A DNA stretch of 64,000 nucleotides, from positions 5,087,001-5,151,000 of the forward strand of contig NZ_CP117709.1 of the NCBI RefSeq assembly GCF_028622875.1, written 5' to 3'. The notes beneath the pieces are model-generated. The model was not told the origin of the DNA. It ran no database searches and saw only the letters and a program-made list of their open reading frames with translations. This DNA comes from Streptomyces sp. MMBL 11-1. GTDB lineage: Bacteria; Actinomycetota; Actinomycetes; Streptomycetales; Streptomycetaceae. The first letter of the stretch is position 1. Each line of letters opens with the position of its first letter. Both the position numbers and the translations under genes were made by a program. Of the stretch, positions 1 through 64,000 are shown one piece after another.

Positions 1-612
1 TGCCCCGTAGTCGTACGCGGAGCGGGTCATTCCCAGCATGACCGTCGTCTTGCAGCTTTTGGCGAGCCCGGTGAGCACGATCATCTGCTGCGGCTGAATG
101 CCCAGCGTCAACTTGTCGAGAAAGGCGAAACCCGTTGGAATGCCCAGGAGTTGTCCGGGATTGTCACGGGCCTGGCGGTACACCTCCAGGCGCTGCTCGC
201 CGGTGGCTGCGTAGTCGATCTCCCGGGAGGTCGCGGTTGCCGTCGTGGCGTGCGCGAGCATCATCCGCAGGAGCGGCAGCGCTGAGTCCGAGCCTCCCTT
301 GTCGAGCGCTTCGGCGACCGCGTCCAGGCCCAGATCGATGATCGTCCTGCGCCGGGCCTCGTGCAGTTCGCGGATGAGGTAGTCGACGGGGCCCGAGCCG
401 GCCTCGGTGAGCTGGAACCCGGGGTGGTCGCGCTGGATGACCTCCGGGGTGGGCGGCTCCCCGAAGTCGGCCCGGAATTCGAGGATCTCCGCGAAGACTT
501 GCCGGTTCTTCGGGTCGAGGAAGTGCTCTGCGGTGATGCGTCCGTTGACGACCGTCTCCAGGTCGCCGGTGAGCGCGATGTAGCTGATCACGTCCTCTTC
601 GATGCTGCTCAC
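1..612 (-). CDS. DnaB-type replicative helicase, 3' part missing
   Basis: Partial: 204 codons are in the window and the gene runs off its left edge. An N-terminal helical region resembling the DnaB primase-interaction domain (about residues 1-130) is followed by the entry to a RecA-like ATPase core with the DnaB-type phrase GIPTGFAFLDKLTLG near 157-171. The expected P-loop is GLAKSCKTT (182-190), where a Cys stands in the position of the usual second Gly. The start is GTG at 612, overlapping the previous gene's end by a few bases. It follows a DnaC/IstB-like loader by two genes, so the set looks like a phage replication module that unwinds DNA at the fork. Family assignment is good; activity depends on the missing C-terminal part. 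Confidence 0.8.
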   Translation of the reverse strand, partial: MSSIEEDVISYIALTGDLETVVNGRITAEHFLDPKNRQVFAEILEFRADFGEPPTPEVIQRDHPGFQLTEAGSGPVDYLIRELHEARRRTIIDLGLDAVAEALDKGGSDSALPLLRMMLAHATTATATSREIDYAATGEQRLEVYRQARDNPGQLLGIPTGFAFLDKLTLGIQPQQMIVLTGLAKSCKTTVMLGMTRSAYDYGA

Positions 613-884
613 AGGATCTCCAGCAGCGTCAGCGGACCGAGTTCCTCTTCGAGGTCCCCCAGGGCGATAGAGCCATGGCAGTCGTCCTCCACCACCGGCT
701 CGACCGTGATGCGGGGAAGCGTGTCGTCTTCGAAGGTGGCGACGACGGCCCAGCCGATGAGCGGCATCGACTCGTACCCCTCCAGCGTCAACTCGGAGCG
801 GAAGTGCGCCGTCTTGCCGACCGTGTCGGGGATGAGTTGGACGGTCTCGCGGCGGCACGCGCCCTGGGGCCGGTAGCCGGGCAT
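609..884 (-). CDS. Hypothetical protein, 91 aa, in replication operon
   Basis: I do not recognise this 91-aa protein. It begins MPGYRPQGACRRE and ends with an acidic stretch (DLEEELGPL). The ATG at 884 shares its A with the TGA of the upstream gene and is preceded by AAGGTGAT, which fixes the start; a longer upstream reading frame only overlaps the preceding gene. Translational coupling on both sides (it overlaps the helicase start by 4 bases) puts it in the replication operon. No membrane segment or catalytic motif is visible. Confidence 0.7.
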   Translation of the reverse strand: MPGYRPQGACRRETVQLIPDTVGKTAHFRSELTLEGYESMPLIGWAVVATFEDDTLPRITVEPVVEDDCHGSIALGDLEEELGPLTLLEIL

Positions 885-1336
885 CAGATCACCTTCCGCA
901 TGATCTCGGGGTTGCGCGGGTGGACGTAGAGACCTCGCGGCCCGTACCGCAGGACGTGCTCGGGCAGTGCGTGCACGATGTGCGTCGGGTCGAGCAAGCC
1001 GATGAGCCGTGCCATGTCGGTGGGTGTGGTGACCACCAGCCGCGTGCAGGGGATGGACTCCGCGTCGATCCGGGACGCAAGGGCGCTGGCCACGGCTGGG
1101 GGGAGAAACGTGGTGATGGCGACGGGCTGGTCCTGTTCCCACAGGCGCCACAGCTCCGCGACGACGGCCCCGTTGCTCTCTTCGAAAAGGTCCAGGGCGC
1201 GGGCGGGCTGATGCCAGCGAAGACGCCTACCGAATCGTTTCTCCGTGTAGCGGGGGCCCGGGAGCCCGACCAGGTGCTCCCAGACGACGTAGACCTCGGG
1301 GCGAGGCGTGGCGTCCTGGTCTGCGCGGGCCGTCAC
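884..1336 (-). CDS. Hypothetical protein between helicase loader and helicase
   Basis: 150 aa with GTG start at 1336 in a GTGA overlap with the loader gene. The sequence is a compact alpha/beta-like protein with a conserved-looking C-terminal half (TPTDMARLIGLLDP around 110). I cannot assign a domain. Its tight coupling to DnaC-like and DnaB-like genes suggests an accessory role in replication, which is inference only. Confidence 0.7.
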   Translation of the reverse strand: MTARADQDATPRPEVYVVWEHLVGLPGPRYTEKRFGRRLRWHQPARALDLFEESNGAVVAELWRLWEQDQPVAITTFLPPAVASALASRIDAESIPCTRLVVTTPTDMARLIGLLDPTHIVHALPEHVLRYGPRGLYVHPRNPEIMRKVI

Positions 1337-1995
1337 CTGTCGGCCTTGCGCAGGGACTCGCCGACGAAGATGCTCCGCCGTGTGCACTGGTCCATGAAAG
1401 AGCGCAGGGCCTTCGAGTAGCGGGCGGCCCAGTCGTCACCGGAGAGGTTTGTGGTGATCAGAGTGGGCCGGCCTTCGTCGTAGCGCTGCCGCAGCAGTTG
1501 CTCCAGGACGTCCTCGGCGAAATTCGAGCCCGTGGAATGCTCGTGGCCGGCGTCGTCCAGAAGCACTACGTCGGCCCACTGGACGCGTTCGACGGCGTAC
1601 TGGATACGCGACAGCTCCTCGGCCGCTACGGATTGATCCGCACGGATCAGCCGTCGCTCGCGGTCGATGTGGTCGCTGACGCGGGAGTAGTAGACGGTGG
1701 TGCCGTACCGGCGGCGCAGTTCGCTGAGGATCGCGGCGGCGAGGGTTGTCTTCCCGGTTCCGGGCTGGCCGGCGAACAGCAACCCAAGGCCGTAGAGGTG
1801 CGGGTTGACCGGCAGCCCGCGCCAGTTCCTGGACTGCTGGGCGCGGTAGCCGTCTACGTAGAAGCGGGCCTTGGCCAGTGCCTCGGGCTGGGCGCCCATC
1901 GCTTCCACGTCGTTCAGGGTGATGCCGCGCAGCCGGGGAGGGATGCCTGTGCCGATCCAGCGGGCGCGCTCGGGGTCCATGGGGCTGGTGATCAC
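1333..1995 (-). CDS. DnaC/IstB-type AAA+ helicase loader
   Basis: 220 aa from a GTG at 1995 that overlaps the previous stop (GTGA); an in-frame ATG at 1980 is a possible alternative. Walker A is AGQPGTGKTT (about 75-84) and Walker B is VVLLDDAGHE (about 143-152), followed by TLITTNLSGDDW, where a sensor-1 Asn is expected. This is the usual layout of DnaC/IstB/DnaA-like loaders that place the DnaB hexamer on DNA. The DnaB-like gene lies two genes downstream in the same operon, which supports the role. Length is normal for the family. Confidence 0.85.
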   Translation of the reverse strand: MITSPMDPERARWIGTGIPPRLRGITLNDVEAMGAQPEALAKARFYVDGYRAQQSRNWRGLPVNPHLYGLGLLFAGQPGTGKTTLAAAILSELRRRYGTTVYYSRVSDHIDRERRLIRADQSVAAEELSRIQYAVERVQWADVVLLDDAGHEHSTGSNFAEDVLEQLLRQRYDEGRPTLITTNLSGDDWAARYSKALRSFMDQCTRRSIFVGESLRKADR

Positions 1996-2522
1996 GCGGT
2001 CCCCCAGGAGGCGGTGAAGGCGTCGTCGGTGGTCTGGTCGGTGGGTGCTGCGTCCTGCCAGCTCTCGAAGTCCTCGGCGGTCGTGGTGATGCCGGTGTCC
2101 CGCAGGGAGGCCAGTAGCTGGTAGCGCTGCCATTTGAAGTCCCACACGTACGGTTTCGTGGGCCTTCGGCTGCCCAGCCGGCGGACGTACAGGTCGGTTA
2201 GGGCCCGGCAGTCGTCCGGGGTCAGTCCGGCGTCGCGCCGCAGCTCGGAGAAGACCGAGATGAGTGCCTGTCGATTGCCGATCTCCAGGCCGCCGGCCCA
2301 GCTCAGGGGCGGGCAGGCGCGGGCGAAATAGTCGGCGAGGCCGGGGAGGCTGTCGGGACCGTAGGAGCGGCCCTGGGAGCGTCGGGCGCGGCGGGGTGCG
2401 GGCTCGGGCGGGGTCCAGGCGGAGGCAGGGGGTGAGGCGGGCGCTGCGGTGTCCTGGAGGAGGTTCTGGACGTAGGCTGTGGCGTCGAGTTCGGCGTCGG
2501 GGTCAATCGGGCGTCGAGCCAT
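1992..2522 (-). CDS. Hypothetical replication-operon protein, possible primosomal partner
   Basis: 176 aa, ATG at 2522 with AGGAGA 6 bases upstream. The N-terminal 60 residues are Pro/Ala/Arg-rich and probably disordered; the rest is helical and ends just before the loader gene. Small proteins at this place in actinophage replication operons are sometimes DnaD-like or primase-associated, but I see no diagnostic motif. Function unknown. Confidence 0.7.
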   Translation of the reverse strand: MARRPIDPDAELDATAYVQNLLQDTAAPASPPASAWTPPEPAPRRARRSQGRSYGPDSLPGLADYFARACPPLSWAGGLEIGNRQALISVFSELRRDAGLTPDDCRALTDLYVRRLGSRRPTKPYVWDFKWQRYQLLASLRDTGITTTAEDFESWQDAAPTDQTTDDAFTASWGTA

Positions 2523-2582
2523 CGTGTCTCCTGGCGGTGTGGCGGGCCAGAACTGCCCCGAACGAATGTTCGCGGGCAGCTA

Positions 2583-2603
2583 ATAGAACCCGAAGGGTTC
2601 TAT
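2583..2603. terminator. Hairpin between replication genes
   Basis: ATAGAACCC, a 3-nt GAA loop and GGGTTCTAT form a perfect 9-bp stem followed on the plus strand by TTTG. It lies in the 164-bp gap between the winged-helix gene (stop 2687) and the gene starting at 2522, so it may attenuate minus-strand transcription or act as a processing site. Confidence 0.5.
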
Positions 2604-2686
2604 TTGCCTAGCTGTTTGCTTGAGCTAGGGCTTTTGCTTGAGTGCGTATGTGCGCGCTCGATGTGTCAGTTGATGCGTCAGGGGAG

Positions 2687-3097
2687 TTACTCGCCTTCGG
2701 GCAGGGCGTCCTCGAATTCGCAGTTCTGTTGCATGAGGAGCCGGATCGCCCAGTCCACGAGCTGCTGGTGGGGCATTTGGCGCTGAGCCATTCGGACGGG
2801 GCCGAAGATGCTGGCTACCGGGACGTCGCTGACGCGGACTTGGGTCTCGGTGACTGCTCCGGGCCAGACATGCACGCGGAGAACTCCGATGCGGCGGAGG
2901 TCATTTACAGCCCGGGTGGCGGTCCGCAGCGACACTTTCATGTCATCCGCGAGATCCTGCTGTGTGACGTAGGCGCATGACCAGCCGGTGTTCGCGTCAT
3001 ACCGGGTGTCCTTGTGCGTGATGAGATTCGTGTACGCAGTGCGAGCCCTTGCGGGAACTCTCGCGAGAATCTCTTCAACGGCAATATCGAGACCCAT
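2687..3097 (-). CDS. Winged-helix DNA-binding protein, putative replication regulator
   Basis: 136 aa with ATG at 3097 preceded by GGGAGA. Residues about 42-75 form a winged helix-turn-helix (TQQDLADDMKVSLRTATRAV then NDLRRIGVLRV), the type seen in phage replication initiators, MarR/DnaD-like proteins and helix-turn-helix regulators. The gene is the first of the replication group and sits beyond a terminator hairpin. It could bind the origin or regulate the operon; the sequence does not decide between them. Confidence 0.75.
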   Translation of the reverse strand: MGLDIAVEEILARVPARARTAYTNLITHKDTRYDANTGWSCAYVTQQDLADDMKVSLRTATRAVNDLRRIGVLRVHVWPGAVTETQVRVSDVPVASIFGPVRMAQRQMPHQQLVDWAIRLLMQQNCEFEDALPEGE

Positions 3098-3145
3098 GCT
3101 ATTCTCCCGGGGAATGTGTCGAATGGCGTGGCAGCCTGAATGTGG

Positions 3146-3168
3146 CCCCCGGCGGAGTCCGCCGGGGG
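3146..3168. terminator. Strong GC hairpin downstream of the 294-aa gene
   Basis: CCCCCGGCGG, AGT loop, CCGCCGGGGG: a perfect 10-bp stem 10 bases beyond the stop of the gene at 3178-4062. It has no U-run, as is usual for Streptomyces terminators. Confidence 0.6.
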
Positions 3169-3177
3169 TCCTTCGCG

Positions 3178-4062
3178 TCAGGCGGGAACGCGGCGCTTCT
3201 GCACACCGGCCGGCGGTCGGCCACGGCCGGCCGGCTCCCACTCGCCCGTCTCGCTGTTGAAGATTTCGAGCCGTGTCTTCTTCGGCTTCTCGTCGTCCGC
3301 CTCCTGGTCCTGCGGCTTGCTGGGCGCCAGCAGTGAGCGGCCGTGGATGAGGGTCTGGCGCAGGCTTTCCGCGCGGCTCACCAGGTCGTTGGTCAGGTCG
3401 CCGACGAACGCCTCCGCTTCCGCGAGGGACTGGCTGACGGTGGCGGCCTCCGTGGCGGTGAGGGTGACGTCGGGGGCGTCGGAGACCACCGACAGGGCGG
3501 TCTGCCCGTCGGCCTCGACCTCCAGGGCGGACTCCTGCGGCGGCTCGTGTCCGGGCAGGTGCTGCCACCCCACCTCCAGTAGCGCCCGCGACAGGTCGTG
3601 GCACGGGATGCTCTCGCGCAGTGCAGCAGCGGCGGCCGACGCGGTTGCCTCGTCGAACTGCCCGTCCGTGGAGAGGAGAAGGAGCAGCGGGTTCTCGGCC
3701 TGGCCGAGGTGCTCGACCATGGCTTTGCCGAGGTCGCCGGCGATCACGATGTCCTGCTCGGGGTTGTCGACGTTCGCCAGGACGTCGTCGGTGAAGTCGT
3801 TTCCGGTCTCGTCCCAGAGCACTCGGTAGGGCAGCTCGCAGCGGATACCCCACTCCCAGACGCGGTGCACGCCCTGGGATGTGGCGTGCTCGCCGGCCGG
3901 GATCAGCAGATTCAGCTCGTAGCGGTCCGACGGGCCGAAATACCCCTCGGCATCCTCGGGGCCCATGGCCAGGTGGTCGTTCAGGGCGTCGACTACCAGG
4001 GAGGTGGGGACCTCGGCGACCCCCAGAATTCCCAGAGATACTGTTCGCTTCCCGGTGGCCAT
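3178..4062 (-). CDS. Hypothetical protein, nucleotide-binding-like N-terminus and basic tail
   Basis: 294 aa, ATG at 4062 with GAGGAAA upstream. The N-terminal half starts with alternating beta strands (TVSLGILGVAEVPTSLVV) and continues with LNLLIPAGEHATSQG and DIVIAGDLG, a pattern like a Rossmann or SLOG-type fold, but I cannot confirm it. A helical middle part is followed by an acidic then basic C-terminus containing an AT-hook-like GRGRPPAG. It ends the structural-to-replication boundary. Function unknown; a DNA- or nucleotide-binding role is a guess from the tail. Confidence 0.65.
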   Translation of the reverse strand: MATGKRTVSLGILGVAEVPTSLVVDALNDHLAMGPEDAEGYFGPSDRYELNLLIPAGEHATSQGVHRVWEWGIRCELPYRVLWDETGNDFTDDVLANVDNPEQDIVIAGDLGKAMVEHLGQAENPLLLLLSTDGQFDEATASAAAAALRESIPCHDLSRALLEVGWQHLPGHEPPQESALEVEADGQTALSVVSDAPDVTLTATEAATVSQSLAEAEAFVGDLTNDLVSRAESLRQTLIHGRSLLAPSKPQDQEADDEKPKKTRLEIFNSETGEWEPAGRGRPPAGVQKRRVPA

Positions 4063-4206
4063 ATTTTCCTCACATGGGTTGATCGGCTGGGTGTCAGCGA
4101 TAGTGCCCTCAGCGACAGCGCAGAAATAGGGGCGACAGGGCCTTTTGTTTTAGATCCACTCACCCGGCGCAATGTAGCCCGCAGGGGTGAGACAGTGCCC
4201 TGACCT

Positions 4207-4512
4207 CTACGGACCGGGCATGGGCATCCCTCGTCTGGCCCTGTTTCGAGTCGCTACGGCAATTTGAGGTGTCTCACTCGTACGGCTCAGAAGACTGAGT
4301 GTCCCGGCGACGGAAGCCGCCGCGAGAGGGATAAGGAAATGCTCGTCCACCCAATGGTCTAGTGCCATGGCGGTGCCTACCGCCGTAGCGGCCTTGGCGT
4401 AGCCGGCGAGAAGGTCCGGGACGGGGAGCGCGGACACCAGGAACGTGACGAGGGGACGCAGGAGCGCCTCCCAGACGAGGAATGTGGCGAGCGCGAGGAC
4501 GAGTAGGTACAT
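4207..4512 (-). CDS. Small membrane protein, candidate holin
   Basis: 101 aa beginning MYLLVLALATFLVWEALL. Three hydrophobic segments are visible (about 2-27, 36-52 and 60-77), followed by a charged C-terminus rich in Arg, which fits a class I holin. It lies 13 bases after the last tail-fibre gene, a usual place for lysis genes. No separate endolysin follows; the only clear peptidoglycan hydrolases in the window are in the tape measure. Longer readings upstream overlap the fibre gene and lack a ribosome site, so ATG 4512 is chosen. Confidence 0.55.
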   Translation of the reverse strand: MYLLVLALATFLVWEALLRPLVTFLVSALPVPDLLAGYAKAATAVGTAMALDHWVDEHFLIPLAAASVAGTLSLLSRTSETPQIAVATRNRARRGMPMPGP

Positions 4513-4525
4513 GGCGAATCCCGGG

Positions 4526-6607
4526 TCACGGAGCGCTGGCGTACACGAGCCGGTACGAGGCGCCCACACCGATCTGCCGCTGGATGAGCTGGTCCAGACG
4601 GTATTGGCTCACCCTTTTTCCCCGGTAATAGTGCGAGCGAGAATCCCCGGCCGCTCCCTCCCACAGGTAGTCAGCGGAAGGCTCGTTACCGTCGAAGAAG
4701 TCGTCCAGCCGGTCGGCCTGCTCGACCAGGAGGTGGTCATAGCGGAAGGTAAGGGGGCCGACGTTGACGTACGGGCCGTTGGGTACACGGGCCTGCCACA
4801 GGGCGTCGGCATGCACGACCTGGTCGCCGAGGGAGTAGGTGGACGTCTGGCTCCAGTCGGGTACCCCTTCCGGTGCGTCGCCGAGGTGCTCCCACACCGC
4901 ATCGCTGGAGCCGGGGGTGACCGAGGCATAGACGCTGGCGACGTCGTCGGCCGCGTAGCCGAGGCTCAGCCGCAGGGACCCCCCGAAGGTGCTGGACGTC
5001 TTGAACGTCACCGCAAGCCGAGTCCAGGTGGTGTTGTCGGTGGGGTCGAAAATGGGGGTGCTCGTGCCCCGGATCAGGTTCACGCCGTCATGCGCCCACA
5101 GGGTGACGGGAACGGGGGAGGCAAGTGGCCTGACGTAGAGGGACGCGGTGTAGACGGTGCTCGCCTTGAGGCGGTCCACAAGAGCCGGCTGAGCGGTCGC
5201 CGAGACCACGCCGGTACGAGGGGAGGTCCCGTTCACCAAGGTTGCGACCGGCGCGGTCGTAATGCTGTACTGCGCGGCGTTCCCGACGATGCCGCCGCCG
5301 ACGGCCAGGGTGTGCGCCGTGGTCAGCGAGGCGTCCTTCTCCTGGTTCCAGCCCCAGAGGGAGTTCTGGAACGAGGGGTTCTTCGCGTAGTTCACCCGGG
5401 TCGCCCGGAGCTTGACGATGAGCTGGCGGGGCGGCTGCCACGAGCGGGCCGGGGATGCGCCGTTGGCCTTGGTCGCCAAGGTGGAGGGAACCCAAATACG
5501 GTGCTCGTCCGTGTAGAACTGCACCCGGCTGGCACCGCCGGAAGTGACCCGGGGGACGACGGCCGCATAGGCGGCACTAGCGTCCATGGTGTACGCGACG
5601 CCGACCTGCTGCCAGCGGTAGTTGCCCAAGGTCGTGGAAGCGGGGCCAGCCTGGAACGTGCCGATGAGGTTGAAGTTGCTGTCGTAGCGCAGGACAGCGC
5701 ACGTCACCTGCTGGCCGGCGATCTCGGTGGCCACCGACACCTGCGCCTGGTAGGTGACGCCGGGCTCGACCCGCACGAGCGCGGTCTGGAGAGGGCTGAG
5801 TGTGAGAACGGCAGGTGCTGCGATCGGCGCGCCGTCAACGACTCCCGTTCCACCAGGATTCTCGGCCGTCCCCTCGCCCGGCAAAAACCCCCGGTATTTC
5901 ACGTCAGCATAGGTCTGGCGCTTGGCCTGGAGATTGGGGTACGTGCCGAACTGCTTCACGGCCGTGTAGGAGTTCGTGGCTGGCGGAGACTGATAGACCA
6001 ACTTGCCGCTGAACTCGCCGCATGACGTCTGCTCGTTGGTGCGGGTGAACGTCATGTGGGCGGTCTCGCCGCCACCACCTACAGCGCTGTACATCAAGCG
6101 GCCCTCGTAGGAGGACTGCTCCAAATCAAATAGGTTCGATCCGAATTGGTTTGTGTCGGAGTCCAAGCCCTGCGGTGTCTTCTCGAACTGTACGTAAGCT
6201 ATCTGCTGCGTTTCGTTCTGTGCCATGGCGTAAGAAGTGAGGCCGAGGCGCGCGTGATCGAACACGCCGTAGACCGCACCGAGGGGGCCTGGACTGTAAA
6301 CGCTGTTGGGTGCTTGGACGGTGAGGGAAAGGCGTTTCCATGTGTTGACCGGGTCCGTGCCTCCGACCCGAATCACTCCGGAAGTCGGGTAGCTGAACGC
6401 TGGATCGCTGTAGACGGACGGTCCGTACGGCACTACGCCGAAGTCCGTGAACGAACCTGGCACGCTGGACTGAAGGAGCACCATCGTCCCGCTGCCAACG
6501 CTGCTGCCTGCGTCCATGGAAATCTGCGTGATGAGCCGAAGTGCTGGGTTGAACACCCCTGTGCCCAGCGTTGTCCCATCCAGCGTGATGGGAATGGGGA
6601 TGGTCAT
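4526..6607 (-). CDS. Minor tail protein with carbohydrate-binding-like modules
   Basis: 693 aa, ATG at 6607 in an ATGA overlap with the preceding tail gene. Repeated jelly-roll-like blocks of the CBM4/9 or tail-fibre type are visible (for example LKASTVYTASLYVRPL and PTDNTTWTRLAVTFKTSS, about residues 470-545), plus one chitin-binding-like block (STYSLGDQVVHADALWQA, about 590-610). The C-terminus is Tyr/Arg-rich. It probably sits at the baseplate or fibre tip and touches the cell wall surface. The substrate is unknown. Confidence 0.75.
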   Translation of the reverse strand: MTIPIPITLDGTTLGTGVFNPALRLITQISMDAGSSVGSGTMVLLQSSVPGSFTDFGVVPYGPSVYSDPAFSYPTSGVIRVGGTDPVNTWKRLSLTVQAPNSVYSPGPLGAVYGVFDHARLGLTSYAMAQNETQQIAYVQFEKTPQGLDSDTNQFGSNLFDLEQSSYEGRLMYSAVGGGGETAHMTFTRTNEQTSCGEFSGKLVYQSPPATNSYTAVKQFGTYPNLQAKRQTYADVKYRGFLPGEGTAENPGGTGVVDGAPIAAPAVLTLSPLQTALVRVEPGVTYQAQVSVATEIAGQQVTCAVLRYDSNFNLIGTFQAGPASTTLGNYRWQQVGVAYTMDASAAYAAVVPRVTSGGASRVQFYTDEHRIWVPSTLATKANGASPARSWQPPRQLIVKLRATRVNYAKNPSFQNSLWGWNQEKDASLTTAHTLAVGGGIVGNAAQYSITTAPVATLVNGTSPRTGVVSATAQPALVDRLKASTVYTASLYVRPLASPVPVTLWAHDGVNLIRGTSTPIFDPTDNTTWTRLAVTFKTSSTFGGSLRLSLGYAADDVASVYASVTPGSSDAVWEHLGDAPEGVPDWSQTSTYSLGDQVVHADALWQARVPNGPYVNVGPLTFRYDHLLVEQADRLDDFFDGNEPSADYLWEGAAGDSRSHYYRGKRVSQYRLDQLIQRQIGVGASYRLVYASAP

Positions 6608-9516
6608 GTGCGCACCCTTTCCAGCAAGCCGTATCCGAGCGCCGCGTTATTCCGGGTGTCGCTGACGTTGGCGAGCGTTCGCCACGCTGACCAGCCGCGT
6701 GCCTCGACAAGAATGTCCCCGGACCGGTTACGCACCTTTACGCGCTCGCCGTAGGAGATAGGGGGCCAGGTGGCGACGACGGAGACGTTGACGGCTGTGA
6801 CTGTGCCGCCGGACACCGTGACGGTGGTGTAGGTCAACCTGTCGCGGGACACGAGCCAGTACGCGGAGGAGCTGTACCGGAATGCGATTCCGTGCTCCAT
6901 GAGGGCCTGTGAGTCGTCAGGGGGCGACATGAAGGTCACGTAGCAAACTTCGCCCTGGTGCCCGGTCGGCAGCGTGGTGTAGACCCAGTTGCGCTGGAAC
7001 CAGAGCACTCGGCCGGCCTGTCGCTCCAGGGTGTTGCTGGAGTTCCAGGCGGTCGGCCGTGTGACACCTCGCGTGTTCGCCCAGGCGCCTCCGGAGTAGT
7101 TCCAGGGAATGGCCACGCCGTGCTGGCCGGCGGCGGGCATGGTGTAGCCAGCCGGTGCACTGCCTGTAGAAGCTGGGTAGACGGGGGTCGTTTCGAAGCG
7201 GTCCAGCAGGAGCTGCGCGTCGCTCGCGATAAAGCCGAGTCCGCCGTAAACGCCGCTGCTGTTGTACCAGTTGACGAACAGCCTCACGTCCGCACCAGCC
7301 GCTGTGGCGGTCCGGTTGTGGTACAGCGAATAGGTGTAGCGCTGAGTGTTCAGGCCGCACCAGCGCCACCAGAGGTTGTCTGTGCTGTACCCGGTCGGGT
7401 AGACGCCCAGAGACGGGCGGGCCGCCTCGTAGAGGTGCCCCCGCCATGAAACTCGGGCGCCCTTCTGGTAGCTACGTGTGGTCGACCACGAGACGACTTT
7501 TCCGGTGTGTACCGCGTCGTTGAGAATCCGGCTGGGCTCGGGCGAAAAGTTCGCCCTGTAGGAGGTGAAGCGCCACTTCTCCGGATGGAGATCAGGTTGG
7601 CGTCCCACGCTCTGCGCTACGGCGACGTACACAGGTGCCGGCGACCACCCCAAGGGATTCCAGGTGACGGCTTGGCCCGGGTAGTACGTGTTGTCGTTGA
7701 CCCAGGCGCTCGCGCGAATAAGGCCGGCTACGAACACACCCCTGGAACCCGGCACCAGAGCGGTGTAGTTGAGACTATTGCCCGTGCCTGGACTAGCGGT
7801 GCCGACGGCAGCGCCCTGCGGGGAGATCCACCAGTCGGGCGTGCCCGTGGTGGTGACGTCCGGATTGATCGAGCCGTTGGGCAGAGATATGTTCCACGAG
7901 CCGTAGCCGCCGGTCAAAGGATTCAGCTCGGTGGAGGTGTCCTTCAGCGAATTCGGAGTGATGGCCTGCCAGTAGACGGCCGAGTTGGCGTGGCCGGTAG
8001 GCGGGACGTTCAGGTTGATCCCGCCGCCCTGCATCAGCAGGTGGGAGATGGTGATGTCGTGGCCGTGAGACAACGCGTTCTTGCCGGTGACGGTCAGGGT
8101 CAGGGTGTTGCCCGTCGCGGTCAGGTTGAATTCGCCGACCAGAGCCATGGGCACCTGCTGCCGTGAAGGGCTGTAGAGGTCGATGGGTGCCATACCGCTG
8201 TCGACCCCGTTGACCTTGGCGGTGATGATCCCGCCGGCCGGGTCGGCGATGGCGACAATGAGGACGTTGTACCAGCCGGCCCCGCCGCTGGCCGCGTTGA
8301 AGGTAAACGTCATGGTGTCGCCGAGGTCGGCTTGGTCAAGGCGTACGTACCCGGGGTACGGATCGGCGACTCGGTCGGGGTCTTTCAGAAGGCTTCCAGA
8401 ACCGGTCCGGGTCGGATTCGAGCCAGTGAAGGAGAGATACACCGACTCGCGGCGTGGAGTCCCGATAGCTGAGTAGAGGGAGCCGTTGTAGCTGACGATG
8501 TCCGAGTAGAGCTGACTACCGGCGGTCGCGAAGTAGACCGTGTCGCGCTGCCATACCGGGTAGGTGGGCGAGGCGAAAGCTGCCTCGTCCATGTCGTGCA
8601 GTTCGTTGTACCCGGTCAGCACGTCGGCTTCCCAGCCGGTGACCGCCTTGACGAGGCGGGCCGTGGAAGCGATGGTTCCCCGGTCGCGTCGGATGAGCGC
8701 TGCGTCCTTCACGTATGAGCGGCGCAGCTCTGGGAGGGCGGGCAGCTCGTGCGCGATGCCCATGCTCTGAGCAAGCAGGACAATCTGCTGGTCGGTGCAC
8801 TTCAGCACGTCGTTCATGCGCAGCAGTTGGGCGTGCTCGCACTTCATGACGTCGTAGAAGTAGCCAAAAAGAGAGCAGAATCGGCTCAGTTGCTCGTTGA
8901 CGGGGATCGCGGAGGCGGTGCTTTCGACGACCTCGACCTTGTACGGGCGGGGGATGTGGTCGTACAGCAGCTCGGAGTGCCGGAAGTCGCGCACGCTCAA
9001 GCCCACACATCCGCCGCAGCGGTACCACTCATCGACGATGCCGTTGGCGCTCCAGGCATCGGGATTCGTGTCGGGCTGGAGGCCGGTAACCGTCTGTGTG
9101 GCGGCGTACACGGTGGTGCCGTAAGTGACCAGGTCGCCTGGGTAGTAGGTGGCCGTCGGGTCGTAGGTGTTGGGCGCCGTGGAGACGAACACCGCGTAGT
9201 AGTAGACCTGGCCTTCCGCGACGGTGCTGTCCAGGTAGCGGTTGGCTGTGTCGCCGCTGGAGGCGTTGGCCTCCAGAATGACCCAACCGTCGCGCTCCGT
9301 TTCAGGGATGCCGTAGCGGTTGCGTACCAGCCGTAGACGCGTCCACGCTTTGACGCCGGCAAGGATTTGGGAGGCGCCCGCTTGGGCGGGTGTTTCCCAA
9401 GAAACCTCCAGCGCGCCGTAGCCCCGCTGCTCGGCGTGCATGTTGGATTCGAAAGAGACGAAGTGGGGTGCGCCGTAGCGAGTTTTGGCGTAGATATCGA
9501 GTTCGTAGACGCCCAT
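6604..9516 (-). CDS. Large baseplate/tail protein with gpI-like core and several CBM5/12-like repeats
   Basis: 970 aa. The N-terminus (about 25-120) is fibronectin-III-like. Around 200-300 is a helical region (CEHAQLLRMNDVLKCTDQQI, LRRSYVKDAALIRRDRGT) that resembles the P2 tail protein I / baseplate wedge family. Several modules have the Tyr-Pro-Gly-Asp...Val...Tyr...Trp pattern of CBM5/12 chitin-binding domains, for instance TATYYPGDLVTYGTTVY (about 125), NTYYPGQAVTWNP (about 605) and RSYQKGARVSWRGHLYEA (about 685). The arrangement suggests a baseplate wedge protein extended into an adhesin that grips chitin-, GlcNAc- or other sugar-containing envelope polymers. The gene directly follows the fibre and gpJ genes in the baseplate operon. 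Confidence 0.75.
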   Translation of the reverse strand: MGVYELDIYAKTRYGAPHFVSFESNMHAEQRGYGALEVSWETPAQAGASQILAGVKAWTRLRLVRNRYGIPETERDGWVILEANASSGDTANRYLDSTVAEGQVYYYAVFVSTAPNTYDPTATYYPGDLVTYGTTVYAATQTVTGLQPDTNPDAWSANGIVDEWYRCGGCVGLSVRDFRHSELLYDHIPRPYKVEVVESTASAIPVNEQLSRFCSLFGYFYDVMKCEHAQLLRMNDVLKCTDQQIVLLAQSMGIAHELPALPELRRSYVKDAALIRRDRGTIASTARLVKAVTGWEADVLTGYNELHDMDEAAFASPTYPVWQRDTVYFATAGSQLYSDIVSYNGSLYSAIGTPRRESVYLSFTGSNPTRTGSGSLLKDPDRVADPYPGYVRLDQADLGDTMTFTFNAASGGAGWYNVLIVAIADPAGGIITAKVNGVDSGMAPIDLYSPSRQQVPMALVGEFNLTATGNTLTLTVTGKNALSHGHDITISHLLMQGGGINLNVPPTGHANSAVYWQAITPNSLKDTSTELNPLTGGYGSWNISLPNGSINPDVTTTGTPDWWISPQGAAVGTASPGTGNSLNYTALVPGSRGVFVAGLIRASAWVNDNTYYPGQAVTWNPLGWSPAPVYVAVAQSVGRQPDLHPEKWRFTSYRANFSPEPSRILNDAVHTGKVVSWSTTRSYQKGARVSWRGHLYEAARPSLGVYPTGYSTDNLWWRWCGLNTQRYTYSLYHNRTATAAGADVRLFVNWYNSSGVYGGLGFIASDAQLLLDRFETTPVYPASTGSAPAGYTMPAAGQHGVAIPWNYSGGAWANTRGVTRPTAWNSSNTLERQAGRVLWFQRNWVYTTLPTGHQGEVCYVTFMSPPDDSQALMEHGIAFRYSSSAYWLVSRDRLTYTTVTVSGGTVTAVNVSVVATWPPISYGERVKVRNRSGDILVEARGWSAWRTLANVSDTRNNAALGYGLLERVRT

Positions 9517-9523
9517 TACAGCC

Positions 9524-10333
9524 TCACGTGAGGTCGCGAACGAAGGACATGGAGATGGTGGCGTTGGCGTCCACTGTGTTGTCGCTCGCCCCGTGCTGGC
9601 TCACCTGGACCTGGACGGGTACACCTGCATTCCATCGTCCCTGCCAGGACACGTTGATGCGGTGCCTGATCCAGGTCTGCGTCTCGATAAGCGAATCCTG
9701 TCCGGCGATTTCCGTAGTCCCGCGCATCAGCCGCACATGCACGAAGTGCAAATCATTGGGCCGACGTGTCGTTGAGTCGGCCCAGACGCTGACGCTGATG
9801 TCCCAAAAGCCGGTGACAGGCGCCACGATGTTGCTTCCACCCTGGTACATCTTGTTCGGGTCGTAGTCCGCCGCACCCCACTTGAAGGGGACCCATTTCC
9901 CTTCGCCAGCAGGAACCTTCATGCCGGGTGCCCGGATCACCGCAGCGGCCGGCTTCAAGGGCTTCGCAGGCGTAGGCGCGGGCTGGTTCGTCCCGGACTG
10001 GCCGACGAGAAGCTGGACCATGAGCGTTAGCCACGCCTCCTGCTGCTGTATCGCCTTGAGTCGGTCGGCCACCGACGTGTATGTCTTCGCGGCTCCGAAA
10101 TTCGACACCGGCGCAGGCGTTTTGATGGTCATCGCCCCTGGGCGAGGCGGCCAGACAAGAGGATTCATACCGGAAGGCGACCACCCGGACCACACATGCG
10201 GGCTGGCACCGACGGTCCGCTCGACAGCACTCACCTCGTGCTGGAGGTCGTTGACGTGGGCCGCCCAGATGACGTCGACATTGTCTGTTCTCGGCGTGAA
10301 GCTGCGGACCGACACGGGATACACGGCAGGCAT
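9524..10333 (-). CDS. Tail fibre-like structural protein
   Basis: 269 aa. The start MPAVYPVSVRSFTPRTDNVD with a following VNDLQHEVSAVERTVG helix is a common N-terminal attachment segment of actinophage fibres. Residues about 60-130 form a linker with a short coiled coil; the C-terminal 110 residues look like a beta jelly-roll (C1q-like) receptor domain. It lies between gpJ and the gpI-like gene, so a baseplate-attached short fibre is likely. Confidence 0.65.
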   Translation of the reverse strand: MPAVYPVSVRSFTPRTDNVDVIWAAHVNDLQHEVSAVERTVGASPHVWSGWSPSGMNPLVWPPRPGAMTIKTPAPVSNFGAAKTYTSVADRLKAIQQQEAWLTLMVQLLVGQSGTNQPAPTPAKPLKPAAAVIRAPGMKVPAGEGKWVPFKWGAADYDPNKMYQGGSNIVAPVTGFWDISVSVWADSTTRRPNDLHFVHVRLMRGTTEIAGQDSLIETQTWIRHRINVSWQGRWNAGVPVQVQVSQHGASDNTVDANATISMSFVRDLT

Positions 10334-10342
10334 TCTGGTCTC

Positions 10343-11863
10343 CTACACTCCGCCACTGGCGGTGACGGCGATGTTGCCGACGATGGGAATCTCGTTGTCG
10401 CGGCAGATAACGTCTGCGGTACCGCTCTGCGGAAGATCGGAGCGCGCCATCATCTGGACCACAGCCCATTCCACGCCCGGGACTTCCTGGATGGCGCGGT
10501 AGACCTGGGAAATGGAAATGCGAGATCCGAACGTGGTCTGCGGCGGGGTGAAAACGCGCTGAATGGCCTGCTGCACCGCCAGCTTGACTGTGTCCCGGCG
10601 GTAGCGGGGCTGGACGGAGACCAGCACTGGCAGGCTGCTGGAACCGATGTGCGTAGGAACCAGCGTCCCGTTGACCACGTTGACGATGACGCCCGTCAAA
10701 GCCCGTTCCTGGACGTACTGTGCGACCGCATCCCGCTGCCCCTCGGACGGCAGGATGGCGTTTGGTCCCACGATGAAGATGGTCACTGCCGAGGCGGAGC
10801 GCACCACGGCGCTCGCGCCGGCGACGCCCGCGACGGAGAGCGCGAGATCGGCGTAGTCCTGGGCGCTGACCGCGCGGCCCTGAGTGCGGAAGACCCTGGG
10901 GGCGTTGACGCGAATCTGGTCGATGGACTCCTCGTCCGCCCCGCCGGCCATGGGGGAGGAACCCGCGACGACGATGCCGGGGAGGCCCTCCGCCAGATCG
11001 ATGATGCTGCCCTGCGGGATGTTCCCGTAGGAACCGCCCCCCGTTCGGTAGGCAACCGCGATCTTGAGGCCCGTGGCCGGGATCGCTCCGTTGGTGCCAT
11101 CGCCGAAGACCAGACGTGTGATCCCCTGGTCGTCGGTGTGCGCCGTGACAATCAGGTCGGAGGGGCGGGTGAGGAGGAAATCCGGAACCCGCGTCCACTC
11201 GGTGCCGCCAAGGCCGTCGTCCACGAAGACCCGGACACTGTCCAGAAGGACAGGAGCCTGGGCCAGAGTGAACTCCTGCGCCTGGGTTCCGTCGGAGGTG
11301 CCTACATCCTCGACGCGGATGGTGGACGCTGGCTGGCCCGCCGTGGAGGCGTACAGGGCCAGCGTCCGATTGCCCTGGGTAGCGCCCTCCGCGACCAGGC
11401 CGACCACCTGCGGAACCGGCGTCGTGTAAGCCGGGACGACGACGTCGGCGGTCGTCTCGTACGTGATGGCACGGTCCAGTGCAGCGATGTACGTGGTGAT
11501 GACCTGTGTCCCAGCGGACAGTACGACGGGGGAGGTCAGGCCAGGGGCGGGAGAGAACGCCACCTGGCCTGTGGCTGGGATCGCGGTGTGGGGCTGGTAT
11601 CCGAGCTGCTGGGCGATGGCGATGACGCTGGACCGCTGGGTGGCGGTCGTGAGGTACGCCTCATCCTGAATTCGGTCCTGGTAGAAGCTGATGATGTCGC
11701 CGAGGTACGAGAAAAGCTCGACCATGACCACGCCGAAATCCGCAGGGCTCCGTGAAGTCCATTCAGGGAGAACCTCCCCGGCGTAGGCCAGAAGGGCGTC
11801 GCGGTAGCCGGTGAAATCGCGCGACGTGTAGTCGATCTGTGCCGCCGATGCGGTACCTGCCAC
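10343..11863 (-). CDS. Baseplate J-like protein
   Basis: 506 aa from GTG 11863. This start is better spaced from GAGAGGAA than the in-frame GTG at 11872. The opening IDYTSRDFTGYRDALLAYAG, then FGVVMVELFSYLGDIISFYQ, are diagnostic of Baseplate_J (P2 gpJ / T4 gp6 family) wedge proteins, and a central DGTNGAIPATG and GGADEESIDQIRVNAPR are also typical. It forms the wedge ring around the hub in contractile tails. Neighbours are gp25 upstream and fibre/gpI downstream, the canonical order. Confidence 0.93.
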   Translation of the reverse strand: MAGTASAAQIDYTSRDFTGYRDALLAYAGEVLPEWTSRSPADFGVVMVELFSYLGDIISFYQDRIQDEAYLTTATQRSSVIAIAQQLGYQPHTAIPATGQVAFSPAPGLTSPVVLSAGTQVITTYIAALDRAITYETTADVVVPAYTTPVPQVVGLVAEGATQGNRTLALYASTAGQPASTIRVEDVGTSDGTQAQEFTLAQAPVLLDSVRVFVDDGLGGTEWTRVPDFLLTRPSDLIVTAHTDDQGITRLVFGDGTNGAIPATGLKIAVAYRTGGGSYGNIPQGSIIDLAEGLPGIVVAGSSPMAGGADEESIDQIRVNAPRVFRTQGRAVSAQDYADLALSVAGVAGASAVVRSASAVTIFIVGPNAILPSEGQRDAVAQYVQERALTGVIVNVVNGTLVPTHIGSSSLPVLVSVQPRYRRDTVKLAVQQAIQRVFTPPQTTFGSRISISQVYRAIQEVPGVEWAVVQMMARSDLPQSGTADVICRDNEIPIVGNIAVTASGGV

Positions 11864-11964
11864 TGCGCACACTTCCTCTCGGTTCCCGCCAGCGGGATCG
11901 AGTAAGAAATGTGAGCCGGCCTGATAATGGGATTCTACGGTTCGGGGCGGGCCGCCGTTAATTA

Positions 11965-13056
11965 CTACTCAGGAGTGGACACCACGGTGCCTCCGACGAG
12001 AACACCCACGGTGCGGGTGACGTCCTGTTCAGCCCCAGGCACGTCCGACCGGCTGACCTGCACGTTGATGTCGACCATCCCCAGCTCCCGGTTCACCGTG
12101 GCGACGATGGCCGACACCGTGGCGGACGGCTCCCACGCCTGCACCGCGTCGAGAACGGCACGCTGAAGCTGATCATTCGCCGCGTCCGCGCTCACGTCGA
12201 AAAGCGCTGCACTAGTGGGCACCCCGTACGTGCTGCGCATGACGCGCTCCCCGGGCAGTGTGCCCACCAGAGCGTGAACGCGGTCCAGGAGCTGCTCGCG
12301 CGGATCGGTGGTCGCGGCCACTGCTCCGGTGTGGTCAATGCTGAACGGCGTACGCATCGCTGTCGACACGCTGGTATCGACGACCCCGGCGGCCCGGATG
12401 ACGGGCTGCGAGTCGACGGCCTCGACCTCCAGGGGCACGAGTGCGCAGGCCCGTGCTACTGCGTCGCCGAAGGCGAAGAATGCGGGCATCCGGGCGGCAG
12501 GATTCGTCACAGCCGCCGAGGTCAGGTCGCCGTCGGCATAGAAGCTCTTACGCAGCGACCGGGTGAGGTCGAGCTGGACTCCAGCGCGGTTGCGGTTCTT
12601 GTTCGCTATGTTCGATGCGTCGTTGCCGCCGAAGCGCAGCGGAGGAGTGTCGGTGACGAAGCCGGCAGCGTCCAGTTCCTGAGTGATGAGCGAGACCAGG
12701 ACTTCGTCCAGCCCGCTGATGTACGCCACCTCCTCGGCCTCCCGCTGGTCCTCGACACCGCGCCAGGACACGGTGCGGGAGCTGTTGCCGATGTTGACGA
12801 CGGCGAACGGCTCGTCGAACGTCTCCGGTGGCAGGGACAAGTTCGCGGCGGTGAGGTCGCTGAGCGCCTCGAAGACGTAGTACGCCCCCGTGCTGCCGGC
12901 ACAGTACGCCGCGAGCTGGGATGTGGGCGGCTCGATGGCGCCCCCGTGGACGGCGGCGTGGACGAGGTAGTCGCCGGACCCGTACCTATTCTTGATGTCG
13001 TAGGTGATGCCGAGTGTGTTGTCCACGGCCAGGTAGCGATAGTTCGGGTAGGCCAC
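11965..13056 (-). CDS. Poly-gamma-glutamate hydrolase-like domain fused to gp25-type baseplate wedge
   Basis: 363 aa. Residues about 8-178 match the phage poly-gamma-glutamate hydrolase family (PghP-like zinc peptidases): VHGGAIEPPTSQLA (His37 and Glu42 as putative metal ligands), NASFDEP-like LPPETFDEP, YISGLDEVLVSLI and the C-terminal NKNRNRAGVQLDLTRSLR. The position where the family has its third ligand His (Ser-x-His-Gly) reads SWRG (97-100), so this ligand seems lost. Residues about 233-363 are a gp25/gpW-like baseplate wedge domain (RTPFSIDHTG, MRSTYGVP, AVQAWEP). The gene sits directly before gpJ, where gp25 belongs. Fusion of the two is unusual; the hydrolase part may be structural or binding only. 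Confidence 0.85.
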   Translation of the reverse strand: MAYPNYRYLAVDNTLGITYDIKNRYGSGDYLVHAAVHGGAIEPPTSQLAAYCAGSTGAYYVFEALSDLTAANLSLPPETFDEPFAVVNIGNSSRTVSWRGVEDQREAEEVAYISGLDEVLVSLITQELDAAGFVTDTPPLRFGGNDASNIANKNRNRAGVQLDLTRSLRKSFYADGDLTSAAVTNPAARMPAFFAFGDAVARACALVPLEVEAVDSQPVIRAAGVVDTSVSTAMRTPFSIDHTGAVAATTDPREQLLDRVHALVGTLPGERVMRSTYGVPTSAALFDVSADAANDQLQRAVLDAVQAWEPSATVSAIVATVNRELGMVDINVQVSRSDVPGAEQDVTRTVGVLVGGTVVSTPE

Positions 13057-13065
13057 TGCCTCTCC

Positions 13066-14034
13066 TTACACGACTCGGGCTCGCACTCCGGTGAGTGATG
13101 CTTCGTACGGGGTGTAATGCCCCAGGGGAAAAAGGATCTTCAGATCCCCGTTCACCTCGACGGAAACCCGGGCCATGGGCGAGGTGTCGATAACGGTTGG
13201 GGTCACGCAGATCCATTTGTTGTCGAAGGACGCGGTATTGCTGGCCCCCTCGCTCCGGTACATTCCCGTCGCGGTGTACGTCCGGCCCGGGGTCAGTGAT
13301 GTGTAGGTGAGCGAATTAGAGGCCGACGAATTGTTCTGGCTCTGGTTCTCGGAACTCCGATTGTCGTCAGGGCCGGTGACCACGGTCGAGCCGTCTTTGA
13401 TCTGGATGCCCATCAGGGCTCGACCGGCGGCGGTCGTGTTCTGCGCCAGCGCTCCGAAGGTAATGACCACCGCTCCACTTCCCGGCGCGATGAACGTAAC
13501 AACGGGTCCATTAGGATCGGTCACGTAAGTAGCCGAAGTAGTGGTGGTCGTCACCCGGTACTCGGCGTAGGAAACCCGCGAGTTGAACGCGCCCCTGTAA
13601 TCCGTCGCCACCGGCTGCATCACTCGGTGCAGAGGAAGCAGCCCCGGAGGAAGGCTGCTGAACTTCACCGCGCTACCCACACTGACGGCCGAGTTGGAGA
13701 CAGAGCCGTCCAGCTCCAGCATTCCGTCCCCACCGAGCCGAACCGCCGGAACTCCCTTCGTACCGGCCGACCAGCCGGAGTCGAGTGCCAGAGGCACCCA
13801 GGACTGCACACCGTCGCGCACCTTAGGCCAGTACACAGGGCGGTTACGGTCACCGCCGTCGAATGCGGCGTAGACCTGATCCCCGGGGAGCGTCGCCCCC
13901 AGCGCCACGGGGTCGGCCCAGCCGCTGACGGCCATGCCCATGAGCTGGGGAATACGGAGCCGTGCACGCCCGCGCTGCTGCGGGTCCTGGGTAGAGACCA
14001 CGATGGCGCTGTAGGTGCCGTACAGGGGGTTCAT
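13066..14034 (-). CDS. Baseplate spike / gpV-like OB-fold protein
   Basis: 322 aa, ATG at 14034 in an ATGA overlap with the hub gene. The N-terminus (GTYSAIVVSTQDPQQRGRAR then VSGWADPVALG and GDQVYAAFDGGDRNRPVYW) is the OB-fold of gpV/gp5/VgrG-type spike proteins. The C-terminal 190 residues lack the usual beta-helix needle and form a jelly-roll-like beta domain. It caps the tube and starts membrane penetration. Order hub, spike, gp25, gpJ is standard for simple contractile tails. Confidence 0.85.
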   Translation of the reverse strand: MNPLYGTYSAIVVSTQDPQQRGRARLRIPQLMGMAVSGWADPVALGATLPGDQVYAAFDGGDRNRPVYWPKVRDGVQSWVPLALDSGWSAGTKGVPAVRLGGDGMLELDGSVSNSAVSVGSAVKFSSLPPGLLPLHRVMQPVATDYRGAFNSRVSYAEYRVTTTTTSATYVTDPNGPVVTFIAPGSGAVVITFGALAQNTTAAGRALMGIQIKDGSTVVTGPDDNRSSENQSQNNSSASNSLTYTSLTPGRTYTATGMYRSEGASNTASFDNKWICVTPTVIDTSPMARVSVEVNGDLKILFPLGHYTPYEASLTGVRARVV

Positions 14035-15230
14035 GACGTCCCCCCGGTGTACGCGGCCCGCCACCTGCCGGAGACCAACACCGTGGGAGCAGCTTTCACC
14101 GGCCGCCCCTGCACTCCGAGATTGAGGCTGCGGGCACCGTTCCGGCCCACTACCAGGGTCGTGGTGTAGGTACTCTTCTGCGGATAGAGGTGGTTTATCC
14201 CCAGCTTGTGGATAGCGCTGCGCACCATCCAAAGCCCTTCATTCGCATCTCCGATACCTGCCCCGCGCAGCTCGACGAGTGCGCCTGGTTTCAGCCTCGG
14301 GTCGCCGTTCACGACGGCGCGGGCTTCCACCCACAGCACATCGGCCTCGGCGTCCAGAAGACGTCCGGCCTGCGCGTAGCTGTCAGCAGGCAGGGCCCTG
14401 TACTGGCTGCTCAGCAGCGCAGGAACAGGTGCTCCCTGAACTGTCGAGCGCTCCTGGGTATAGGTGGCCTGGGTCAGGACGTTGGAGCTGCGGTTGAACC
14501 CCACCGCCTCGTACCGGGCTCTCAAGCCCCCGGCCGGGTCGGTGTCGCCGACAACAGCACTGAACTCGCGCAGCGAGTCGATCACTCCGGGGGATTTCTG
14601 CTGCCAGAAAGTCGGAATGCTTCCGTCCGGGGCCGGCATGACGGTGCGCCGGTCTACGAACCACATGCTGGTGTTGTCGCAGTAGAGCCGGTACCCGCTG
14701 CGGTCGGCCAGGTCGCACAGGTACTGCCAGTCACTGCCCGCCTGGGTGCTCTGCTCACTCACCATGGCGGTCGGCTGAACTCGCGGCTGGAGGGCGTATT
14801 CCTGGGCGATCTGGCGCGCTGTTGCGGACGCAGTGGTGCCCCGCCACGTACGGGCGCGATGCGTCTGCATAAGCATCGAGGCGCCGATGAGGGTGTAGAC
14901 CACGGGCACCTGCACCGCGTGCCCGTAGCGGGGATCGGTTTCGTTTGCCAGGACCCGGGAGCTAGCGACGTAGCCGTACCAGTCGACGGAATCGTCCGCG
15001 TACCAACCCCAGCGCAGGTGCGCCGGGCTGTTCTCCTGCCACACCGCCCCGGCCGGCGTACGCCACCGCTGTACGGGGAGCGCCGGGTTGTACGTGTGCA
15101 TCACGGTCAGCTCAACGACCTGGTGTGCCCCTTCTGCCTGGAAAACCTCGCAACCCGACAGCCACGCCCCCTTCTCCAGCACCGGGCGCTTCGCGTACAG
15201 GTGCGGCCTGAACGCCTTACGCCAGGCCAC
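14031..15230 (-). CDS. Baseplate hub, late-control gpD-like
   Basis: About 399 aa from GTG 15230, which overlaps the LysM gene by 14 bases; the start is not firm because no good ribosome site is seen. The sequence has the gpD/gp27 hub signature: beta-rich tube-like domain (TVMHTYNPALPVQRW), ARQIAQEYAL followed by SDWQYLCDLADRSGYRLYCD (about 200-225), then a second beta domain. It forms the central trimeric hub between tube and spike. The neighbour order supports it strongly. Confidence 0.83.
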   Translation of the reverse strand: MAWRKAFRPHLYAKRPVLEKGAWLSGCEVFQAEGAHQVVELTVMHTYNPALPVQRWRTPAGAVWQENSPAHLRWGWYADDSVDWYGYVASSRVLANETDPRYGHAVQVPVVYTLIGASMLMQTHRARTWRGTTASATARQIAQEYALQPRVQPTAMVSEQSTQAGSDWQYLCDLADRSGYRLYCDNTSMWFVDRRTVMPAPDGSIPTFWQQKSPGVIDSLREFSAVVGDTDPAGGLRARYEAVGFNRSSNVLTQATYTQERSTVQGAPVPALLSSQYRALPADSYAQAGRLLDAEADVLWVEARAVVNGDPRLKPGALVELRGAGIGDANEGLWMVRSAIHKLGINHLYPQKSTYTTTLVVGRNGARSLNLGVQGRPVKAAPTVLVSGRWRAAYTGGTS

Positions 15231-15501
15231 GGGGCACCATGATCTGCATGCCGGCCGGAACCTGTGTCCAGTCCAGGACTCGCGGGTTGGCCTCGGCGAC
15301 CATCCACCAGCTCGACTCGCTGCCGTAGTACCGGGTGGACACGTCGTCGACCCGCTCATCACCGCGCCAGCGGAAGTCGGAGACGCGCAGTGACCGGTTC
15401 TCCGGGGGGCGATGCATGATCGCGAGTTGGAGACGGCCGTGGCGGTCCTTGACCAGCGCAGTGGCGTTGCGCTGGTACCGCGAGGTGAGAGAGATAGGCA
15501 C
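15217..15501 (-). CDS. LysM-type tail/baseplate protein
   Basis: 94 aa, GTG at 15501 with AAGGAGCT upstream. The C-terminal half carries a LysM-like motif (DDVSTRYYGSESSWWMVAEA, then QVPAGMQIMVPRG) as in phage gpX/gp53 tail proteins. Such proteins sit at the tube-baseplate junction. It is directly between the tube initiator and the hub gene. Confidence 0.85.
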   Translation of the reverse strand: MPISLTSRYQRNATALVKDRHGRLQLAIMHRPPENRSLRVSDFRWRGDERVDDVSTRYYGSESSWWMVAEANPRVLDWTQVPAGMQIMVPRGLA

Positions 15502-15510
15502 GATAGCTCC

Positions 15511-16242
15511 TTAGACCCAGCCGGCCGTCGACATGAGCTGCATGGTGATTCCGACCGCGCAGCGCACTGGAGTCATACGCTGGGAGAAATGGGTGTAAGT
15601 AATCTCGACGTTGGCGACATAGCCGAAATACTCCATCCGGCTGAGGCCGGGCAGCTTGTTGCGAAATGAATGCCGCGCTTGCCCGAACCGCACCCACACG
15701 GGATTCATCTGCATGATCCCGATCACGTTGTTCGCATCAACCGAGGCGTCGGCCGAGTCGCCGTCTCCTTGATTCCATACCACCTGGGGGGAGTTGATTC
15801 CGATCAGGTTGTACAGCACGTGAATGTCTGCCATGACGCCGTACGTGCCCTCGATGGTGCTGAATTTCGTCTTGTCGCTCATCTCGTAGCTGCGGTCAAA
15901 AAGGAGATTGAAGGACAGTGTGCCGCCGGCAGCGACGAGGGGAGTGCCTGAGTCCTGATCACTTCTGGTGTAGGCGGGCATGACTTGGTTCGCCGCATCG
16001 ATGGAATGACTGAGTGTCACGGTGGACGGGTTGTACAGAAAATTCAACATGTAAATTTGGCCGGACTTGCCCTTGGGGTACGCCGTCACCATGTATCCGT
16101 GCTTCAGCCCGTAGGACGATCCGGATGATTCGCCTGGCAAATACGACGGAATCGCGCGGATGCGGGGGTCGAAGTTGTTCTCCCAGATGCCCTTACCGGG
16201 CATGTTGACAGCCCCGTCGGACTTCTTCTTCTCCGTCATCAC
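15511..16242 (-). CDS. Tube initiator / CIS-tube-like baseplate protein
   Basis: 243 aa. FLYNPSTVTLSHSIDA (about 68-83) and LSFNLLFDRSYEM (about 108-120) match the conserved NP and LxFD blocks of contractile-system tube-initiator proteins (XkdP / CIS_tube type). GTG 16242 and ATG 16239 are both possible; the latter overlaps the tape-measure stop. It likely links the last tube ring to the hub. Confidence 0.75.
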   Translation of the reverse strand: MMTEKKKSDGAVNMPGKGIWENNFDPRIRAIPSYLPGESSGSSYGLKHGYMVTAYPKGKSGQIYMLNFLYNPSTVTLSHSIDAANQVMPAYTRSDQDSGTPLVAAGGTLSFNLLFDRSYEMSDKTKFSTIEGTYGVMADIHVLYNLIGINSPQVVWNQGDGDSADASVDANNVIGIMQMNPVWVRFGQARHSFRNKLPGLSRMEYFGYVANVEITYTHFSQRMTPVRCAVGITMQLMSTAGWV

Positions 16243-19160
16243 CAGCCCCCCATCAGCGACCTGATCCGGTCGTCAGCGGCAATATGCGTGACGAAGGCTT
16301 GGGCTGCCGTCCGGGCGCCCTCGGCGGATGCGGCGGGCATCTGGACGACCACGGAGCCGGGACTGAACTGGAGGGAGACCGACCCGCTGGTGGTGGCATT
16401 CGACCCCTGGTCAGATGAGGCATTCAGACCCTGGTTGAGCAGGGCCTGGCGCACGGTGTGCGCCGCGTTCGCCTCCAGGACCATCTCCCCGCCATGCAGT
16501 CGGGCGTCAACTCCTTGCCCCTGCTGGCCCGGCACCTCCCAAGCACCATCCTTGTACCAGTGCGGGTTCTTCGAGTTCCAGAAGCTCCACGCCTTGGAGG
16601 GGGTGCCGTAGCGCCCCTTGATGTACTTGAGCCCCCAAGCGATTTGCTTCTCCGGAGAGTTGCGCCACGCCGAAGTCGCAGTCTCGGTATGGAGGTTGCT
16701 CATGGCCTGAGGAATGCCGTACGCATCGCTGGTCGGATTGTCCGCCCAATGCCGCCAACCGGACTCGCCCATCCACAATTTGTACAGCGCCGTCCACTGG
16801 CTGCCATGCCATCCGTACGACGCGGCCATCTTCTTTCCCAGCGCGACGTTCGACTTCACGTTTCGGGGTGCTTCCGCCCCGGCGTCACTGTCCTCGGTGT
16901 CGGATTCTTCGTTCTGAGTGGCGCTCGGGGTGCGGCTCACACTCTGGGCACTGCCTCCACCACCACCTCCTCCTGCGAGTGCAGCGGCGAGCGCGTCGAC
17001 TTCCTCGGTTGAGCCGTACGCCCCAGCAACCGTGAATCCGCCGCCACTTCCGCTCTGACTCGCGGTGGGGTCTTCGCTCTTTCCAGACAGGCTTTCCGTG
17101 GCAGCCACACTGCCCGAAAGCACCCGGCGGGCCCGGGTGAACTTGGAGTACATCGGGCCCTCGATGACGCCCTTGCCGGGATTCGCAGCTTCGAGAACCC
17201 GCCCGTTTCCTGTGTACAGACCGACGTGTGAAAGGTCTTTGTAGAAAACAAGGTCGCCCGTCTTGACCTCGTCGATAGGTACTTCCACACCCTTCTTGAT
17301 CTGGTCGTAAGTGACGCGCGGCAGCGACACTCCGGCCTTATCGAAGGCAGCTCGCATGAGGCTGGAGCAGTCCCACGCGTCCGGGCCCTCGGCGCCCAAG
17401 ATGTACCGGTCACCGAGCTGTTTGCGCGCAAAGTTGATGGCGCCCTGGATACCGCCCCCTGTGACGCCGGCTGCATCCGCCTTCTTTTTCTTCGACTTGC
17501 CTTGCTTGGACTCCGGTGTACCGGAGTCCCCGCCGAGGAAGCCGCTGATGCCCTTCCAGACGCCCTTCGCCCAGGACGACTGGTCGGTGCCTTCCCCTGC
17601 GTCTCCGAAAAGGATGTTGGGGCCGGAGTTCCACCCGCCTTCGAGGCCGGCCTTAAGAGAGCCCCAGAAGCCACCACCCTTGGCGCTACCGGCAACGGTA
17701 CCGATCGCGTCGGCCATGGGCTCCAGTGTCTTCTGGAGGAGCGAGTGAATGTCGGCCAACGAGTTAGCCGACGCCTTCGCCGCATCCAAGTAGGAGGCGC
17801 TTGCCGGAAGATGGCCCTCACGGTCCAGACCCTGGAGATAGCGTTGGGAATCCTGGTAGGAATCCCCGACGCTCGGCGCGTACTTTTTGATCTTGTCGCG
17901 CGCCTTGTCTCCTGCGCCGTCCCGTCGGCCGGCAGCCTCGATTGTCTGAAGCGCCTGCTCCGAAGAGAGCTTCTCCAGCCCCTCCTTGCTGGGGTTCATC
18001 AGATCCCGCAAGAGTTCCGTCTGGTTCCGCATGGCCTCCATCGACTGCCCGGAAAGGCCCGCAGTGCGCCCGTAATTGGCCATCGACATGGACAGCGACC
18101 CGCCTTGCGCAAGCTGCGCCTGGAGCTGAGACCCGGTAAGCCGACCGAATCCCTCGTTGTTCACACGCTGCGCGAGCGAAAGAGCCATTGCGGCAGACGA
18201 GTTCTGTTCTCCGCCTGCGAATCGGGTGGGCGAGAGCCCGAACATTTGGGAGGCGTAAAATGCTTGGGCGGTACCTAGCTCTTGCTGCATTTGTGCCGCA
18301 CCCTGGATTCCGAGTCCAGGAGTGACGAACGCGGCGGAGCTGGCCCGCCGCATCTGGGCGCCGTACTGGTTGAGCGGTGACTGCTGGAGGATCGAACCGG
18401 CACCACCGAAAATGTCCTCATTCGAGGTGCCCCACATGATGGAGCCGTACCTCTGCATCTCGCGTCCGTAGGAGCGGGCCCGACTGCCGGCCGTGCCCTC
18501 CCAGGACGGGCGCATCAAAGAGAACCGACGCTCGAACTGCCCCAGGCTTTCTTCTTCGTTGCCTGCATAGTGCGAACGGGCTGCACCGACCACGGCCCCG
18601 ACCGCCTGCCCGCCGAGCGCCAGGCGGTTCATCGTCGTCTGCGTCGTCTGCTGACGCCGAAGCCGGTCCATGTCGGAGTTCATCTGGGACATCGCGGCGG
18701 TGTGCTGATTGCCCTGCACACCCCAGTCACGGCGCGTGCGGGCCTGCGCGTTGGCGAACAGGATGCCTTGCTCGTCGAGAAGGTCGCTGGCCTCCTGCCG
18801 GCGCCACTGCGGCAGCCTGCCGTTGTTCATAGTGCGAGTGCCTACGCGCTGCTGGCGGTCCCACTGGAGCTGCTGGCGCTCCAGTTCCTCCTGCATGCGC
18901 AGCCGGGCGGCGTTGTGCGCGTCGTAGGTCTGCTGGTACCGCTGCTGGAGACGGGCCGACTGCTCTCCCAGCCGCTGCCCCTGGCCGAAGTTGGAGGCGG
19001 ACAGGCCCATGCTCGACATGCCGGAGGTGCTGGCGAACCTATTGGTGAACGCCGTGAAGGCCCTGGTCAAGGCGTCCATCTGTCCGCCGAGTTGGTTGGA
19101 GCCGAACAGTCGGCCCTGCCCAGGGTTCGGCGGGCCGGGCGGTGGCGGGGGAGTGGTCAT
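16239..19160 (-). CDS. Tape measure protein with NlpC/P60 and lytic transglycosylase domains
   Basis: 973 aa, ATG at 19160 with AAAGGAGG upstream. The first 550 residues are helical, with Gln/Arg-rich coiled coil (about 60-170) and repeated aliphatic helices typical of tape measures. Residues about 570-690 are an NlpC/P60 peptidase (Cys598 in AWDCSS, His645 in DLSHVGLY). Residues about 770-860 are a soluble lytic transglycosylase-like domain (Glu799 in WMGESGW, then YGIPQAM). It sets tail length and cuts peptidoglycan during injection. With about 970 residues and 1.5 angstrom per residue it predicts a tail near 145 nm. Confidence 0.92.
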   Translation of the reverse strand: MTTPPPPPGPPNPGQGRLFGSNQLGGQMDALTRAFTAFTNRFASTSGMSSMGLSASNFGQGQRLGEQSARLQQRYQQTYDAHNAARLRMQEELERQQLQWDRQQRVGTRTMNNGRLPQWRRQEASDLLDEQGILFANAQARTRRDWGVQGNQHTAAMSQMNSDMDRLRRQQTTQTTMNRLALGGQAVGAVVGAARSHYAGNEEESLGQFERRFSLMRPSWEGTAGSRARSYGREMQRYGSIMWGTSNEDIFGGAGSILQQSPLNQYGAQMRRASSAAFVTPGLGIQGAAQMQQELGTAQAFYASQMFGLSPTRFAGGEQNSSAAMALSLAQRVNNEGFGRLTGSQLQAQLAQGGSLSMSMANYGRTAGLSGQSMEAMRNQTELLRDLMNPSKEGLEKLSSEQALQTIEAAGRRDGAGDKARDKIKKYAPSVGDSYQDSQRYLQGLDREGHLPASASYLDAAKASANSLADIHSLLQKTLEPMADAIGTVAGSAKGGGFWGSLKAGLEGGWNSGPNILFGDAGEGTDQSSWAKGVWKGISGFLGGDSGTPESKQGKSKKKKADAAGVTGGGIQGAINFARKQLGDRYILGAEGPDAWDCSSLMRAAFDKAGVSLPRVTYDQIKKGVEVPIDEVKTGDLVFYKDLSHVGLYTGNGRVLEAANPGKGVIEGPMYSKFTRARRVLSGSVAATESLSGKSEDPTASQSGSGGGFTVAGAYGSTEEVDALAAALAGGGGGGGSAQSVSRTPSATQNEESDTEDSDAGAEAPRNVKSNVALGKKMAASYGWHGSQWTALYKLWMGESGWRHWADNPTSDAYGIPQAMSNLHTETATSAWRNSPEKQIAWGLKYIKGRYGTPSKAWSFWNSKNPHWYKDGAWEVPGQQGQGVDARLHGGEMVLEANAAHTVRQALLNQGLNASSDQGSNATTSGSVSLQFSPGSVVVQMPAASAEGARTAAQAFVTHIAADDRIRSLMGGW

Positions 19161-19317
19161 CTACTGCCTCCTTTCTACTTCCCAGGCAGCGTGGCGAATC
19201 CAGTGATGGCGCTCACGGATGGAGAGGGACCTGATATCGCGCAAGGACCACCCGGGGTGGAACTGCGTGAGAATCTCGAATTCAGAGAAGGCGCGCTGGT
19301 AGTCACAGTCCGCGAAA
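19161..19317 (-). CDS. Second tail-assembly chaperone frame, reached by likely +1 frameshift
   Basis: A reading frame with no start codon runs from about 19343 to a TAG at 19163-19161, directly adjacent to the tape-measure ATG. Its product (FSEFEILTQFHPGWSLRDIR, then ERHHWIRHAAWEVERRQ) looks like a genuine acidic/aromatic chaperone tail. It is +1 relative to the upstream chaperone gene, which stops at 19303. A candidate slip site is CTC TTT CGC at 19320-19312 (Phe tRNA moving UUU to UUC), with a Shine-Dalgarno-like GGAGAGGAGG 25 bases upstream. This is the place of the gpG/gpGT frameshift in long-tailed phages. Confidence 0.6.
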
Positions 19318-20163
19318 GAGCATGGCCAGGTTGATCGGCAGTGCTACCTCCTCTCCGCACGTTTCGTGCGTGAAGGAGAAGTCGGCGAGCCGGGGGCCCG
19401 GTTGAGTCTCCCCGAGGAACCCCAGGATGGTCTGGCGGTCCGCCATTCTCAGTGTCTGGGCGGGTGGCTTGCGGACCTCGGTGCCGTCGGGCTGGGTGAC
19501 GCTCAGGACGCAACGGCCGAGGATCTCGCTGTCCTGCTTCGCCTTGTTGTTCTTGATGGCGAAGACGGCCTCCTGGTCCTCGCCGGTGGGTAGGCGCACG
19601 GTGGCCATGGCCCCGTGACGCAGTGCGACCTCGAAGTTGACGCGTTCGGGTTCGTCAAGTGTGACGCTCGGCAGGGCCGCGAGCGGCACTGTGAGGTCGA
19701 CCAGCTCACCGCACCGGGGGCAGGGCAGCCTCTCGAATTCGAGGTTCTCGCCGAAGCTGGCCCGCCGGATGGCGACGACGAGGGCCTCGCGGTCGCCGAT
19801 GAGCAGCTCGGCGGCGACCTTGGGGGACATCGGCTCGCCTCCGACATGGACCGTGGCGCGCAGCAGGAGAGTCTCGAAGACCCGGTAGGCGCTGCTGCCG
19901 ACGCCGGCGGCGGCGATGGCCTCCTCGTCGGCGCCGGTGAGTTCGCGTACCTCCGCATTGCGGTACCACGTGCCTTCCCGGCAGATTCCGCGTTCGAGGG
20001 TGAGTTGATTGTCCCCGGGGTCGTCGATGCGCGGCCGGCCGGAGTTCCGGGCCTCTCGGAGGACGGATTGGCTGGCGGCGGTCGCTTCCTCCGGCGCTTC
20101 CAGCCCGCTGATGGCCTGGTCGCCGAAGTTGTCGAATTCGGGGAGCACAATGGGCTCTGTCAT
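19303..20163 (-). CDS. Tail assembly chaperone / T4 gp26-like protein with zinc ribbon
   Basis: 286 aa, ATG at 20163 preceded by GAAGGA. Conserved blocks include REGTWYRNAEVRELTGADEE and a helical middle region. CPRCGEL (about 168) and HETCGEE (about 272) could form a split metal-binding ribbon. This domain family occurs between tube and tape measure in myoviruses (related to T4 baseplate gp26) and is a likely tail chaperone. Its last codons overlap an alternate frame that appears to be reached by +1 frameshift. Confidence 0.75.
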   Translation of the reverse strand: MTEPIVLPEFDNFGDQAISGLEAPEEATAASQSVLREARNSGRPRIDDPGDNQLTLERGICREGTWYRNAEVRELTGADEEAIAAAGVGSSAYRVFETLLLRATVHVGGEPMSPKVAAELLIGDREALVVAIRRASFGENLEFERLPCPRCGELVDLTVPLAALPSVTLDEPERVNFEVALRHGAMATVRLPTGEDQEAVFAIKNNKAKQDSEILGRCVLSVTQPDGTEVRKPPAQTLRMADRQTILGFLGETQPGPRLADFSFTHETCGEEVALPINLAMLFRGL

Positions 20164-20189
20164 GTGTCGTCCTTCGAGTTGTCTTCGAT

Positions 20190-20774
20190 TTACGGCATGG
20201 AGACGCCGACGCCGGGGCCGTATTTGCTGGCGATCTTGAAGTCCCAGCCTTCGTGCGCGAGGGTGATCTGCTGGAGTTCCACGCCATTCGCGCCACTGTC
20301 CAGGTCGCCGAATGCGATGCTGGTGGGCCAGCAGTTGTAGATTCGCCAACCCGCCTTGTAGTAGACGGTCTTTGTGGTCACGGGATGGTCCAGCAGGTAA
20401 ATGTCCATCGTGGCGCGGAAGTTGTAGGAACCGTCGTTGCCTCCGGTTCCCTGCATGACCATGAAAAGCTGCTTCAGCCACTTGTAGATGTCCGAGTCGC
20501 CGCAGATGAGGCCCCGGGACAGCGTGATGGGTGCGAAGTCGCTCTGACCAGGCATCTTCTGCGTGGTGGTGTTCATGCCGCCCTGGCGGTAGACCACGAC
20601 GTCGGTGGTGATGCTCAGCCCGCTGACGGACATGAACCCGAGCTGATTCGAGCGCTTGCTGGAGTCCAGCGTGGAGTTTGCCAGGTGTATCTGGACCTGA
20701 AACTTGAAGTTCCGAAGCGGGTCAGTCTGGAGCTGCGCCAGACTCGGCTTCTGTGTCGTGCTTACGGTGGCCAT
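20190..20774 (-). CDS. Tail tube protein, gp19-like
   Basis: 194 aa. The start DPLRNFKFQVQI, GFMSVSGLSITTDVV and GDSDIYKWLKQL are typical of T4 gp19-type tube subunits of contractile tails. It polymerises into the inner tube inside the sheath encoded just upstream. A hairpin element also found before scaffold and capsid genes precedes it. Confidence 0.93.
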   Translation of the reverse strand: MATVSTTQKPSLAQLQTDPLRNFKFQVQIHLANSTLDSSKRSNQLGFMSVSGLSITTDVVVYRQGGMNTTTQKMPGQSDFAPITLSRGLICGDSDIYKWLKQLFMVMQGTGGNDGSYNFRATMDIYLLDHPVTTKTVYYKAGWRIYNCWPTSIAFGDLDSGANGVELQQITLAHEGWDFKIASKYGPGVGVSMP

Positions 20775-20803
20775 GCTTCACCTCTCAATTCCCGATTTCG
20801 GGG

Positions 20804-20837
20804 GCCGCCGGAATGATCAGAGATGAGAGGCGGTTGG
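20804..20837 (-). repeat. Intergenic hairpin element, copy before tube gene
   Basis: On the minus strand CCGCC...GGCGG flank a loop with CTCATCTCTGATCATTCC. The same layout occurs before the capsid gene (31629-31658) and scaffold gene (32516-32546), directly after the preceding stop codon. Confidence 0.65.
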
Positions 20838-20847
20838 ACACTGTTCG

Positions 20848-22848
20848 TCAGCCGATGGCTGTCTGCTCCACGGAGTCTGTTGCCGAAGACACCCCGCCCT
20901 GGTACTGGCTGATCTCGATCACGATGAACTCGGCCGGGCTGGAAAGTGCCACGCCGATCGTGATGTGGATCTCTCCCAGAGAGACCGTTCGAGGCGTGTT
21001 GTTGGTGTCGTCACACACCACGAAGAACGCCTCATCCGGGACTCCGGACTGAAGCTGCCCGGACTGGGTGAGCGTCATGAGCTGCTGGCTCACCAGCGCC
21101 GAAAGGGTCTGCCACAACTCCGGCCCGTTCGGCTCGAAAATCGCGAACCGAGTGACGTTCTCCAGCAGGTTCTCGATGTACATCAGCATGCGCCGCACGC
21201 TGATGTAGCGGTCCGGCATCCCGGCCTTGAGGGTGCGCGCCCCCATCACGCAGTACCCGCTCTGCGGTACCGGCCGAATGACGTTGACCCCCCTTTCGTT
21301 GAGCGCGTCGAGCTGGTCGAGGGTGAAGAGATGCTCGACGCCTACAGCGCCGACCAGGCTGTACGCGATGCCGGCAGGGCTCCGGTTGGGGCCGACCGCC
21401 GCATCAGCTTGGGAGAACTGGCCCATGACCGCCCCGCTCGGCGGCAGCATCCGCGTCGAGGACACCGAAGCGCCGGCCGGGTCTGCGACCTGGACCCACG
21501 GCCCGTACAGCGCCGCGTACGACGTCGCAGGGGCATAACCGGAGGCGGATTCGATGAACTTCGTCGCAGCCGCGTCCGCCGCGATCGGCGCGGGCTGTCG
21601 GGGTGCGTCGAGGACGACGAACGCGCTTCGTCGGGTCTCCGCCCACACCAGCGCGGCGTTGATCTGGGTGGCCGGCGGTACATGGTCGGTGAGCTGGGTG
21701 TTGCCGCAGAGGTTCACCAGCAGGACGTCTTCGATGGAGGCGAAGTGATCGCTGAGCTGCTGAGCGAGGTTGACGGCCTGGACGCCGTCCACCCCCGACT
21801 CCAGGGGGGCGTCGGCAACGTACTCGGGCTGCCAGGAGCCGTCCGGTGTGGCACCGGTGCCCGGTGTGGCAGATCCCGGGGGCAGGAGATTCGCGATCTC
21901 GATGTAGCTCGACCCCGAAGTGGCGCTGTTGATGAGACTGACGGCGTAGCGGGGGTCGCCGGGGTTGAGCGAGAGATCCTGCCAGGTCTCGACCAGGGAG
22001 CCCTGGTTGGTGGTCCCGTACTTGACGTACAGGTGGAAGCGCCCCGAGTTCCATGACGGGGTGGTGGTGACGAAGAGTCGGTTTCCGTACGCGCCCCGCC
22101 CCCGGGCAGTGATCTGAAGGGCGTCGACCGGGGTGTGGCCCGCCGTTGTGTCGAAGACAGCAGGGGCGTCCATGGGGTCGCCGGCCGTCTCGCCCTTGTA
22201 GGGCGTGATCTGCACCTCGTAGGTGGTGCCCGGCGCAAGGTTCGTGAATGCTGCTGTGGGCTTGCCTTCGGCCGGCTGGCTGACCCAGACCACCTTGCTG
22301 AAGGAGCCCTCGTCCGGCTGAGTGACCTCCACCAGGTAGGCGTCCACGTTTGCCAGCGGTGTGATGGCGGTCCACTCGATCGCGAAGGCGGTCTGCTCGG
22401 GATTGGCGGTCACCGGTCCTGACGGACTGACCAAGGAGACCCCCGTCACCTTGGCGATGGGCTTGGTGCCACTGCCCGTGGGCGGAAGGCCATCAGGACT
22501 CCCGGTAATCGTCTCGGTCGGCGGAAGCGGCTGGTTGCGCACCATGAGCCGGGCCGAGACCGAATCCGTCGGGGTCGCGCGAAGAATCCATGCGGTCCGG
22601 CCACCGTTCGCGAAGAACGAGTAGACCTGGAACGGCAGATAGTTCAGCCCGTTTCCGAAGCCCCCATAAAGGGACATGAACTGCTCCCAGGACGTCACCT
22701 TGACCGGGGTCGAGGGGCCCGCGTCGTGGGTGCCGACGAACGTCGCGATTGAAACACCGGGCGGAGATACCTGCTGCGGAAGCGGCTTGAGGCTTTCCGA
22801 GATGTACACCCCGGGCCTCTTGTAAGGGAATGTCGTGGGCGTGGTCAT
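20848..22848 (-). CDS. Tail sheath protein with inserted fibronectin-III domain
   Basis: 666 aa. The start FPYKRPGVYISESLKPLP, then VSIATFVGTHDAGPSTPV and VTSWEQFMSLYGGF, is the classic phage sheath N-terminus. The C-terminal SVRRMLMYIENLLENVTRFA with QSGQLQSG and VVCDDTNNT is the conserved sheath core. Residues about 135-240 are an inserted FnIII-like domain (TAFAIEWTAI, AAFTNLAPGTTYEVQITPYK), probably exposed on the outer surface. It contracts during injection. Sheath plus tube proves a contractile tail. Confidence 0.96.
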   Translation of the reverse strand: MTTPTTFPYKRPGVYISESLKPLPQQVSPPGVSIATFVGTHDAGPSTPVKVTSWEQFMSLYGGFGNGLNYLPFQVYSFFANGGRTAWILRATPTDSVSARLMVRNQPLPPTETITGSPDGLPPTGSGTKPIAKVTGVSLVSPSGPVTANPEQTAFAIEWTAITPLANVDAYLVEVTQPDEGSFSKVVWVSQPAEGKPTAAFTNLAPGTTYEVQITPYKGETAGDPMDAPAVFDTTAGHTPVDALQITARGRGAYGNRLFVTTTPSWNSGRFHLYVKYGTTNQGSLVETWQDLSLNPGDPRYAVSLINSATSGSSYIEIANLLPPGSATPGTGATPDGSWQPEYVADAPLESGVDGVQAVNLAQQLSDHFASIEDVLLVNLCGNTQLTDHVPPATQINAALVWAETRRSAFVVLDAPRQPAPIAADAAATKFIESASGYAPATSYAALYGPWVQVADPAGASVSSTRMLPPSGAVMGQFSQADAAVGPNRSPAGIAYSLVGAVGVEHLFTLDQLDALNERGVNVIRPVPQSGYCVMGARTLKAGMPDRYISVRRMLMYIENLLENVTRFAIFEPNGPELWQTLSALVSQQLMTLTQSGQLQSGVPDEAFFVVCDDTNNTPRTVSLGEIHITIGVALSSPAEFIVIEISQYQGGVSSATDSVEQTAIG

Positions 22849-22854
22849 CAGGAA

Positions 22855-23805
22855 TCAGCCTCCGGGGGGTGAGGGCAGTACGGTGAGCGAGAAGACGGCC
22901 TGCGCCACCTGCGGAGTGGCGTCCGAGTCCCGGGCGGAGACCTGGAATTGAGCCGGTGAGGTCGTGGCGGCTACGGGCATCCCGTGCAGAACCCCGGTGG
23001 CCGTCAGGTGAAGGCCCTGGGGCAGACGCGAGCCCTCGGAGAGCGTCCAGGTCACCTGGCCTGACCCCCCGAGGGCCTCCAGGTGCTGCCGGTACGGGTG
23101 TCCGACCAGTGCGCTGGCCAGCGGCGCGGAGACCACGGTGAGCGGGTCCTTGGTGACCACCTGGGGTGTGCTGATGGGCACCGAGTGACCTTCGTCCCAG
23201 GCGGCCTTGTCGAGCCAACCGATAAGGACACGCTGCGCCGGCGTCAGCGTGCGGATCTCGCTGAGGAATATTTCGCTGGAGACGCGGATGGCCCAGGAGG
23301 CGATGAAAAGGCGCTTGCCCTTGTCGTCCTTGGTCTCGGAATATTCCGGCCCGCCCATCAGGTCGAGTCGGCGGACTGTTCCGTCCTCGGGCACCGACAG
23401 GTAGCCGAATCGGTGCGGGAAATAGTCGAAGCCCATCAGTGCGCCGGTGATCTCGATGAGATGCGTCTCTTTACGGGCGTACGCGTCGATCTGGTAGTCG
23501 ATGTTCAGCGGGATGGGCATCTCCGCTGTGTACGGAGACAATGTGGGGTCTGCCATGTCTGCCCACGGCGCGTAGCCTTCGGGGGCGTAGTGCAGATTCA
23601 CTACGCCCCTGTGTTCCCGTTCTTCGTCGCGAGAGATTCGCGAGTGGGTGATGAGGGCGAGGGGGTAGGTAGCGTCCGCCATTTCGTATTCTGGGTTCTT
23701 GTAGCGAACGGTTACCCTGCGGCCGGCACCGGAAGTGGCGTCATGCACCATCAGGCCCTGAAGTTTGGACTTCAGCGCCTTGTCCTCATTGAGAAGAAAG
23801 GGCAC
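22855..23805 (-). CDS. Tail terminator/completion protein with C-terminal putative Ig domain
   Basis: 316 aa, GTG at 23805 with GGAG upstream. The first 210 residues (KNPEYEMADATYPLALITHS, MPIPLNIDYQIDAYA) resemble neck or tail-completion proteins. Residues about 225-312 look like a He-PIG-type Ig domain (LGGSGQVTWTLSEGSRLPQG, LHLTATGVLHGMPVAA). It is located just before the sheath gene, consistent with a neck/terminator role. Confidence 0.65.
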   Translation of the reverse strand: MPFLLNEDKALKSKLQGLMVHDATSGAGRRVTVRYKNPEYEMADATYPLALITHSRISRDEEREHRGVVNLHYAPEGYAPWADMADPTLSPYTAEMPIPLNIDYQIDAYARKETHLIEITGALMGFDYFPHRFGYLSVPEDGTVRRLDLMGGPEYSETKDDKGKRLFIASWAIRVSSEIFLSEIRTLTPAQRVLIGWLDKAAWDEGHSVPISTPQVVTKDPLTVVSAPLASALVGHPYRQHLEALGGSGQVTWTLSEGSRLPQGLHLTATGVLHGMPVAATTSPAQFQVSARDSDATPQVAQAVFSLTVLPSPPGG

Positions 23806-23884
23806 GGGGCACTCCGGTATGGGCGGTTGTTGATCGCCCCACCAGAATGCGTGCGCCCATTTGGTGCAGGTTAATGTCCGCCGA

Positions 23885-23965
23885 TCAGAAGATTCCGGTG
23901 ATCTTCAGGACGACCAGCACGAGGAGGACAACGAGGACCAGGCCGACGATCTGCGCGATGGTCAT
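23885..23965 (-). CDS. Single-pass hydrophobic micropeptide, 26 aa
   Basis: ATG at 23965 lies 7 bases after a GGAG. The product is almost a pure membrane helix (MTIAQIVGLVLVVLLVLVVL followed by KITGIF). It stands between a fibre-region gene and the tail terminator. It may be a small holin-like or inner-membrane peptide, or not translated; the good ribosome site favours a gene. Confidence 0.45.
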   Translation of the reverse strand: MTIAQIVGLVLVVLLVLVVLKITGIF

Positions 23966-24005
23966 GACGGACTCCATTCTCGGTAGGCGGCTACTGCCCC
24001 GGGCT

Positions 24006-24272
24006 CTACTGCGCGTCGTGCGTGCGGTCGTCGTGGTTCTCGGGGGCCTCGTCCGCGTCCTGCCCGTGCGCCGCGTGGTTGCCGTGGGACTCCTCGTCCG
24101 GCGCGAAACCGGCACCGCCCTCGGCGTAGTGATAGCCGGCCGTGAGAGCCTCCTCCTCGGGCATCAGGCGCGTCCCCTCGGCCGGAACGTATTCGGACGG
24201 ATCGTTCAGTTCCAGCGGACCGAACTTGATCGTCTTGTCGAAGTCTTCGATGCTGACGACTACAAATCGCAT
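24006..24272 (-). CDS. Hypothetical small acidic protein
   Basis: 88 aa, ATG at 24272 with AGGAGC. It starts MRFVVVSIEDFDKTIKFGPL and has a very acidic, His/Asp-rich C-terminal half, probably disordered. Its location between fibres and tail genes suggests a virion or assembly role, unknown. Confidence 0.65.
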   Translation of the reverse strand: MRFVVVSIEDFDKTIKFGPLELNDPSEYVPAEGTRLMPEEEALTAGYHYAEGGAGFAPDEESHGNHAAHGQDADEAPENHDDRTHDAQ

Positions 24273-24369
24273 GTACTGCTCCTGTGTAAGAGGGGGCCAG
24301 AGCGGATCTCAGCAGAGAATCCCACGCAGGTATATTCACGGGTTAATCCGCAGTGTTAACGCGCGGACG

Positions 24370-25659
24370 TCAGAACCAGGCAGTTTCAGACCAGGACTTA
24401 GGTGCCCGGGTGACCCAGGAACTGCCATTCCACACCTTCAGCGGCTTCGGAACCCACGCGGCACCGTCCCACACCTTCACCACCGTCGTGGGGGTGCTGT
24501 TGATGTTGTCGACCTCCCCGACAGTTGCGGTACTACCAGCGTCCGCATACCCCTGAAAGCTGGTCCGCAGCGTCCCGAACTTGAGCCACTGAGGGGTGGT
24601 GATGCTCCTGTGCACCGTCCACGTAGCGGCGTCGGGACTGGTCTCCCAGTAGAAGGTTCCGGCGGTTTCACGAAACCGAAACCAACGGTGGGCCGTGGGG
24701 CTGTATGCCAGTGTTGTAGGAGTTGCGTCGAAATAGCCGACAGCATTAATGAAGGAAAGCAGCCCCGTCGACACCGTATACCTGATGGACATGTAGGTGC
24801 CGTTATCCGTTGGGCCAAGAACCATTGCCGAGAACGTCGTGTTGATGCCTCCTGTCGGCATCTTGACGATCTCAGCGAAATGCGCAGACCCGGTGATCTC
24901 GTACCCGGTATCCGTAGCCATGAGACCCGGGTAGGAACTGGTCGCGGGAACGGCGACACGCTTCCAGGCGGCGTTCCAGAAAGTGCCCGAGTAGTACACG
25001 AACCTGGAACCGATGCCGGTGGTGAACTTGTCGACGATCTCGCTCGTGGGAGTGGAGAACAACGCATCCGCTCCCGAGAACTCGACCCACCCCGGGTTCG
25101 TCGTTACAGCGGTGTTCCCGGTAACCAGGTCGGTGGCCCCCGTGCCTCCGTAGTGCAGGGTGCCAGTCTCGGTGGTGGCGCTCGCGTTCTGGGCCTGGTA
25201 ACCGAACTCGCATACGATCCGATCGCCCCCCTGGAGATCGACGGAGCTGGGCAAGGAGATACCGGCCGTTCCCCCTCCCGCCGCAGTCAGCGGGAACGCA
25301 GTGCCTCCGGTGTAGCTGTTCAGCAGGACGCCGCGCACGGCGTCGGTGTCGCCGACCGTGACGTATATGTGGGCACGGACCACCATGGCTGAGGACGACG
25401 ACGACTGGGCCCGACCGTAGATCCAGGCCACGTTGCCCGACAACGTTCCGGCCCTGCGCGCCGGCGGGCTGACCCACCTACCCAGGAGGACGTTGGTAGT
25501 CGTGGCCGAGGTCTCAGCGACGCTCACGCTCGTTGCTGCACCTGCGGGCTGCCGCCCCAGCAGGCCAGTGGTGGTCGACGTCGCATCGGTCCAGGTGCCT
25601 CGCACGGCGGCGGGGGTATACGGGGCGGCTGATGCCGTCAGCCAGAAGCGGGTCGCCAT
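24370..25659 (-). CDS. Tail fibre / minor tail protein, beta-rich
   Basis: 429 aa, ATG at 25659 overlapping the preceding stop (TGATG). The sequence is beta-rich and Thr/Ser/Gly-rich; the middle (HRWFRFRETAGTFYWETSPD, about 345-365) resembles concanavalin/LamG-like domains of actinophage fibres. The C-terminus has short Trp repeats (VKVWDGAAWVPKPLKVWNGS), a known tail-tip motif. Likely receptor binding. It ends the four-gene fibre block. Confidence 0.7.
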   Translation of the reverse strand: MATRFWLTASAAPYTPAAVRGTWTDATSTTTGLLGRQPAGAATSVSVAETSATTTNVLLGRWVSPPARRAGTLSGNVAWIYGRAQSSSSSAMVVRAHIYVTVGDTDAVRGVLLNSYTGGTAFPLTAAGGGTAGISLPSSVDLQGGDRIVCEFGYQAQNASATTETGTLHYGGTGATDLVTGNTAVTTNPGWVEFSGADALFSTPTSEIVDKFTTGIGSRFVYYSGTFWNAAWKRVAVPATSSYPGLMATDTGYEITGSAHFAEIVKMPTGGINTTFSAMVLGPTDNGTYMSIRYTVSTGLLSFINAVGYFDATPTTLAYSPTAHRWFRFRETAGTFYWETSPDAATWTVHRSITTPQWLKFGTLRTSFQGYADAGSTATVGEVDNINSTPTTVVKVWDGAAWVPKPLKVWNGSSWVTRAPKSWSETAWF

Positions 25660-25871
25660 CAGTTCGTATCGATCCACACGTCCCCGAGAGCGGGGCTCGC
25701 GGGAGCGGTGATCCCGACAGTGATCTTCGGGGTGGGGAGCTGCGCCTGCACGACCTTGGCGTCCGCACCCAGTCCCGCGACACCGTTGGCAGCGCCGACG
25801 GCGCTGGAGGTGACCACGTTGCTCGACGCGCTGGCAGGCACTGTCTGTGGCGCGAGCTGTCGGCCGGCCAT
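25659..25871 (-). CDS. Short fibre-associated protein
   Basis: 70 aa, ATG at 25871 overlapping the large fibre's stop. It contains AANGVAGLGADAKVVQAQLP and PASPALGDVWIDTN, both frequent in actinophage fibre linkers. It may once have been joined to its neighbours; now it appears as a separate coupled cistron. Confidence 0.6.
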   Translation of the reverse strand: MAGRQLAPQTVPASASSNVVTSSAVGAANGVAGLGADAKVVQAQLPTPKITVGITAPASPALGDVWIDTN

Positions 25872-26980
25872 CAGCCCACCACCGTCACGCGGAAGCTGTC
25901 GGCGGCGTAGCTTGTGGCCGTGGTGAGGCTCACCGTATTCGCGTCCACCACGACCCACTTCGCGCCGACCAGCTCGCCGCTGCTGATCTCCTTCAGCGAC
26001 GGCTCCAGGATGTCGACGCTGTTGAGGTTGTGGGTGATGCTCAGCGGAACGCCGCCCGTGAGCGCTCCGACGTTCGCGGTGTACTTACCGACTGCTCCCA
26101 GGGCCGCGCGGGCGCCCGCAACGGTGGTCGCGCCGGTGCCGCCCTTGGCGACAGTAACCAGCCCGACCGTCAGGCCCGAGGCCGACTTCGTAAGGGTGGC
26201 GTCTGCCAGCTCCAGACTGATCGTGGTGCCGGACAGCTCGATTCCGAGGCCGTCTGCTGTGTACGTCTGCCCCCCGCTGCTGAACTGCGTCCAGACCTGC
26301 GTCCAGGACCCGGGCGCCCCGGAAGGGGTGGCCGTCTGCATGTACTGGGTGCCGGCTTTGGTGCCTTCGGCCACTGCCACCAGTGTCCCGTCGAGGACTT
26401 CGCCGGCGGTGTCCGCGTCCGACCGGCGGGTGGCCGCCTGCCCGGAGCCGGGGTAGATGTAGATCCCGTTCTGGGTACCGGTGGTCTGTGCCACCGCCAG
26501 GAACGAGTTGCCGGCCGACATGGTGACGCCGTCGACCGCAGCCGGAAGCGTCGAGAGGTCGACGTTGGCACTCGCGATCACGCGCACCGGGTCCTTGACG
26601 GCGATGCCTGCGCGGGCATTGTCCACGTACTGCTTCGTGGCCAGGTCCGTCGCTGCGGTCGGGTCGGCGCCGTTCGTTGCCCTCTGTCCGGCGAAGTTCA
26701 CCGGCGCACTCGGACTCGCGAATTCGTCGAGCCGATATCCCTTCACGACCGACGCGAGGTCACTGATGGTGCTCGCGCTCTGAGTGCCGGTCTGGTCCCC
26801 TCGGGCCAGCACGTCCTTCCACACGCTGGCGTTCCAGACCTTGAGCGTGTGACTGACAGTGTCAGTCCAAAGCTGGCCCTCAACAGGCGTTGAGGGAGCG
26901 GAACTTGAGGACTCGGGGACCAGGCCCTGGACGGGCAGCTTGTTCAGCTTGACCGGAAAACGGAAGTCCGTCACAGCCAT
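25871..26980 (-). CDS. Tail fibre protein
   Basis: 369 aa, ATG at 26980 with GGAGCG. Typical phage fibre composition: VEGQLWTDTVSHTLKVWNAS, TAATDLATKQYVDNARAGI and GGTGATTVAGARAALGA are recurrent fibre motifs. The C-terminal 80 residues form a small beta domain with SITHNLNSVDI. It is a likely trimeric fibre or shaft. Confidence 0.8.
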   Translation of the reverse strand: MAVTDFRFPVKLNKLPVQGLVPESSSSAPSTPVEGQLWTDTVSHTLKVWNASVWKDVLARGDQTGTQSASTISDLASVVKGYRLDEFASPSAPVNFAGQRATNGADPTAATDLATKQYVDNARAGIAVKDPVRVIASANVDLSTLPAAVDGVTMSAGNSFLAVAQTTGTQNGIYIYPGSGQAATRRSDADTAGEVLDGTLVAVAEGTKAGTQYMQTATPSGAPGSWTQVWTQFSSGGQTYTADGLGIELSGTTISLELADATLTKSASGLTVGLVTVAKGGTGATTVAGARAALGAVGKYTANVGALTGGVPLSITHNLNSVDILEPSLKEISSGELVGAKWVVVDANTVSLTTATSYAADSFRVTVVG

Positions 26981-26989
26981 CGGGCGCTC

Positions 26990-27661
26990 CTAGTGCAGTA
27001 CAGCCGAGCCGGTCTCCGCAACGGCGAAGCGCACCCGGACGGTGGTGGGGGATGGGTAGTCGACCGAGCCGCCGATCTCACGGCCGGATGTGTCGTAGAC
27101 CGTCACCAGGGGCCGGTACGGCAAGGTGTGTGGGATGGTCCACTCGTTGCTGCCAGCCGATTGGGTCCACTCCTGGGGGCGGGGCGCGGTCCGTGCTTCC
27201 AGCGCGCTGAGCTGCGCGAGGCTGACATCTCCGGGCTCGCCCTTCTCGCCCTTGGCGCCGCGCGGACCCGTGACGGGCAGGTAGTTGCCCGTGTACGGGT
27301 TGATGGGCGCGATGTCCGCCAGGTCGACCGTCGTCGCCGACGCCGGCAGTGCTATGTGAAAGACGCGCCGTGGAAGGCCCTTGAGCTTCTCCGTGACCTG
27401 GTAGGCCCAGTGGGAGGGGGACATGCCCGGCGCGTCCGTCGCTATCAGCGTCACCTCGAACCCGCCCTGTTCGTCGAGGGTGACCTTCGCGGGTGTGGCG
27501 GCAAAGATGTCTGACCCCGGCAGCGTCAGAACCGACGGCGGGGCAAAAGACACGCTCCCCACCAGCGGCGTGCCATCGGGGGCTATGTAGCGGCCGGTCA
27601 ACCTGGTCGACGGAATCCCGGCCGGCATCTCGGAAGCGGATAGGTCAGGAGTCAGGGTCAT
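26990..27661 (-). CDS. Fibre protein with short collagen-like stretch
   Basis: 223 aa. An N-terminal beta domain (TGRYIAPDGTPLVGSVSFAP) is followed by a collagen-like GPRGAKGEKGEPGD (about 131-144), then a C-terminal receptor-like domain. It overlaps the upstream connector gene by 17 bases. This is probably the proximal part of the fibre block. Confidence 0.75.
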   Translation of the reverse strand: MTLTPDLSASEMPAGIPSTRLTGRYIAPDGTPLVGSVSFAPPSVLTLPGSDIFAATPAKVTLDEQGGFEVTLIATDAPGMSPSHWAYQVTEKLKGLPRRVFHIALPASATTVDLADIAPINPYTGNYLPVTGPRGAKGEKGEPGDVSLAQLSALEARTAPRPQEWTQSAGSNEWTIPHTLPYRPLVTVYDTSGREIGGSVDYPSPTTVRVRFAVAETGSAVLH

Positions 27662-28250
27662 CGCTTGCGCCTTCCTCCGGAGGGTGGATCACCGTCTGGG
27701 CCATCAGCTCGGCAGGCACAGGGTGCTGCGAGGGGTCGATGAGGTAATTCGCGAACAACGGGTCGTTGACCAGCTCGTCGGATTTGATCTGCTGCGCCTC
27801 GATCACGACAACCACGTCACGCCGACGGATCTGACCGAGCACGTTCACGCGCTGCACGGCATAGAGGGCGTTGTCGTAGGCAATCCGGTCGCGCTGGAAT
27901 GAGCCGTGCTTGATGTCCATTTCGCTCAGCCCGAACTTGGTGAGCTGGTCGAATTCGAGGACGACCCGCAGGGTGTCGGTGATGTACAGGCCCGCGTCGC
28001 GGGGGTCCTCGTTGGCGGACTCCACGTGCGTGACGTGCAGCGCTGGTAGCTGCCACTTGCCGTAGAACACCCTCCCGACGCCTGTGGCTTCGTCGTAGAC
28101 GTCGTGCATATCCGATTCGTCGCGCCGGAATCGCCAGTAGGTGACACTGTCACCGGTGCGGTTCTGCCAGCCACGCAAAGCACGGTGAATGAGGGTCGTC
28201 TCGGTATTCACACCGAAACGGCCCCGCTTCCAGTCGAGTCGCGACCACAC
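27645..28250 (-). CDS. Head-tail connector/neck protein, putative
   Basis: 201 aa, GTG at 28250. No named domain recognised. It includes VVLEFDQLTKFGLSEMDIKHG and lies after the larger connector candidate. Place and size suggest a neck or tail-completion protein. Confidence 0.6.
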   Translation of the reverse strand: MWSRLDWKRGRFGVNTETTLIHRALRGWQNRTGDSVTYWRFRRDESDMHDVYDEATGVGRVFYGKWQLPALHVTHVESANEDPRDAGLYITDTLRVVLEFDQLTKFGLSEMDIKHGSFQRDRIAYDNALYAVQRVNVLGQIRRRDVVVVIEAQQIKSDELVNDPLFANYLIDPSQHPVPAELMAQTVIHPPEEGASDDPDS

Positions 28251-28256
28251 CGTGAA

Positions 28257-29087
28257 TCACCCCCACGTGCCTGGGTAGAGCGGCGAGGTCACACCCGACT
28301 CGTCGTCATAGGCATCGCCGTCGATCGGAGGCAGCAGCCGCTCGGGCTTCCCGGTGTCGTCGTACTCACGCGGCTGAAAAATCGGGACCAGGCGGTTGGT
28401 GGACCGCGAGACCCGACGGAGTTGGAACTGCTCGATACGCGCGAGGCCAACATTGAGCTGCTGCGCCAGCGCGTTGTACCGGGCCTGGAGTTCGGCGAGG
28501 TGTTCCATGAGCTGCCGGTAGCGCTGGCTGCGCGGGACGAACGTCCCCTCCGCCGTGTTCACGTCGATGTCCGTGGCCGCGTCCGTCGCGAGCGTCCACA
28601 GCGCGTTGACCGTGGCCAGGTACGCGACCAGGGGCTCCTCCACCGCCGGGAGGTTCTCCAGCTCGATGGGCTCCAGGTCGTACCGGATATGGCCGTGGCC
28701 GTCGCGGTATCGGGTCTTGATCGTGCGGCCGTACGTCTGCTGGGTCATCGCGTCACTGACGTATGTCTCCAGCTCCGCGTCGGCGAACATGCCTTCGGAC
28801 CTGCCCCGCACGATCAGAGTCTGTCCGTGTCGCAGCGGCGAGTAGTCCGTGTTGATCAGCAGAATCGAGCCCTCGGCCGGATTGAGGACGTAGTCGGAGT
28901 CGGGTTCCAGCTCGACGGAGACTGCGGGCTCGGTAGTGACCACCTTCGCGACCACGCTGGTGACGTTGACCTCGGACAAGTCGTAACTCGACAGCTCATC
29001 GCCGCCGATGAAGGTGTCAACAAAGGGCGCCGGAAGGTCGCCGATCTCCGAACGCACGCGCCGGAGAATGCCCGCGAGCGTCGCCAC
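28257..29087 (-). CDS. Putative head-tail adaptor
   Basis: 276 aa, starting MATLAGILRRVRSEIGDLPA. It is largely helical in its second half with a coiled-coil stretch (QRYRQLMEHLAELQARYNAL). The start and the gene position after the capsid gene fit a head-completion/adaptor role. No sequence motif proves it. Confidence 0.6.
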   Translation of the reverse strand: MATLAGILRRVRSEIGDLPAPFVDTFIGGDELSSYDLSEVNVTSVVAKVVTTEPAVSVELEPDSDYVLNPAEGSILLINTDYSPLRHGQTLIVRGRSEGMFADAELETYVSDAMTQQTYGRTIKTRYRDGHGHIRYDLEPIELENLPAVEEPLVAYLATVNALWTLATDAATDIDVNTAEGTFVPRSQRYRQLMEHLAELQARYNALAQQLNVGLARIEQFQLRRVSRSTNRLVPIFQPREYDDTGKPERLLPPIDGDAYDDESGVTSPLYPGTWG

Positions 29088-29088
29088 C

Positions 29089-29574
29089 TCACGTCACCGC
29101 CAGCGTCATCGACAGTGCGCCGACCGCGAGCTGGAGCGCCTGGTTCTGCTGGGTCGTGATGGCGGAGTCCAAATTCCAAGCCATCAGGCACAGGCCGGTG
29201 GGCTGGCCGGCCGAGGACGTCATGCGCGTCACCAGCGCTGCGCCGGCCACGGGCGCCGCGAGCCCGGTGGGGTCGCTGAAGGGTCCGAACTGGACAAGAT
29301 CAACGTTCGCGGACCGCCGGGTGTCCGTGGAGGCTGGGCCCCAAGGGACCGGCTGGCGGGCATAGCCGGTCCCGGCGGCCTCGATGCCCAGCAGCGTCGC
29401 CATGTCGGTCTGGACGTCGGTGACGGTCTGGGTCAGCAGCATCAGATACGTCGTCTTCGGCGTGGGGTTCCCCCCGGCGACTTTGGCCTGCCACTCGGCC
29501 TCCAGTCCCGTGGAGCGGCCGGTGAGGAAATCCAGCGCCGACACAGCCCCCTGGACCGCGATGAACCCGGGCAT
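29089..29574 (-). CDS. Hypothetical virion protein in connector module
   Basis: 161 aa, ATG at 29574 overlapping the previous stop (TGATG). Ala/Thr-rich, opening MPGFIAVQGAVSALDFLTGR. I cannot place it in a family. Coupled translation with both neighbours indicates a shared structural role. Confidence 0.65.
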   Translation of the reverse strand: MPGFIAVQGAVSALDFLTGRSTGLEAEWQAKVAGGNPTPKTTYLMLLTQTVTDVQTDMATLLGIEAAGTGYARQPVPWGPASTDTRRSANVDLVQFGPFSDPTGLAAPVAGAALVTRMTSSAGQPTGLCLMAWNLDSAITTQQNQALQLAVGALSMTLAVT

Positions 29575-29954
29575 CAGGCATCACCGACGGAACTCTGCTG
29601 AGCCTGCCAGTCTGCCCACTCGGGCGGCTCCTTGCCCTGGCCGACCAGCTCGACGAACTGGGAGAGGGGGAAGCTGATGTGATGCTGGGAGAGACGGCCC
29701 GGCGCGCTCGCCTCCAGCCACATGCACAACACGGTCTTCTCAGAGCTGTAGCCGACGCCGTACGTGGCCGGCTCCAGGATTTCCAGCACCAGGAGCTGCC
29801 GGTCCTCTTCTTCGGCCGTTTGCTGATCGCCGGCCCGGTAGAGGCGCTTTCGGGCGAGCATGCCGACGCCCTCACCGAAATCGGTGAGCAGCGTGTACCA
29901 CCTGCCCTTCACGGGCGTTGCTCCGGTGGACTTGAGAGGCTTGATCGCAGCCAT
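29574..29954 (-). CDS. Hypothetical protein in connector module
   Basis: 126 aa, opening MAAIKPLKSTGATPVKGRWY. No recognised motif. Coupled to the gene at 29089-29574. Confidence 0.65.
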   Translation of the reverse strand: MAAIKPLKSTGATPVKGRWYTLLTDFGEGVGMLARKRLYRAGDQQTAEEEDRQLLVLEILEPATYGVGYSSEKTVLCMWLEASAPGRLSQHHISFPLSQFVELVGQGKEPPEWADWQAQQSSVGDA

Positions 29955-29973
29955 TATGTGCCGTTCCCTCCGG

Positions 29974-30360
29974 TCAGAGCCACTGCCAGACGTATCCGAG
30001 CCGGTCCAGGTGCAGAGCGACGTTGAGGGGGACGGTGTAGACCTGACCCTCCTTGAAATCGAATTCCGTACCCTGGCCGATCGTCACCTTCTCCAGGTCG
30101 CACGCAATGCGAATATTCACCGTCTCGGGGGGAAGCTCGACCGGCCCGTCCGGCGCGGCTTCCTCGCCGACGGATTCGAGCGTGCGGCCCTTCTCGTCAA
30201 GCTCGATGGGCTTGTCGAGATTTGCTGCCTGCTCGGCGTGGTGCATAGCCAGTTCGCCCTTGCGCCGAGTGAGTTCCTCGGCGTGCTCCTCGGCAAGCTG
30301 ACGCTTCTTGTTGCCGGTGAAATCCTTGGGGTTCGGCTTGGTGCGGGGGTTCGCGGGCAC
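29974..30360 (-). CDS. Hypothetical protein after major capsid
   Basis: 128 aa. A Lys/Glu-rich helical N-terminus (KKRQLAEEHAEELTRRKGEL) is followed by a beta-rich C-terminus (VTIGQGTEFDFKEGQVYTV). First gene downstream of the capsid after a strong hairpin. A head-tail connector or capsid decoration protein is possible; not determined. Confidence 0.65.
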   Translation of the reverse strand: MPANPRTKPNPKDFTGNKKRQLAEEHAEELTRRKGELAMHHAEQAANLDKPIELDEKGRTLESVGEEAAPDGPVELPPETVNIRIACDLEKVTIGQGTEFDFKEGQVYTVPLNVALHLDRLGYVWQWL

Positions 30361-30390
30361 GGGTGGTCTCCTATCGAATCGGGTGAGGAA

Positions 30391-30428
30391 TTCCGGGGCG
30401 GCGAGAGTCGATCACCGCCGCCCCGGAA
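30391..30428. terminator. Perfect 13-bp hairpin after the capsid gene
   Basis: TTCCGGGGCGGCG and CGCCGCCCCGGAA flank a 12-nt loop. It follows the capsid stop (30461) by about 30 bases and likely sets capsid over connector expression by partial termination or 3'-end protection. Confidence 0.65.
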
Positions 30429-30460
30429 GGATGGGGGCTAGGCCCCGATGGGCGAGCCGA

Positions 30461-31603
30461 TCAGTTCGTCGCGCACTGCACCACGGCATAATCGGTGATG
30501 AGCCCGAGCCCGAACACCGAATACCAGGCCAGGGCGTGTTCCCTTCCGAAGTCGAGCACACCGCCGTCACGCAATTCCACGGGCAGCGAGATGGCGTGGC
30601 CGGCGGCGTTGTCACCGATCACCAGGGCGCGGTAGATGGGGTTCGTCGGCGCATTCGGGTTGGACGGAGTCGACGTGACAGAGGGAATCGCCGGGGTCGA
30701 TCCCGAGGCGCTACGGGAGGGCTGTCCGCCCCACTTCTGGGCCGTGTTGGTGGGGATGTTGGTCCCCATCTGCTGAGTCGGCGGCTGAGTCGTGTTGCCC
30801 TGGAAGACCTGCGTGGTTTCGATGAACACCACGTCATTCAGCCTGCCGATTTCCCCGAGCATGAAGTTCCCCGGGGCTGCATACTTCGTCACCTCGATGA
30901 ATTCCGGATCATCGCGAAGCCGACGGCTCTGGTGGGGGTGAACGAAGGCGACGTACGTCTCACCCAGTCGGGGGACGTTCTTCGTGGCGAGGGTTTCCAC
31001 GGCGTCCTTGACCAGGGCAGACGTGAAGTAGAAGCCACCGTTCGTGGCCATGGTCGCCTCGGAGTCGGCGAACATTCCCCGGTCGTACGGAGAAAGCGGG
31101 GTCCGCGCGGCGCCTGCCGACCAGGAGGCCAGCTTGTCGTATCCGTAAAGGACGGAGGGGGCGCCGAGGAGAGTGTCCCGGCAGAGCGCGTCCAGGTAGG
31201 TCGCCATGTTTCGTCCGAGAAGCCGGGCGCCGCTTGCCATAACGTCATCGAAAGACGCGTTGAGCAGCAGTTCAGTGACCGCGATGGCGAAGCCGTGCTC
31301 GGCGACCGTAATGGTGATCTGCTCGGCGGACAGCGCGTGCGTCTCCATGCGCACGCCCTCAACGAGCTGCTGAGCCCCGTCCAGCGAGCGGTAACGCATG
31401 AAGTTCACCGTAAGCCCGGGGGCAGTCCCAAGCTCGGTTTTCTTGACCATGAATTGCTCGAACCTGAGCACCGGCATTGCCTGGAAGAGAATTTCCTTCG
31501 ACCAGATGGTCTGGATGGCCGGGGTGAGCATCGTGGAGTTGGCCGCCGTATAGGCGGTCGGCGTGGGGGACAGGACCGGAGTCCCGGTGATTCCGCTTGC
31601 CAC
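30461..31603 (-). CDS. Major capsid protein, N4-gp56-like HK97 fold
   Basis: 380 aa, GTG at 31603 with AGAGG. The phrases LTPAIQTIWSKEILFQAMP, FEQFMVKKTELGTAPG, ITITVAEHGFAIAVTELLL and RNMATYLDALCRDTLLG are typical of the N4 gp56 major-capsid family. A Pro/Ser/Thr-rich insertion (about 275-320) is probably a surface loop. It follows the scaffold gene and precedes connectors, as expected. Confidence 0.92.
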   Translation of the reverse strand: MASGITGTPVLSPTPTAYTAANSTMLTPAIQTIWSKEILFQAMPVLRFEQFMVKKTELGTAPGLTVNFMRYRSLDGAQQLVEGVRMETHALSAEQITITVAEHGFAIAVTELLLNASFDDVMASGARLLGRNMATYLDALCRDTLLGAPSVLYGYDKLASWSAGAARTPLSPYDRGMFADSEATMATNGGFYFTSALVKDAVETLATKNVPRLGETYVAFVHPHQSRRLRDDPEFIEVTKYAAPGNFMLGEIGRLNDVVFIETTQVFQGNTTQPPTQQMGTNIPTNTAQKWGGQPSRSASGSTPAIPSVTSTPSNPNAPTNPIYRALVIGDNAAGHAISLPVELRDGGVLDFGREHALAWYSVFGLGLITDYAVVQCATN

Positions 31604-31628
31604 GGGAACCTCTCATTCCGTGAAGGGG

Positions 31629-31658
31629 CCGCCGGAATGAGTAGGAATGAGAGGCGGG
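31629..31658 (-). repeat. Intergenic hairpin element, copy before capsid gene
   Basis: Minus strand: CCGCC, a loop with TCTCATTCCTACTCATTCC, then GGCGG. Nearly identical to the copy at 32516-32546 and related to that at 20804-20837; all three precede genes whose products are needed in high copy. Confidence 0.7.
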
Positions 31659-31674
31659 TGGGCAGGTGGCGGGA

Positions 31675-32496
31675 CTAGTCGAAGAGTCCGCGCTGGCTGG
31701 TGTTGTTGGCTGCTGCGCCGAGGAGCTGGTTGCGGTACTTCGCGAATTCGCTCATCGGCATGTTCTTGATGTCTTCGACGGAAAGCTGGCGGTTGCCCGC
31801 GTCACCGTCCGTGGGGCCGTTTCCGGTGTAGCCGGTCGACGCCACTCCCCGCATCTGCGACCGTGCTGCCTGCTGCGCAGACTGCAACGAGGTAAAGATG
31901 GCGTCCGTCTTGGCCTTCAGCATCTCGATCGACTGGTCGACCTCTTCCGGGGTATTACCCGCCACGAGGTCGCGCAGCTCGGGAGCAATGCTGCTGCTCT
32001 CCGCGTTGATTCGCTCCTGAATGTACGCACGCAGCCGATTGAATTCAGCTTCCTTCGCGAGAGTCGCCCGCTCCTGCTCTCGCTCCCGCTGTAGCTCCTC
32101 GAAGCGACGCTCCCACTCGGTGGAACGCTCATCGACCAGCTTCCGGGCGGACATGTCCGCCTCCGCCTTCTCCTTGGCGGCCTGCTCCTCGGCGGCCTGA
32201 CGCTCCGCCTCCGCCTTCTCGCGAGCCTCCCGGTCCTCGCGGAGCTGGGCGAGTTCGGCTTCGAGGCCCTGGAGCCTCTCGTCGCCCTTCTGGAGCCGGC
32301 TGTACAGCTTGTCCTTCTCCTCCTGGCGCGCACGCTCCACATCGGCCTGCGTGAAGCTGCGGCCTTCAGCGGCGGGTGCTGCCGGCGGTGCGGCGGGGCG
32401 GATGGTGACGGTGCCGTCGGGATTGGTGGGTGCGCCGCTGCCAGGGTGGGGCGCCGGCGGGGCCGGGGCGTCAGCGGGGTTCGAGTTTTCGGGCAC
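31675..32496 (-). CDS. Scaffolding protein
   Basis: 273 aa. A Pro/Ala-rich N-terminus is followed by a long charged coiled coil (about 45-155, for example FTQADVERARQEEKDKLYSR) and a polar C-terminus. Composition, length and place between portal and capsid are typical for phage scaffolds, which guide capsid assembly and then leave. No protease is visible in the neighbourhood. Confidence 0.88.
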   Translation of the reverse strand: MPENSNPADAPAPPAPHPGSGAPTNPDGTVTIRPAAPPAAPAAEGRSFTQADVERARQEEKDKLYSRLQKGDERLQGLEAELAQLREDREAREKAEAERQAAEEQAAKEKAEADMSARKLVDERSTEWERRFEELQREREQERATLAKEAEFNRLRAYIQERINAESSSIAPELRDLVAGNTPEEVDQSIEMLKAKTDAIFTSLQSAQQAARSQMRGVASTGYTGNGPTDGDAGNRQLSVEDIKNMPMSEFAKYRNQLLGAAANNTSQRGLFD

Positions 32497-32515
32497 TTCT
32501 ACTCCAGGCTGGGTA

Positions 32516-32546
32516 GCCGCCGGAATGAGTAGGAATGAGAGGCGGG
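32516..32546 (-). repeat. Intergenic hairpin element, copy before scaffold gene
   Basis: Same CCGCC...GGCGG element as before the capsid gene, starting a few bases beyond the portal stop. Confidence 0.7.
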
Positions 32547-32550
32547 CGGT

Positions 32551-34264
32551 CTAGTCGTTTTCCGGGTTTCTCCGCTGGGCTAGTTTTGTGCCCTTGGAGA
32601 GCGTCAAGAGTTCACTGAGAACCGATTCGATGTCCTTGCCACTGCCCGTTCCGGGAAGCCCCGGCAAGGGGCCGGCGCTTGTCGCCCCGGATTTGGCTGC
32701 CGAGGTGGACGAGCCGGTTGCCGGTGCAGGGGGCGGGCTTTCCACGCCTGTGGGCGGCAATCCCGTTGAACGCAAGATAGCGCTAGCTATTTGAGCCTTA
32801 ATAAGTTCGAGCGCGCCCTCCTCGCGAGACTCCCGGAGTTGCTCGTCGAAGATTTCCTGCATCTTCTCGTCGACAAAGGTCTCGCCGAGGTCGCGCAGGG
32901 CGCCCCGCTTGGACTCCAGGCCCAGGGCCAGCTTCGCCTGCACCTCGTTGAGTTTGACCAGGACGTCGACCGGGAGCGGCGGCGGCCACTCGCATTTCGT
33001 GTCGTACACCTGAGGGTCGCGGGGGTCGATGACCAGGGGCTGGGCGTCCGCCGTGCGGATTCCCTGGGTGTCCGGGTTGTAGACGAGAGTGTCGGGCTCG
33101 TACAGGAACAGGGTCCGGAGGACCAGTTCGTTGATCTGCTTGAGGCCGAGGGTGTAGTTCGTCTGCTTGAGCGCATACCGCTGCATAAGCGGGAGAAACT
33201 GAATAGAGAGGGCGACGCCACTCGTGTTGGAGATCGCCTGGGCCTGCCCGAGAGCTGTTTCCGGTACGCCGGTCAGCTCGTGCATGGACCGCTTGATCAG
33301 GTCCATATAGGCCAGCGGCCCGCTCAGGTCGACGCCGTTCTCCAGGTTGAAAACGCTCGCGTCCTTCGGGAGGCCGCCCCAGATTTTCCGGGGTCCCTTC
33401 TCCAGATTGCTGGCCTTGGCGCCGGTGATGATGGTGACCGGGGCCGAGTGGTAGTTGATGATGTCCGAGACTTCTGTCGCCTTTTCGTTGTACTCCCGAT
33501 TGAGGGGGATGATGTCAACGATGTCGGCGAGGCCCCAGGGGGAGCCGGACACGGCGATGTTCCGAATGTGAACGATGGGGATCGTGCCGAGTGGATTCTC
33601 CCGGGCGTCGAGCAGCTCGTCGTTGACGTACTCCTCGATGTAGTCGTCCGTGATGATCTCGGTGTACGTGTACACCGCCCGCGTTCCTTCGAGGGAAGTA
33701 CCCCAGAACTTGTATTTGATCTTCATTCTCAGCAGCCGGTCACGGTCATGGGGGTGATACTCGGGGAAACACTGCGCCCCATTGAGCGGAAGAATGCGAA
33801 CACGCCCGGGGTGCGCGTTTCCGGCAGCATCGGCCCATGCTGGTTCGTAGGCGACCTTCACGAAACAGTCGCCGCTGACTGAACCGTTTTCGCCCATCTG
33901 CCACAGGACGGTCTTCTTGTCGTTGTCGATCGTCCAGGCGCGTTCCAGCAGCGCGGGCACCACGTGCTCGTACTTCTTGTCAGACTGGAAGTGCACGCCC
34001 CGGCCGAAGCTAAAATTCGTGATGTACCGGCTAAGTGCACCGACGTAATTGATGGTGAGGCTGGGTTCACCAGCCTCACGCTTGTACCCCCAGTGATGCC
34101 CCAGGTACCAGGCCCAGTGGTTCGCGTACCGAGTTAGACGCGGGCCATGTACCTCAAATTCCTCTTAACTCGTCCGCCAGCTCGACCAATCCGAGCGGAC
34201 TGACAGAGATGGTCAGGTCGCTGGCGGCTGCGCGCATGGATGGTGAGACAAAAGCAACGGACAT
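32551..34264 (-). CDS. Portal protein, reading frame broken by a +1 shift at TTA-AGA
   Basis: The main frame (32551-34164) encodes a SPP1 gp6-like portal: TNFSFGRGVHFQSDKKYEHV, VIHIRNI-like IVHIRNIAVSGSPWGLADI and GVPETALGQAQ. This frame has no start codon between a TAA at 34167-34165 and its conserved N-terminus (RYANHWAWYLGHHWGYK). The preceding 36-codon frame starts at ATG 34264 after AAAGGAGG and ends LVELADELRGI at TGA 34156. Skipping one A after TTA (34168-34166) joins LADEL to EEFEVHGPRL, giving a normal portal of about 570 aa. Either a programmed +1 shift at two codons rare in Streptomyces (TTA, AGA) or a sequence error. Coordinates span both parts. Confidence 0.85.
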
Positions 34265-34345
34265 GGGACATCACCTCCTTTCAATTCCGCCAGCGGAGAT
34301 GAGCGTGAAATGAATGCTGGTCTGTACTCGACGTCAGCTCTACTG

Positions 34346-35056
34346 CTAAACGGGCAGGTAAGGGACGGTGAGGCCACTCCAGGGAAGCGCAACGGCATAG
34401 ATGCGGGGATCTGGCGCCTGCGTCGCGAGAATGCGGGACGACGAGGCGGACTGGCCGTAGACCTCCAAGGTCAGGCGTACCGAAGGACTCTTCCCAGCCT
34501 CGACGGTCTCGATGAAGGTCAGGGTCGCCGTCTGGTCCACACCGCTGGTGATGCTGATGTTGCGGTCGACATAGGACGACCCGCCGTCGGCCCGAAGCTG
34601 GAGACGGGCTCGCGCCTGCGTGGTGGTCGCGTTGTCGGTCCACCCCACGCTCATGGTCGTGTGCACCATGAGCAGACGCCGCTGCGAAGCGGACGGAATG
34701 GTCATCGAGTGGACCTGGGTGGGCGTACGGGTCGTTCCCGTGATACTCAGCGTCGTGGTGCGGGCTGTCGCGGACGCCCACGGCACAGCCGAAAGCCTGG
34801 CGATCTGGTCCTGGATCTGGGCGATGTCCGCCTGCTGGCTGCTCTGAGTAGCGTTGAGCGACCCGATACTGGCAGACGCCTCGGTAATGGTGGGGCTGAG
34901 CGGGCCCGTGGGGGCCGTCGCCCCGCCGATCACGTTCTTGAGGAGCGTGTCGATCGGGTCGACGACCGCCGCCAGGTCGACCGGGACGTCCGGGACCTTC
35001 CCCGACGAGGGGATGGGGAGCTTCGCCCACGGTGTGGACTGTCCGGGCTGGGTCAC
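34346..35056 (-). CDS. Hypothetical virion protein between terminase and portal
   Basis: 236 aa, GTG at 35056. An N-terminal Pro-rich segment, a short coiled coil (LNATQSSQQADIAQIQDQIA, about 67-86) and a C-terminal beta jelly-roll-like domain (about 95-236) give it a fibre or decoration-protein look. Its position in the head module suggests a capsid fibre or decoration protein, not proven. Confidence 0.65.
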   Translation of the reverse strand: MTQPGQSTPWAKLPIPSSGKVPDVPVDLAAVVDPIDTLLKNVIGGATAPTGPLSPTITEASASIGSLNATQSSQQADIAQIQDQIARLSAVPWASATARTTTLSITGTTRTPTQVHSMTIPSASQRRLLMVHTTMSVGWTDNATTTQARARLQLRADGGSSYVDRNISITSGVDQTATLTFIETVEAGKSPSVRLTLEVYGQSASSSRILATQAPDPRIYAVALPWSGLTVPYLPV

Positions 35057-35059
35057 GCG

Positions 35060-35455
35060 TCAGTCCACCCGGGCGTAGTTCCGGCGGATGTGCGGGCGCT
35101 CGCCCCGGTCGACGCTGGAGTAGCTCAGCTCACGCTCGCTCGCCCCCTCGGCCATGGCCGAGATGAAGGTGGGGGCCTCCGGCCAGCTTGCGCTACCGAC
35201 GTGCGCCCGCTCCCGCGTGGTCTCCTCGGCGCTCTTGGTGAACACGTTGACGTTGTGGTTCGAGCGGCCAGGCGGCGTGCGGTAGCCCTGCATGACGCCC
35301 TCGCTGAACTCGCTGGGTACGTCACTGTCGGAGGCGATGCCTTCCTGGAAACGCAGGGGACCGCGCCGGGCCGGGTTGCTGGCGGTCTTCCGCTCGTAGA
35401 AGCGGTCAGCGGACTCGTGGAAATTCGGGTCAGGGGCGAGGGGGCTCTGCGCCAT
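35060..35455 (-). CDS. Hypothetical protein downstream of terminase
   Basis: 131 aa, Arg/Ser/Glu-rich and probably poorly ordered. Starts MAQSPLAPDPNFHESADRFY. First gene after the large terminase. No domain recognised. Confidence 0.65.
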   Translation of the reverse strand: MAQSPLAPDPNFHESADRFYERKTASNPARRGPLRFQEGIASDSDVPSEFSEGVMQGYRTPPGRSNHNVNVFTKSAEETTRERAHVGSASWPEAPTFISAMAEGASERELSYSSVDRGERPHIRRNYARVD

Positions 35456-35522
35456 GGTGTGCCTCCCAATTTGAGACGTCTCACCAGGACGCTAGGTCGG
35501 GTCCTTTTCTTGTCGGTAATGG

Positions 35523-37073
35523 CTACCAGGGCGCATTCTGCATCTCGACCTCGGGCATGGTCATTTCTGCGGTGAGGAAGAGGGCGTTGGCCAGGGAGTC
35601 CACGTAGTCGTCGTGCGCGGCATCCACCTCGGGAGCCGCGACGATGATGTGGGGGCCCTGGTAGGTCAGCTCAGCGTCTTCCATCTGCTGCCTGAATTTC
35701 CGCCAGGTCTTTGTGGACCTGGTCTTGGCGTGGGCCGGCCAGATCACGAGGCCCTTGGACATGAGGTCCATCATGTGGGCCCAGCGCTTGGTTTGATTCG
35801 TGCGGTCACTTTTCAGGTCGATCATCTGGGAGTAGGGCATGAGCACTCGCAGTCTGCTGGCCACCACGTCGCCGAGGCCGCCGGCGTCGATGCCGATGGC
35901 GAAAACGTTGTAGTGGGAGAGGAATTCGACGATGCGGTAATACTGCGTCTCCCAGTCCAGTCCCTGAAGGTCCAACCAGTTGAGTACGCGGTGCTCGTAA
36001 TTTCCGTACTCGTCGGGGTAATCCCAGTTCACCCAGCAAACAGTGACGATCGTGGAGTCCGTCTTGCGGGCGGGGTCGATTCCGACGATCACGGGGGAGC
36101 GGTGCCATTCCTGCACTGCACGCATGGAGACATCGCCGAGAGAGTCGAAGCGATCGGATGTGCAGAGCATGCCCTTGTCGAGCAGCCAGATCAGCCGGTA
36201 GGACAGTTTGAATTCGTCACTGTCCTCGCCTAGGCGGTCCATCTCGCTCTGCACGAACTTCTTGTAGCGCGGAACGCTTTTGGCGACTTCCTTCCAGTCG
36301 ACCTGGAAGTGGTTGGCCTTTTTGCCCTTACGGGTGGCCTCTCGCCGGTTCTTCTGTATCTGTTCGTAGAAGCCGGACTTCGTGTAGGTGGGGGTGCCTG
36401 TCAGGCAGATCGTCCCAGCGGTAGAAGCCAACATCGGCGTGATGCTCTTGTTGAGTACCTTGTCGTCGGCAGCCTGCGCCTCGTCGATCACGACCAGGTG
36501 GTAGGTCTGTCCCTCGATCATGGCCTTCGGGTGTGCCGTCTGCTTTCGAATGAGGCTCCCGCAGCGCTTGAGGTGGAGAACCTTTCCCCGGGCCACCAAC
36601 TTCTCGTCGATCTCCGGGTCCGCCATGATGTCCTGGGCGCGCTCGGATGTGAGCCTGCCAACGATGCGGGAAAAGAGAGTCTCGGACATCTCGTCGGTCG
36701 GGGCGAAAACACCGACCCACAGCCCCTCCTTGAACTTCCCCAGAAGCGTGGGAAACACCTTGGCGAGCCGGGGCAGCATGATCGCCGCGCCGGCCACGGT
36801 GTCGGCGACGGTCTCAGATTTGCCAGACTGCCGGCTCCACAGCGCGGTGATCTTGGCCGAGTCCTCGATGATGAGTGACTCCAGAATGCGGCGGGCCAGA
36901 GGGAGCTGGTACGGGCGCAGGGGGTGACCGGACAGTTCGTCGATGACCAAGATGATCTTGTCGATGATGTCCTCGATGACGGCCTGGTCTCCGTCGGCAA
37001 CGTCGGCCGGCTCCGGCTCCTCGGGCATGCCGAGGGTCAGTTCGCGCTCCGTGGCATCAAGTGGGGTCCCCAT
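35523..37073 (-). CDS. terL: Terminase large subunit
   Basis: 516 aa, ATG at 37073. Motor ATPase: adenine-binding QLPLARRILES region, Walker A SRQSGKSE (80-87), Walker B LVVIDEAQ (193-200) and TGTPTYTKSG as motif III. Nuclease half: GIDPARKTDSTIV (about 350), GIDAGGLGD (about 408) and acidic DAAHDDYVDSLANAL near 480-495. It packages DNA into the head through the portal. It is the first minus-strand gene, divergent from the recombinase. No small terminase is recognised nearby. Confidence 0.95.
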   Translation of the reverse strand: MGTPLDATERELTLGMPEEPEPADVADGDQAVIEDIIDKIILVIDELSGHPLRPYQLPLARRILESLIIEDSAKITALWSRQSGKSETVADTVAGAAIMLPRLAKVFPTLLGKFKEGLWVGVFAPTDEMSETLFSRIVGRLTSERAQDIMADPEIDEKLVARGKVLHLKRCGSLIRKQTAHPKAMIEGQTYHLVVIDEAQAADDKVLNKSITPMLASTAGTICLTGTPTYTKSGFYEQIQKNRREATRKGKKANHFQVDWKEVAKSVPRYKKFVQSEMDRLGEDSDEFKLSYRLIWLLDKGMLCTSDRFDSLGDVSMRAVQEWHRSPVIVGIDPARKTDSTIVTVCWVNWDYPDEYGNYEHRVLNWLDLQGLDWETQYYRIVEFLSHYNVFAIGIDAGGLGDVVASRLRVLMPYSQMIDLKSDRTNQTKRWAHMMDLMSKGLVIWPAHAKTRSTKTWRKFRQQMEDAELTYQGPHIIVAAPEVDAAHDDYVDSLANALFLTAEMTMPEVEMQNAPW

Positions 37074-37177
37074 CCGGCGAAGCTAAAGCCGGACAAATAA
37101 TGTCAAATAATCCCCACGACGCCGCCAATGCACGGAAGCCCATGACTACCTATGCGTTGTCTCGCTAGAGTGCGCAC

Positions 37178-38203
37178 ATGCCCGCCAGCACCACACCGCC
37201 CGCATGGGCCGACCGCACCCGCCGCCAGCGCAACGCCGAGATGGACCTGGAGACGTTCACCCGCCGATGGGGCAACCAGCTCACGAGCCCCGAAACCCGC
37301 CGCAAGTACCTGCCATATTTCGAACTCTTTCTCGGCTGGATGGAGCGATACAGCGACTACGCAGGAATCGACGCACTCAAACACGCTGGCGTCGAAGAAA
37401 TCGAGGACTACTTCACATACCTCGAAAGCCCCCACTGGAACGACCACCCCGGCAACTGCACCACGGAATGCGCAAGCCTTCCGTACGGAACCCCCAGCCT
37501 CAAAGCAAAGTACGACGCGCTCAGTTCTGCATTCACCTACTCCATCGTCCACCAGCTCCGAGGCACCAACCCCATCAAGGCAGTAAAGCTCGAAAGCCGC
37601 ACCAGAAAGCAACGCTCTGTCCTGCTCCCCTGGGAAATCAGCGACGTCCTGGCGGCTGCCCGAGCAAAAGCGATCCGCTCCCAGATAGCCAACGGCTACG
37701 CCTTCGGCCCCGGACTGCGGTGCGAGGAAATCGAGAACGTCAGCGTCGAGCACTTCTACCAGGTCCCCCGAGGCCGCATGCTCCGGTTCAAACGCAAGGG
37801 CGGCGCCTGGGTGGACATCGACATCCCCCACCGCCTCGCCGAGCTGACGGATGAATTCCTCGACGGCCGAACCGCCGGACCTCTGATCATGTCCACCGGC
37901 CGCCGCACGCGGAACAAGGAGACCGGACAACTCGAACACACCCGGCTCGACGCATCCGGCATCTACCGCATGGTCCAGGAAGCCGGTCGTGAATGCGGTT
38001 TCGCCATCGGTCCCCACGACGGCCGCGCAACCGCCATCACGCTCGCGCTGGTCGACCCCAACAAGCCAAGCCACGACCGAGTCATGGCCTACTACGGGCA
38101 CAAGGACTTCAGTACCACCATGATCTACCGGCACGCATCTCGACTCCCCGCCGGCCACCACCGCAACCCCATCGGCATCGACTGGAGCACACAAGCGCCC
38201 TGA
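37178..38203 (+). CDS. int: Tyrosine recombinase / integrase
   Basis: 341 aa. An N-terminal SAM-like core-binding domain (about 23-130) is followed by a catalytic domain with Arg181 (GPGLRCEEI), His280-x-x-Arg283 (PHDGRATA), His308 (YYGHKD) and the nucleophile Tyr317 (IYRHA). All catalytic residues are present. It is plus-strand, divergent from terL with 104 bases between, and has only a weak ribosome site. It could integrate the element or resolve multimers. No att core could be identified. Confidence 0.9.
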   Translation: MPASTTPPAWADRTRRQRNAEMDLETFTRRWGNQLTSPETRRKYLPYFELFLGWMERYSDYAGIDALKHAGVEEIEDYFTYLESPHWNDHPGNCTTECASLPYGTPSLKAKYDALSSAFTYSIVHQLRGTNPIKAVKLESRTRKQRSVLLPWEISDVLAAARAKAIRSQIANGYAFGPGLRCEEIENVSVEHFYQVPRGRMLRFKRKGGAWVDIDIPHRLAELTDEFLDGRTAGPLIMSTGRRTRNKETGQLEHTRLDASGIYRMVQEAGRECGFAIGPHDGRATAITLALVDPNKPSHDRVMAYYGHKDFSTTMIYRHASRLPAGHHRNPIGIDWSTQAP

Positions 38204-38308
38204 CCACGAGCCACCTATTCAGCAGCCCGCATCAAACCCTGACGAATATCGTTCGAAAACCCTCCCCTTCTACGGTCAAAGGACCGACTCGAACCGGGAG
38301 GGTTCTCG

Positions 38309-38707
38309 ATGCCCCGAGGAATACCGCCGGGTAGTGGCTACACGCCCGAAGAAATCCGCGAATACATCCTGCAATCACGCGAAGACCTGGGCCCCCGCAA
38401 GACAGCAGCCCTTCTGCGCGCCTTCCACCTCGGCGACGACCAGTCCCTGCTCACGGAGCGCCCGACCAACACGAGCAATCCGCCCCGGCCCCGTACGGTG
38501 GCGGCGGGCTACGACTACAAGTCGAAGACCATGTTCGTAAGATTCCGGGGCGAGAGGGTCGCACCCGGGATCTACCAGGATGGCGTCGGCTACGAGTATT
38601 ACGGCGTGACCCGTCGCGAGTGGAATAGGTTCCGCGCGGCCGGCAGCCCCGGACGAATGATCAACCAGGTCTTCAACGGCAAGCCCTACACTCGCGCGGC
38701 CTGGTGA
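38309..38707 (+). CDS. KTSC-domain protein
   Basis: 132 aa, ATG at 38309 after GGGAGGG. The C-terminal half (MFVRFRGERVAPGIYQDG, YYGVTREW-like YYGVTRREWNRFRAAGSPGR) matches the KTSC domain, found in small phage and bacterial proteins. The N-terminal half is helical. Family function is poorly known, with RNA or protein binding suggested. Stop overlaps the next gene's GTG start. Confidence 0.75.
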   Translation: MPRGIPPGSGYTPEEIREYILQSREDLGPRKTAALLRAFHLGDDQSLLTERPTNTSNPPRPRTVAAGYDYKSKTMFVRFRGERVAPGIYQDGVGYEYYGVTRREWNRFRAAGSPGRMINQVFNGKPYTRAAW

Positions 38708-39024
38708 TTGATCCGATGCCCCTGGTCACCACCACTCGCTGCCAGCGAACTTGGCCCTGGCGCTACCGCACCTACTACCAGGAGACCGCCCCGCCCTACC
38801 GCAGGGCCGAGCCCGCGACCGTCTACCGCATCGGCACCCTCGGCATCGTCGTCGGCCGTTGGACCTCCCAGGCCGACGACGAGCACCAGGCCCTCACCGA
38901 CGCCCTGAGCGCCCGCCCCGCAGCCGTTCTCAGCTCACAGGGCCACCTTCTGCCCAACTACCGCCGCAACTCGATGGAGGGCCCCACGTGTTCACCCGAC
39001 GGACCGTCGACACCAAACTCCTGA
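38704..39024 (+). CDS. Hypothetical protein coupled to KTSC gene
   Basis: 106 aa from GTG 38704 (GTGA overlap); ATG 38716 is an alternative. Tyr/Arg-rich, including YRIGTLGIVVGRWTSQADDE. Its end overlaps the following gene by 37 bases. Not recognised. Confidence 0.55.
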   Translation: MIDPMPLVTTTRCQRTWPWRYRTYYQETAPPYRRAEPATVYRIGTLGIVVGRWTSQADDEHQALTDALSARPAAVLSSQGHLLPNYRRNSMEGPTCSPDGPSTPNS

Positions 39025-39203
39025 ACGACGCCCGCCGGCGCATCGCGAAGATGTCCCCCCAGGCCGCCCGGGAGTACAGCGCCACCGTCTGGGCCTACGG
39101 ATGGCGCATCGCCGAAAACCCCGGAGAGCACCCGGAGGACGACCTGACGGAGTGGGACATGGCCCTCGCCGTGCTCCAGGCCGTACGAGAACGCATGACG
39201 TAG
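38988..39203 (+). CDS. Hypothetical small helical protein
   Basis: 71 aa, GTG at 38988 with GGAGG 8 bases upstream. Opening MFTRRTVDTKLLNDARRRIA; predicted all-helical. Last of a three-gene plus-strand run. Confidence 0.6.
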   Translation: MFTRRTVDTKLLNDARRRIAKMSPQAAREYSATVWAYGWRIAENPGEHPEDDLTEWDMALAVLQAVRERMT

Positions 39204-39251
39204 AGAAGCGGTGGTTCACCCCCCCAGACGATCCGCGAACAACTCCCTCGC

Positions 39252-39295
39252 CCGACTGGCCTTGCACAAGCCCGTAGCTAGACAAGGCCGGTCGG
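39252..39295. terminator. Hairpin between convergent genes
   Basis: CCGACTGGCCTTG and CAAGGCCGGTCGG pair over 13 positions around an 18-nt loop. It lies between the plus-strand group ending at 39203 and the minus-strand gene ending at 39278, so it can terminate both. Confidence 0.65.
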
Positions 39296-39697
39296 ACAAG
39301 GAGGCGGAGCCTCGCCAAAATTGTTCAGCCGCTTCCGGGGACAGGTGATCAATGCCCGAGAAACGTAGAGTCTCCCTACCGAGTAATACCCGTACACCAC
39401 GTCGCTGCCGGCGGCCTGCGCCAGAGCGCTCCGCGCGTAGGCCAACCGATCCTCAATCGTGAAGCTCTCGGCTCCGAGAGGAACGTGCAACTCCAGCGCC
39501 CCTCGGAGCCACTCCACAGCAGCGTCAATCTCGGTGAACGTCTCTTCGATGTCACGCGCGGGGCGGGCCAGCCAGTGCATGATCTCAAAGGGCGGGTAGG
39601 TGGAGGGCGCGACACCTGCGCGAACCTCCCCGTCCTTGTACGACCTGCCCGTGTAGCCGTAGGCGTGCCAGTGCTTCGTCACCCTGAAAACTCCCAT
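39278..39697 (-). CDS. Hypothetical protein downstream of JmjC gene
   Basis: 139 aa, starting MGVFRVTKHWHAYGYTGRSY. No domain recognised. Only 44 bases separate it from the JmjC stop, so it may be the third gene of that small operon. Confidence 0.6.
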   Translation of the reverse strand: MGVFRVTKHWHAYGYTGRSYKDGEVRAGVAPSTYPPFEIMHWLARPARDIEETFTEIDAAVEWLRGALELHVPLGAESFTIEDRLAYARSALAQAAGSDVVYGYYSVGRLYVSRALITCPRKRLNNFGEAPPPCPTGLV

Positions 39698-39741
39698 GGA
39701 GATCGGTAGAGAAGTAGCAAGCTAGCGGGACGGCCAGACGC

Positions 39742-40632
39742 CTACGCCACGCGGCGCGCGACACGTACGAGACGCTCGCCCATCTCCTTCGTGTCCATCA
39801 GCATCAGCGCCCCCTGAAGGTAGGTGCGCATGTCGTTCACGGCGGCCACCGGGTCGCGGAACAGCGCCGCCGGCTGAAGTTCTTCCCGCATGGCTGGGTC
39901 GACGATGGCCTGCTCCAGAATTTCGGAGGCCATCTGTTCGGCCACCCAGTGCGCGGTGCGCTCCTTCATCGCCAACGTGATGTGCAGAGAGGTCTCTTCA
40001 CCCACCGTGTGGGGGGAGTGGAGGTACCCGCGCGGCAGCCAGAACACGTCGCCGGGCTCCAGCGTGAACGTCTGCGCCGGCGGCGTGTTGGCCAGGTAGA
40101 CACGCTCCTCATGCGTGAAGCCGCGCCCGAGGAAGTTCCCGTGTTCCTTCGTCGGGTTCTCAACGATCGGAGGGTGCAGCGGCCACGCCTTGCGCCCGGC
40201 GATCTGGATGATCAACGTCACGTACGGGTCATAGTGGTACTTGAGACCTTGAGAATCCGGCGGTGTCAGGTACGCGTTGGCGTGCACCAGGCACCCTGTC
40301 GCGGCCTGGACCTCGCGACGGAGCCGCGAGATGGATGGACGTAGTTCCTGCAACTGGCGCAGGGAGATGGTGCCGCCGTTGTTGATGTGCTCGCGTACGG
40401 CCCCGGGGTAGGGGAGGTCGCCGTCGCCGAAAAGCCGGCGTTCAATGAGCGAGCCGTCCTTGATCAGAACGAGATTGCGCATCGCGATGCACTCCTCGTC
40501 GATCAACTCGTTGACCTCGTCGAGAGTGAGGAGGTCTGCGAACGTGTCGGCGGCGTGGTGGTACAGCCTTGGAGTACGAGGCCATGCCGCGAGAACGCTC
40601 TCGGGGTCGGTGATCAGTGTGGAGAGAGCCAC
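39742..40632 (-). CDS. JmjC/cupin-4 Fe(II)/2-oxoglutarate oxygenase
   Basis: 296 aa from GTG 40632, 8 bases after AGGAG; an ATG 33 bases upstream has no ribosome site. The double-stranded beta-helix carries the metal triad: His133 and Asp135 in KYHYDPYVTL and distal His205 in RGYLHSPH. GRKAWPLHPP (about 146-155) is typical of the cupin_4 / ROXA-like branch, which hydroxylates Arg or His in proteins. The small DUF397-like peptide gene lies 99 bases upstream on the same strand, a natural substrate candidate. Other targets such as ribosomal proteins cannot be excluded. Confidence 0.85.
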   Translation of the reverse strand: MALSTLITDPESVLAAWPRTPRLYHHAADTFADLLTLDEVNELIDEECIAMRNLVLIKDGSLIERRLFGDGDLPYPGAVREHINNGGTISLRQLQELRPSISRLRREVQAATGCLVHANAYLTPPDSQGLKYHYDPYVTLIIQIAGRKAWPLHPPIVENPTKEHGNFLGRGFTHEERVYLANTPPAQTFTLEPGDVFWLPRGYLHSPHTVGEETSLHITLAMKERTAHWVAEQMASEILEQAIVDPAMREELQPAALFRDPVAAVNDMRTYLQGALMLMDTKEMGERLVRVARRVA

Positions 40633-40731
40633 GGGGACACTCCTATCAAGGGGGTTGTGGAACACGGAGGGCGCCCCGCCGGGAAGACAGGGCGCCCGTA
40701 CTGACTCCCGCTAGTTGCGGCGCGGGGGAGA

Positions 40732-40974
40732 TCAGGCAGTCGCGGTGCCGTGGTCCTCGGTCCAGCGGTCCACGAAGCTCTGGATCTCCGCCTTCGTCAT
40801 GCGCAGCTCTCGCCCGGCGCCGTCCGGCTTGGTGTCGCCGAGGGCGTAGCCACCGCCGGCCAGCGGAGCGATCGAGATGCAGGACTCCATGTTGCCGTCG
40901 TTGTCCGTGCCTCCGCCGCACATGGCTGCGAACGGACCGGTGATCTCCTGGTCGTAAAGCGACTCTCCCGCCAT
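40732..40974 (-). CDS. DUF397-like small peptide, candidate substrate of the oxygenase
   Basis: 80 aa, ATG at 40974 with AGGAAG further upstream. The C-terminal part (CISIAPLAGGGYALGDTKPD, then ELRMTKAEIQSFVDRW) follows the DUF397 pattern (CVxVA...aVRDSK...ltfsxxeWxxF), while the N-terminus has a Gly/Asp/Asn/Cys-rich stretch (MCGGGTDNDGNMES). DUF397 proteins normally accompany XRE-DUF5753 regulators; here the partner is a JmjC oxygenase. It may be a ribosomally made precursor peptide using a DUF397 fold as recognition part, or simply a hydroxylated regulator. Inference from adjacency. Confidence 0.65.
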   Translation of the reverse strand: MAGESLYDQEITGPFAAMCGGGTDNDGNMESCISIAPLAGGGYALGDTKPDGAGRELRMTKAEIQSFVDRWTEDHGTATA

Positions 40975-41193
40975 GGGAGTACCTGCTTCCTGTTGAGTGA
41001 GCGCCGGGAGAATTCCCGACGGGCAGAAAGGTACTCGCGCTCGGGGCAACCGGAAAGCGAAACCGGCATGATCGGCGAAATAGGAATATGCCAGATTTAG
41101 CAAATAGCTTGCGAGCATGCTAAAAGCCGGAAAGCCCTATTGGGTGATCCGGGAAAAGGGAAACTAAAACCCAGGCCGGTCCTGCGCAGGGGA

Positions 41194-41273
41194 GTGAAAC
41201 GCAGGGCGACCCAGGCAACACGCGTGACGTATTGGCGACCCCTATGAACCACCTCCCGTATCAAAGTCGTTAA
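41194..41273 (+). CDS. Two tiny coupled ORFs upstream of a plus-strand terminator (tentative)
   Basis: GTG 41194 after AGGGGA starts a 17-aa basic peptide (KRRATQATRVTYW inside) that stops at TGA 41245-41247. An ATG at 41244 overlaps that stop and opens a 9-aa peptide ending at TAA 41273, 14 bases before a strong terminator. This could be a leader-peptide attenuator, a small RNA or chance. Confidence 0.3.
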
Positions 41274-41287
41274 GCCTGCTTGGCGGT

Positions 41288-41324
41288 GGGCGCCCGCTTC
41301 CAGAGCATGAGCGGGCGCCCTTTT
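41288..41324 (+). terminator. Strong rho-independent terminator, plus strand
   Basis: GGGCGCCCGCT and AGCGGGCGCCC form an 11-bp stem with an 11-nt loop followed by TTTTCT. The nearest annotated genes on both sides are on the minus strand, so it indicates a short plus-strand transcript in the 550-bp gap 40975-41525. Confidence 0.75.
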
Positions 41325-41376
41325 CTGCCTCTTGACCGCCCCCGCTGATAGAGGGTCGAGACAGAAACTCAGTGCT

Positions 41377-41419
41377 CCCGGCCGGCACCGAGGAGGAACA
41401 GCCGACGGTGCCGGCCGGG
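41377..41419. repeat. 14-bp inverted repeat in the same gap
   Basis: CCCGGCCGGCACCG and CGGTGCCGGCCGGG flank 15 bases. It follows the plus-strand terminator and may be a second terminator or a protein site. Confidence 0.5.
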
Positions 41420-41485
41420 ATGGGACGCCTGGGTACGGGGAGGCCCACGGCGCCCGCCCACCCGGGTTCACGGGCGGGTGTCTGT

Positions 41486-41523
41486 CACGGCCTGGCCCTC
41501 CGCGAGGGGCAGGCCAGGCCGTG
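41486..41523. terminator. Terminator of the 115-aa gene
   Basis: CACGGCCTGGCC and GGCCAGGCCGTG, 12 bp, just beyond the stop of the minus-strand gene at 41526. Confidence 0.65.
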
Positions 41524-41525
41524 GT

Positions 41526-41873
41526 CTAGATTTCGTGCAGCTTCACGAAGACTCGCTCAAGCAGTGCAACGTCCGGACGGGGGGCGGGACGGGCGGCGAT
41601 GGCCGCCTGCTCCTTCAGCTCTGCGAGCGACTGGAGGCCCGCGCCGGTACGACTGATGCGACTCACAAGCGCAAGCTGTGACGCGCGGCCCTGTGCCAGA
41701 AGTGCAGTGAGGTCGGCGGAGTCGAAGCGAACGCTTAGGCGGGTCGAGCTGTACCCATCCCCGGGCGAGCCCTCCCACCAACCGTCCAGCTCCAGCCGGA
41801 ACGGTTGATCCGGGTGCGGATCTTCCGTCAGTTCGGCTTCGCTGATCAGAACGAGACGCGGACTCGCATCCAT
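41526..41873 (-). CDS. Hypothetical protein next to the WhiJ-like set
   Basis: 115 aa, ATG at 41873 eight bases after GGAGGGG. Central part has LELDGWWEGSPGDGYSSTRL; C-terminus helical (ALLERVFVKLHEI). No domain recognised. It is 23 bases downstream of the HATPase gene and probably co-transcribed with it. Confidence 0.65.
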   Translation of the reverse strand: MDASPRLVLISEAELTEDPHPDQPFRLELDGWWEGSPGDGYSSTRLSVRFDSADLTALLAQGRASQLALVSRISRTGAGLQSLAELKEQAAIAARPAPRPDVALLERVFVKLHEI

Positions 41874-41896
41874 CGTCGGCCCCTCCATTCCATGCG

Positions 41897-42298
41897 CTAG
41901 AAGCTGACCTTTGGCTGGAAGCAGACGCTCTTGCCGCCCTCTTCACACACCACGGCGAAGCCCGGCGCGAGGAGATCCAGCAGCTCCAGCCCCCGGCCGT
42001 TCTCCGAATCTGCGCCGATCACGCGGCGCTGCGGCATCTGGCAGGAGCTGTCCCACACCTCAACTCGCAGGTCCGCACGGTGAATCCGTACGCGGAAGGA
42101 GTCGCCGCCGGCATGTAACACCGAGTTGGTGACCACTTCGCTGACCAGCAGGCAGCACGTCTCCGACATGTCCCGGTCGGCTCCCGCCTCGGAGTAAACT
42201 GCGGCTGCCCATCGGCGAGCTGCCCTGACCTGGTCGGGAGTGCAAGGGAACGTTCTCTCCCGCACTGCGTCTGTACTTGCATGCTGCTGGGTGTGCAT
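41897..42298 (-). CDS. RsbW-like HATPase, anti-sigma type
   Basis: 133 aa, ATG at 42298 with GGAGGG. The N-box SEVVTNSVLHAGG (about 57-69) and the G2 box GRGLELLDLLA (about 104-114) identify a GHKL ATP-binding protein of the RsbW/AbaA type common in Streptomyces. Such genes accompany XRE-DUF5753 and DUF397 genes in WhiJ-like developmental loci. Its divergent neighbour is exactly such an XRE gene, and a double TGCGRYYGCA site lies between them. Confidence 0.85.
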   Translation of the reverse strand: MHTQQHASTDAVRERTFPCTPDQVRAARRWAAAVYSEAGADRDMSETCCLLVSEVVTNSVLHAGGDSFRVRIHRADLRVEVWDSSCQMPQRRVIGADSENGRGLELLDLLAPGFAVVCEEGGKSVCFQPKVSF

Positions 42299-42383
42299 GA
42301 AGCCCTCCATCACGCGGGCATGGGGAAACCGCGTAGGTGACGCACCGCGACGACGGACCATCGGTACGTGAGACCGAGTGTGG

Positions 42384-42405
42384 TGCGATTGCACCTGCGG
42401 TTGCA
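42384..42405. promoter_or_regulatory. Operator-like site A (TGCGRYYGCA)x2
   Basis: TGCGATTGCA, CC, TGCGGTTGCA. Lies between the divergent HATPase (starts 42298) and XRE (starts 42501) genes. Same layout as sites at 49146, 49699, 53467 and 54119. Confidence 0.7.
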
Positions 42406-42500
42406 AGCCCTAGGGGCGAAAAACCCCCACACGTGCCCGGAAGTACGCCCTCGCGCTACTCTTCGCGTTGTCTACAAGCCGCGAGAGAAGGGGAAGCACC

Positions 42501-43385
42501 GTGGCGGTCAGTACCGCAGGCATGGTCGCCCGGCAACGATTCGGGGAAGCCCTGAAGAAGGTGCGCCTCGACGCCCGGACCCCGAAGGGCGCACCGATCA
42601 AGCAGATCGACGCCGCCCGAGCAATCAAGCGCAGGACGATCGACCGCGTCAGCCGCTTCGAACGCGGCGCTGCCTGGCCCGAGCCAGCCGAGCTGCAAAC
42701 CCTGCTCAGGCTCTACGATGCGGACATCCCGACCAGCGTCCGGCTGGAGACGATGCTGGAAGCGGGAACGGCCATCACCGAGACCTGGTGGCAAGGCTTC
42801 GAAGACGAATTCCCGGAGAGCCTCATCGAGTTCGTGGCCTACGAGGACAGTGCCCGTGAGATCACTACGTGCACTCCCAACATTCTTCCCGGGCTGCTCC
42901 AGACGCGCGAGTACGGCCGGACGCTCACGCACTACCTGGCGAAGTCGACCGCGAAACCGCAGTCGGTGGACCGTTCCGTTGAACTGCGTGCTCGGCGTCG
43001 GGACATCCTCTTCAAGGACTCACGGCCGACTGTGGAGGTACTCATCGGCGAGGCGGCGCTGCGGCAGAAGGTCGGGGGCCGTGACGTCATGCTCGCCCAG
43101 CTCGACGCACTCCTCGAAGACGCCACGGAGCGAGGCGTGATCTTCCGCGTGATCCCGTTCGAGGCCAACGCCACCCTCACGTACACGTTCCACTTTCTCA
43201 GCTTCGGAGGGACAGAGTCGCCCATCGCTGCTTTCGACGCGATGACGGGTATGACCTTCCGGAAGAGTCTCAAGGAAACTCGGGGGCTGAAGGGCTTCCT
43301 GGACGACTTGCGCGAACTCGCGCTGTCCCCGACAGACTCGTTTGAAAAAATCGAAACGATCAGGAAAGAGCTGTCTCGTGACTGA
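42501..43385 (+). CDS. XRE-DUF5753 transcriptional regulator (WhiJ-like)
   Basis: 294 aa, GTG at 42501 after AAGGGGAAG. An N-terminal helix-turn-helix (about 12-70; RFGEALKKVRLDARTPKG, QIDAARAIKRRTIDRVSRFE) is followed by the DUF5753 ligand domain (TCTPNILPGLLQTREYGRTL, VLIGEAALRQKVGG, FHFLSFGGTESPIA). It belongs to the WhiJ-type regulators that act with a DUF397 partner, here the next gene. It may bind site A or the other copies of this motif; this is untested. Confidence 0.88.
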   Translation: MAVSTAGMVARQRFGEALKKVRLDARTPKGAPIKQIDAARAIKRRTIDRVSRFERGAAWPEPAELQTLLRLYDADIPTSVRLETMLEAGTAITETWWQGFEDEFPESLIEFVAYEDSAREITTCTPNILPGLLQTREYGRTLTHYLAKSTAKPQSVDRSVELRARRRDILFKDSRPTVEVLIGEAALRQKVGGRDVMLAQLDALLEDATERGVIFRVIPFEANATLTYTFHFLSFGGTESPIAAFDAMTGMTFRKSLKETRGLKGFLDDLRELALSPTDSFEKIETIRKELSRD

Positions 43386-43638
43386 CCACACCAACGCCGC
43401 CAAGCTGGACGCACTCAACGCCATGGTGGACAACGCCCCGGCAGACCTCACGTGGAACACCCCGCTGGCCTCCACCAACGGAACCGGTGACTGCCTGGAG
43501 ACCGCCCGGGTCGAGGGCGGATACCTGGTCCGGAACTCCAACATGCCCGGTACCGTCCTTCCGTTCACGGACTCTGAGTGGGCCGCCTTCGCGCAGGCCG
43601 TCCGCGACGGGCAGCCCGGTTTCGCTCCGGGAGCCTGA
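43378..43638 (+). CDS. DUF397 partner protein
   Basis: 86 aa, GTG at 43378, overlapping the XRE stop by 8 bases. The C-terminal half (CLETARVEGGYLVRNSNMPG then LPFTDSEWAAFAQAVRDG) follows DUF397. In WhiJ-like loci such proteins modulate the XRE regulator. A perfect 15-bp terminator follows. Confidence 0.8.
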   Translation: MTDHTNAAKLDALNAMVDNAPADLTWNTPLASTNGTGDCLETARVEGGYLVRNSNMPGTVLPFTDSEWAAFAQAVRDGQPGFAPGA

Positions 43639-43644
43639 TCCATA

Positions 43645-43696
43645 CACGACGAGACCCGCTTTCCCAGGCTCAGTTGGGAGGGCGGGTCTCGTCGTG
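43645..43696 (+). terminator. Terminator after XRE/DUF397 operon
   Basis: CACGACGAGACCCGC and GCGGGTCTCGTCGTG, perfect 15-bp stem 7 bases after the DUF397 stop. Confidence 0.8.
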
Positions 43697-43708
43697 CGCA
43701 ACGTGGGG

Positions 43709-44017
43709 TCAGTACATGGGCGCCATGAAGATGGAGCTGCGCCCCTGGCCCGTGGCCGGTGCCCCGGTCGGTGCGGTGCCGGGGGAGCCGAGGCCGAGCT
43801 GCTGACGCGTAGGGCGCCCCCGGACGGGGGAGGTGCCGGGTTGCGCGCTCAGACGCGGCAGGGTGGCCGCTGAGAGCGCCGACGTGCCGCCTGGATGAGG
43901 GTCGGGCAGTTCCGAAGGCCAGCCGGCGGCGAGCTGGGACCTGGGGCCGCCTGTGGGTGTTCCGGGCAGCACCTGGACCGCGTCCCACGATGGGTTGGGG
44001 CGTCGCAGGAGGGGCAT
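43709..44017 (-). CDS. Hypothetical Pro-rich protein
   Basis: 102 aa, ATG at 44017 eight bases after GAGG. Rich in Pro, Gly, Ser and Arg, without predicted fold. Might be disordered or a false gene. Confidence 0.45.
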   Translation of the reverse strand: MPLLRRPNPSWDAVQVLPGTPTGGPRSQLAAGWPSELPDPHPGGTSALSAATLPRLSAQPGTSPVRGRPTRQQLGLGSPGTAPTGAPATGQGRSSIFMAPMY

Positions 44018-44083
44018 GACGGTCACCTCGATTCGGGACGGAAGTCTTTCAACGGTGCCCGTCCCGAATTCCGGCGGGGTAAT

Positions 44084-44401
44084 TCAGGGGTGGCCGTACT
44101 CGGGCCTCGCGTACGTCATCTTCGGGAGGTCGTGCAGGAGAGCCCGCACGCGCCGGTATTTCACCGTCGTGCTGTGCTGGTCCCAGGGGTAGTTCTCGAC
44201 CACGGGGACGGCTTCGAAAAGCCAGAGGTCGTCGGGGTGGATGTGCCAGGAGAGCTGTCCGGCCGGGGACTCGACGTAGAGGACGGGCCAGCCGGGGGTG
44301 AGCGGGTCGCTGTAGGACAGAACGCCTCCGAACAGTGCCACCATCACGGCCAGGAGGTGGGCGCGCTCGGTGTAGATGTCCGGCTCTTTCGTCTCAGCCA
44401 C
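44084..44401 (-). CDS. WDGH-like small protein
   Basis: 105 aa, GTG at 44401 overlapping the previous stop by 8 bases. YTERAHLLAVMVAL followed by PAGQLSWHIHPDDLWLFEAV and YPWDQHSTTVKYRR resembles a small domain widespread in actinophages that carries a WDGH motif (here WDQH). Biochemical role unknown. Confidence 0.65.
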   Translation of the reverse strand: MAETKEPDIYTERAHLLAVMVALFGGVLSYSDPLTPGWPVLYVESPAGQLSWHIHPDDLWLFEAVPVVENYPWDQHSTTVKYRRVRALLHDLPKMTYARPEYGHP

Positions 44402-44567
44402 AGCGCACCACCACCAAGGAAATGGGCCGCAGCGTGCCGTTCGGGGATGCCTGCCAGCCGAGTCTGACAATCAGCGGGGGTTCCTGCGGGTGGGTGGCCA
44501 GCAGGCCGGCCACCACCGCTGCGATCGGGCCGGCCACCGGTGCGGGGCGGGCCGTGACGTCAGCCAT
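44394..44567 (-). CDS. Hypothetical 57-aa protein
   Basis: ATG at 44567 after GAAAGGA. Contains PVAGPIAAVVAGLLATHPQE. Upstream (44625-44643) is one copy of the GCGNCAC..CGAATGGG motif. No function assigned. Confidence 0.55.
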   Translation of the reverse strand: MADVTARPAPVAGPIAAVVAGLLATHPQEPPLIVRLGWQASPNGTLRPISLVVVRCG

Positions 44568-44642
44568 ATGAGTCCTTTCGGGACGGGGGCTGACGTCATC
44601 CTGCAAGTCCGAGCAATTTCTTTGGTGGCGACACGAATGGGC

Positions 44643-44963
44643 TCAGGCGGAAACCTCCGAGTGGCCCACACCGTCCCGGATTTCTGCGAGAAGGAGAGCG
44701 GCGGTGACTTTCCTTTCCGGCCACTCGGATGGCGGGTTGTACAGGCACAGGTACTGGGCGGTCTCCCGGTCGTATCCGGAGAGGACGAGGCCGGCAGGTG
44801 CTTCGGAACCGGGCTCGGGCCGGATGTAGTTCGCGGACACGAAGCCGAAGCGGTGCAGCTCGTACATGGCCATCTGGAGCTGTTGGTGGGGCACCACGGG
44901 GTTCCGTACGGTCCAGCCGTGCTCCTCGGGTACGAAGGTGCCGGGCAGGCGTAGCGCGTACAT
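44643..44963 (-). CDS. Hypothetical protein
   Basis: 106 aa, ATG at 44963 overlapping the previous stop (TGATG), GAGGAGC upstream. Contains LQMAMYELHRFGFVSANYIR. Not recognised. Confidence 0.65.
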   Translation of the reverse strand: MYALRLPGTFVPEEHGWTVRNPVVPHQQLQMAMYELHRFGFVSANYIRPEPGSEAPAGLVLSGYDRETAQYLCLYNPPSEWPERKVTAALLLAEIRDGVGHSEVSA

Positions 44964-45358
44964 CAGGCACCGCTCCTCGGGGCGAACAACAGGGCCGCCG
45001 CAACGGCGAGCTGGTGCGCCATGCGAGGCCGGCGCAGCTCGTGGACGTGGTTCTCCAGCACGCGGGTCATGGCCTGCACCAGGTCGTCGCGCACGCCCAT
45101 CTGCTGTGCGTCGTAGGTGTACCCCTGGCGGCGGCCGTCTTCGGCGTAGTGCAGGAGCGGCAGGGCGACCGGGGGAGGGGAGCCGACGAATCCGGTGTGG
45201 TCGCACGCTGTGCAGCAGCACGGGCGTCCGGAGTAGGTGTCGACCAGGGGGCATTGGTGGTGGGCGCCGGCTGAGCACGCGGCGGAGAGGAACAGGTACC
45301 GGCTGAGCCTGTGGAGAAGCTCGGCGGCCTGGCGCACGTCGAAGGGGTCAGCCAGCAC
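44963..45358 (-). CDS. Cys/His-rich protein, putative zinc binding
   Basis: 131 aa, GTG at 45358 after AAAGG, overlapping the previous gene by 11 bases. HHQCPLVDTYSGRPCCCTAC contains several Cys/His that may bind zinc. A helical C-terminus (VQAMTRVLENHVHELRRPRM) follows. Unknown function. Confidence 0.6.
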   Translation of the reverse strand: MLADPFDVRQAAELLHRLSRYLFLSAACSAGAHHQCPLVDTYSGRPCCCTACDHTGFVGSPPPVALPLLHYAEDGRRQGYTYDAQQMGVRDDLVQAMTRVLENHVHELRRPRMAHQLAVAAALLFAPRSGA

Positions 45359-45605
45359 GACGGACCTTTCCAGGGGCGGGGGCCAGCGGCGCGGTCCAGC
45401 TTTCGACTTCTTCTCGGCCGGCCTCGGTGATGGTGTAGCGGTCGAAGCGGTCGCGGCGGGCTTTGGCGGTGTGCTGGGCACGGGTGAGAGCGTTGAGGTG
45501 GGCGATAGCGCGACCTGCCGGAATGTTCGTGCCGTCCACCACCTGGAGCAGCGTGGCCTCGCCTTGATCATGGAGCCATCGCAGCACTTGCATTTTTTCG
45601 GTCAT
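45348..45605 (-). CDS. Winged-helix protein
   Basis: 85 aa, ATG at 45605 (GGAG close upstream; ATG 45593 possible). MQVLRWLHDQGEATLLQVVD, NIPAGRAIAHLNALTRAQHT and RYTITEAGREEVES form a short winged helix like PadR/MarR-type proteins. Probably a DNA-binding regulator, first gene of this minus-strand group. Confidence 0.65.
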   Translation of the reverse strand: MTEKMQVLRWLHDQGEATLLQVVDGTNIPAGRAIAHLNALTRAQHTAKARRDRFDRYTITEAGREEVESWTAPLAPAPGKVRRAG

Positions 45606-45802
45606 ACTCCGAGATTTTTCCACCTCGGGCTGCTCCTCGGGGGGACGACACAGCAAGAACCCCCCACTGGGAACAGGCAGTTGGGGGGCTCTCGCTAAGG
45701 AAGAGGCGGTGCATCCGTCACCTCACCGACGAGGCGACAGTGCGCCGCCCGGATGCCCCGTTCCCCTTCCTTGGAGGGAACAACGGGCTGCCGGTGTCAG
45801 AG

Positions 45803-46297
45803 TTACGGATTTTTATTTCCATCACCCGTATGGCAGAACCTATTTCGCACCCGGCCGAGTGCGTGAAGAATCGCTTCTCTCGCGCTCACCTCGCAGTCGT
45901 GCGCGGCCTCGACGGAGTACGCGAGGCACAGCATTCCGGCTACCTCCCGGGTCGCTTTCCGCAGGTGAGGGCGGGCGCGCAGCACGCGGCCCTGCGCCAG
46001 TCGGCGGTATCGGCGACGCCGCAGCAGAGAGGCGGTGAATTCCGGGTCGGTCCGTCGCCGGAAGTCGACCTCCACCCACCCGTCGGCCCATCCGACGCCA
46101 TGCTGGACCGGGATGACCACCGTGTCCATCAGGAACCAGGCGAAGGCTCCGACCGCCTGGGCGATCTGGCGTCTGTCCCGCTCCAGCAGGCGCATGCTCG
46201 CCTTGTCACCCCTTGCCCAGAATTCCATGTACGCGATAGCGAGGAGGCGCATGTCGTCGCCGGGCTGCTTATCCACCATGTGAAGCATGCTAGCCAT
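45803..46297 (-). CDS. Hypothetical protein
   Basis: 164 aa from ATG 46297 (ATG 46288 or 46279 also possible; no clear ribosome site). Contains MEFWARGDKASMRLLERDRR and an Arg-rich C-terminus. Divergent from the plus-strand gene at 46310. Unknown. Confidence 0.5.
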   Translation of the reverse strand: MASMLHMVDKQPGDDMRLLAIAYMEFWARGDKASMRLLERDRRQIAQAVGAFAWFLMDTVVIPVQHGVGWADGWVEVDFRRRTDPEFTASLLRRRRYRRLAQGRVLRARPHLRKATREVAGMLCLAYSVEAAHDCEVSAREAILHALGRVRNRFCHTGDGNKNP

Positions 46298-46309
46298 TAC
46301 GCTCGCGCC

Positions 46310-46666
46310 ATGACTTACGTCCCGGAAACGCGCACCCTGTGTCCACGGTGTGAAATTGAAATGGGCGTCACTCGAATGGAGTACGGCTACTGCGGGCAGT
46401 GCCGCGACTTCCACGCTGCGCAGGCCGACCTCATTGCCGACAAGTACACCCCTCCGCAGATCATGGGCGGTGGCTGCATGCGCTGCTGCGGGCACTCCCT
46501 GCGGGCGTGGGCGGTCTACCACCCAGCTCCCTGGGAGGCCGGCACCGTCGTGCGATGCGTCTTCAGCGAGGACGCTCTGCTGCACGCGATGCGGTACTGC
46601 CCGTGCGGGTTCTGGCACTGGCGAGCCGCCGAGTGCGACGAGCTGCCGAGGGAGCCGGCCCTGTGA
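46310..46666 (+). CDS. Zinc-ribbon protein
   Basis: 118 aa. Two CxxC pairs in TLCPRCEIEM and YCGQCRDFH (about 9-32) form a likely zinc ribbon, and CMRCCGH and YCPCGFWHW add a possible second site. Suggests nucleic-acid or protein binding. Coupled (GTGA) to the next gene. Confidence 0.6.
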   Translation: MTYVPETRTLCPRCEIEMGVTRMEYGYCGQCRDFHAAQADLIADKYTPPQIMGGGCMRCCGHSLRAWAVYHPAPWEAGTVVRCVFSEDALLHAMRYCPCGFWHWRAAECDELPREPAL

Positions 46667-46872
46667 GTGACGCGGAGGCGTGCTGCTGCGTCGTCAGGGC
46701 CCTGGTGGTGATGGCGCCCGATCCCGAGACCGAGCCGGGCCGGTACTTCGTGTGCCGGACGCATGGGCAGATGATCGTGTGGGACGGGCGCCGGTGGCGC
46801 TGGTCGGACCAGGCCGAGGACATCGATCAACTCCCTCCGACGGCGGATGCCGGGAGCCACCGTCCCGTGTGA
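46663..46872 (+). CDS. Hypothetical 69-aa protein
   Basis: GTG at 46663 in GTGA overlap. Contains EPGRYFVCRTHGQMIVWDGR and an acidic C-terminus. Unknown. Followed by a strong terminator. Confidence 0.5.
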   Translation: MSDAEACCCVVRALVVMAPDPETEPGRYFVCRTHGQMIVWDGRRWRWSDQAEDIDQLPPTADAGSHRPV

Positions 46873-46902
46873 AGCTTTTTCCGGACCGGTCGTCCACGCA
46901 GG

Positions 46903-46944
46903 AGTCAGGGCCTCACCCCTCGCGCATGGGGTGAGGCCCTGACT
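46903..46944. terminator. Bidirectional terminator, 17-bp stem
   Basis: AGTCAGGGCCTCACCCC and GGGGTGAGGCCCTGACT, 8-nt loop, TCT after it. Between convergent genes ending at 46872 and 46946. Confidence 0.85.
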
Positions 46945-46945
46945 T

Positions 46946-47281
46946 CTATGACGGGCTGCGATAGCCGTTGGGGAATATCTCCACGGTCAACTCGCCGGAA
47001 TCCTCGTCCTGCTCCCATACCGTCCGGCAAGGAAACACCTCGTCCCGGCCCGTGATCTCCCGCGCACGGTCCTCGACCGTTTCTGCCCACGGAAACAGTT
47101 TCGCCGGAAGGCGCCAGGTGCCTCGCTCACACTCGATCCAGGCGATCCGCGTCTCCGGATCGCTGAAAAGGGCCAGCACTTCCAACTGCTGCCCGTTGCG
47201 GCGAACCTGGAACTGCGGAAGCCCCCGGACCTCGTTCAACAGGCGTGTGCGGATCGTACCTTCGTAGGTCAGATGAGCCAC
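46946..47281 (-). CDS. Hypothetical protein
   Basis: 111 aa, GTG at 47281 with GAGGGAG. Contains LPQFQVRRNGQQLEVLALFS and IAWIECERGTWRLPAKLFPW. Beta-rich; no family recognised. Confidence 0.6.
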   Translation of the reverse strand: MAHLTYEGTIRTRLLNEVRGLPQFQVRRNGQQLEVLALFSDPETRIAWIECERGTWRLPAKLFPWAETVEDRAREITGRDEVFPCRTVWEQDEDSGELTVEIFPNGYRSPS

Positions 47282-47350
47282 CGGGGCTCCCTCTCGCGTA
47301 TCGGACAGGTCGAGGTCCCGCGCGATCGGCGCGGCCGGCGCCGCACCCTG

Positions 47351-47758
47351 CTACGCGGCCACACGGGCACGTCCGGACGCGAATTCCTCCACGGCCTCCC
47401 CGTGACCGGCCTTGGCCTCGGCCGGCAGCCCGTACGTCCACAGAGTCCCCAGCAAGTGCCCGGGGTCGTCGGCCGCGTACAGCGCCGAGCCGAAGACCTG
47501 CGGGACGTAGTCGGCCGGCAACTCGCTCGCAACGCACGTGGCCAGCAGGTCGTCGAAAACCAGGCAGATGGTTCGCACGACGGCCGGCCTGCCGTTGGGC
47601 AGCACGACGTCAGTCTTGTGGACCGTCCGGGCGTTCATGTCCTCGAACAGTTCCGCAGCGGCCCTCGTGGTGAGCGGCTCGGCATCCAAGCCGAACGCGA
47701 AGGGGCGGCCCGCCGGCCCCATGTCGATCCTGTCCAGAAGGTCGTCGGTCTGCTTCAC
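47351..47758 (-). CDS. Hypothetical protein
   Basis: 135 aa, GTG at 47758 after GGAAAGGAAACG. Contains TVHKTDVVLPNGRPAVVRTI and LAADDPGHLLG-like segment. Unknown; upstream gap (47759-48110, about 350 bp) holds an imperfect inverted repeat and motif copies. Confidence 0.6.
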   Translation of the reverse strand: MKQTDDLLDRIDMGPAGRPFAFGLDAEPLTTRAAAELFEDMNARTVHKTDVVLPNGRPAVVRTICLVFDDLLATCVASELPADYVPQVFGSALYAADDPGHLLGTLWTYGLPAEAKAGHGEAVEEFASGRARVAA

Positions 47759-47866
47759 ACCGTTTCCTTTCCCCCAGTACGACGGAAGGCCCGGCGTAGC
47801 CGATGAAGAGGACGATTCCCAGGGGGGTGGTATCGCGCCGGCGGCTACGCCGGACCGTTCTAGGGC

Positions 47867-47930
47867 GCGTGCCCAGCGGGATTCCGGTAAACGGGGGGGT
47901 GTCTACCGAAACCCCGCCGCGTGGGCACGC
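47867..47930. repeat. Long imperfect inverted repeat in a 350-bp gap
   Basis: GCGTGCCC ... CGGTA and TACCG ... GGGCACGC form two nested arms (outer 8 bp, inner 5 bp) with partial pairing between. May be a terminator or an RNA element. The rest of 47759-48110 holds two CGAATGGG motifs and no gene I can support. Confidence 0.45.
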
Positions 47931-48110
47931 ACCAACATCAACCCACACCGGCGGGGATGAGTCACGCCACTTCCGTGAAGTTTTTATTGCGTCACTCGAA
48001 TGGGTGACCCCTGGTTACGCTCCGCGCAGGCTCCCGCCGGTGGCGATGTCCAAGATGCACCGAATGGGTAGCCACATCGTGGGAGAACATCAGCAACACC
48101 CCACCACCAG

Positions 48111-48518
48111 TCACGACTTGAGGGCGCCCAGCAGCCGCCGCCGGGTGCCGGCCGGCAGCTCCCGCAACCACCCCATCGCCTCCCACTCCCGCACCTCACA
48201 AACGGATTTCAGCCCGTAATGCCGAACCAAATAGCGCGCAATGCGGTGCCCGTGAATGTCGTGCCCGAGCAAGCCCGCCACCTCGTAGCCGCACGGCTCC
48301 GGGTACGGGCACTCCGACGTCGGCGCCGTGTCCGTCACGCACGCCGGGCACAGGTCGACCATCTCCCCGTCGACCCGCAATCCCTGCCAGCCGTCCGCCC
48401 GCGACGCGCGCATCGCCGCCGCCCGGGTCGCACCTGCCCACCGTCCAGACGTCGCACAGCGATGCCCGCCGCAGGCCACCTCCAGCACGGCCTGCGCCCG
48501 CCCGGTACGCCCCTCCAC
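48111..48518 (-). CDS. Hypothetical Cys-containing protein
   Basis: About 135 aa from GTG 48518 (start uncertain). Cys/His groups in ACGGHRCATSG, VDLCPACVTD and SECPYPEPCGY may bind zinc. C-terminus is helical (ARYLVRHYGLKSVCEVREWE). Function unknown. Confidence 0.5.
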   Translation of the reverse strand: MEGRTGRAQAVLEVACGGHRCATSGRWAGATRAAAMRASRADGWQGLRVDGEMVDLCPACVTDTAPTSECPYPEPCGYEVAGLLGHDIHGHRIARYLVRHYGLKSVCEVREWEAMGWLRELPAGTRRRLLGALKS

Positions 48519-48604
48519 CCTCGACCCCTTCCCCAGTTCCTCGACAACACAAGGGCCCCGCACCCAGCCATCGGCTGGCTACGGGGCCCACCCCACGGTC
48601 GGAT

Positions 48605-48877
48605 TCACCCAACGCCGAGCGAACGCCCCTCGACCCAGTCGCAGCGGTTCCTGCCGGCCCACGACGGCGCCCACGGGTACACCCGGTTCTTCGCGTCCTT
48701 GAACCAGATCCCGGGCTCGGTCTCAGCCTCCGTCCCATCAGGCAACTGCACCTTCACAGCCCCCCAGAAGACGTACTTTCCCGGCTGGGTCCACTCCAAG
48801 GAACTGACCTCCAGGCCGGGCACGGCCATCAAGCGCGCCTCGGCCTCCGGCCACGACATCCCCTCTTCGCTACTCAT
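48605..48877 (-). CDS. Hypothetical protein
   Basis: 90 aa, ATG at 48877 after GAGGACG. Contains LEVSSLEWTQPGKYVFWGAV. Overlaps the upstream gene by 8 bases. Unknown. Confidence 0.6.
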   Translation of the reverse strand: MSSEEGMSWPEAEARLMAVPGLEVSSLEWTQPGKYVFWGAVKVQLPDGTEAETEPGIWFKDAKNRVYPWAPSWAGRNRCDWVEGRSLGVG

Positions 48878-49109
48878 CGTCCTCATCCCCTCGATTCGGC
48901 TGGTGCTCCGGCTTCGGGCACAGCCACAAGCCAGCCCAATTCCTCTGTAGAGCCGTATTCGGATGCACGGAGCAGTGCTGCGTGTCCACAAGCTCGTAGC
49001 GCTGCTCACTACGAGCCGCGTCCGCCAACAACTCCTGAAAAAGCGTCGCCACGACCCCTCCGCCCTCCGCGACAGGCGCGGCATCAAGAACCAGCTCCAC
49101 CGGCCACAA
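48870..49109 (-). CDS. Hypothetical protein downstream of operator-like site B
   Basis: 79 aa from GTG 49109 (GTG 49100 possible). Contains AEGGGVVATLFQELLADAAR. C-terminus Asp/Glu-rich. Double motif at 49146-49167 lies about 40 bases upstream, consistent with control of this operon. Confidence 0.5.
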   Translation of the reverse strand: MWPVELVLDAAPVAEGGGVVATLFQELLADAARSEQRYELVDTQHCSVHPNTALQRNWAGLWLCPKPEHQPNRGDEDDE

Positions 49110-49145
49110 CCAGGCCGCTGGGCACCACGAGGGAACGCTACGCCC

Positions 49146-49167
49146 TGCGACCGCACTTGCGACCGCA
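49146..49167. promoter_or_regulatory. Operator-like site B
   Basis: TGCGACCGCA, CT, TGCGACCGCA: two identical 10-bp units at 12-bp phasing, upstream of the minus-strand gene starting at 49109. Confidence 0.7.
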
Positions 49168-49244
49168 GATCAACCGAACCGGCATATGCCCAACGCCACG
49201 GCCCAGTCTCGGAATCGGCTCCCCTTCCGGACCCGGCCCTCAAG

Positions 49245-49769
49245 CTAGGTCACCCCAGCGACAGCTCTAATCCCTCGAACGGGTGAACAGGCCAAGGTAA
49301 CGAGCAGATTCACGCCGAGCCACCCCCGATCCAGAAGCGCGACCGCGAACCCCGCCCCCACCAGCACTGACGTGAGTGCCGCCATCCGCTCTATCCGGTG
49401 CTCCGCAGCCTCCAGCGGCTCTCCGGGCGAGTGCGGGCCATCCCCGTGCCGAAACTCCGCCGGGAGGAAGTACCACAGCTCCACGCACACCCCGGCACCC
49501 CGAGGCCAGTCCACCTCGTGCACGGCGCGAACGCCCACCCACTCCGACTCGATAGACGCCGACGACCCCGCCACGGCGTTCCCGCACACCCAGCCCTCCC
49601 CGCCCAGAAAACCGCTCACGCGGTCCACGGACGCACACATGGCCTCGGACCATGGGTCAGTCCGCTCGGTCAGAGGGAAGTCCTCCACTGCTGCGATCTG
49701 CGATTGCAGGTGCGATTGCATCATGAGGCCAAGGATGACGTAACCACCAGCCCCAGCAGACCCGTTCAC
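49245..49769 (-). CDS. Hypothetical protein with C-terminal hydrophobic segment
   Basis: 174 aa from GTG 49769; ATG 49724 or 49721 possible. Contains GAGVCVELWYFLPAEFRHGD and a hydrophobic segment (MAALTSVLVGAGFAVALLDR) that may be a membrane helix. Operator-like site C overlaps its 5' end. Unknown function. Confidence 0.5.
   Translation of the reverse strand: MNGSAGAGGYVILGLMMQSHLQSQIAAVEDFPLTERTDPWSEAMCASVDRVSGFLGGEGWVCGNAVAGSSASIESEWVGVRAVHEVDWPRGAGVCVELWYFLPAEFRHGDGPHSPGEPLEAAEHRIERMAALTSVLVGAGFAVALLDRGWLGVNLLVTLACSPVRGIRAVAGVT
49699..49720. promoter_or_regulatory. Operator-like site C
   Basis: TGCGATTGCA, GG, TGCGATTGCA, with a partial third unit just upstream (CTGCGATC). If the downstream gene starts at 49724 or 49721 the site overlaps the first codons; this tells against the shorter start or means repression at initiation. 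Confidence 0.65.
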
Positions 49770-49920
49770 CCCCAGAAGCGACCCGCGTCACACTGCGGCG
49801 GACGCACCCTCACCGTCGCTGGAAACACCCGAACGCCGAACCCGAATATCAAATCGCGACACACGAATGGGCTAAAGGGGATTTGCGTGACACTACGGAT
49901 GCTTCATAACGTCCAGCCCC

Positions 49921-50694
49921 ATGACGACGCGCCTCAGCCAGGTAGTCGCAGTGGAAAAGCCGATCAAGACCGACGCCTACAACGTGCTCAGCCAGGCGCA
50001 CCACCAGGTCCAGAAAGCCCCACTGCTCACCGGTCTCTCCCGCACCTACCGCCCCCGCGACGACGAAGGCGAGCAGCAGCCCGCCGAAGCGACCCGCGTG
50101 CAGCTCCGAGCAGTGGACGCCATCGCCGAGGTAAAGGCAGTCCTCCTCCGCTTCTACGACGTCACCGCCACCCGCGACTGGGCCAACTGCGAGGCCCGAG
50201 CCGACATCAAGGTGAACGGCGAAACCCTGCTACGCGACGTCCCGGTGCCCTACCTGCTTTTCCTCGAAAAGCAGCTCACCAACCTCGCCACCTTCGTCGA
50301 GAAACTGCCCGTCCTCGACCCGGCCGAAGAGTGGCTCTGGGACCAGGACCGAGCCGTCTGGCGCACCGCGCCATATGAGAGCGTCAAGACGAAGAAGGTC
50401 CCCCGCAACCACGTCCTGGCCGAAGCCACGGCGCAGCACAAGGCACAAGTCGAGATGTACTACGAGGACGTACCCGTAGGCACCTGGACGACCGTGAAAT
50501 TCTCCGGAGCCATGCCCGCCGCCCAGGTGAAGGCCCTCTCTGTACGGGTCCAGGCCCTCCGCGACGCGGTGAAATACGCTCGTGAGGAAGCCAACGGAAC
50601 CGAAATCCAGCAGCAGCGCATCGCCGCGCCCCTCCTGGACTACCTCTTCGGCACGTTCACCCCGCTGGCCTCCGAACAGGCCGTCGCCGCGTAA
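49921..50694 (+). CDS. Conserved-looking 257-aa protein directly upstream of the tRNA-like RNA
   Basis: 257 aa, ATG at 49921. All-soluble alpha/beta protein; KTKKVPRNHVLAEATAQHKA and DVPVGTWTTVKFSGAMPAAQ look well conserved in composition. Basic residues (TKKVPRN) could contact RNA. No named domain recognised. Only 52 bases separate its stop from the first tRNA-like hairpin and no U-rich terminator intervenes, so protein and RNA may share a transcript and form one system. This link is inference from adjacency. Confidence 0.75.
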   Translation: MTTRLSQVVAVEKPIKTDAYNVLSQAHHQVQKAPLLTGLSRTYRPRDDEGEQQPAEATRVQLRAVDAIAEVKAVLLRFYDVTATRDWANCEARADIKVNGETLLRDVPVPYLLFLEKQLTNLATFVEKLPVLDPAEEWLWDQDRAVWRTAPYESVKTKKVPRNHVLAEATAQHKAQVEMYYEDVPVGTWTTVKFSGAMPAAQVKALSVRVQALRDAVKYAREEANGTEIQQQRIAAPLLDYLFGTFTPLASEQAVAA

Positions 50695-50704
50695 TCCCCA
50701 GACT

Positions 50705-50726
50705 CCCGCCGCCGGTGTGCGGCGGG
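50705..50726 (+). terminator. 8-bp GC hairpin after the 257-aa gene
   Basis: CCCGCCGC, 6-nt loop, GCGGCGGG. It lacks a U-run and could be a terminator or the first element of the following structured RNA. Confidence 0.5.
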
Positions 50727-50770
50727 TGCGCAGGAGCGCAATCTGAAGCTCAGGACTGAAGTTCAGCATC

Positions 50771-50853
50771 CGGGTCAGGTCACAGCGGAGGTTCGAATCC
50801 TTCTCCCGGCACCACACGCCGGGGTAGCCCAGCGGTAGAGGCAAGCCAACCCG
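50771..50853 (+). tRNA. Permuted tRNA-like module 1
   Basis: In order: CGGGT (50771-50775, anticodon-stem 3' strand), an 11-nt variable segment, T-arm GGAGG-TTCGAAT-CCTTC (50787-50803), acceptor 3' strand TCCCGGC (50804-50810), ACCA, CAC, acceptor 5' strand GCCGGGG (50818-50824), TA, D-arm GCC...AGCGGTAGA...GGC (50827-50842), and ACCCG (50849-50853) pairing with CGGGT. Acceptor strands pair over all 7 positions (one G-U), across the 7-nt loop ACCACAC. Anticodon loop cannot be assigned; the variable segment and the D-to-anticodon linker are longer than normal, so it may be a tRNA mimic rather than a decoding tRNA. Confidence 0.65.
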
Positions 50854-50920
50854 TATCTAAAGTTCTCGCTCCTAGTTTCAACACACCACCAAGCGCCGGA
50901 TCGACCGGCCCGAGCCACAT

Positions 50921-50989
50921 CACCGAGTGGGGGTTCAATTCCCTCCCCGGGCGCTCCGTGCCTGGGTTGTCTAATGGCAGGACGCGGTG
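50921..50989 (+). tRNA. Permuted tRNA-like module 2
   Basis: In order: CACCG (50921-50925), AGT, T-arm GGGGG-TTCAATT-CCCTC (50929-50945), acceptor 3' strand CCCGGGC (50946-50952), 7-nt loop GCTCCGT, acceptor 5' strand GCCTGGG (50960-50966), TT, D-arm GTCT-AATGGCA-GGAC (50969-50983), G, and CGGTG (50985-50989) pairing with CACCG. All 7 acceptor pairs form (one U-G). D-arm is tRNA-Glu/Gln-like with G18-G19; the bases after CGGTG read ACCTCAA, which in Glu register would give anticodon CTC but with C33 instead of U33. No encoded CCA. Confidence 0.65.
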
Positions 50990-51086
50990 ACCTCAATACG
51001 ACTCGGAGCCTTAAATGTGCCGGCGTGAGCTGAAGGGTGGAAAACCCTACCAAGGGCTCGTCTTATGGAACGAGTAACCTCCCCCA

Positions 51087-51117
51087 GGGGGTCGGGACTG
51101 GCTACGTCCCGGCCCCC
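51087..51117. terminator. Bidirectional terminator between tRNA-like RNA and adenosine deaminase
   Basis: GGGGGTCGGGAC and GTCCCGGCCCCC, 12-bp stem with one U-G, loop TGGCTAC. Ends both the plus-strand RNA and the minus-strand gene (stop 51131). Confidence 0.75.
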
Positions 51118-51130
51118 GCCAGCATGTCAA

Positions 51131-52252
51131 TCACCGCTCAGCGAAAAGCCATTCAGCCCGAAGCGCCGCGTACCCCGGCTTGACGACCTCATTGATCATC
51201 GCGAGCCGCTCATCGAACGGGATGAAGGCAGACTTCAAAGCGTTCACCGAGAACCACTCAAAATCCGACAGCGTGTATCCGAATGCCTCGGTCAGCAGCT
51301 CGAATTCCCGGCTCATGCTCGTCCCGCTCATGAGGCGGTTGTCCGTGTTCACGGTGACGCGGAAATGCAGCTTCCGCAGGAGCCCGATCGGGTGCTCCGC
51401 GTACGAGGTGGCGGCGCCGGTCTGGAGGTTGGACGTCGGGCACATCTCCAGCGGGATGCGCTTGTCCCGCACATAGGAGGCGAGGCGGCCGAGGGAGACC
51501 GAGCCGTCCTCGGCGACCTCGATGTCGTCGATGATCCGCACCCCGTGGCCGAGCCGGTCGGCGCCGCACCACTGGAGGGCCTGCCAGATCGACGGCAGGC
51601 CGAACGCCTCGCCCGCGTGGATGGTGAAGTGGTTGTTCTCCCGCTTGAGGTACTCGAACGCGTCGAGGTGGCGGGTGGGAGGGAAGCCCGCCTCGGCGCC
51701 CGCGATGTCGAAGCCGACGACGCCCTGGTCCCGGTAGCTGTTGGCCAGCTCGGCGATCTCCAGGGCGCGGGCGGCGTGCCGCATCGCGGTGAGGAGGGCG
51801 CCGACGCGGATGCGGTGGCCGTTGGCGCGGGCGATGCGCTCGCCCTCGCGGAATCCCGCGTTGACGGCCTCGACGACCTCTTCGAGGGTGAGGCCGCCCT
51901 CCAGGTGCTGCTCGGGGGCGTAGCGGATCTCGGCGTAGACGACACCGTCCTCGGCGAGGTCCTCGGCGCACTCGGCGGCCACCCGGAACAGCGCGTCACG
52001 GGTCTGCATGACGGCGCAGGTGTGGGCGAAGGTCTCCAGATACCGGGGCAGCGAGCCGGAGTCGGCGGCCTCGCGGAACCAGACGCCGAGCTTGTCGGGC
52101 TCGGTCTCGGGGAGGGAGTCGTAACCCTGCGCGCGGGCCAGCTCGACGATGGTGCCCGGCCGCAGGCCGCCGTCGAGGTGGTCGTGGAGCAGCACCTTGG
52201 GGGCGCGCCGGATCTGGTCCAGGGTGGGCGAAATGAGTGTCTGGCTCGTCAT
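51131..52252 (-). CDS. add: Adenosine deaminase
   Basis: 373 aa. Zinc and catalytic residues: HDHLDGG (His23, His25), HAGEA (His212, Glu215), GHGVRI (His236) and NTDN (Asp304). The sequence is of the housekeeping actinobacterial type and its third-position GC is visibly higher than in phage neighbours, suggesting a host-derived gene. It converts adenosine or deoxyadenosine to inosine. In a mobile-element setting it may feed nucleotide metabolism or lower adenosine-derived signals, which is speculation. Confidence 0.92.
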
Positions 52253-52347
52253 CTGCGCACCCTAGCGCCTACGCGCGTAGAAGTGTAGCTTCGCCCGCCA
52301 CGCAGAAACCGGTGCCGAGAGCTGTCGACCCCCGGCACCGGCAACCA

Positions 52348-53388
52348 TCAAACAGCGAAGCGCGCGGCCAACTCCCACGGCTCCAGCGGATCGAACAGCC
52401 GGCCCAGGCCCTCCGCATACTCGTACCGCGACACCAGCACCTCCACCAGCTCGTGATCGGAAAGGCCGGCCATCGAGATGACGTTCACCTCCACCACCGC
52501 CTGCACCGTCCACGGGTCCATGTAGAAACGGTCGATCCGCTGATCCCCGCCCTGCCCGACCGTCTCACGCCCGGCCGTGGCGCGGAGTGCGTCGGACCGA
52601 CCGAGCCGATGCGCAGCGAACCGCGCAGGGTCCCACATACCCGCATCCAGCATCAGGCTGTCGAGGTAGTCGCACGACCTCCACGACCCATCCGCCTGCT
52701 GACGGGCACGGTGCCGGCGGTGTACCCGGTCCGTGATCTCCGGGTGTGCCCAGTCGATCGGCGGCACGCTCTCTCCCGCAGGCACCGGGTACTCGTTGCA
52801 GTCCCCAGCCCCGAGAAAGGCCGACCAGGAACGCTGGGGGTCGGCGCCCCATTTCGCCTGCACCTTGTCGACCAGATGCGACAACTCATCTGCCTCGGCT
52901 TCCCGACCCGCTGGCGAGCAGAAGGAGTTGTGCCAGGCCACCGTTTCGATCTCAGTGCGCGGTCCGCCGCGCAGCCGGAGCTTCACGCTTGTCGGCGGAG
53001 TACGCCACACAGCGAGCTGGTCGCGCCGCGACAACACCTCGAAGGTGGACTCACGCACAAACATCCCGGTCGGGTTGTTGCCCTGGGCGGCGGGGGACCG
53101 GAATCCCCGCATGCCGAGCACCCGCTGAGCATCATGGAAGCGCCGGTCCGCCGCAGCCCGGCCCGCCGTCGCAGCGGCCTTTTCCTCCTCGGACGCCTCC
53201 AGGGGGGCCGGGGCCGGCTGGGAGTACGTCATCTCAGCACGCCCCAGCCAGTCGAACTGGCGGGATGCCAGCAGGTCGTGCGCCTCCCGCCATCGTGCCG
53301 GGGCGACGCCCGGACTCTCGTCGGGGCCCCCATCCACCTCCAGATTCAGGAACCCGAACCGCAAGATGTCGTCACTATGTGAACTCAC
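52348..53388 (-). CDS. Endonuclease/exonuclease/phosphatase-like protein
   Basis: 346 aa, GTG at 53388 with GAGGGGAGC. FGFLNLEVDGG near the start, VAWHNSFCSPAGREAEADEL (about 150-170), AGDCNEYPVPAG (about 194-205) and the C-terminal DQRIDRFYMDPW follow the EEP order (N...E, H...N, GDxN, SDH-like). The final SDH His motif reads SDHELVEV (about 305-312). It may cut DNA, RNA or phosphoesters. Operator-like site D lies about 80 bases upstream. Confidence 0.7.
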   Translation of the reverse strand: MSSHSDDILRFGFLNLEVDGGPDESPGVAPARWREAHDLLASRQFDWLGRAEMTYSQPAPAPLEASEEEKAAATAGRAAADRRFHDAQRVLGMRGFRSPAAQGNNPTGMFVRESTFEVLSRRDQLAVWRTPPTSVKLRLRGGPRTEIETVAWHNSFCSPAGREAEADELSHLVDKVQAKWGADPQRSWSAFLGAGDCNEYPVPAGESVPPIDWAHPEITDRVHRRHRARQQADGSWRSCDYLDSLMLDAGMWDPARFAAHRLGRSDALRATAGRETVGQGGDQRIDRFYMDPWTVQAVVEVNVISMAGLSDHELVEVLVSRYEYAEGLGRLFDPLEPWELAARFAV

Positions 53389-53466
53389 GTCGCTCCCCTC
53401 GGTTACTTACGAGCGGGACCGTGACCGACGGCGATGAACAATCGATAAACGCCCTGCGTACACAAC

Positions 53467-53488
53467 TGCGGTCGCACTTGCGACCGCA
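53467..53488. promoter_or_regulatory. Operator-like site D
   Basis: TGCGGTCGCA, CT, TGCGACCGCA, then GT and a partial third unit TGCGAG: 12-bp phasing kept. Upstream of the EEP-like gene. Confidence 0.7.
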
Positions 53489-53529
53489 GTTGCGAGTCAC
53501 CCCGGCGGACCCACGGAGGCAGGCAGACG

Positions 53530-54090
53530 TCAGTAGCCGAGCTGCTTCAACCGCTTCAGACAGTTCCCCAGGTGTTTCCGCGCCTCGCGAAGGCGGGGTT
53601 CGGCATCCAGGACGGCAGCTCGCACCACCACGGGGGTACCAAACTCCTCGGTCTCGCTGTTCACCGTGGCTGGAATCCGCATGAGCTGAAGCGCGGCATC
53701 CACCAGGGACCACACGGCCTTGCCCGCCATGTCGCCCACCTTGTCTGCCCCGGTGACGAGAAGGGAGACCTCGACGCCCGCCCGGTTCAGACGACTCCCG
53801 GCGAGCGTCAGTCGCAGATAGAGGTTCCGCCGCGCGTAGTCCTCGGGGTCGCTCGCACCATCGAGCGTCCGCGTGTCGAGCGCCATCCCGTAACCGACAG
53901 CCTCCTCGGCCTCCTCGATCGGATTACCGACCAGCCCATGCACCTCTGCTTCGACGATCAGGCGCAGCATCCCCAACATCTCGGCTCGCGTTGCCGGCCG
54001 AGCCGAGTTTGGAGCTGGATTCCAGCCCAGGGCGTCCAAGGCGGCGCCGAGTCGCTCTACAGGGATCGGGGGGCGCTCTGTTGAAGTCAT
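53530..54090 (-). CDS. Hypothetical helical protein
   Basis: 186 aa, ATG at 54090. Contains MLRLIVEAEVHGLVGNPIEE and repeated Arg/Leu-rich helices. Unknown. Divergent from the gene at 54157; operator-like site E lies between. Confidence 0.65.
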   Translation of the reverse strand: MTSTERPPIPVERLGAALDALGWNPAPNSARPATRAEMLGMLRLIVEAEVHGLVGNPIEEAEEAVGYGMALDTRTLDGASDPEDYARRNLYLRLTLAGSRLNRAGVEVSLLVTGADKVGDMAGKAVWSLVDAALQLMRIPATVNSETEEFGTPVVVRAAVLDAEPRLREARKHLGNCLKRLKQLGY

Positions 54091-54118
54091 GCCGGAATCC
54101 TACGGGTGCTATCGCAAC

Positions 54119-54140
54119 TGCGAGCGCAAGTGCGGTTGCA
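54119..54140. promoter_or_regulatory. Operator-like site E
   Basis: TGCGAGCGCA, AG, TGCGGTTGCA, with a degenerate third unit (TATCGCA) 12 bases before. Between divergent genes 53530-54090 and 54157-54534. Confidence 0.7.
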
Positions 54141-54156
54141 CCACTAGGCTGCGCGC

Positions 54157-54534
54157 ATGACTCAACCGACGCTGGACATAGACGCGTTACTCACCGAATA
54201 CGGGGCGGCCTGGCGCCGGGCCCATCCCCAGTTGACCTCCGAAGAGGAGGAGTTGCGCTCGCAGCGGTGCTGGGACCGCATCCTCACGGAGTTCAACGCC
54301 GAGCTGGACACCAACAACACCACGGCCTGCTCACACTGCCACCGCCAGCGCCCCAGGCGGTTCTTCTGCGAGCCGCGTTTCTACCCGATGAACGAGTGTG
54401 CCAACGTCCGCCAGCCGTGGCATTACCGCCGCGTGTGGGGAAACCCCAAGGCCGACAGGCGAGAGATGCGCCGCCACCGCCGTCGCGTGCGCAAGGGCCG
54501 GGCACCCCGAGTGCCTCGTGGGGGTGTCTCATGA
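54157..54534 (+). CDS. Hypothetical protein with Cys pairs and basic tail
   Basis: 125 aa, ATG at 54157. ACSHCHRQRPRRFFCEP (about 58-74) may bind zinc; the C-terminus is strongly Arg-rich, suggesting nucleic-acid contact. Coupled to the next gene (ATGA). Confidence 0.6.
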   Translation: MTQPTLDIDALLTEYGAAWRRAHPQLTSEEEELRSQRCWDRILTEFNAELDTNNTTACSHCHRQRPRRFFCEPRFYPMNECANVRQPWHYRRVWGNPKADRREMRRHRRRVRKGRAPRVPRGGVS

Positions 54535-54740
54535 CGACGGAACAGCGGCCCGACCACGAAGACGCCGACATGCGTCAGCCGACCGATGCACCCTTCGGCC
54601 GGAACGGCGACATGCTCACGTCGATCTTCGAAGGCGTGGCCAACGTCCTCGGCTACCCCTTTATGCTCATGCTGTGGCCCAGAGTCCCCCCGGGGTTTCG
54701 CAGGGGCGCACCCCGCGAAGCCGACCGACGCGACCGGTAG
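54531..54740 (+). CDS. Hypothetical 69-aa protein
   Basis: ATG at 54531 overlapping the previous stop. Hydrophobic segment MLTSIFEGVANVLGYPFMLM could be a membrane helix; tail is Arg-rich. Unknown. Confidence 0.5.
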   Translation: MTTEQRPDHEDADMRQPTDAPFGRNGDMLTSIFEGVANVLGYPFMLMLWPRVPPGFRRGAPREADRRDR

Positions 54741-54799
54741 CCAACTGCACGCGCGCCCCGGAGGTTGGCCCCTCTGGGGCGCGGTCGTACGACTTCTGC

Positions 54800-55036
54800 T
54801 CAGCCGTTCAGGAGCAAGGCCCTGATGTCCGGATCGAGCCTCGGATCGTCCAGGTGCTCCCGCTTCAGGTGCCTATCACCCTCCGTCCCCCAGTCGAGCC
54901 AGATGAGTGTCCAGCCTCGTCTCCAAGCAAAACCAGCGATGCTCAGAATGCTGGTGCAGCCGGAACAGCCGGGCACCGCGTCGAAGGCCGGCGGTGGACC
55001 CGCGACGTCGGTACATGACTTCGATCCCCTATTCAT
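54800..55036 (-). CDS. Hypothetical small protein
   Basis: 78 aa from ATG 55036 (ATG 55060 possible). CSGC motif and helical C-terminus (REHLDDPRLDPDIRALLLNG). No ribosome site clear; from 55061 to 55547 I see no gene I can support. Confidence 0.4.
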   Translation of the reverse strand: MNRGSKSCTDVAGPPPAFDAVPGCSGCTSILSIAGFAWRRGWTLIWLDWGTEGDRHLKREHLDDPRLDPDIRALLLNG

Positions 55037-55547
55037 GAGATCAGCATGCCGAACGAGCACAACTCCCGCAGGACATCGTCATTTCCCGATTTCGCAACTA
55101 CGGTTTGTGCACCTGCAAGCCGGCCGCAAGGCCGGCGACCCGCGACGAGTATTTATCGAACTGAACTCGCACCGGCGTAAGTTGCTTGCCTCGCGTACGT
55201 CCTGGAGCCTCTGGTCAACGGCAGGGACCTCGACGGCGAAGTTGAGTATTTTCCGCAACTGCGTCCCGATTTTATGGCGTTGGCCCGCATGCGTGGACCT
55301 GGCGCTACGGTTGGTCTGTTGTTCCTCGTTGCCTAACCGAGGTACGGCGGGCTCGGGCCGCCCGGAGACTTTGCCGAGTCGCTCGTCCGGGCGGTCCACT
55401 GCTGCTAGCTTCACCATGCGGGGCCGTGTCCGCTGCTCTGGCGACCGTCTGGTGGGCGTCCACGAGGGGTGACCCTCACGGCAGACCATCGCGTGTCGTT
55501 GAGACTCCGGCGGCCCCGCACCCAGCCCCAGGCCCACGGTCGTCGGC

Positions 55548-55775
55548 TCAGCGCCCCAGCGGCCAACGCTGGCCGGCGTACAGGCGCAGCTTCGATTTCA
55601 CGCTGGAAATACGTGCACGCACCAGATGCGGCGTGCACCCGAGTTTTCTAGCGGCCTCCTCAACGCTCAGACGCTCCTCGCCGTCAATGACGAACCAACT
55701 CAACACTGCGGCCTCGATCGGCGTGAGCAGCAGTCCATCGTCCGGGGCGGCTTTTTCGGTACCCATGCCGACCAT
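55548..55775 (-). CDS. Helix-turn-helix protein, LuxR/sigma-4-like
   Basis: 75 aa from ATG 55775 (ATG 55766 also possible). LLLTPIEAAVLSWFVIDGEE, LSVEEAARKLGCTPHLVRAR and ISSVKSKLRLY look like a GerE/sigma region 4 type helix-turn-helix. Likely regulator facing the non-coding region 55776-58162. Confidence 0.6.
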   Translation of the reverse strand: MVGMGTEKAAPDDGLLLTPIEAAVLSWFVIDGEERLSVEEAARKLGCTPHLVRARISSVKSKLRLYAGQRWPLGR

Positions 55776-56950
55776 TTTGCTAGAGTCGCGAGCCCCGAGC
55801 CCACGGCCACTGCCGCCGGCCGTGACACTGCCTGTTGGTCTAGGGTCGATATTTGCAAGACGGACCAGGGGGCCCGGCTGTCCGTTTCGCCCGTTTAATG
55901 GTGGGGGGTCCATTTTGCAGGGATACGTCACCTATTTGTCCGTTTCCACGGGTTCGGGCGACTTCGTAGGGCTTAGGAGCGATTGTGGCACGTGCCCCGA
56001 TACAGGGCAAAGGCCCCCCATGTCGGCTAGGCCACGCTTGCCCGCACATGCCCGTTCTTACGCACGGTAGTTCCAGCTACCATGCGTAATACTGAACCCA
56101 GCGTGAGTGATCGCGTACGGCCGGTGACGCAAGCGGAAGTGCAGTTCCGCTTTGCTCAGCAAATACGGACGTAAGGCAATTCACGCTTATAGCGGGGCGT
56201 AGGCATGTAGAGCATGACAAGAGTGAGGTACTGCCTAAACAAGGCATTCCTGTGTATAAGTTGCACCCCTGGCATACGCCCCAGAGAGGGGCAAGGGGTA
56301 GTTACCCCCTCATGGCCCCGCACACTCCACCTAAGCCGCGTAAGCGCATGAGCTGCGCATGAGCCCTACCTCGGGGCAAGCACGGTATACCTCGCCTCTC
56401 TCCCATACGTAGAGATAGAGGGCAGACGCCCCAGGCCCCCCGAATTTTTGCTCCCTGGCATTTTCTGGGGCGTGTCCGTCATGCCCTCTTTGTGGGGGCG
56501 GGCCGCTGTGCGCCGTTCTGCCGTGCCGTCCGCCCCGGGGGGACCGTCGGGCGCGCGCGCCGAGACAGGCTCTTACGCGGGCAGGCAGCGCGACGCACGG
56601 GCCCGGTACGGCCGGGCGGTACGGCCGGAGCTATGCCGCGCGGACCCGTGGCCGGACGCGTGAGCGGCCCGGGGGGACTGGCCGGAGCGACGGACCCCCG
56701 GGGGAGGGGAGGGCCGCAGGAAGGCGTACAGGGACGCGGACACGTAGCGTCATTCTTTCCCGAATTTCGGCGGTTTTCGCCACTCTCCGTGATTTAGGCA
56801 GTCGCGGACGCCGCTTGCGCGCACACCTGACGACGCGTCAGGAAATAGGCAAAAGTGCAGGTCAGGGGCCCTTTTTGGGGATGTCGTGATAATCATGCGC
56901 GCTTGTGATTTTTGGGCCTCGTTTGTCCCTTTATCTCCCTTCATGCCGTA

Positions 56951-56967
56951 CCTAGTAAGGAACTAGG
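56951..56967. promoter_or_regulatory. CTAGG palindrome 1
   Basis: CCTAGT, AAGGA, ACTAGG: 6-bp arms, 5-nt spacer. Confidence 0.5.
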
Positions 56968-57748
56968 CGGTATCACATGCCTTGTCATTCTTTTAGCGGG
57001 CGAATCGGGCTGCCCGGGTGTCTCAGCATTTGAGATTCTCCCTAGGTTTTCAAGATTCTTTAGGTCAATTCACCCCGACTGACCTGCATAAATACTGTGC
57101 GTGCTCACTTGACTACAGGAAAGGGGTACACAGGCCCTCCCTGTACCCGTAACGTCTTCCTTGTCACCACGACAGCCCGCCACTCCGGCGGACGCGGGGG
57201 GCGCGAAAGGAAGGTGATTAGCGCGGAGGGAAATTCCCTCCCTTTGCTCTTGGGCACCCGTGCGCTTAGCGGGTGTGACGCCGGTCCTAACCCGGTTCCT
57301 GGCACTCGTGGGGGTATTTCCTCCCCGCGCGTGACCGTGGCTAAGTCCCTCGTTTCTTAGGGGACATCATTTAAGCCTTTACGGTCTCGGTTGCCATTCT
57401 CCCGTCCCATCGTGGCGCGGCCTGCGCAAGGCCAAAAGCAGAGCACACATTTCTGCGGGCGTGTCACTTCTGGACGGCCGTTTCGTCAGTCGCGTACCAA
57501 CGCTGTGAAGCGTGGATGCCCGACCACGGATCGGTAAAGCCCTGTGATGGGGCCGGAGCGTGAGCGGCGTTTTCTGGACACGAAAGGTAGTTGTGTAGGG
57601 ACGTAGTGTCTCACCGGTGATTCCATCGCGCGGTTTACCGTGCTCATGAACTTTCGGAATCACGAGACATTACAACGGAATCTTGAGCTGTGCGCGGATA
57701 CGTGCAACAGCAGGGGGACCGGTAACACGGGACGACAGAACCGAACCG

Positions 57749-57763
57749 CTAGGGATGTCCTAG
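57749..57763. promoter_or_regulatory. CTAGG palindrome 2
   Basis: CTAGG, GATGT, CCTAG: 5-bp arms, 5-nt spacer. Confidence 0.5.
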
Positions 57764-58093
57764 TAGGCGGCTGGTTACGGCAGAACTCGGCAGGGGCAAA
57801 GCTAGGGCCCCCCGGATGACGTCAATGCCCGTTGAACCATGCTGCGGATACTCGCCGCATGGGTGAATGGCGGCTCGAAAGGGCCAATAGTGCCGGACAC
57901 CCCCCGAATTGAACCGCTACCGCGTAGGCACCCCCCTTGGCAGGGGGAGAGTGTCACACGTGCTCGGATTCCCTCCCCCAAATGACCGGCCGTGGATGCG
58001 GGGTCATGGGTGGATGCCATGAGCGACACAAACCCAAAGAGGAAATGGGACGCGTAAATATAGCTCTGACGCCCGGAACATTGGGTGATCTGA

Positions 58094-58110
58094 CTAGGTG
58101 CGAGACCTAG
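58094..58110. promoter_or_regulatory. CTAGG palindrome 3, upstream of early operon
   Basis: CTAGGT, GCGAG, ACCTAG: 6-bp arms, 5-nt spacer, 52 bases before the ATG of the first gene. Candidate repressor operator for the plus-strand operon. Confidence 0.55.
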
Positions 58111-58162
58111 GACGCGTACACATCTGACAACGGCTGAACCTCACAGGAAAGGAAAAGACGAC

Positions 58163-58666
58163 ATGGCCGGTAGTTACTACGGAGCGCCGACGGTTTCTTT
58201 CGGCCCCCCGCTTCCCCGCACCACGGAAAACCCGGACACCCGTAGCCACAAAGCCAAGACTCATCGCGTCGACTACCGGGGGAAGATCAATCTTCGCGGT
58301 GACCGGACGGGCGCAAAGGTCAACGCGCCCCACAAGCGCCACACGGGTAAGAACCTCCGCACCCCTAAGCGTCACATCGTCTCGGATGCCCCCACGGACT
58401 TGGGGAACTCCCCCACCTACGCGCCCGGATCGTACGCGCGTGGCATGGGGCACACGGACAACAGCGGATATCAGCACCTTATGCGCGTTGACGCAACGTC
58501 GCCCGTATTCAACATGAGCGTTAAGGCGGACGCCCGCGCCGCCCGGGACTACGCGTTGGAAAAGCAGCGCACCGCTACCGGAATTGCCCGCGAAACCTAC
58601 GCCGCTCTGGTCAAGGACATTCGGCGAACTGTGCGCAACCTGGAAAAGGAGAGCAACAAGTCATGA
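58163..58666 (+). CDS. Hypothetical basic protein, first gene of early operon
   Basis: 167 aa, ATG at 58163 after AGGAAAGGAAAAG, a strong ribosome site. Lys/Arg/Thr-rich N-terminal half (about 25-70, for example KAKTHRVDYRGKINLRGDRT) suggests nucleic-acid binding; C-terminus is helical (TYAALVKDIRRTVRNLEKES). Not recognised. Confidence 0.7.
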   Translation: MAGSYYGAPTVSFGPPLPRTTENPDTRSHKAKTHRVDYRGKINLRGDRTGAKVNAPHKRHTGKNLRTPKRHIVSDAPTDLGNSPTYAPGSYARGMGHTDNSGYQHLMRVDATSPVFNMSVKADARAARDYALEKQRTATGIARETYAALVKDIRRTVRNLEKESNKS

Positions 58667-59214
58667 GCCGTTCCACCACTCGCGCCCGCAAGCGGGCGCA
58701 GCGTAAGCAGAACGCCACCGCGCGCCGGTCCTCTCTCGCCTTCCTGGACCACATGCGCGCCGCTGAGTTCAAGGCCACGGGTAAGCACTCGTCCTTGGGG
58801 ATGCTCGCGGCGGACAACATGGCCAAGAGGCGCGAGACCGTAGCGGACGCGTTCGCTGCCAAGCCGTCCCCGTCGGTCCTCCCGAACACCCCCACCACGG
58901 TCACGGCCAAGCCGTCCGACATGCCGTCGCGGTCCATCTGGCAGGCCGCCACGGGCACCCCCGCGCCCGTGCCGGAGGAGACGCCGGAACCGGCCAAGGT
59001 TCTGCCCGCCCCGGAGCTGAGCACGCGCACGCACACGCCGATCAAGGCTGCCGAACTGGACAAGGAGATGCGGGCGGCAGCGATGCGCATCGTGCACCAC
59101 CAGGACGGCGTCCACGGGTGGCGGTTGGTCGGCGTGATCAACGTCGAGGGCGGACGTCGCACGGTCTACGCGCGAAAGCACGGTGCGTCGGTCCGCTACT
59201 CGACCGCCGCGTAG
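58663..59214 (+). CDS. Hypothetical basic protein coupled to previous
   Basis: 183 aa, ATG at 58663 in an ATGA overlap. Very basic N-terminus (SRSTTRARKRAQRKQNATAR), Pro/Thr-rich middle and a C-terminal globular part (VHGWRLVGVINVEGGRRTVY). Unknown. Confidence 0.65.
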   Translation: MSRSTTRARKRAQRKQNATARRSSLAFLDHMRAAEFKATGKHSSLGMLAADNMAKRRETVADAFAAKPSPSVLPNTPTTVTAKPSDMPSRSIWQAATGTPAPVPEETPEPAKVLPAPELSTRTHTPIKAAELDKEMRAAAMRIVHHQDGVHGWRLVGVINVEGGRRTVYARKHGASVRYSTAA

Positions 59215-59235
59215 ACGCACGATAGCTGCAACCGA

Positions 59236-59279
59236 GGGCCGCAATTCGGGCGAGAAATCGTCCGGGAGGCGGCCCTTTT
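59236..59279 (+). terminator. Terminator after the two-gene pair
   Basis: GGGCCGC and GCGGCCC with TTTT following. Confidence 0.6.
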
Positions 59280-59302
59280 CCATGCCCGAAAGTGAGGCAC
59301 AC

Positions 59303-59779
59303 ATGAGCGATCTTCGGCTCCAGCACTTCGATACCCGACGTGTTTGGTGCACCTATGCCGGTCAGCTCTGGGGCACGACGGACAGCGAAAAGGCTCGCGC
59401 TATCCGAGACGCCCGCCGGTTCTACAACGCCTACCCGCATGTGTGGATTGGCGGGGTCCGTCTGATCGACATGGCCGGTCGCATCGTCTGGTCCATCGCT
59501 GCCGCGCCGACGTTCCGTCTGGAAATCGCCAAGGGCGACGGCTGGGAGGAGCTGCCTTGGTCCGAGCACCGGGCCCTCTCCCGCGACGAGGCCGAGCGTG
59601 GACGCGACCACAACGCGGCGATCTACAGGGCACCGGTCCGCATCGTGCTGGAGGAATACCCGCGCGAATCGGCCCCGGTCGATCCGATCCAGCCCCCCAC
59701 CTTTTCCGCCCCCGACACCCAGCCGGAGACCCCCCGCACCGGCCGCCCCGTAGCCCCCGTGATCTTCCAATACGGATAG
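59303..59779 (+). CDS. Hypothetical protein
   Basis: 158 aa, ATG at 59303 six bases after GTGAGG; ATG 59282 is a poorer alternative. Contains DLRLQHFDTRRVWCTYAGQL and IRDARRFYNAYPHVWIGG. C-terminus Pro-rich. Unknown. Confidence 0.65.
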   Translation: MSDLRLQHFDTRRVWCTYAGQLWGTTDSEKARAIRDARRFYNAYPHVWIGGVRLIDMAGRIVWSIAAAPTFRLEIAKGDGWEELPWSEHRALSRDEAERGRDHNAAIYRAPVRIVLEEYPRESAPVDPIQPPTFSAPDTQPETPRTGRPVAPVIFQYG

Positions 59780-59790
59780 AGGACAACAGC

Positions 59791-60069
59791 ATGACGCTCT
59801 CGATCGACCCCGCGCAGTTCCCGACGATGACCGTATTCACGCTGGAGGTCTTCGACACCTTCACGGCCGAAACGGTCGGCTTCTACCCGATCACCGCCCC
59901 GGACATCGAGTACGTGGAGGGTCTCGCCGCCGACTTGCTCGTGGCCATGAACTACGGCCGTGCCACGGCCCTGGACTGGCGACAGATCACCGAGCACCCC
60001 TACAACCCCGCCGCGCCCGACGTGTTCAAGGCGCGCCCCTTCGTCGACAAGATCGGAGCAAAGGCATGA
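59791..60069 (+). CDS. Hypothetical protein
   Basis: 92 aa, ATG at 59791 after AGAGGA. Contains FTLEVFDTFTAETVGFYPIT. Last 4 bases overlap the next gene. Unknown. Confidence 0.65.
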   Translation: MTLSIDPAQFPTMTVFTLEVFDTFTAETVGFYPITAPDIEYVEGLAADLLVAMNYGRATALDWRQITEHPYNPAAPDVFKARPFVDKIGAKA

Positions 60070-60671
60070 ACTCGCGGCGCGATGGCCTCTACCGCAAGGA
60101 AGCCCGGCAGGCGGCACATGTACGCGGCCCGGCAACCGCCCCCGCCGGACGGTTCGAGCCGGTCGAGGTGACCAAGCCCTACGTGTACGGCGGTAGCCGT
60201 CCGGGCACCCGCCCGCCCATTCCGGCGGGGGAAATCGCCGACCGACCCGACCCCGCCATGGCCGAGCGGACGCGGCGCGCGATGCGACGGGCCATCATCC
60301 AGCGGTCGTACCGGCCGCTCACCACGGCCGAGCTGGTGCCTGGTCTGTGGGTCGAGCAGATCATCGAGACCAAGAGCGGGAACTATTCCAACCCCGGTCT
60401 GCTCGCGGTCGATCGACGTCTGGAGGCGCACGCCCGGGAGGGTGTGGTCGAAGACCACCGCATCGTGCTCTGGACCCCGCTGCGCCGCGACACGGCCCGG
60501 TCCCATTTCGTGCTCGGCCCCGGGTACCCCCGTGACGACCGCTTCCCCACTCACGAAGTCTGGCCGATCGACCCCGAGCACTTCACGCCGGACATCCGCC
60601 GCCTCCTGGAGGCGTTCGCTGACCGGGCGGTCTACAACCCGGCCCGGGGCGAGTTCGAGGTCACCGCGTAA
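60066..60671 (+). CDS. Hypothetical protein
   Basis: 201 aa, ATG at 60066. Contains EQIIETKSGNYSNPGLLAVD and HFVLGPGYPRDDRFPTHEVW. Not recognised; followed by a hairpin at 60681-60715. Confidence 0.65.
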   Translation: MNSRRDGLYRKEARQAAHVRGPATAPAGRFEPVEVTKPYVYGGSRPGTRPPIPAGEIADRPDPAMAERTRRAMRRAIIQRSYRPLTTAELVPGLWVEQIIETKSGNYSNPGLLAVDRRLEAHAREGVVEDHRIVLWTPLRRDTARSHFVLGPGYPRDDRFPTHEVWPIDPEHFTPDIRRLLEAFADRAVYNPARGEFEVTA

Positions 60672-60680
60672 ATGGCTTCA

Positions 60681-60715
60681 GCCGGCCTCGACACGTAGGA
60701 GGTGCCGAGGCCGGC
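60681..60715 (+). terminator. Terminator hairpin
   Basis: GCCGGCCTCG and CGAGGCCGGC, 10-bp stem, immediately after the gene ending at 60671. Confidence 0.65.
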
Positions 60716-60809
60716 CGTGGCTGTGCGCTGTGCACGCCCTGCATTCCGATCAACCGCTGAACCGGCAGGGATGCAGCAGAAATTCTGCCTATCAAAATCG
60801 AGGTCACCT

Positions 60810-61337
60810 ATGGCTCGTCGAACTCTGCCCAGTGGGCTGGAAGTTGAAGTCCTTGGCCGTTGCACGGGCAAGAGCCTGTGCAACGAGACGGTCACGCATT
60901 CTGTGACACGTTTGCCGCGCGTCGACCACCGGACGTTCCCGCTTCCGCCCAAGGGCGTCTGCCAGCGGCACTCCGAGAACAACTACGTGAGCGACGACGA
61001 GTACGCCCGCCACAAGGACACGACGGTAGGCGGCCTCGTGTCTCTGGTCTTCCGGCGGTCGGAATTCGAGATCCGGCCCCTGACCGCCGAGGAAGCGGCC
61101 GAGGTCGCCCACGAGGCGGCGGCGGCGGAGCGCTGGGAGGCCGAAGGTCGGATCGGGGCGTTCCGCCGCATCGTCGAGCTGCACCAGGCCGAAGAGATCG
61201 ACGGCGTTCTGGTCGACGCGTTCTCTGCCCAACACGTGATCGCGGTCCACGACGCGCTGAAGCCGGAGCAGCAGCGGATTTACGCGACGTGGGATGTGTA
61301 CCGGCAGGTCGACGCGGCGTTCAAGCTCACGAAGTAA
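60810..61337 (+). CDS. Hypothetical protein
   Basis: 175 aa, ATG at 60810 with GAGGT. Cys residues in GRCTGKSLCNET and KGVCQRHSENNY; C-terminal half strongly helical and Ala/Glu-rich (TAEEAAEVAHEAAAAERWEA). Unknown. Confidence 0.65.
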   Translation: MARRTLPSGLEVEVLGRCTGKSLCNETVTHSVTRLPRVDHRTFPLPPKGVCQRHSENNYVSDDEYARHKDTTVGGLVSLVFRRSEFEIRPLTAEEAAEVAHEAAAAERWEAEGRIGAFRRIVELHQAEEIDGVLVDAFSAQHVIAVHDALKPEQQRIYATWDVYRQVDAAFKLTK

Positions 61338-62137
61338 TGCCGCGCGGAACGAAACGTCATGTGGTCCACGCGAAATATGGGCCGGATGGCGAAATTCTCT
61401 GCTGGATGTATTCATGCGGGAAGTCTGCTGTGTGGTGGGAGGACGTGGAGCGCTGGACCATCAAGCGCTGGCTTTCCACTGCATATTGCGGAAGCCATCG
61501 AACCGGACCGGAATACCCGGCCGAGGAAGGGCTGACCGAAAGGCCCGTGCGGCAACCCGCACGGGCCATCTCTCATAGAAGGGAAGAGAACGTGGACTTG
61601 GACTTCGATGTGCTCGTGCACCACATGCAGCCGACGCACCCCGGTGCGGCCCTGTCCGAGCCGCTGACCGGCGAAGAGGCGAACATCCGCATTCGCGGCC
61701 TGGTCGTGAACTCCATGGCCGACGAACTGTGGACGTACGAGGTCCCCGACCGCAAGGGAGAACCGCTGCGGATCGTGGCGCGGACGCAGCACACACGGAA
61801 CATGGGGCTCGACGGGCCGCGCGTGGTCCGTGAGGTCTACGTGCAGCGTGCGACCGGCGGGCCCGTGCACGACTTCGACTGGTTGGAGCGCGGCGAGTAC
61901 CAGACGCCCAAGCCGACCCGACAGCCGGTCAGGGTCGGCGACACGGTCTCGGCCATGCCGAACGGGCACAGCCTCGCCATGGCGGAGGTGACGTCTGTCG
62001 AGTGGAAGGTGCACCCCATGCAGGCGCACTACCAACTGCCGCCGCTGTGGACGTGGGAGTGGCGCGTCGAGGTCAAGTTCCCCGACGGGCGAACGCGCGA
62101 GGGGCGCTGGCACCCCGACTGGATCTCCAAGGCGTAA
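61337..62137 (+). CDS. Hypothetical protein, possibly two in-frame genes
   Basis: An open frame of 266 codons starts at ATG 61337, overlapping the previous stop. At 61542-61567 it crosses an 11-bp hairpin, then GAAGGGAAG precedes a GTG at 61591 that would begin a 182-aa protein (DLDFDVLVHHMQPTHPG). So there may be a 5' gene without its own stop fused in frame to a second gene, or one protein. The downstream part ends WKVHPMQAHYQLPPLWTWEW ... PDWISKA. Confidence 0.55.
   Translation: MPRGTKRHVVHAKYGPDGEILCWMYSCGKSAVWWEDVERWTIKRWLSTAYCGSHRTGPEYPAEEGLTERPVRQPARAISHRREENVDLDFDVLVHHMQPTHPGAALSEPLTGEEANIRIRGLVVNSMADELWTYEVPDRKGEPLRIVARTQHTRNMGLDGPRVVREVYVQRATGGPVHDFDWLERGEYQTPKPTRQPVRVGDTVSAMPNGHSLAMAEVTSVEWKVHPMQAHYQLPPLWTWEWRVEVKFPDGRTREGRWHPDWISKA
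61542..61567 (+). terminator. Hairpin inside the 266-codon frame
   Basis: GGCCCGTGCGG and CCGCACGGGCC around CAAC, lying between the two halves of the frame at 61337-62137. Confidence 0.45.
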
Positions 62138-62168
62138 GCGCCTGGTACGACAACTGACCCATGCGGCT

Positions 62169-62212
62169 GAAAGGGAGCCACGGCGCGTGTATGTGCCGGG
62201 TGGCTCCCTTTC
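62169..62212 (+). terminator. Terminator hairpin
   Basis: GAAAGGGAGCCA and TGGCTCCCTTTC, 12-bp perfect stem, 30 bases after the stop at 62137. Confidence 0.7.
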
Positions 62213-62259
62213 CGCTGCCCAAAATCAAAGCCCGTCCATCGAATGGCGGAAGGAAGCAT

Positions 62260-62763
62260 ATGTTCACGGTCTGCATTCTGGAGCCCTGCTGCGAGAAAAC
62301 CGAGCCGGGGTACACGCCCATGCCCAAGCCGTTCTACGTGCGCACGCCGGGATGGTCGGACACGTGCCAGCACAAGCGGTCGGAGCGGCGTAAGGCGACG
62401 TTCACCGTCTACGACGACCGCGCGATGGCCGAGAGGGAGTACCAGGGTAGGGCGGGCGGTGGCTGGTACACGACGGACGGATACCTGTTCGAGGGTGAGA
62501 TGCCGCCCGAGGGAGAACGATTCCGCATCATGCCCATCCGTGGAAATCTCACCTCGGGATACTTCCACTGCGAACCGGCCGAAATTCCGTTTCCCACCAT
62601 TGAAACGGCAAGAGAGTACGCCGAGGATTACCACGAGTACCCGAGCGGCGTTCGTGACAAGCAGATCCTGTACAACATCGTCGGCGACCAGGACACCGTT
62701 GTGCGCTGGTCGTCGTACAGGGTTCCGGTCGGTCGTGAGCTGACTCCCGGTGACTACGCCTGA
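62260..62763 (+). CDS. Hypothetical protein
   Basis: 167 aa, ATG at 62260 after GGAAGGAAG. Contains EPCCEKTEPGYTPMPKPFYV and PEGERFRIMPIRGNLTSGYF. Unknown. Overlaps the next gene by 14 bases. Confidence 0.65.
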   Translation: MFTVCILEPCCEKTEPGYTPMPKPFYVRTPGWSDTCQHKRSERRKATFTVYDDRAMAEREYQGRAGGGWYTTDGYLFEGEMPPEGERFRIMPIRGNLTSGYFHCEPAEIPFPTIETAREYAEDYHEYPSGVRDKQILYNIVGDQDTVVRWSSYRVPVGRELTPGDYA

Positions 62764-63049
62764 CCTCGTCGAGGTGCTCTGGTTCTTCATGCTCCAGGTC
62801 TACGAACCCCCGGCCGACGGCCGGCCGGCCTCGTGGACCGATACCGCGACCCGGTACGTGCAACTCATGCCACGCCGTGATGGGACCGAGCCCGATCCTG
62901 TTGCGGCCTACTGCGTGCGCCATATGAGAGCACGCATGAGAAACGGCCTTCCCCAACTCCGTGTGCGAGTGCACGAATACCGGGGCGGCGCATTTTATGA
63001 AGCGTTTGTTGTGCACATCGATGCCACGCGCACACCTATCGGCGTTTGA
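62750..63049 (+). CDS. Hypothetical protein
   Basis: 99 aa from GTG 62750. Contains LVEVLWFFMLQVYEPPADGR; C-terminus VRVHEYRGGAFYEAFVVHID. Unknown. Confidence 0.6.
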   Translation: MTTPDLVEVLWFFMLQVYEPPADGRPASWTDTATRYVQLMPRRDGTEPDPVAAYCVRHMRARMRNGLPQLRVRVHEYRGGAFYEAFVVHIDATRTPIGV

Positions 63050-63064
63050 TACCGAGGGAGCAAT

Positions 63065-63268
63065 ATGTCTGAGCGGCAGTACGCGTACGACGGCAAGAAG
63101 GAATGCGTCGTGACAGTCGTGGCGAGCAGCCGCGAAGAGGCCGACCGGCTGGTGCGTGAAATCCTCGGCAAGGAGGAGCACTGCGGAATCCAGTTCGAAA
63201 ACGGAGTTCGCATCACCGGTGAAACCATCAACGAAATGCCGGTGTTCTTCGACTCTGACCCCGCGTAG
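63065..63268 (+). CDS. Hypothetical 67-aa protein
   Basis: ATG at 63065 after GAGGGAGC. Contains VTVVASSREEADRLVREILG. Small alpha/beta protein, unknown. Confidence 0.65.
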   Translation: MSERQYAYDGKKECVVTVVASSREEADRLVREILGKEEHCGIQFENGVRITGETINEMPVFFDSDPA

Positions 63269-63385
63269 AGCAGGACCCCCAGCGTAACAGCGAGTGTCTG
63301 AGCTAACGGCAGTCCAGGACGCAGCAGCAATGCCGCGCCCCGGGCCTCCGACTGTCAGCCATTCAGAAATTAGGGAGGGATAGCG

Positions 63386-63973
63386 GTGCCCCACTACAAG
63401 CGGCCCGAAAAGTATTACCCCACGGTCGGCGAAACCGTGGTCGTCAAGATCCACGCTTCCGAGTGCATGATGCACCTCGGCCTGGTCGACAAGCGTCTGC
63501 CCGTCCGCATCCTGGAGAACGGCTACGGCCAGCTCCGGAACCCGGTCGACGGCCGCGACGACGGGATGCCGAACCCGCTGTCCTGGATCAGCGGCTTCTA
63601 CCGCGACTCCGAGGGCTACTACGGCACCGATGTCCTCGAAATCGGCGTCAGCCACTCGGTTACCCACACGGCCGGGCGCTTCTACGTCTACGTCAACGGC
63701 CGCCAGACCTACGGCGTCCAGTCGCTGCACTTCGAGGAGATGCGCGACGAAGCCCGCGCGATGCACGAGCGGGACATCCCGAGCGCCGAGGTCCGCTTCG
63801 TGGAGAACAGCCTGGTGCTGGGGAGCTGGTGGTCCCGCTCCGTACCGGTGCCCCTGGACACCGAGATCCGCGAGCGCGTCACCGGCACCGCCCGGGACAC
63901 CTGGGTCGACTTGCCGACTCACTTCAACCTGTTCGCCGGCCGATACCGCACCGAAGAATCGAGGGCAATGTGA
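63386..63973 (+). CDS. Hypothetical protein
   Basis: 195 aa, GTG at 63386 with GGGAGGGAT. Contains KIHASECMMHLGLVDKRLPV, LSWISGFYRDSEGYYGTDVL. C-terminal half has FVENSLVLGSWWSRSVPVPL. Unknown; end coupled to the next start. Confidence 0.65.
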   Translation: MPHYKRPEKYYPTVGETVVVKIHASECMMHLGLVDKRLPVRILENGYGQLRNPVDGRDDGMPNPLSWISGFYRDSEGYYGTDVLEIGVSHSVTHTAGRFYVYVNGRQTYGVQSLHFEEMRDEARAMHERDIPSAEVRFVENSLVLGSWWSRSVPVPLDTEIRERVTGTARDTWVDLPTHFNLFAGRYRTEESRAM

Positions 63974-64000
63974 GCGCGGAAGAGAAGCGCCCCCCGGCCG
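63970..64000 (+). CDS. Start of next gene, cut by window end
   Basis: GTG at 63970 in a GTGA overlap with the previous stop opens a frame reading MSAEEKRPPA to the window edge. Too short to identify. Confidence 0.4.
   Translation, partial: MSAEEKRPPA

Follow-up and report, generated by a model that had tools for sequence, protein, structure and literature searches.

Paired permuted tRNA-like modules in an RNA linked to DUF7873 genes, with likeness to bacterial Y RNAs

According to an excerpt of PMC8394870, and likewise one of PMC4726728, the bacterial Y RNA YrlA, whose structure includes a tRNA-like domain, acts as a tether between Rsr and PNPase and serves DusA and TruB as a substrate. In YrlA (RF02553), a permuted module of T-arm, acceptor hairpin, and D-arm sits on a stem, and a protein gene adjoins the RNA. 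Permuted tRNA genes of algae and archaea also place the 3′ half first, with a loop at the acceptor end joining the halves, and the loops of permuted pre-tRNAs are thought to be removed by RNase P and RNase Z (PMC3978253, in excerpt). The permuted two-piece tmRNA has its tRNA-like end in permuted order as well (excerpts of PMC3978253 and PMC10085705). The RNA described here shares its permuted module with these systems, and with YrlA it shares the stem, the adjoining protein gene, and, as far as the excerpts go, the occurrence in phages. It differs from YrlA in its partner, which is DUF7873 rather than Ro60/Rsr (TROVE, PF05731) and is encoded upstream of the RNA. Unlike permuted tRNA genes, it has no anticodon loop, its anticodon-like stem opens into a larger RNA, and there are two modules per RNA; unlike tmRNA, it has two tRNA-like ends instead of one. 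Searching the open PMC literature for 'DUF7873' gave 0 papers, and no account of the RNA was found there, while a description elsewhere is possible; the excerpts of PMC7159879 and PMC7824862 do not mention it.

The locus occupies positions 49921..51117 of the window, by which we mean the whole 64-kb stretch of DNA analysed, and consists of a DUF7873 gene and a structured RNA. The gene (49921..50694, plus strand) encodes a protein of 257 aa that matches Pfam family PF25283 with an E value of 2.3e-100 (335.7 bits, against a gathering score of 27). Between its stop codon and the RNA core lies a GC-rich hairpin (50705..50726, plus strand; CCCGCCGC / GCGGCGGG), read from the sequence and a single-sequence fold, which is kept in many relatives and absent from some. 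The core is formed by two consecutive domains on the plus strand. Domain A (50733..50872), outlined by RNAalifold on 32 relatives, the module pairs, and the motif test described below, is closed by a helix of GGAGCG (50733-50738) with CGCTCC (50867-50872) and contains an anticodon-like stem (50771-50775/50849-50853, CGGGT/ACCCG) and permuted tRNA-like module 1 (50787..50842). In this module, the T-arm (50787-50803; T-stem 50787-50791/50799-50803) is followed by the acceptor hairpin (50804-50810/50818-50824, with the loop ACCACAC at 50811-50817) and then by the D-arm. Domain B (50893..51028), outlined by the covariance model R1 and pair counts, has a closing helix (50894-50899/51020-51025), a second long-range helix (about 50907-50914/51002-51010), an anticodon-like stem (50921-50925/50985-50989, CACCG/CGGTG), and permuted tRNA-like module 2 (50929..50983). 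Module 2 again runs from the T-arm (50929-50945; T-stem 50929-50933/50941-50945) through the acceptor hairpin (50946-50952/50960-50966, with the loop GCTCCGT at 50953-50959) to the D-arm. The 3′ part (51029..51117, plus strand), assigned by sequence reading and folding, holds a stem-loop around 51056-51076 and ends in a hairpin (51087-51117), which is GC-rich and terminator-like, has no T-run, and was not picked by a T-run terminator scan. Most rows of the relatives' alignment likewise show a GC-rich hairpin at the 3′ end.

A sequence-only reading of this DNA had proposed the order of T-arm, acceptor hairpin, and D-arm with 7/7 acceptor pairs in both modules, together with the two anticodon-like stems, and direct reading of the coordinates agrees on both points. 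It had also noted that the ordinary order, combining the 5′ half of module 1 with the 3′ half of module 2, fits poorly; this combination has 1 acceptor mismatch and scores 24.8 bits with the Rfam tRNA model, whose threshold is 29. The nested pairings that it took for a common cap belong instead to the consecutive domains, each with a separate closing helix. ARAGORN called 0 tRNA and 0 tmRNA in the window, and the window RNA reached the gathering score of no Rfam 15 family. When six relatives were scanned with Rfam, this score was reached by ordinary tRNAs alone.

The surroundings of the locus are phage-like. Contractile-tail phage genes (sheath-like, capsid, portal, and terminase) lie on the minus strand at 20848-37073 of the window; the capsid, portal, and terminase genes, at 30-37 kb, are above their own Pfam cut-offs, and the sheath gene is slightly under its cut-off (29 vs 31.4 bits). 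The stretches 41,894-54,497 and 55,799-58,781 are ~90% identical to one IMG/VR contig, and the DUF7873 proteins of contig and window share 96% identity. An adenosine deaminase gene comes next, on the other strand. A second DUF7873 gene in the same genome (locus L001) likewise has the RNA behind it. The mobile-element setting that had been proposed stands as far as the surroundings go, but the RNA is not restricted to Streptomyces mobile elements, with loci in other taxa and in chromosomes. ARAGORN called a false tRNA-Phe (L001, minus strand 1460-1374) that covers the 5′ part of the RNA at this second gene, and the record of Klebsiella phage LPKP23 annotates a tRNA-Stop inside the RNA (L171, 3507-3590), where two permuted modules can be seen by eye. 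Both calls are explained by an RNA with permuted modules.

The fold of the single sequence was modestly unusual (z of -1.99, with 1 of 100 shuffles equally low), so folding alone proves nothing and the proof has to be carried by comparison with relatives. RNAalifold on 36 sequences gave 56 pairs, of which 46 showed double-sided change. For domain B, 38 pairs, with the anticodon-like stem added, were tested in 31 sequences selected for perfect acceptors: 94.5% of cells were paired, compared to 73.2% in shuffles, and the covariation score was 0.643, compared to 0.232. Compensatory changes in the paired strands, which the sequence-only reading had asked for, were strong, with 240 double-sided changes vs 70.3 (sd 7.3) in shuffles, none of 500 shuffles equalling the observed number. 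When the partners were slid by 1-3 columns, pairing dropped to 39-44%. The shuffle control covers domain B; in domain A, the GGAGCG/CGCUCC helix was paired in 18-30 of 30-32 rows per position in the RNAalifold analysis. The TTC and A of the T-loop and the GG of the D-loop were among the invariant columns, which, at the level of sequence, matches an intact tRNA elbow as expected.

A selection-free test of the acceptors located the modules by T-loop and D-arm motifs alone, dropping 71 of 173 records without strict motifs. In the remaining 102 records, many of them close relatives and the counts thus not independent, 7/7 acceptors formed in cis in 98 for module 1 and in 97 for module 2. The window's own module 2 was scored as a miss, the script having anchored on the wrong D-arm. 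Exchanging the partners between records reduced the 7/7 acceptors to 18% (module 1) and 5% (module 2). Anticodon-like stems of at least 5 pairs were found in 86% and 81% of cases in cis vs 48% and 43% when swapped. Decay from ordinary-order tRNAs had been set as the case that would speak against permutation, and the ordinary order fails, giving 7/7 acceptors in 1/102 records.

To follow the RNA among relatives, we compared two sets of 80 loci, the best-ranking ones among at least 455 from genomes and among 177 from viruses. A descriptor (T-arm, acceptor hairpin of 6 or 7 pairs, and D-arm, at most 900 nt from the gene) found two modules in 121 of these 160 loci, one in 37, and none in 2. The covariance model of domain B, R1, was built on 31 sequences and scored 113.5 bits at domain B of the window, which is itself a building sequence. 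Across 121 Streptomyces genomes, DUF7873 was present in 59, with 60 genes in total, and R1 gave 60 full-length matches of at least 55 bits, the next best scoring 53.1 bits. Each DUF7873 gene had one of these matches 145-350 nt downstream on its own strand, which accounts for all 60. The proposed tie to the protein family thus held for 60/60 genes in this set, and the R1 scores of DUF7873-linked RNAs (55-140 bits) were separated from those elsewhere (53 or less).

Counted by source, R1 reached at least 55 bits in 87/88 genome-side and 67/86 viral and phage sources, numbers that include copies (for example, L109/L168, L142/L173, and L127/L129/L130) and the 31 building sequences, the window being L002. 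The sole miss on the genome side is L022, where module 1 is present but has a long loop and module 2 stops after the T-arm and the acceptor 3′ strand. Among the 19 viral misses, nine still match at 44-54 bits, modules can be recognized by eye in two more (L102 and L171), and the descriptor finds two modules each in L125 and L136 and one in L172; the locus of L122 runs off the end of its contig. In L118, of which L119 is a copy, and in L163 and L164, neither R1 nor the descriptor detected a module. A DUF7873 gene lacking the RNA, which had been named as an argument against a partnership, was therefore rare (0/60 in the genus and, with L118 and L119 both counted, 4/86 among viral and phage loci).

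The sequence-only reading had suspected an entirely new kind of RNA. This went too far, as Y RNAs have such a tRNA-like domain (PMC8394870, in excerpt) and rsr-type loci carry two modules. Three such loci (L181, L182, and L183), tentatively assigned to rsr because a TROVE match lies some 1 kb further along, have two permuted modules each, 226-236 nt apart and all below the Rfam YrlA threshold; 4/6 of these modules have 7/7 acceptors and the other two score 5 by script. In contrast, the domains of the DUF7873 RNA are about 145 nt apart, and its conserved core motifs are absent from all three rsr-type loci. Two matches were also seen in 11/23 contigs with TROVE-linked YrlA matches. With the Rfam YrlA model, the window RNA scored 16.8 and 16.2 bits and the RNA of L141 39.6 bits, against a gathering score of 69, a harsh threshold in Streptomyces that was reached in 0/41 genomes, rsr-linked RNAs included. 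Homology to YrlA by way of this model was considered and dropped, since its scores fail to separate linked from unlinked rows: of 83 rows listed in 41 genomes, 34 near TROVE scored 29-58 bits, 10 near DUF7873 27-39 bits, and the remaining 39, near neither, 31-45 bits. Partial R1 matches (model range 39 to 95-101) lay 1117-1177 nt from a TROVE match in 11/11 cases among the matches listed, and other ordinary-looking matches scored as high.

The rows near neither gene are probably tandem tRNAs, and decayed or tandem ordinary tRNA genes might imitate a permuted order at DUF7873 loci too. We find this explanation hardly credible, given that acceptors pair within the permuted modules in nearly all records of the motif test and in the ordinary order in a single one, and that R1 separates the linked RNAs from everything else.

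A search of the window's genome for TROVE, the Ro60 family, gave no match, and TROVE was absent from 33/38 hand-picked DUF7873 carrier records, some of them fragments. TROVE matches, mostly about 60/442 positions long, occurred in 67 of the 121 Streptomyces genomes, 36 with and 31 without DUF7873, so that the two families are distributed independently (Fisher p 0.27).

We consider the locus to be a two-part RNP cassette, composed of DUF7873 and a ~330-nt non-coding RNA that would serve as a Y-RNA-like scaffold, with DUF7873 replacing Ro60, and put the probability of this reading at about 0.5. The RNA is made of two consecutive Y-RNA-like domains, each a stem capped by the circularly permuted upper half of a tRNA. 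Each head comprises the T-arm, the acceptor stem as a hairpin, and the D-arm, retaining the elbow residues and missing the anticodon loop. If expressed, the RNA would act in trans, its stem and linker parts would be bound by DUF7873, and its heads may serve as docking sites for enzymes that recognize the elbow and acceptor of tRNA, as described for YrlA in the excerpts cited above. The particle would then work like the Ro60–Y RNA particle, with DUF7873 standing in for Ro60, and might have a role in RNA quality control or phage–host conflict. With the elbow and a 12-bp T-acceptor helix kept, the anticodon loop missing, and two heads beside one protein, such a scaffold is, by analogy, the simplest reading. 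It is supported by the covariation, the 60/60 linkage, the spread of R1 matches, the arrangement at L141 (see below), the architecture of rsr loci, the YrlA precedent, the lack of a TROVE match in the genome, and the independence of DUF7873 and TROVE. It is weakened by the protein's lack of a fold match and its non-basic pI, by the loss of module 1 in some loci, by the RNA-less loci L118/L119, L163, and L164, and by the failure of the Rfam YrlA model to separate DUF7873 RNAs from unlinked rows. In short, the data are best read as a pair of permuted tRNA mimics in one RNA that is linked to DUF7873 and belongs to the bacterial Y-RNA kind, with a new partner and core.

Of 7343 candidate proteins, 5573 are homologues of DUF7873 with an E value of 1e-3 or better. 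In 65 diverse homologues, the residues L5, G38, N89, A92, L112, E116, P130, H173, Q176, G187, R221, and N225 were invariant. The structure model predicts long helices and a long beta hairpin (152-191), and a fold search with it found no known match at E 0.001 or better. The proteins are not basic, with a median pI of about 6.3. PADLOC gave no match for the cassette. We compared the ORFs of six reference loci with all 160 loci, excluding the neighbours of L001 as queries. ORFs that recurred in at least 12 loci overlapped either DUF7873 or the beginning of the RNA, with the exception of an ABC-transporter-like ORF (by eye) of L008, which was found in 12 loci. A MoxR/vWA system, suggested by SWIM-like and MoxR-like ATPase genes (by eye) flanking the second DUF7873 gene, was dropped, as the ORFs of the six reference loci revealed no such recurring neighbour.

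A small protein, an adjoining structured RNA, and a patchy spread are also what one would see if the RNA were an antitoxin or regulator of DUF7873, as in type III toxin-antitoxin pairs. We regard this as quite improbable: the RNA is large, conserved in its core sequence, and located downstream of the gene, and DUF7873 has no toxin-like family match. Moreover, gene and RNA are on opposite strands at L141, where the complete RNA lies about 1.2 kb from the DUF7873 gene and hence is not merely an mRNA 3′ end.

The 7-nt acceptor loop emphasized by the sequence-only reading is true of the window, but in relatives the loops range from 4 to 607 nt. The longest is an insertion placed exactly in the module 1 loop of L095 (8805-9425), where the stem still pairs 7/7. 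The inserted stretch holds an ORF of 186 aa in which an HNH-like motif can be seen by eye. In L102, the module 2 loop is enlarged by about 190 nt, as judged by eye. Base 74, following the acceptor, was C in 189/204 modules, and an encoded CCA followed it in 38/102 cases for module 1 and 21/102 for module 2 (59/204 in total, with a chance expectation of 1 in 64). The sequence-only reading had suggested that processing at these loops could release split tRNA halves; the data fit a free tip as well as a cut one. If cut, the RNA could be a processed multi-piece tRNA mimic, in which RNase P and 3′ trimming open both acceptor hairpins in the manner of permuted pre-tRNAs and two-piece tmRNA, and the product would be a nicked RNA with two tRNA-like ends, possibly charged or EF-Tu-bound. 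The bias at base 74, the excess of CCA, the unconstrained loop with its HNH-like ORF, and the presumed cutting of permuted pre-tRNA loops by RNase P and RNase Z argue for processing; yet 145/204 modules have no CCA, and insertions would be equally tolerable in a loop at a free tip. On balance, we think processing unlikely, though less so than the other rivals of the scaffold. An extended form seems just as doubtful to us: a new RNP family of DUF7873 and a multi-module mimic, whose acceptor loops would be excised by tRNA maturation enzymes to leave the nicked RNA with two tRNA-like ends, in some phages with a third, ordinary tRNA in the transcript, and which would sense or tune tRNA metabolism during infection.

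An ordinary tRNA was found at most 260 nt past domain B in 22/56 viral loci, and 12 of those 22 tRNAs start -12 to 22 nt from the domain B end. In L110, L123, L133, L152, and L101, a tRNA in ordinary order and of varying type starts 11-14 nt past domain B. We take a third slot for a normal tRNA after domain B as a lead only, as the carrier phages are rich in tRNAs anyway.

The cassette is widely spread. Genome carriers include Actinomadura, Rhodococcus, Kibdelosporangium, Lentzea, Catenulispora, and many Streptomyces, and R1 scored 128.7 bits in an Armatimonadetes assembly (L083) and 80.7 bits in an Anaerolineales assembly (L085). By tblastn, DUF7873 was found in 73/50,697 phage records, with the hosts Vibrio (29), Gordonia (12), Rhizobium (12), Klebsiella (7), Serratia (6), Arthrobacter (3), Pseudanabaena (2), Rhodococcus (1), and Microcoleus (1), and in 4 plasmid records. 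The RNA was found by R1 in Gordonia and Arthrobacter phages (96, 99, and 75 bits in phages GodonK, Mimi, and Ronaldo, respectively), and by eye or by weak matches in Klebsiella, Vibrio, and Pseudanabaena phages. GOLLD is a large RNA of phage tRNA arrays, and some DUF7873 carriers resemble it and other large phage RNAs in their position, the DUF7873 gene lying among tRNA genes in GodonK and Mimi. Unlike GOLLD, the window RNA belongs to no Rfam family at gathering score.

The many carriers that are phages or phage-like contigs, and the position of the gene among tRNA genes in GodonK and Mimi, would suit a tRNA decoy in phage–host conflict, an RNP that sequesters or blocks a host nuclease or enzyme acting on tRNA during infection. 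Anticodon nucleases usually target the anticodon loop, which the RNA does not have; chromosomes commonly carry the cassette too (59/121 genomes), and PADLOC has no match for it. A decoy thus appears rather unlikely to us, slightly more so than a processed mimic.

The DUF7873 family, with its many homologues, is accompanied by an RNA of large size and strong conservation that reaches the threshold of no Rfam 15 family, and DUF7873 thereby gains a testable role as an RNA partner. The cassette also suggests permuted tRNA mimicry apparently independent of Ro60, and its relatives offer a natural RNA series for asking which enzymes are recruited by the elbow and acceptor of tRNA.

A pair of heads is not needed everywhere, since module 1 was replaced or decayed in 13/80 genome loci (the script had flagged 15, of which L031 and L036 were false alarms, and L013 is unclassed). 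In 12 of these 13, a hairpin lengthening the anticodon-like stem replaces module 1, judged by eye, and in L040 the module is degenerate. On both flanks of module 1, relatives show repeats of the types CTGAAACTGAAG and CTCAGACTCTCGCTCCAGACTCAGC (about 50740-50770 and 50855-50880 of the window), which are possibly a protein-binding or alternative-pairing element.
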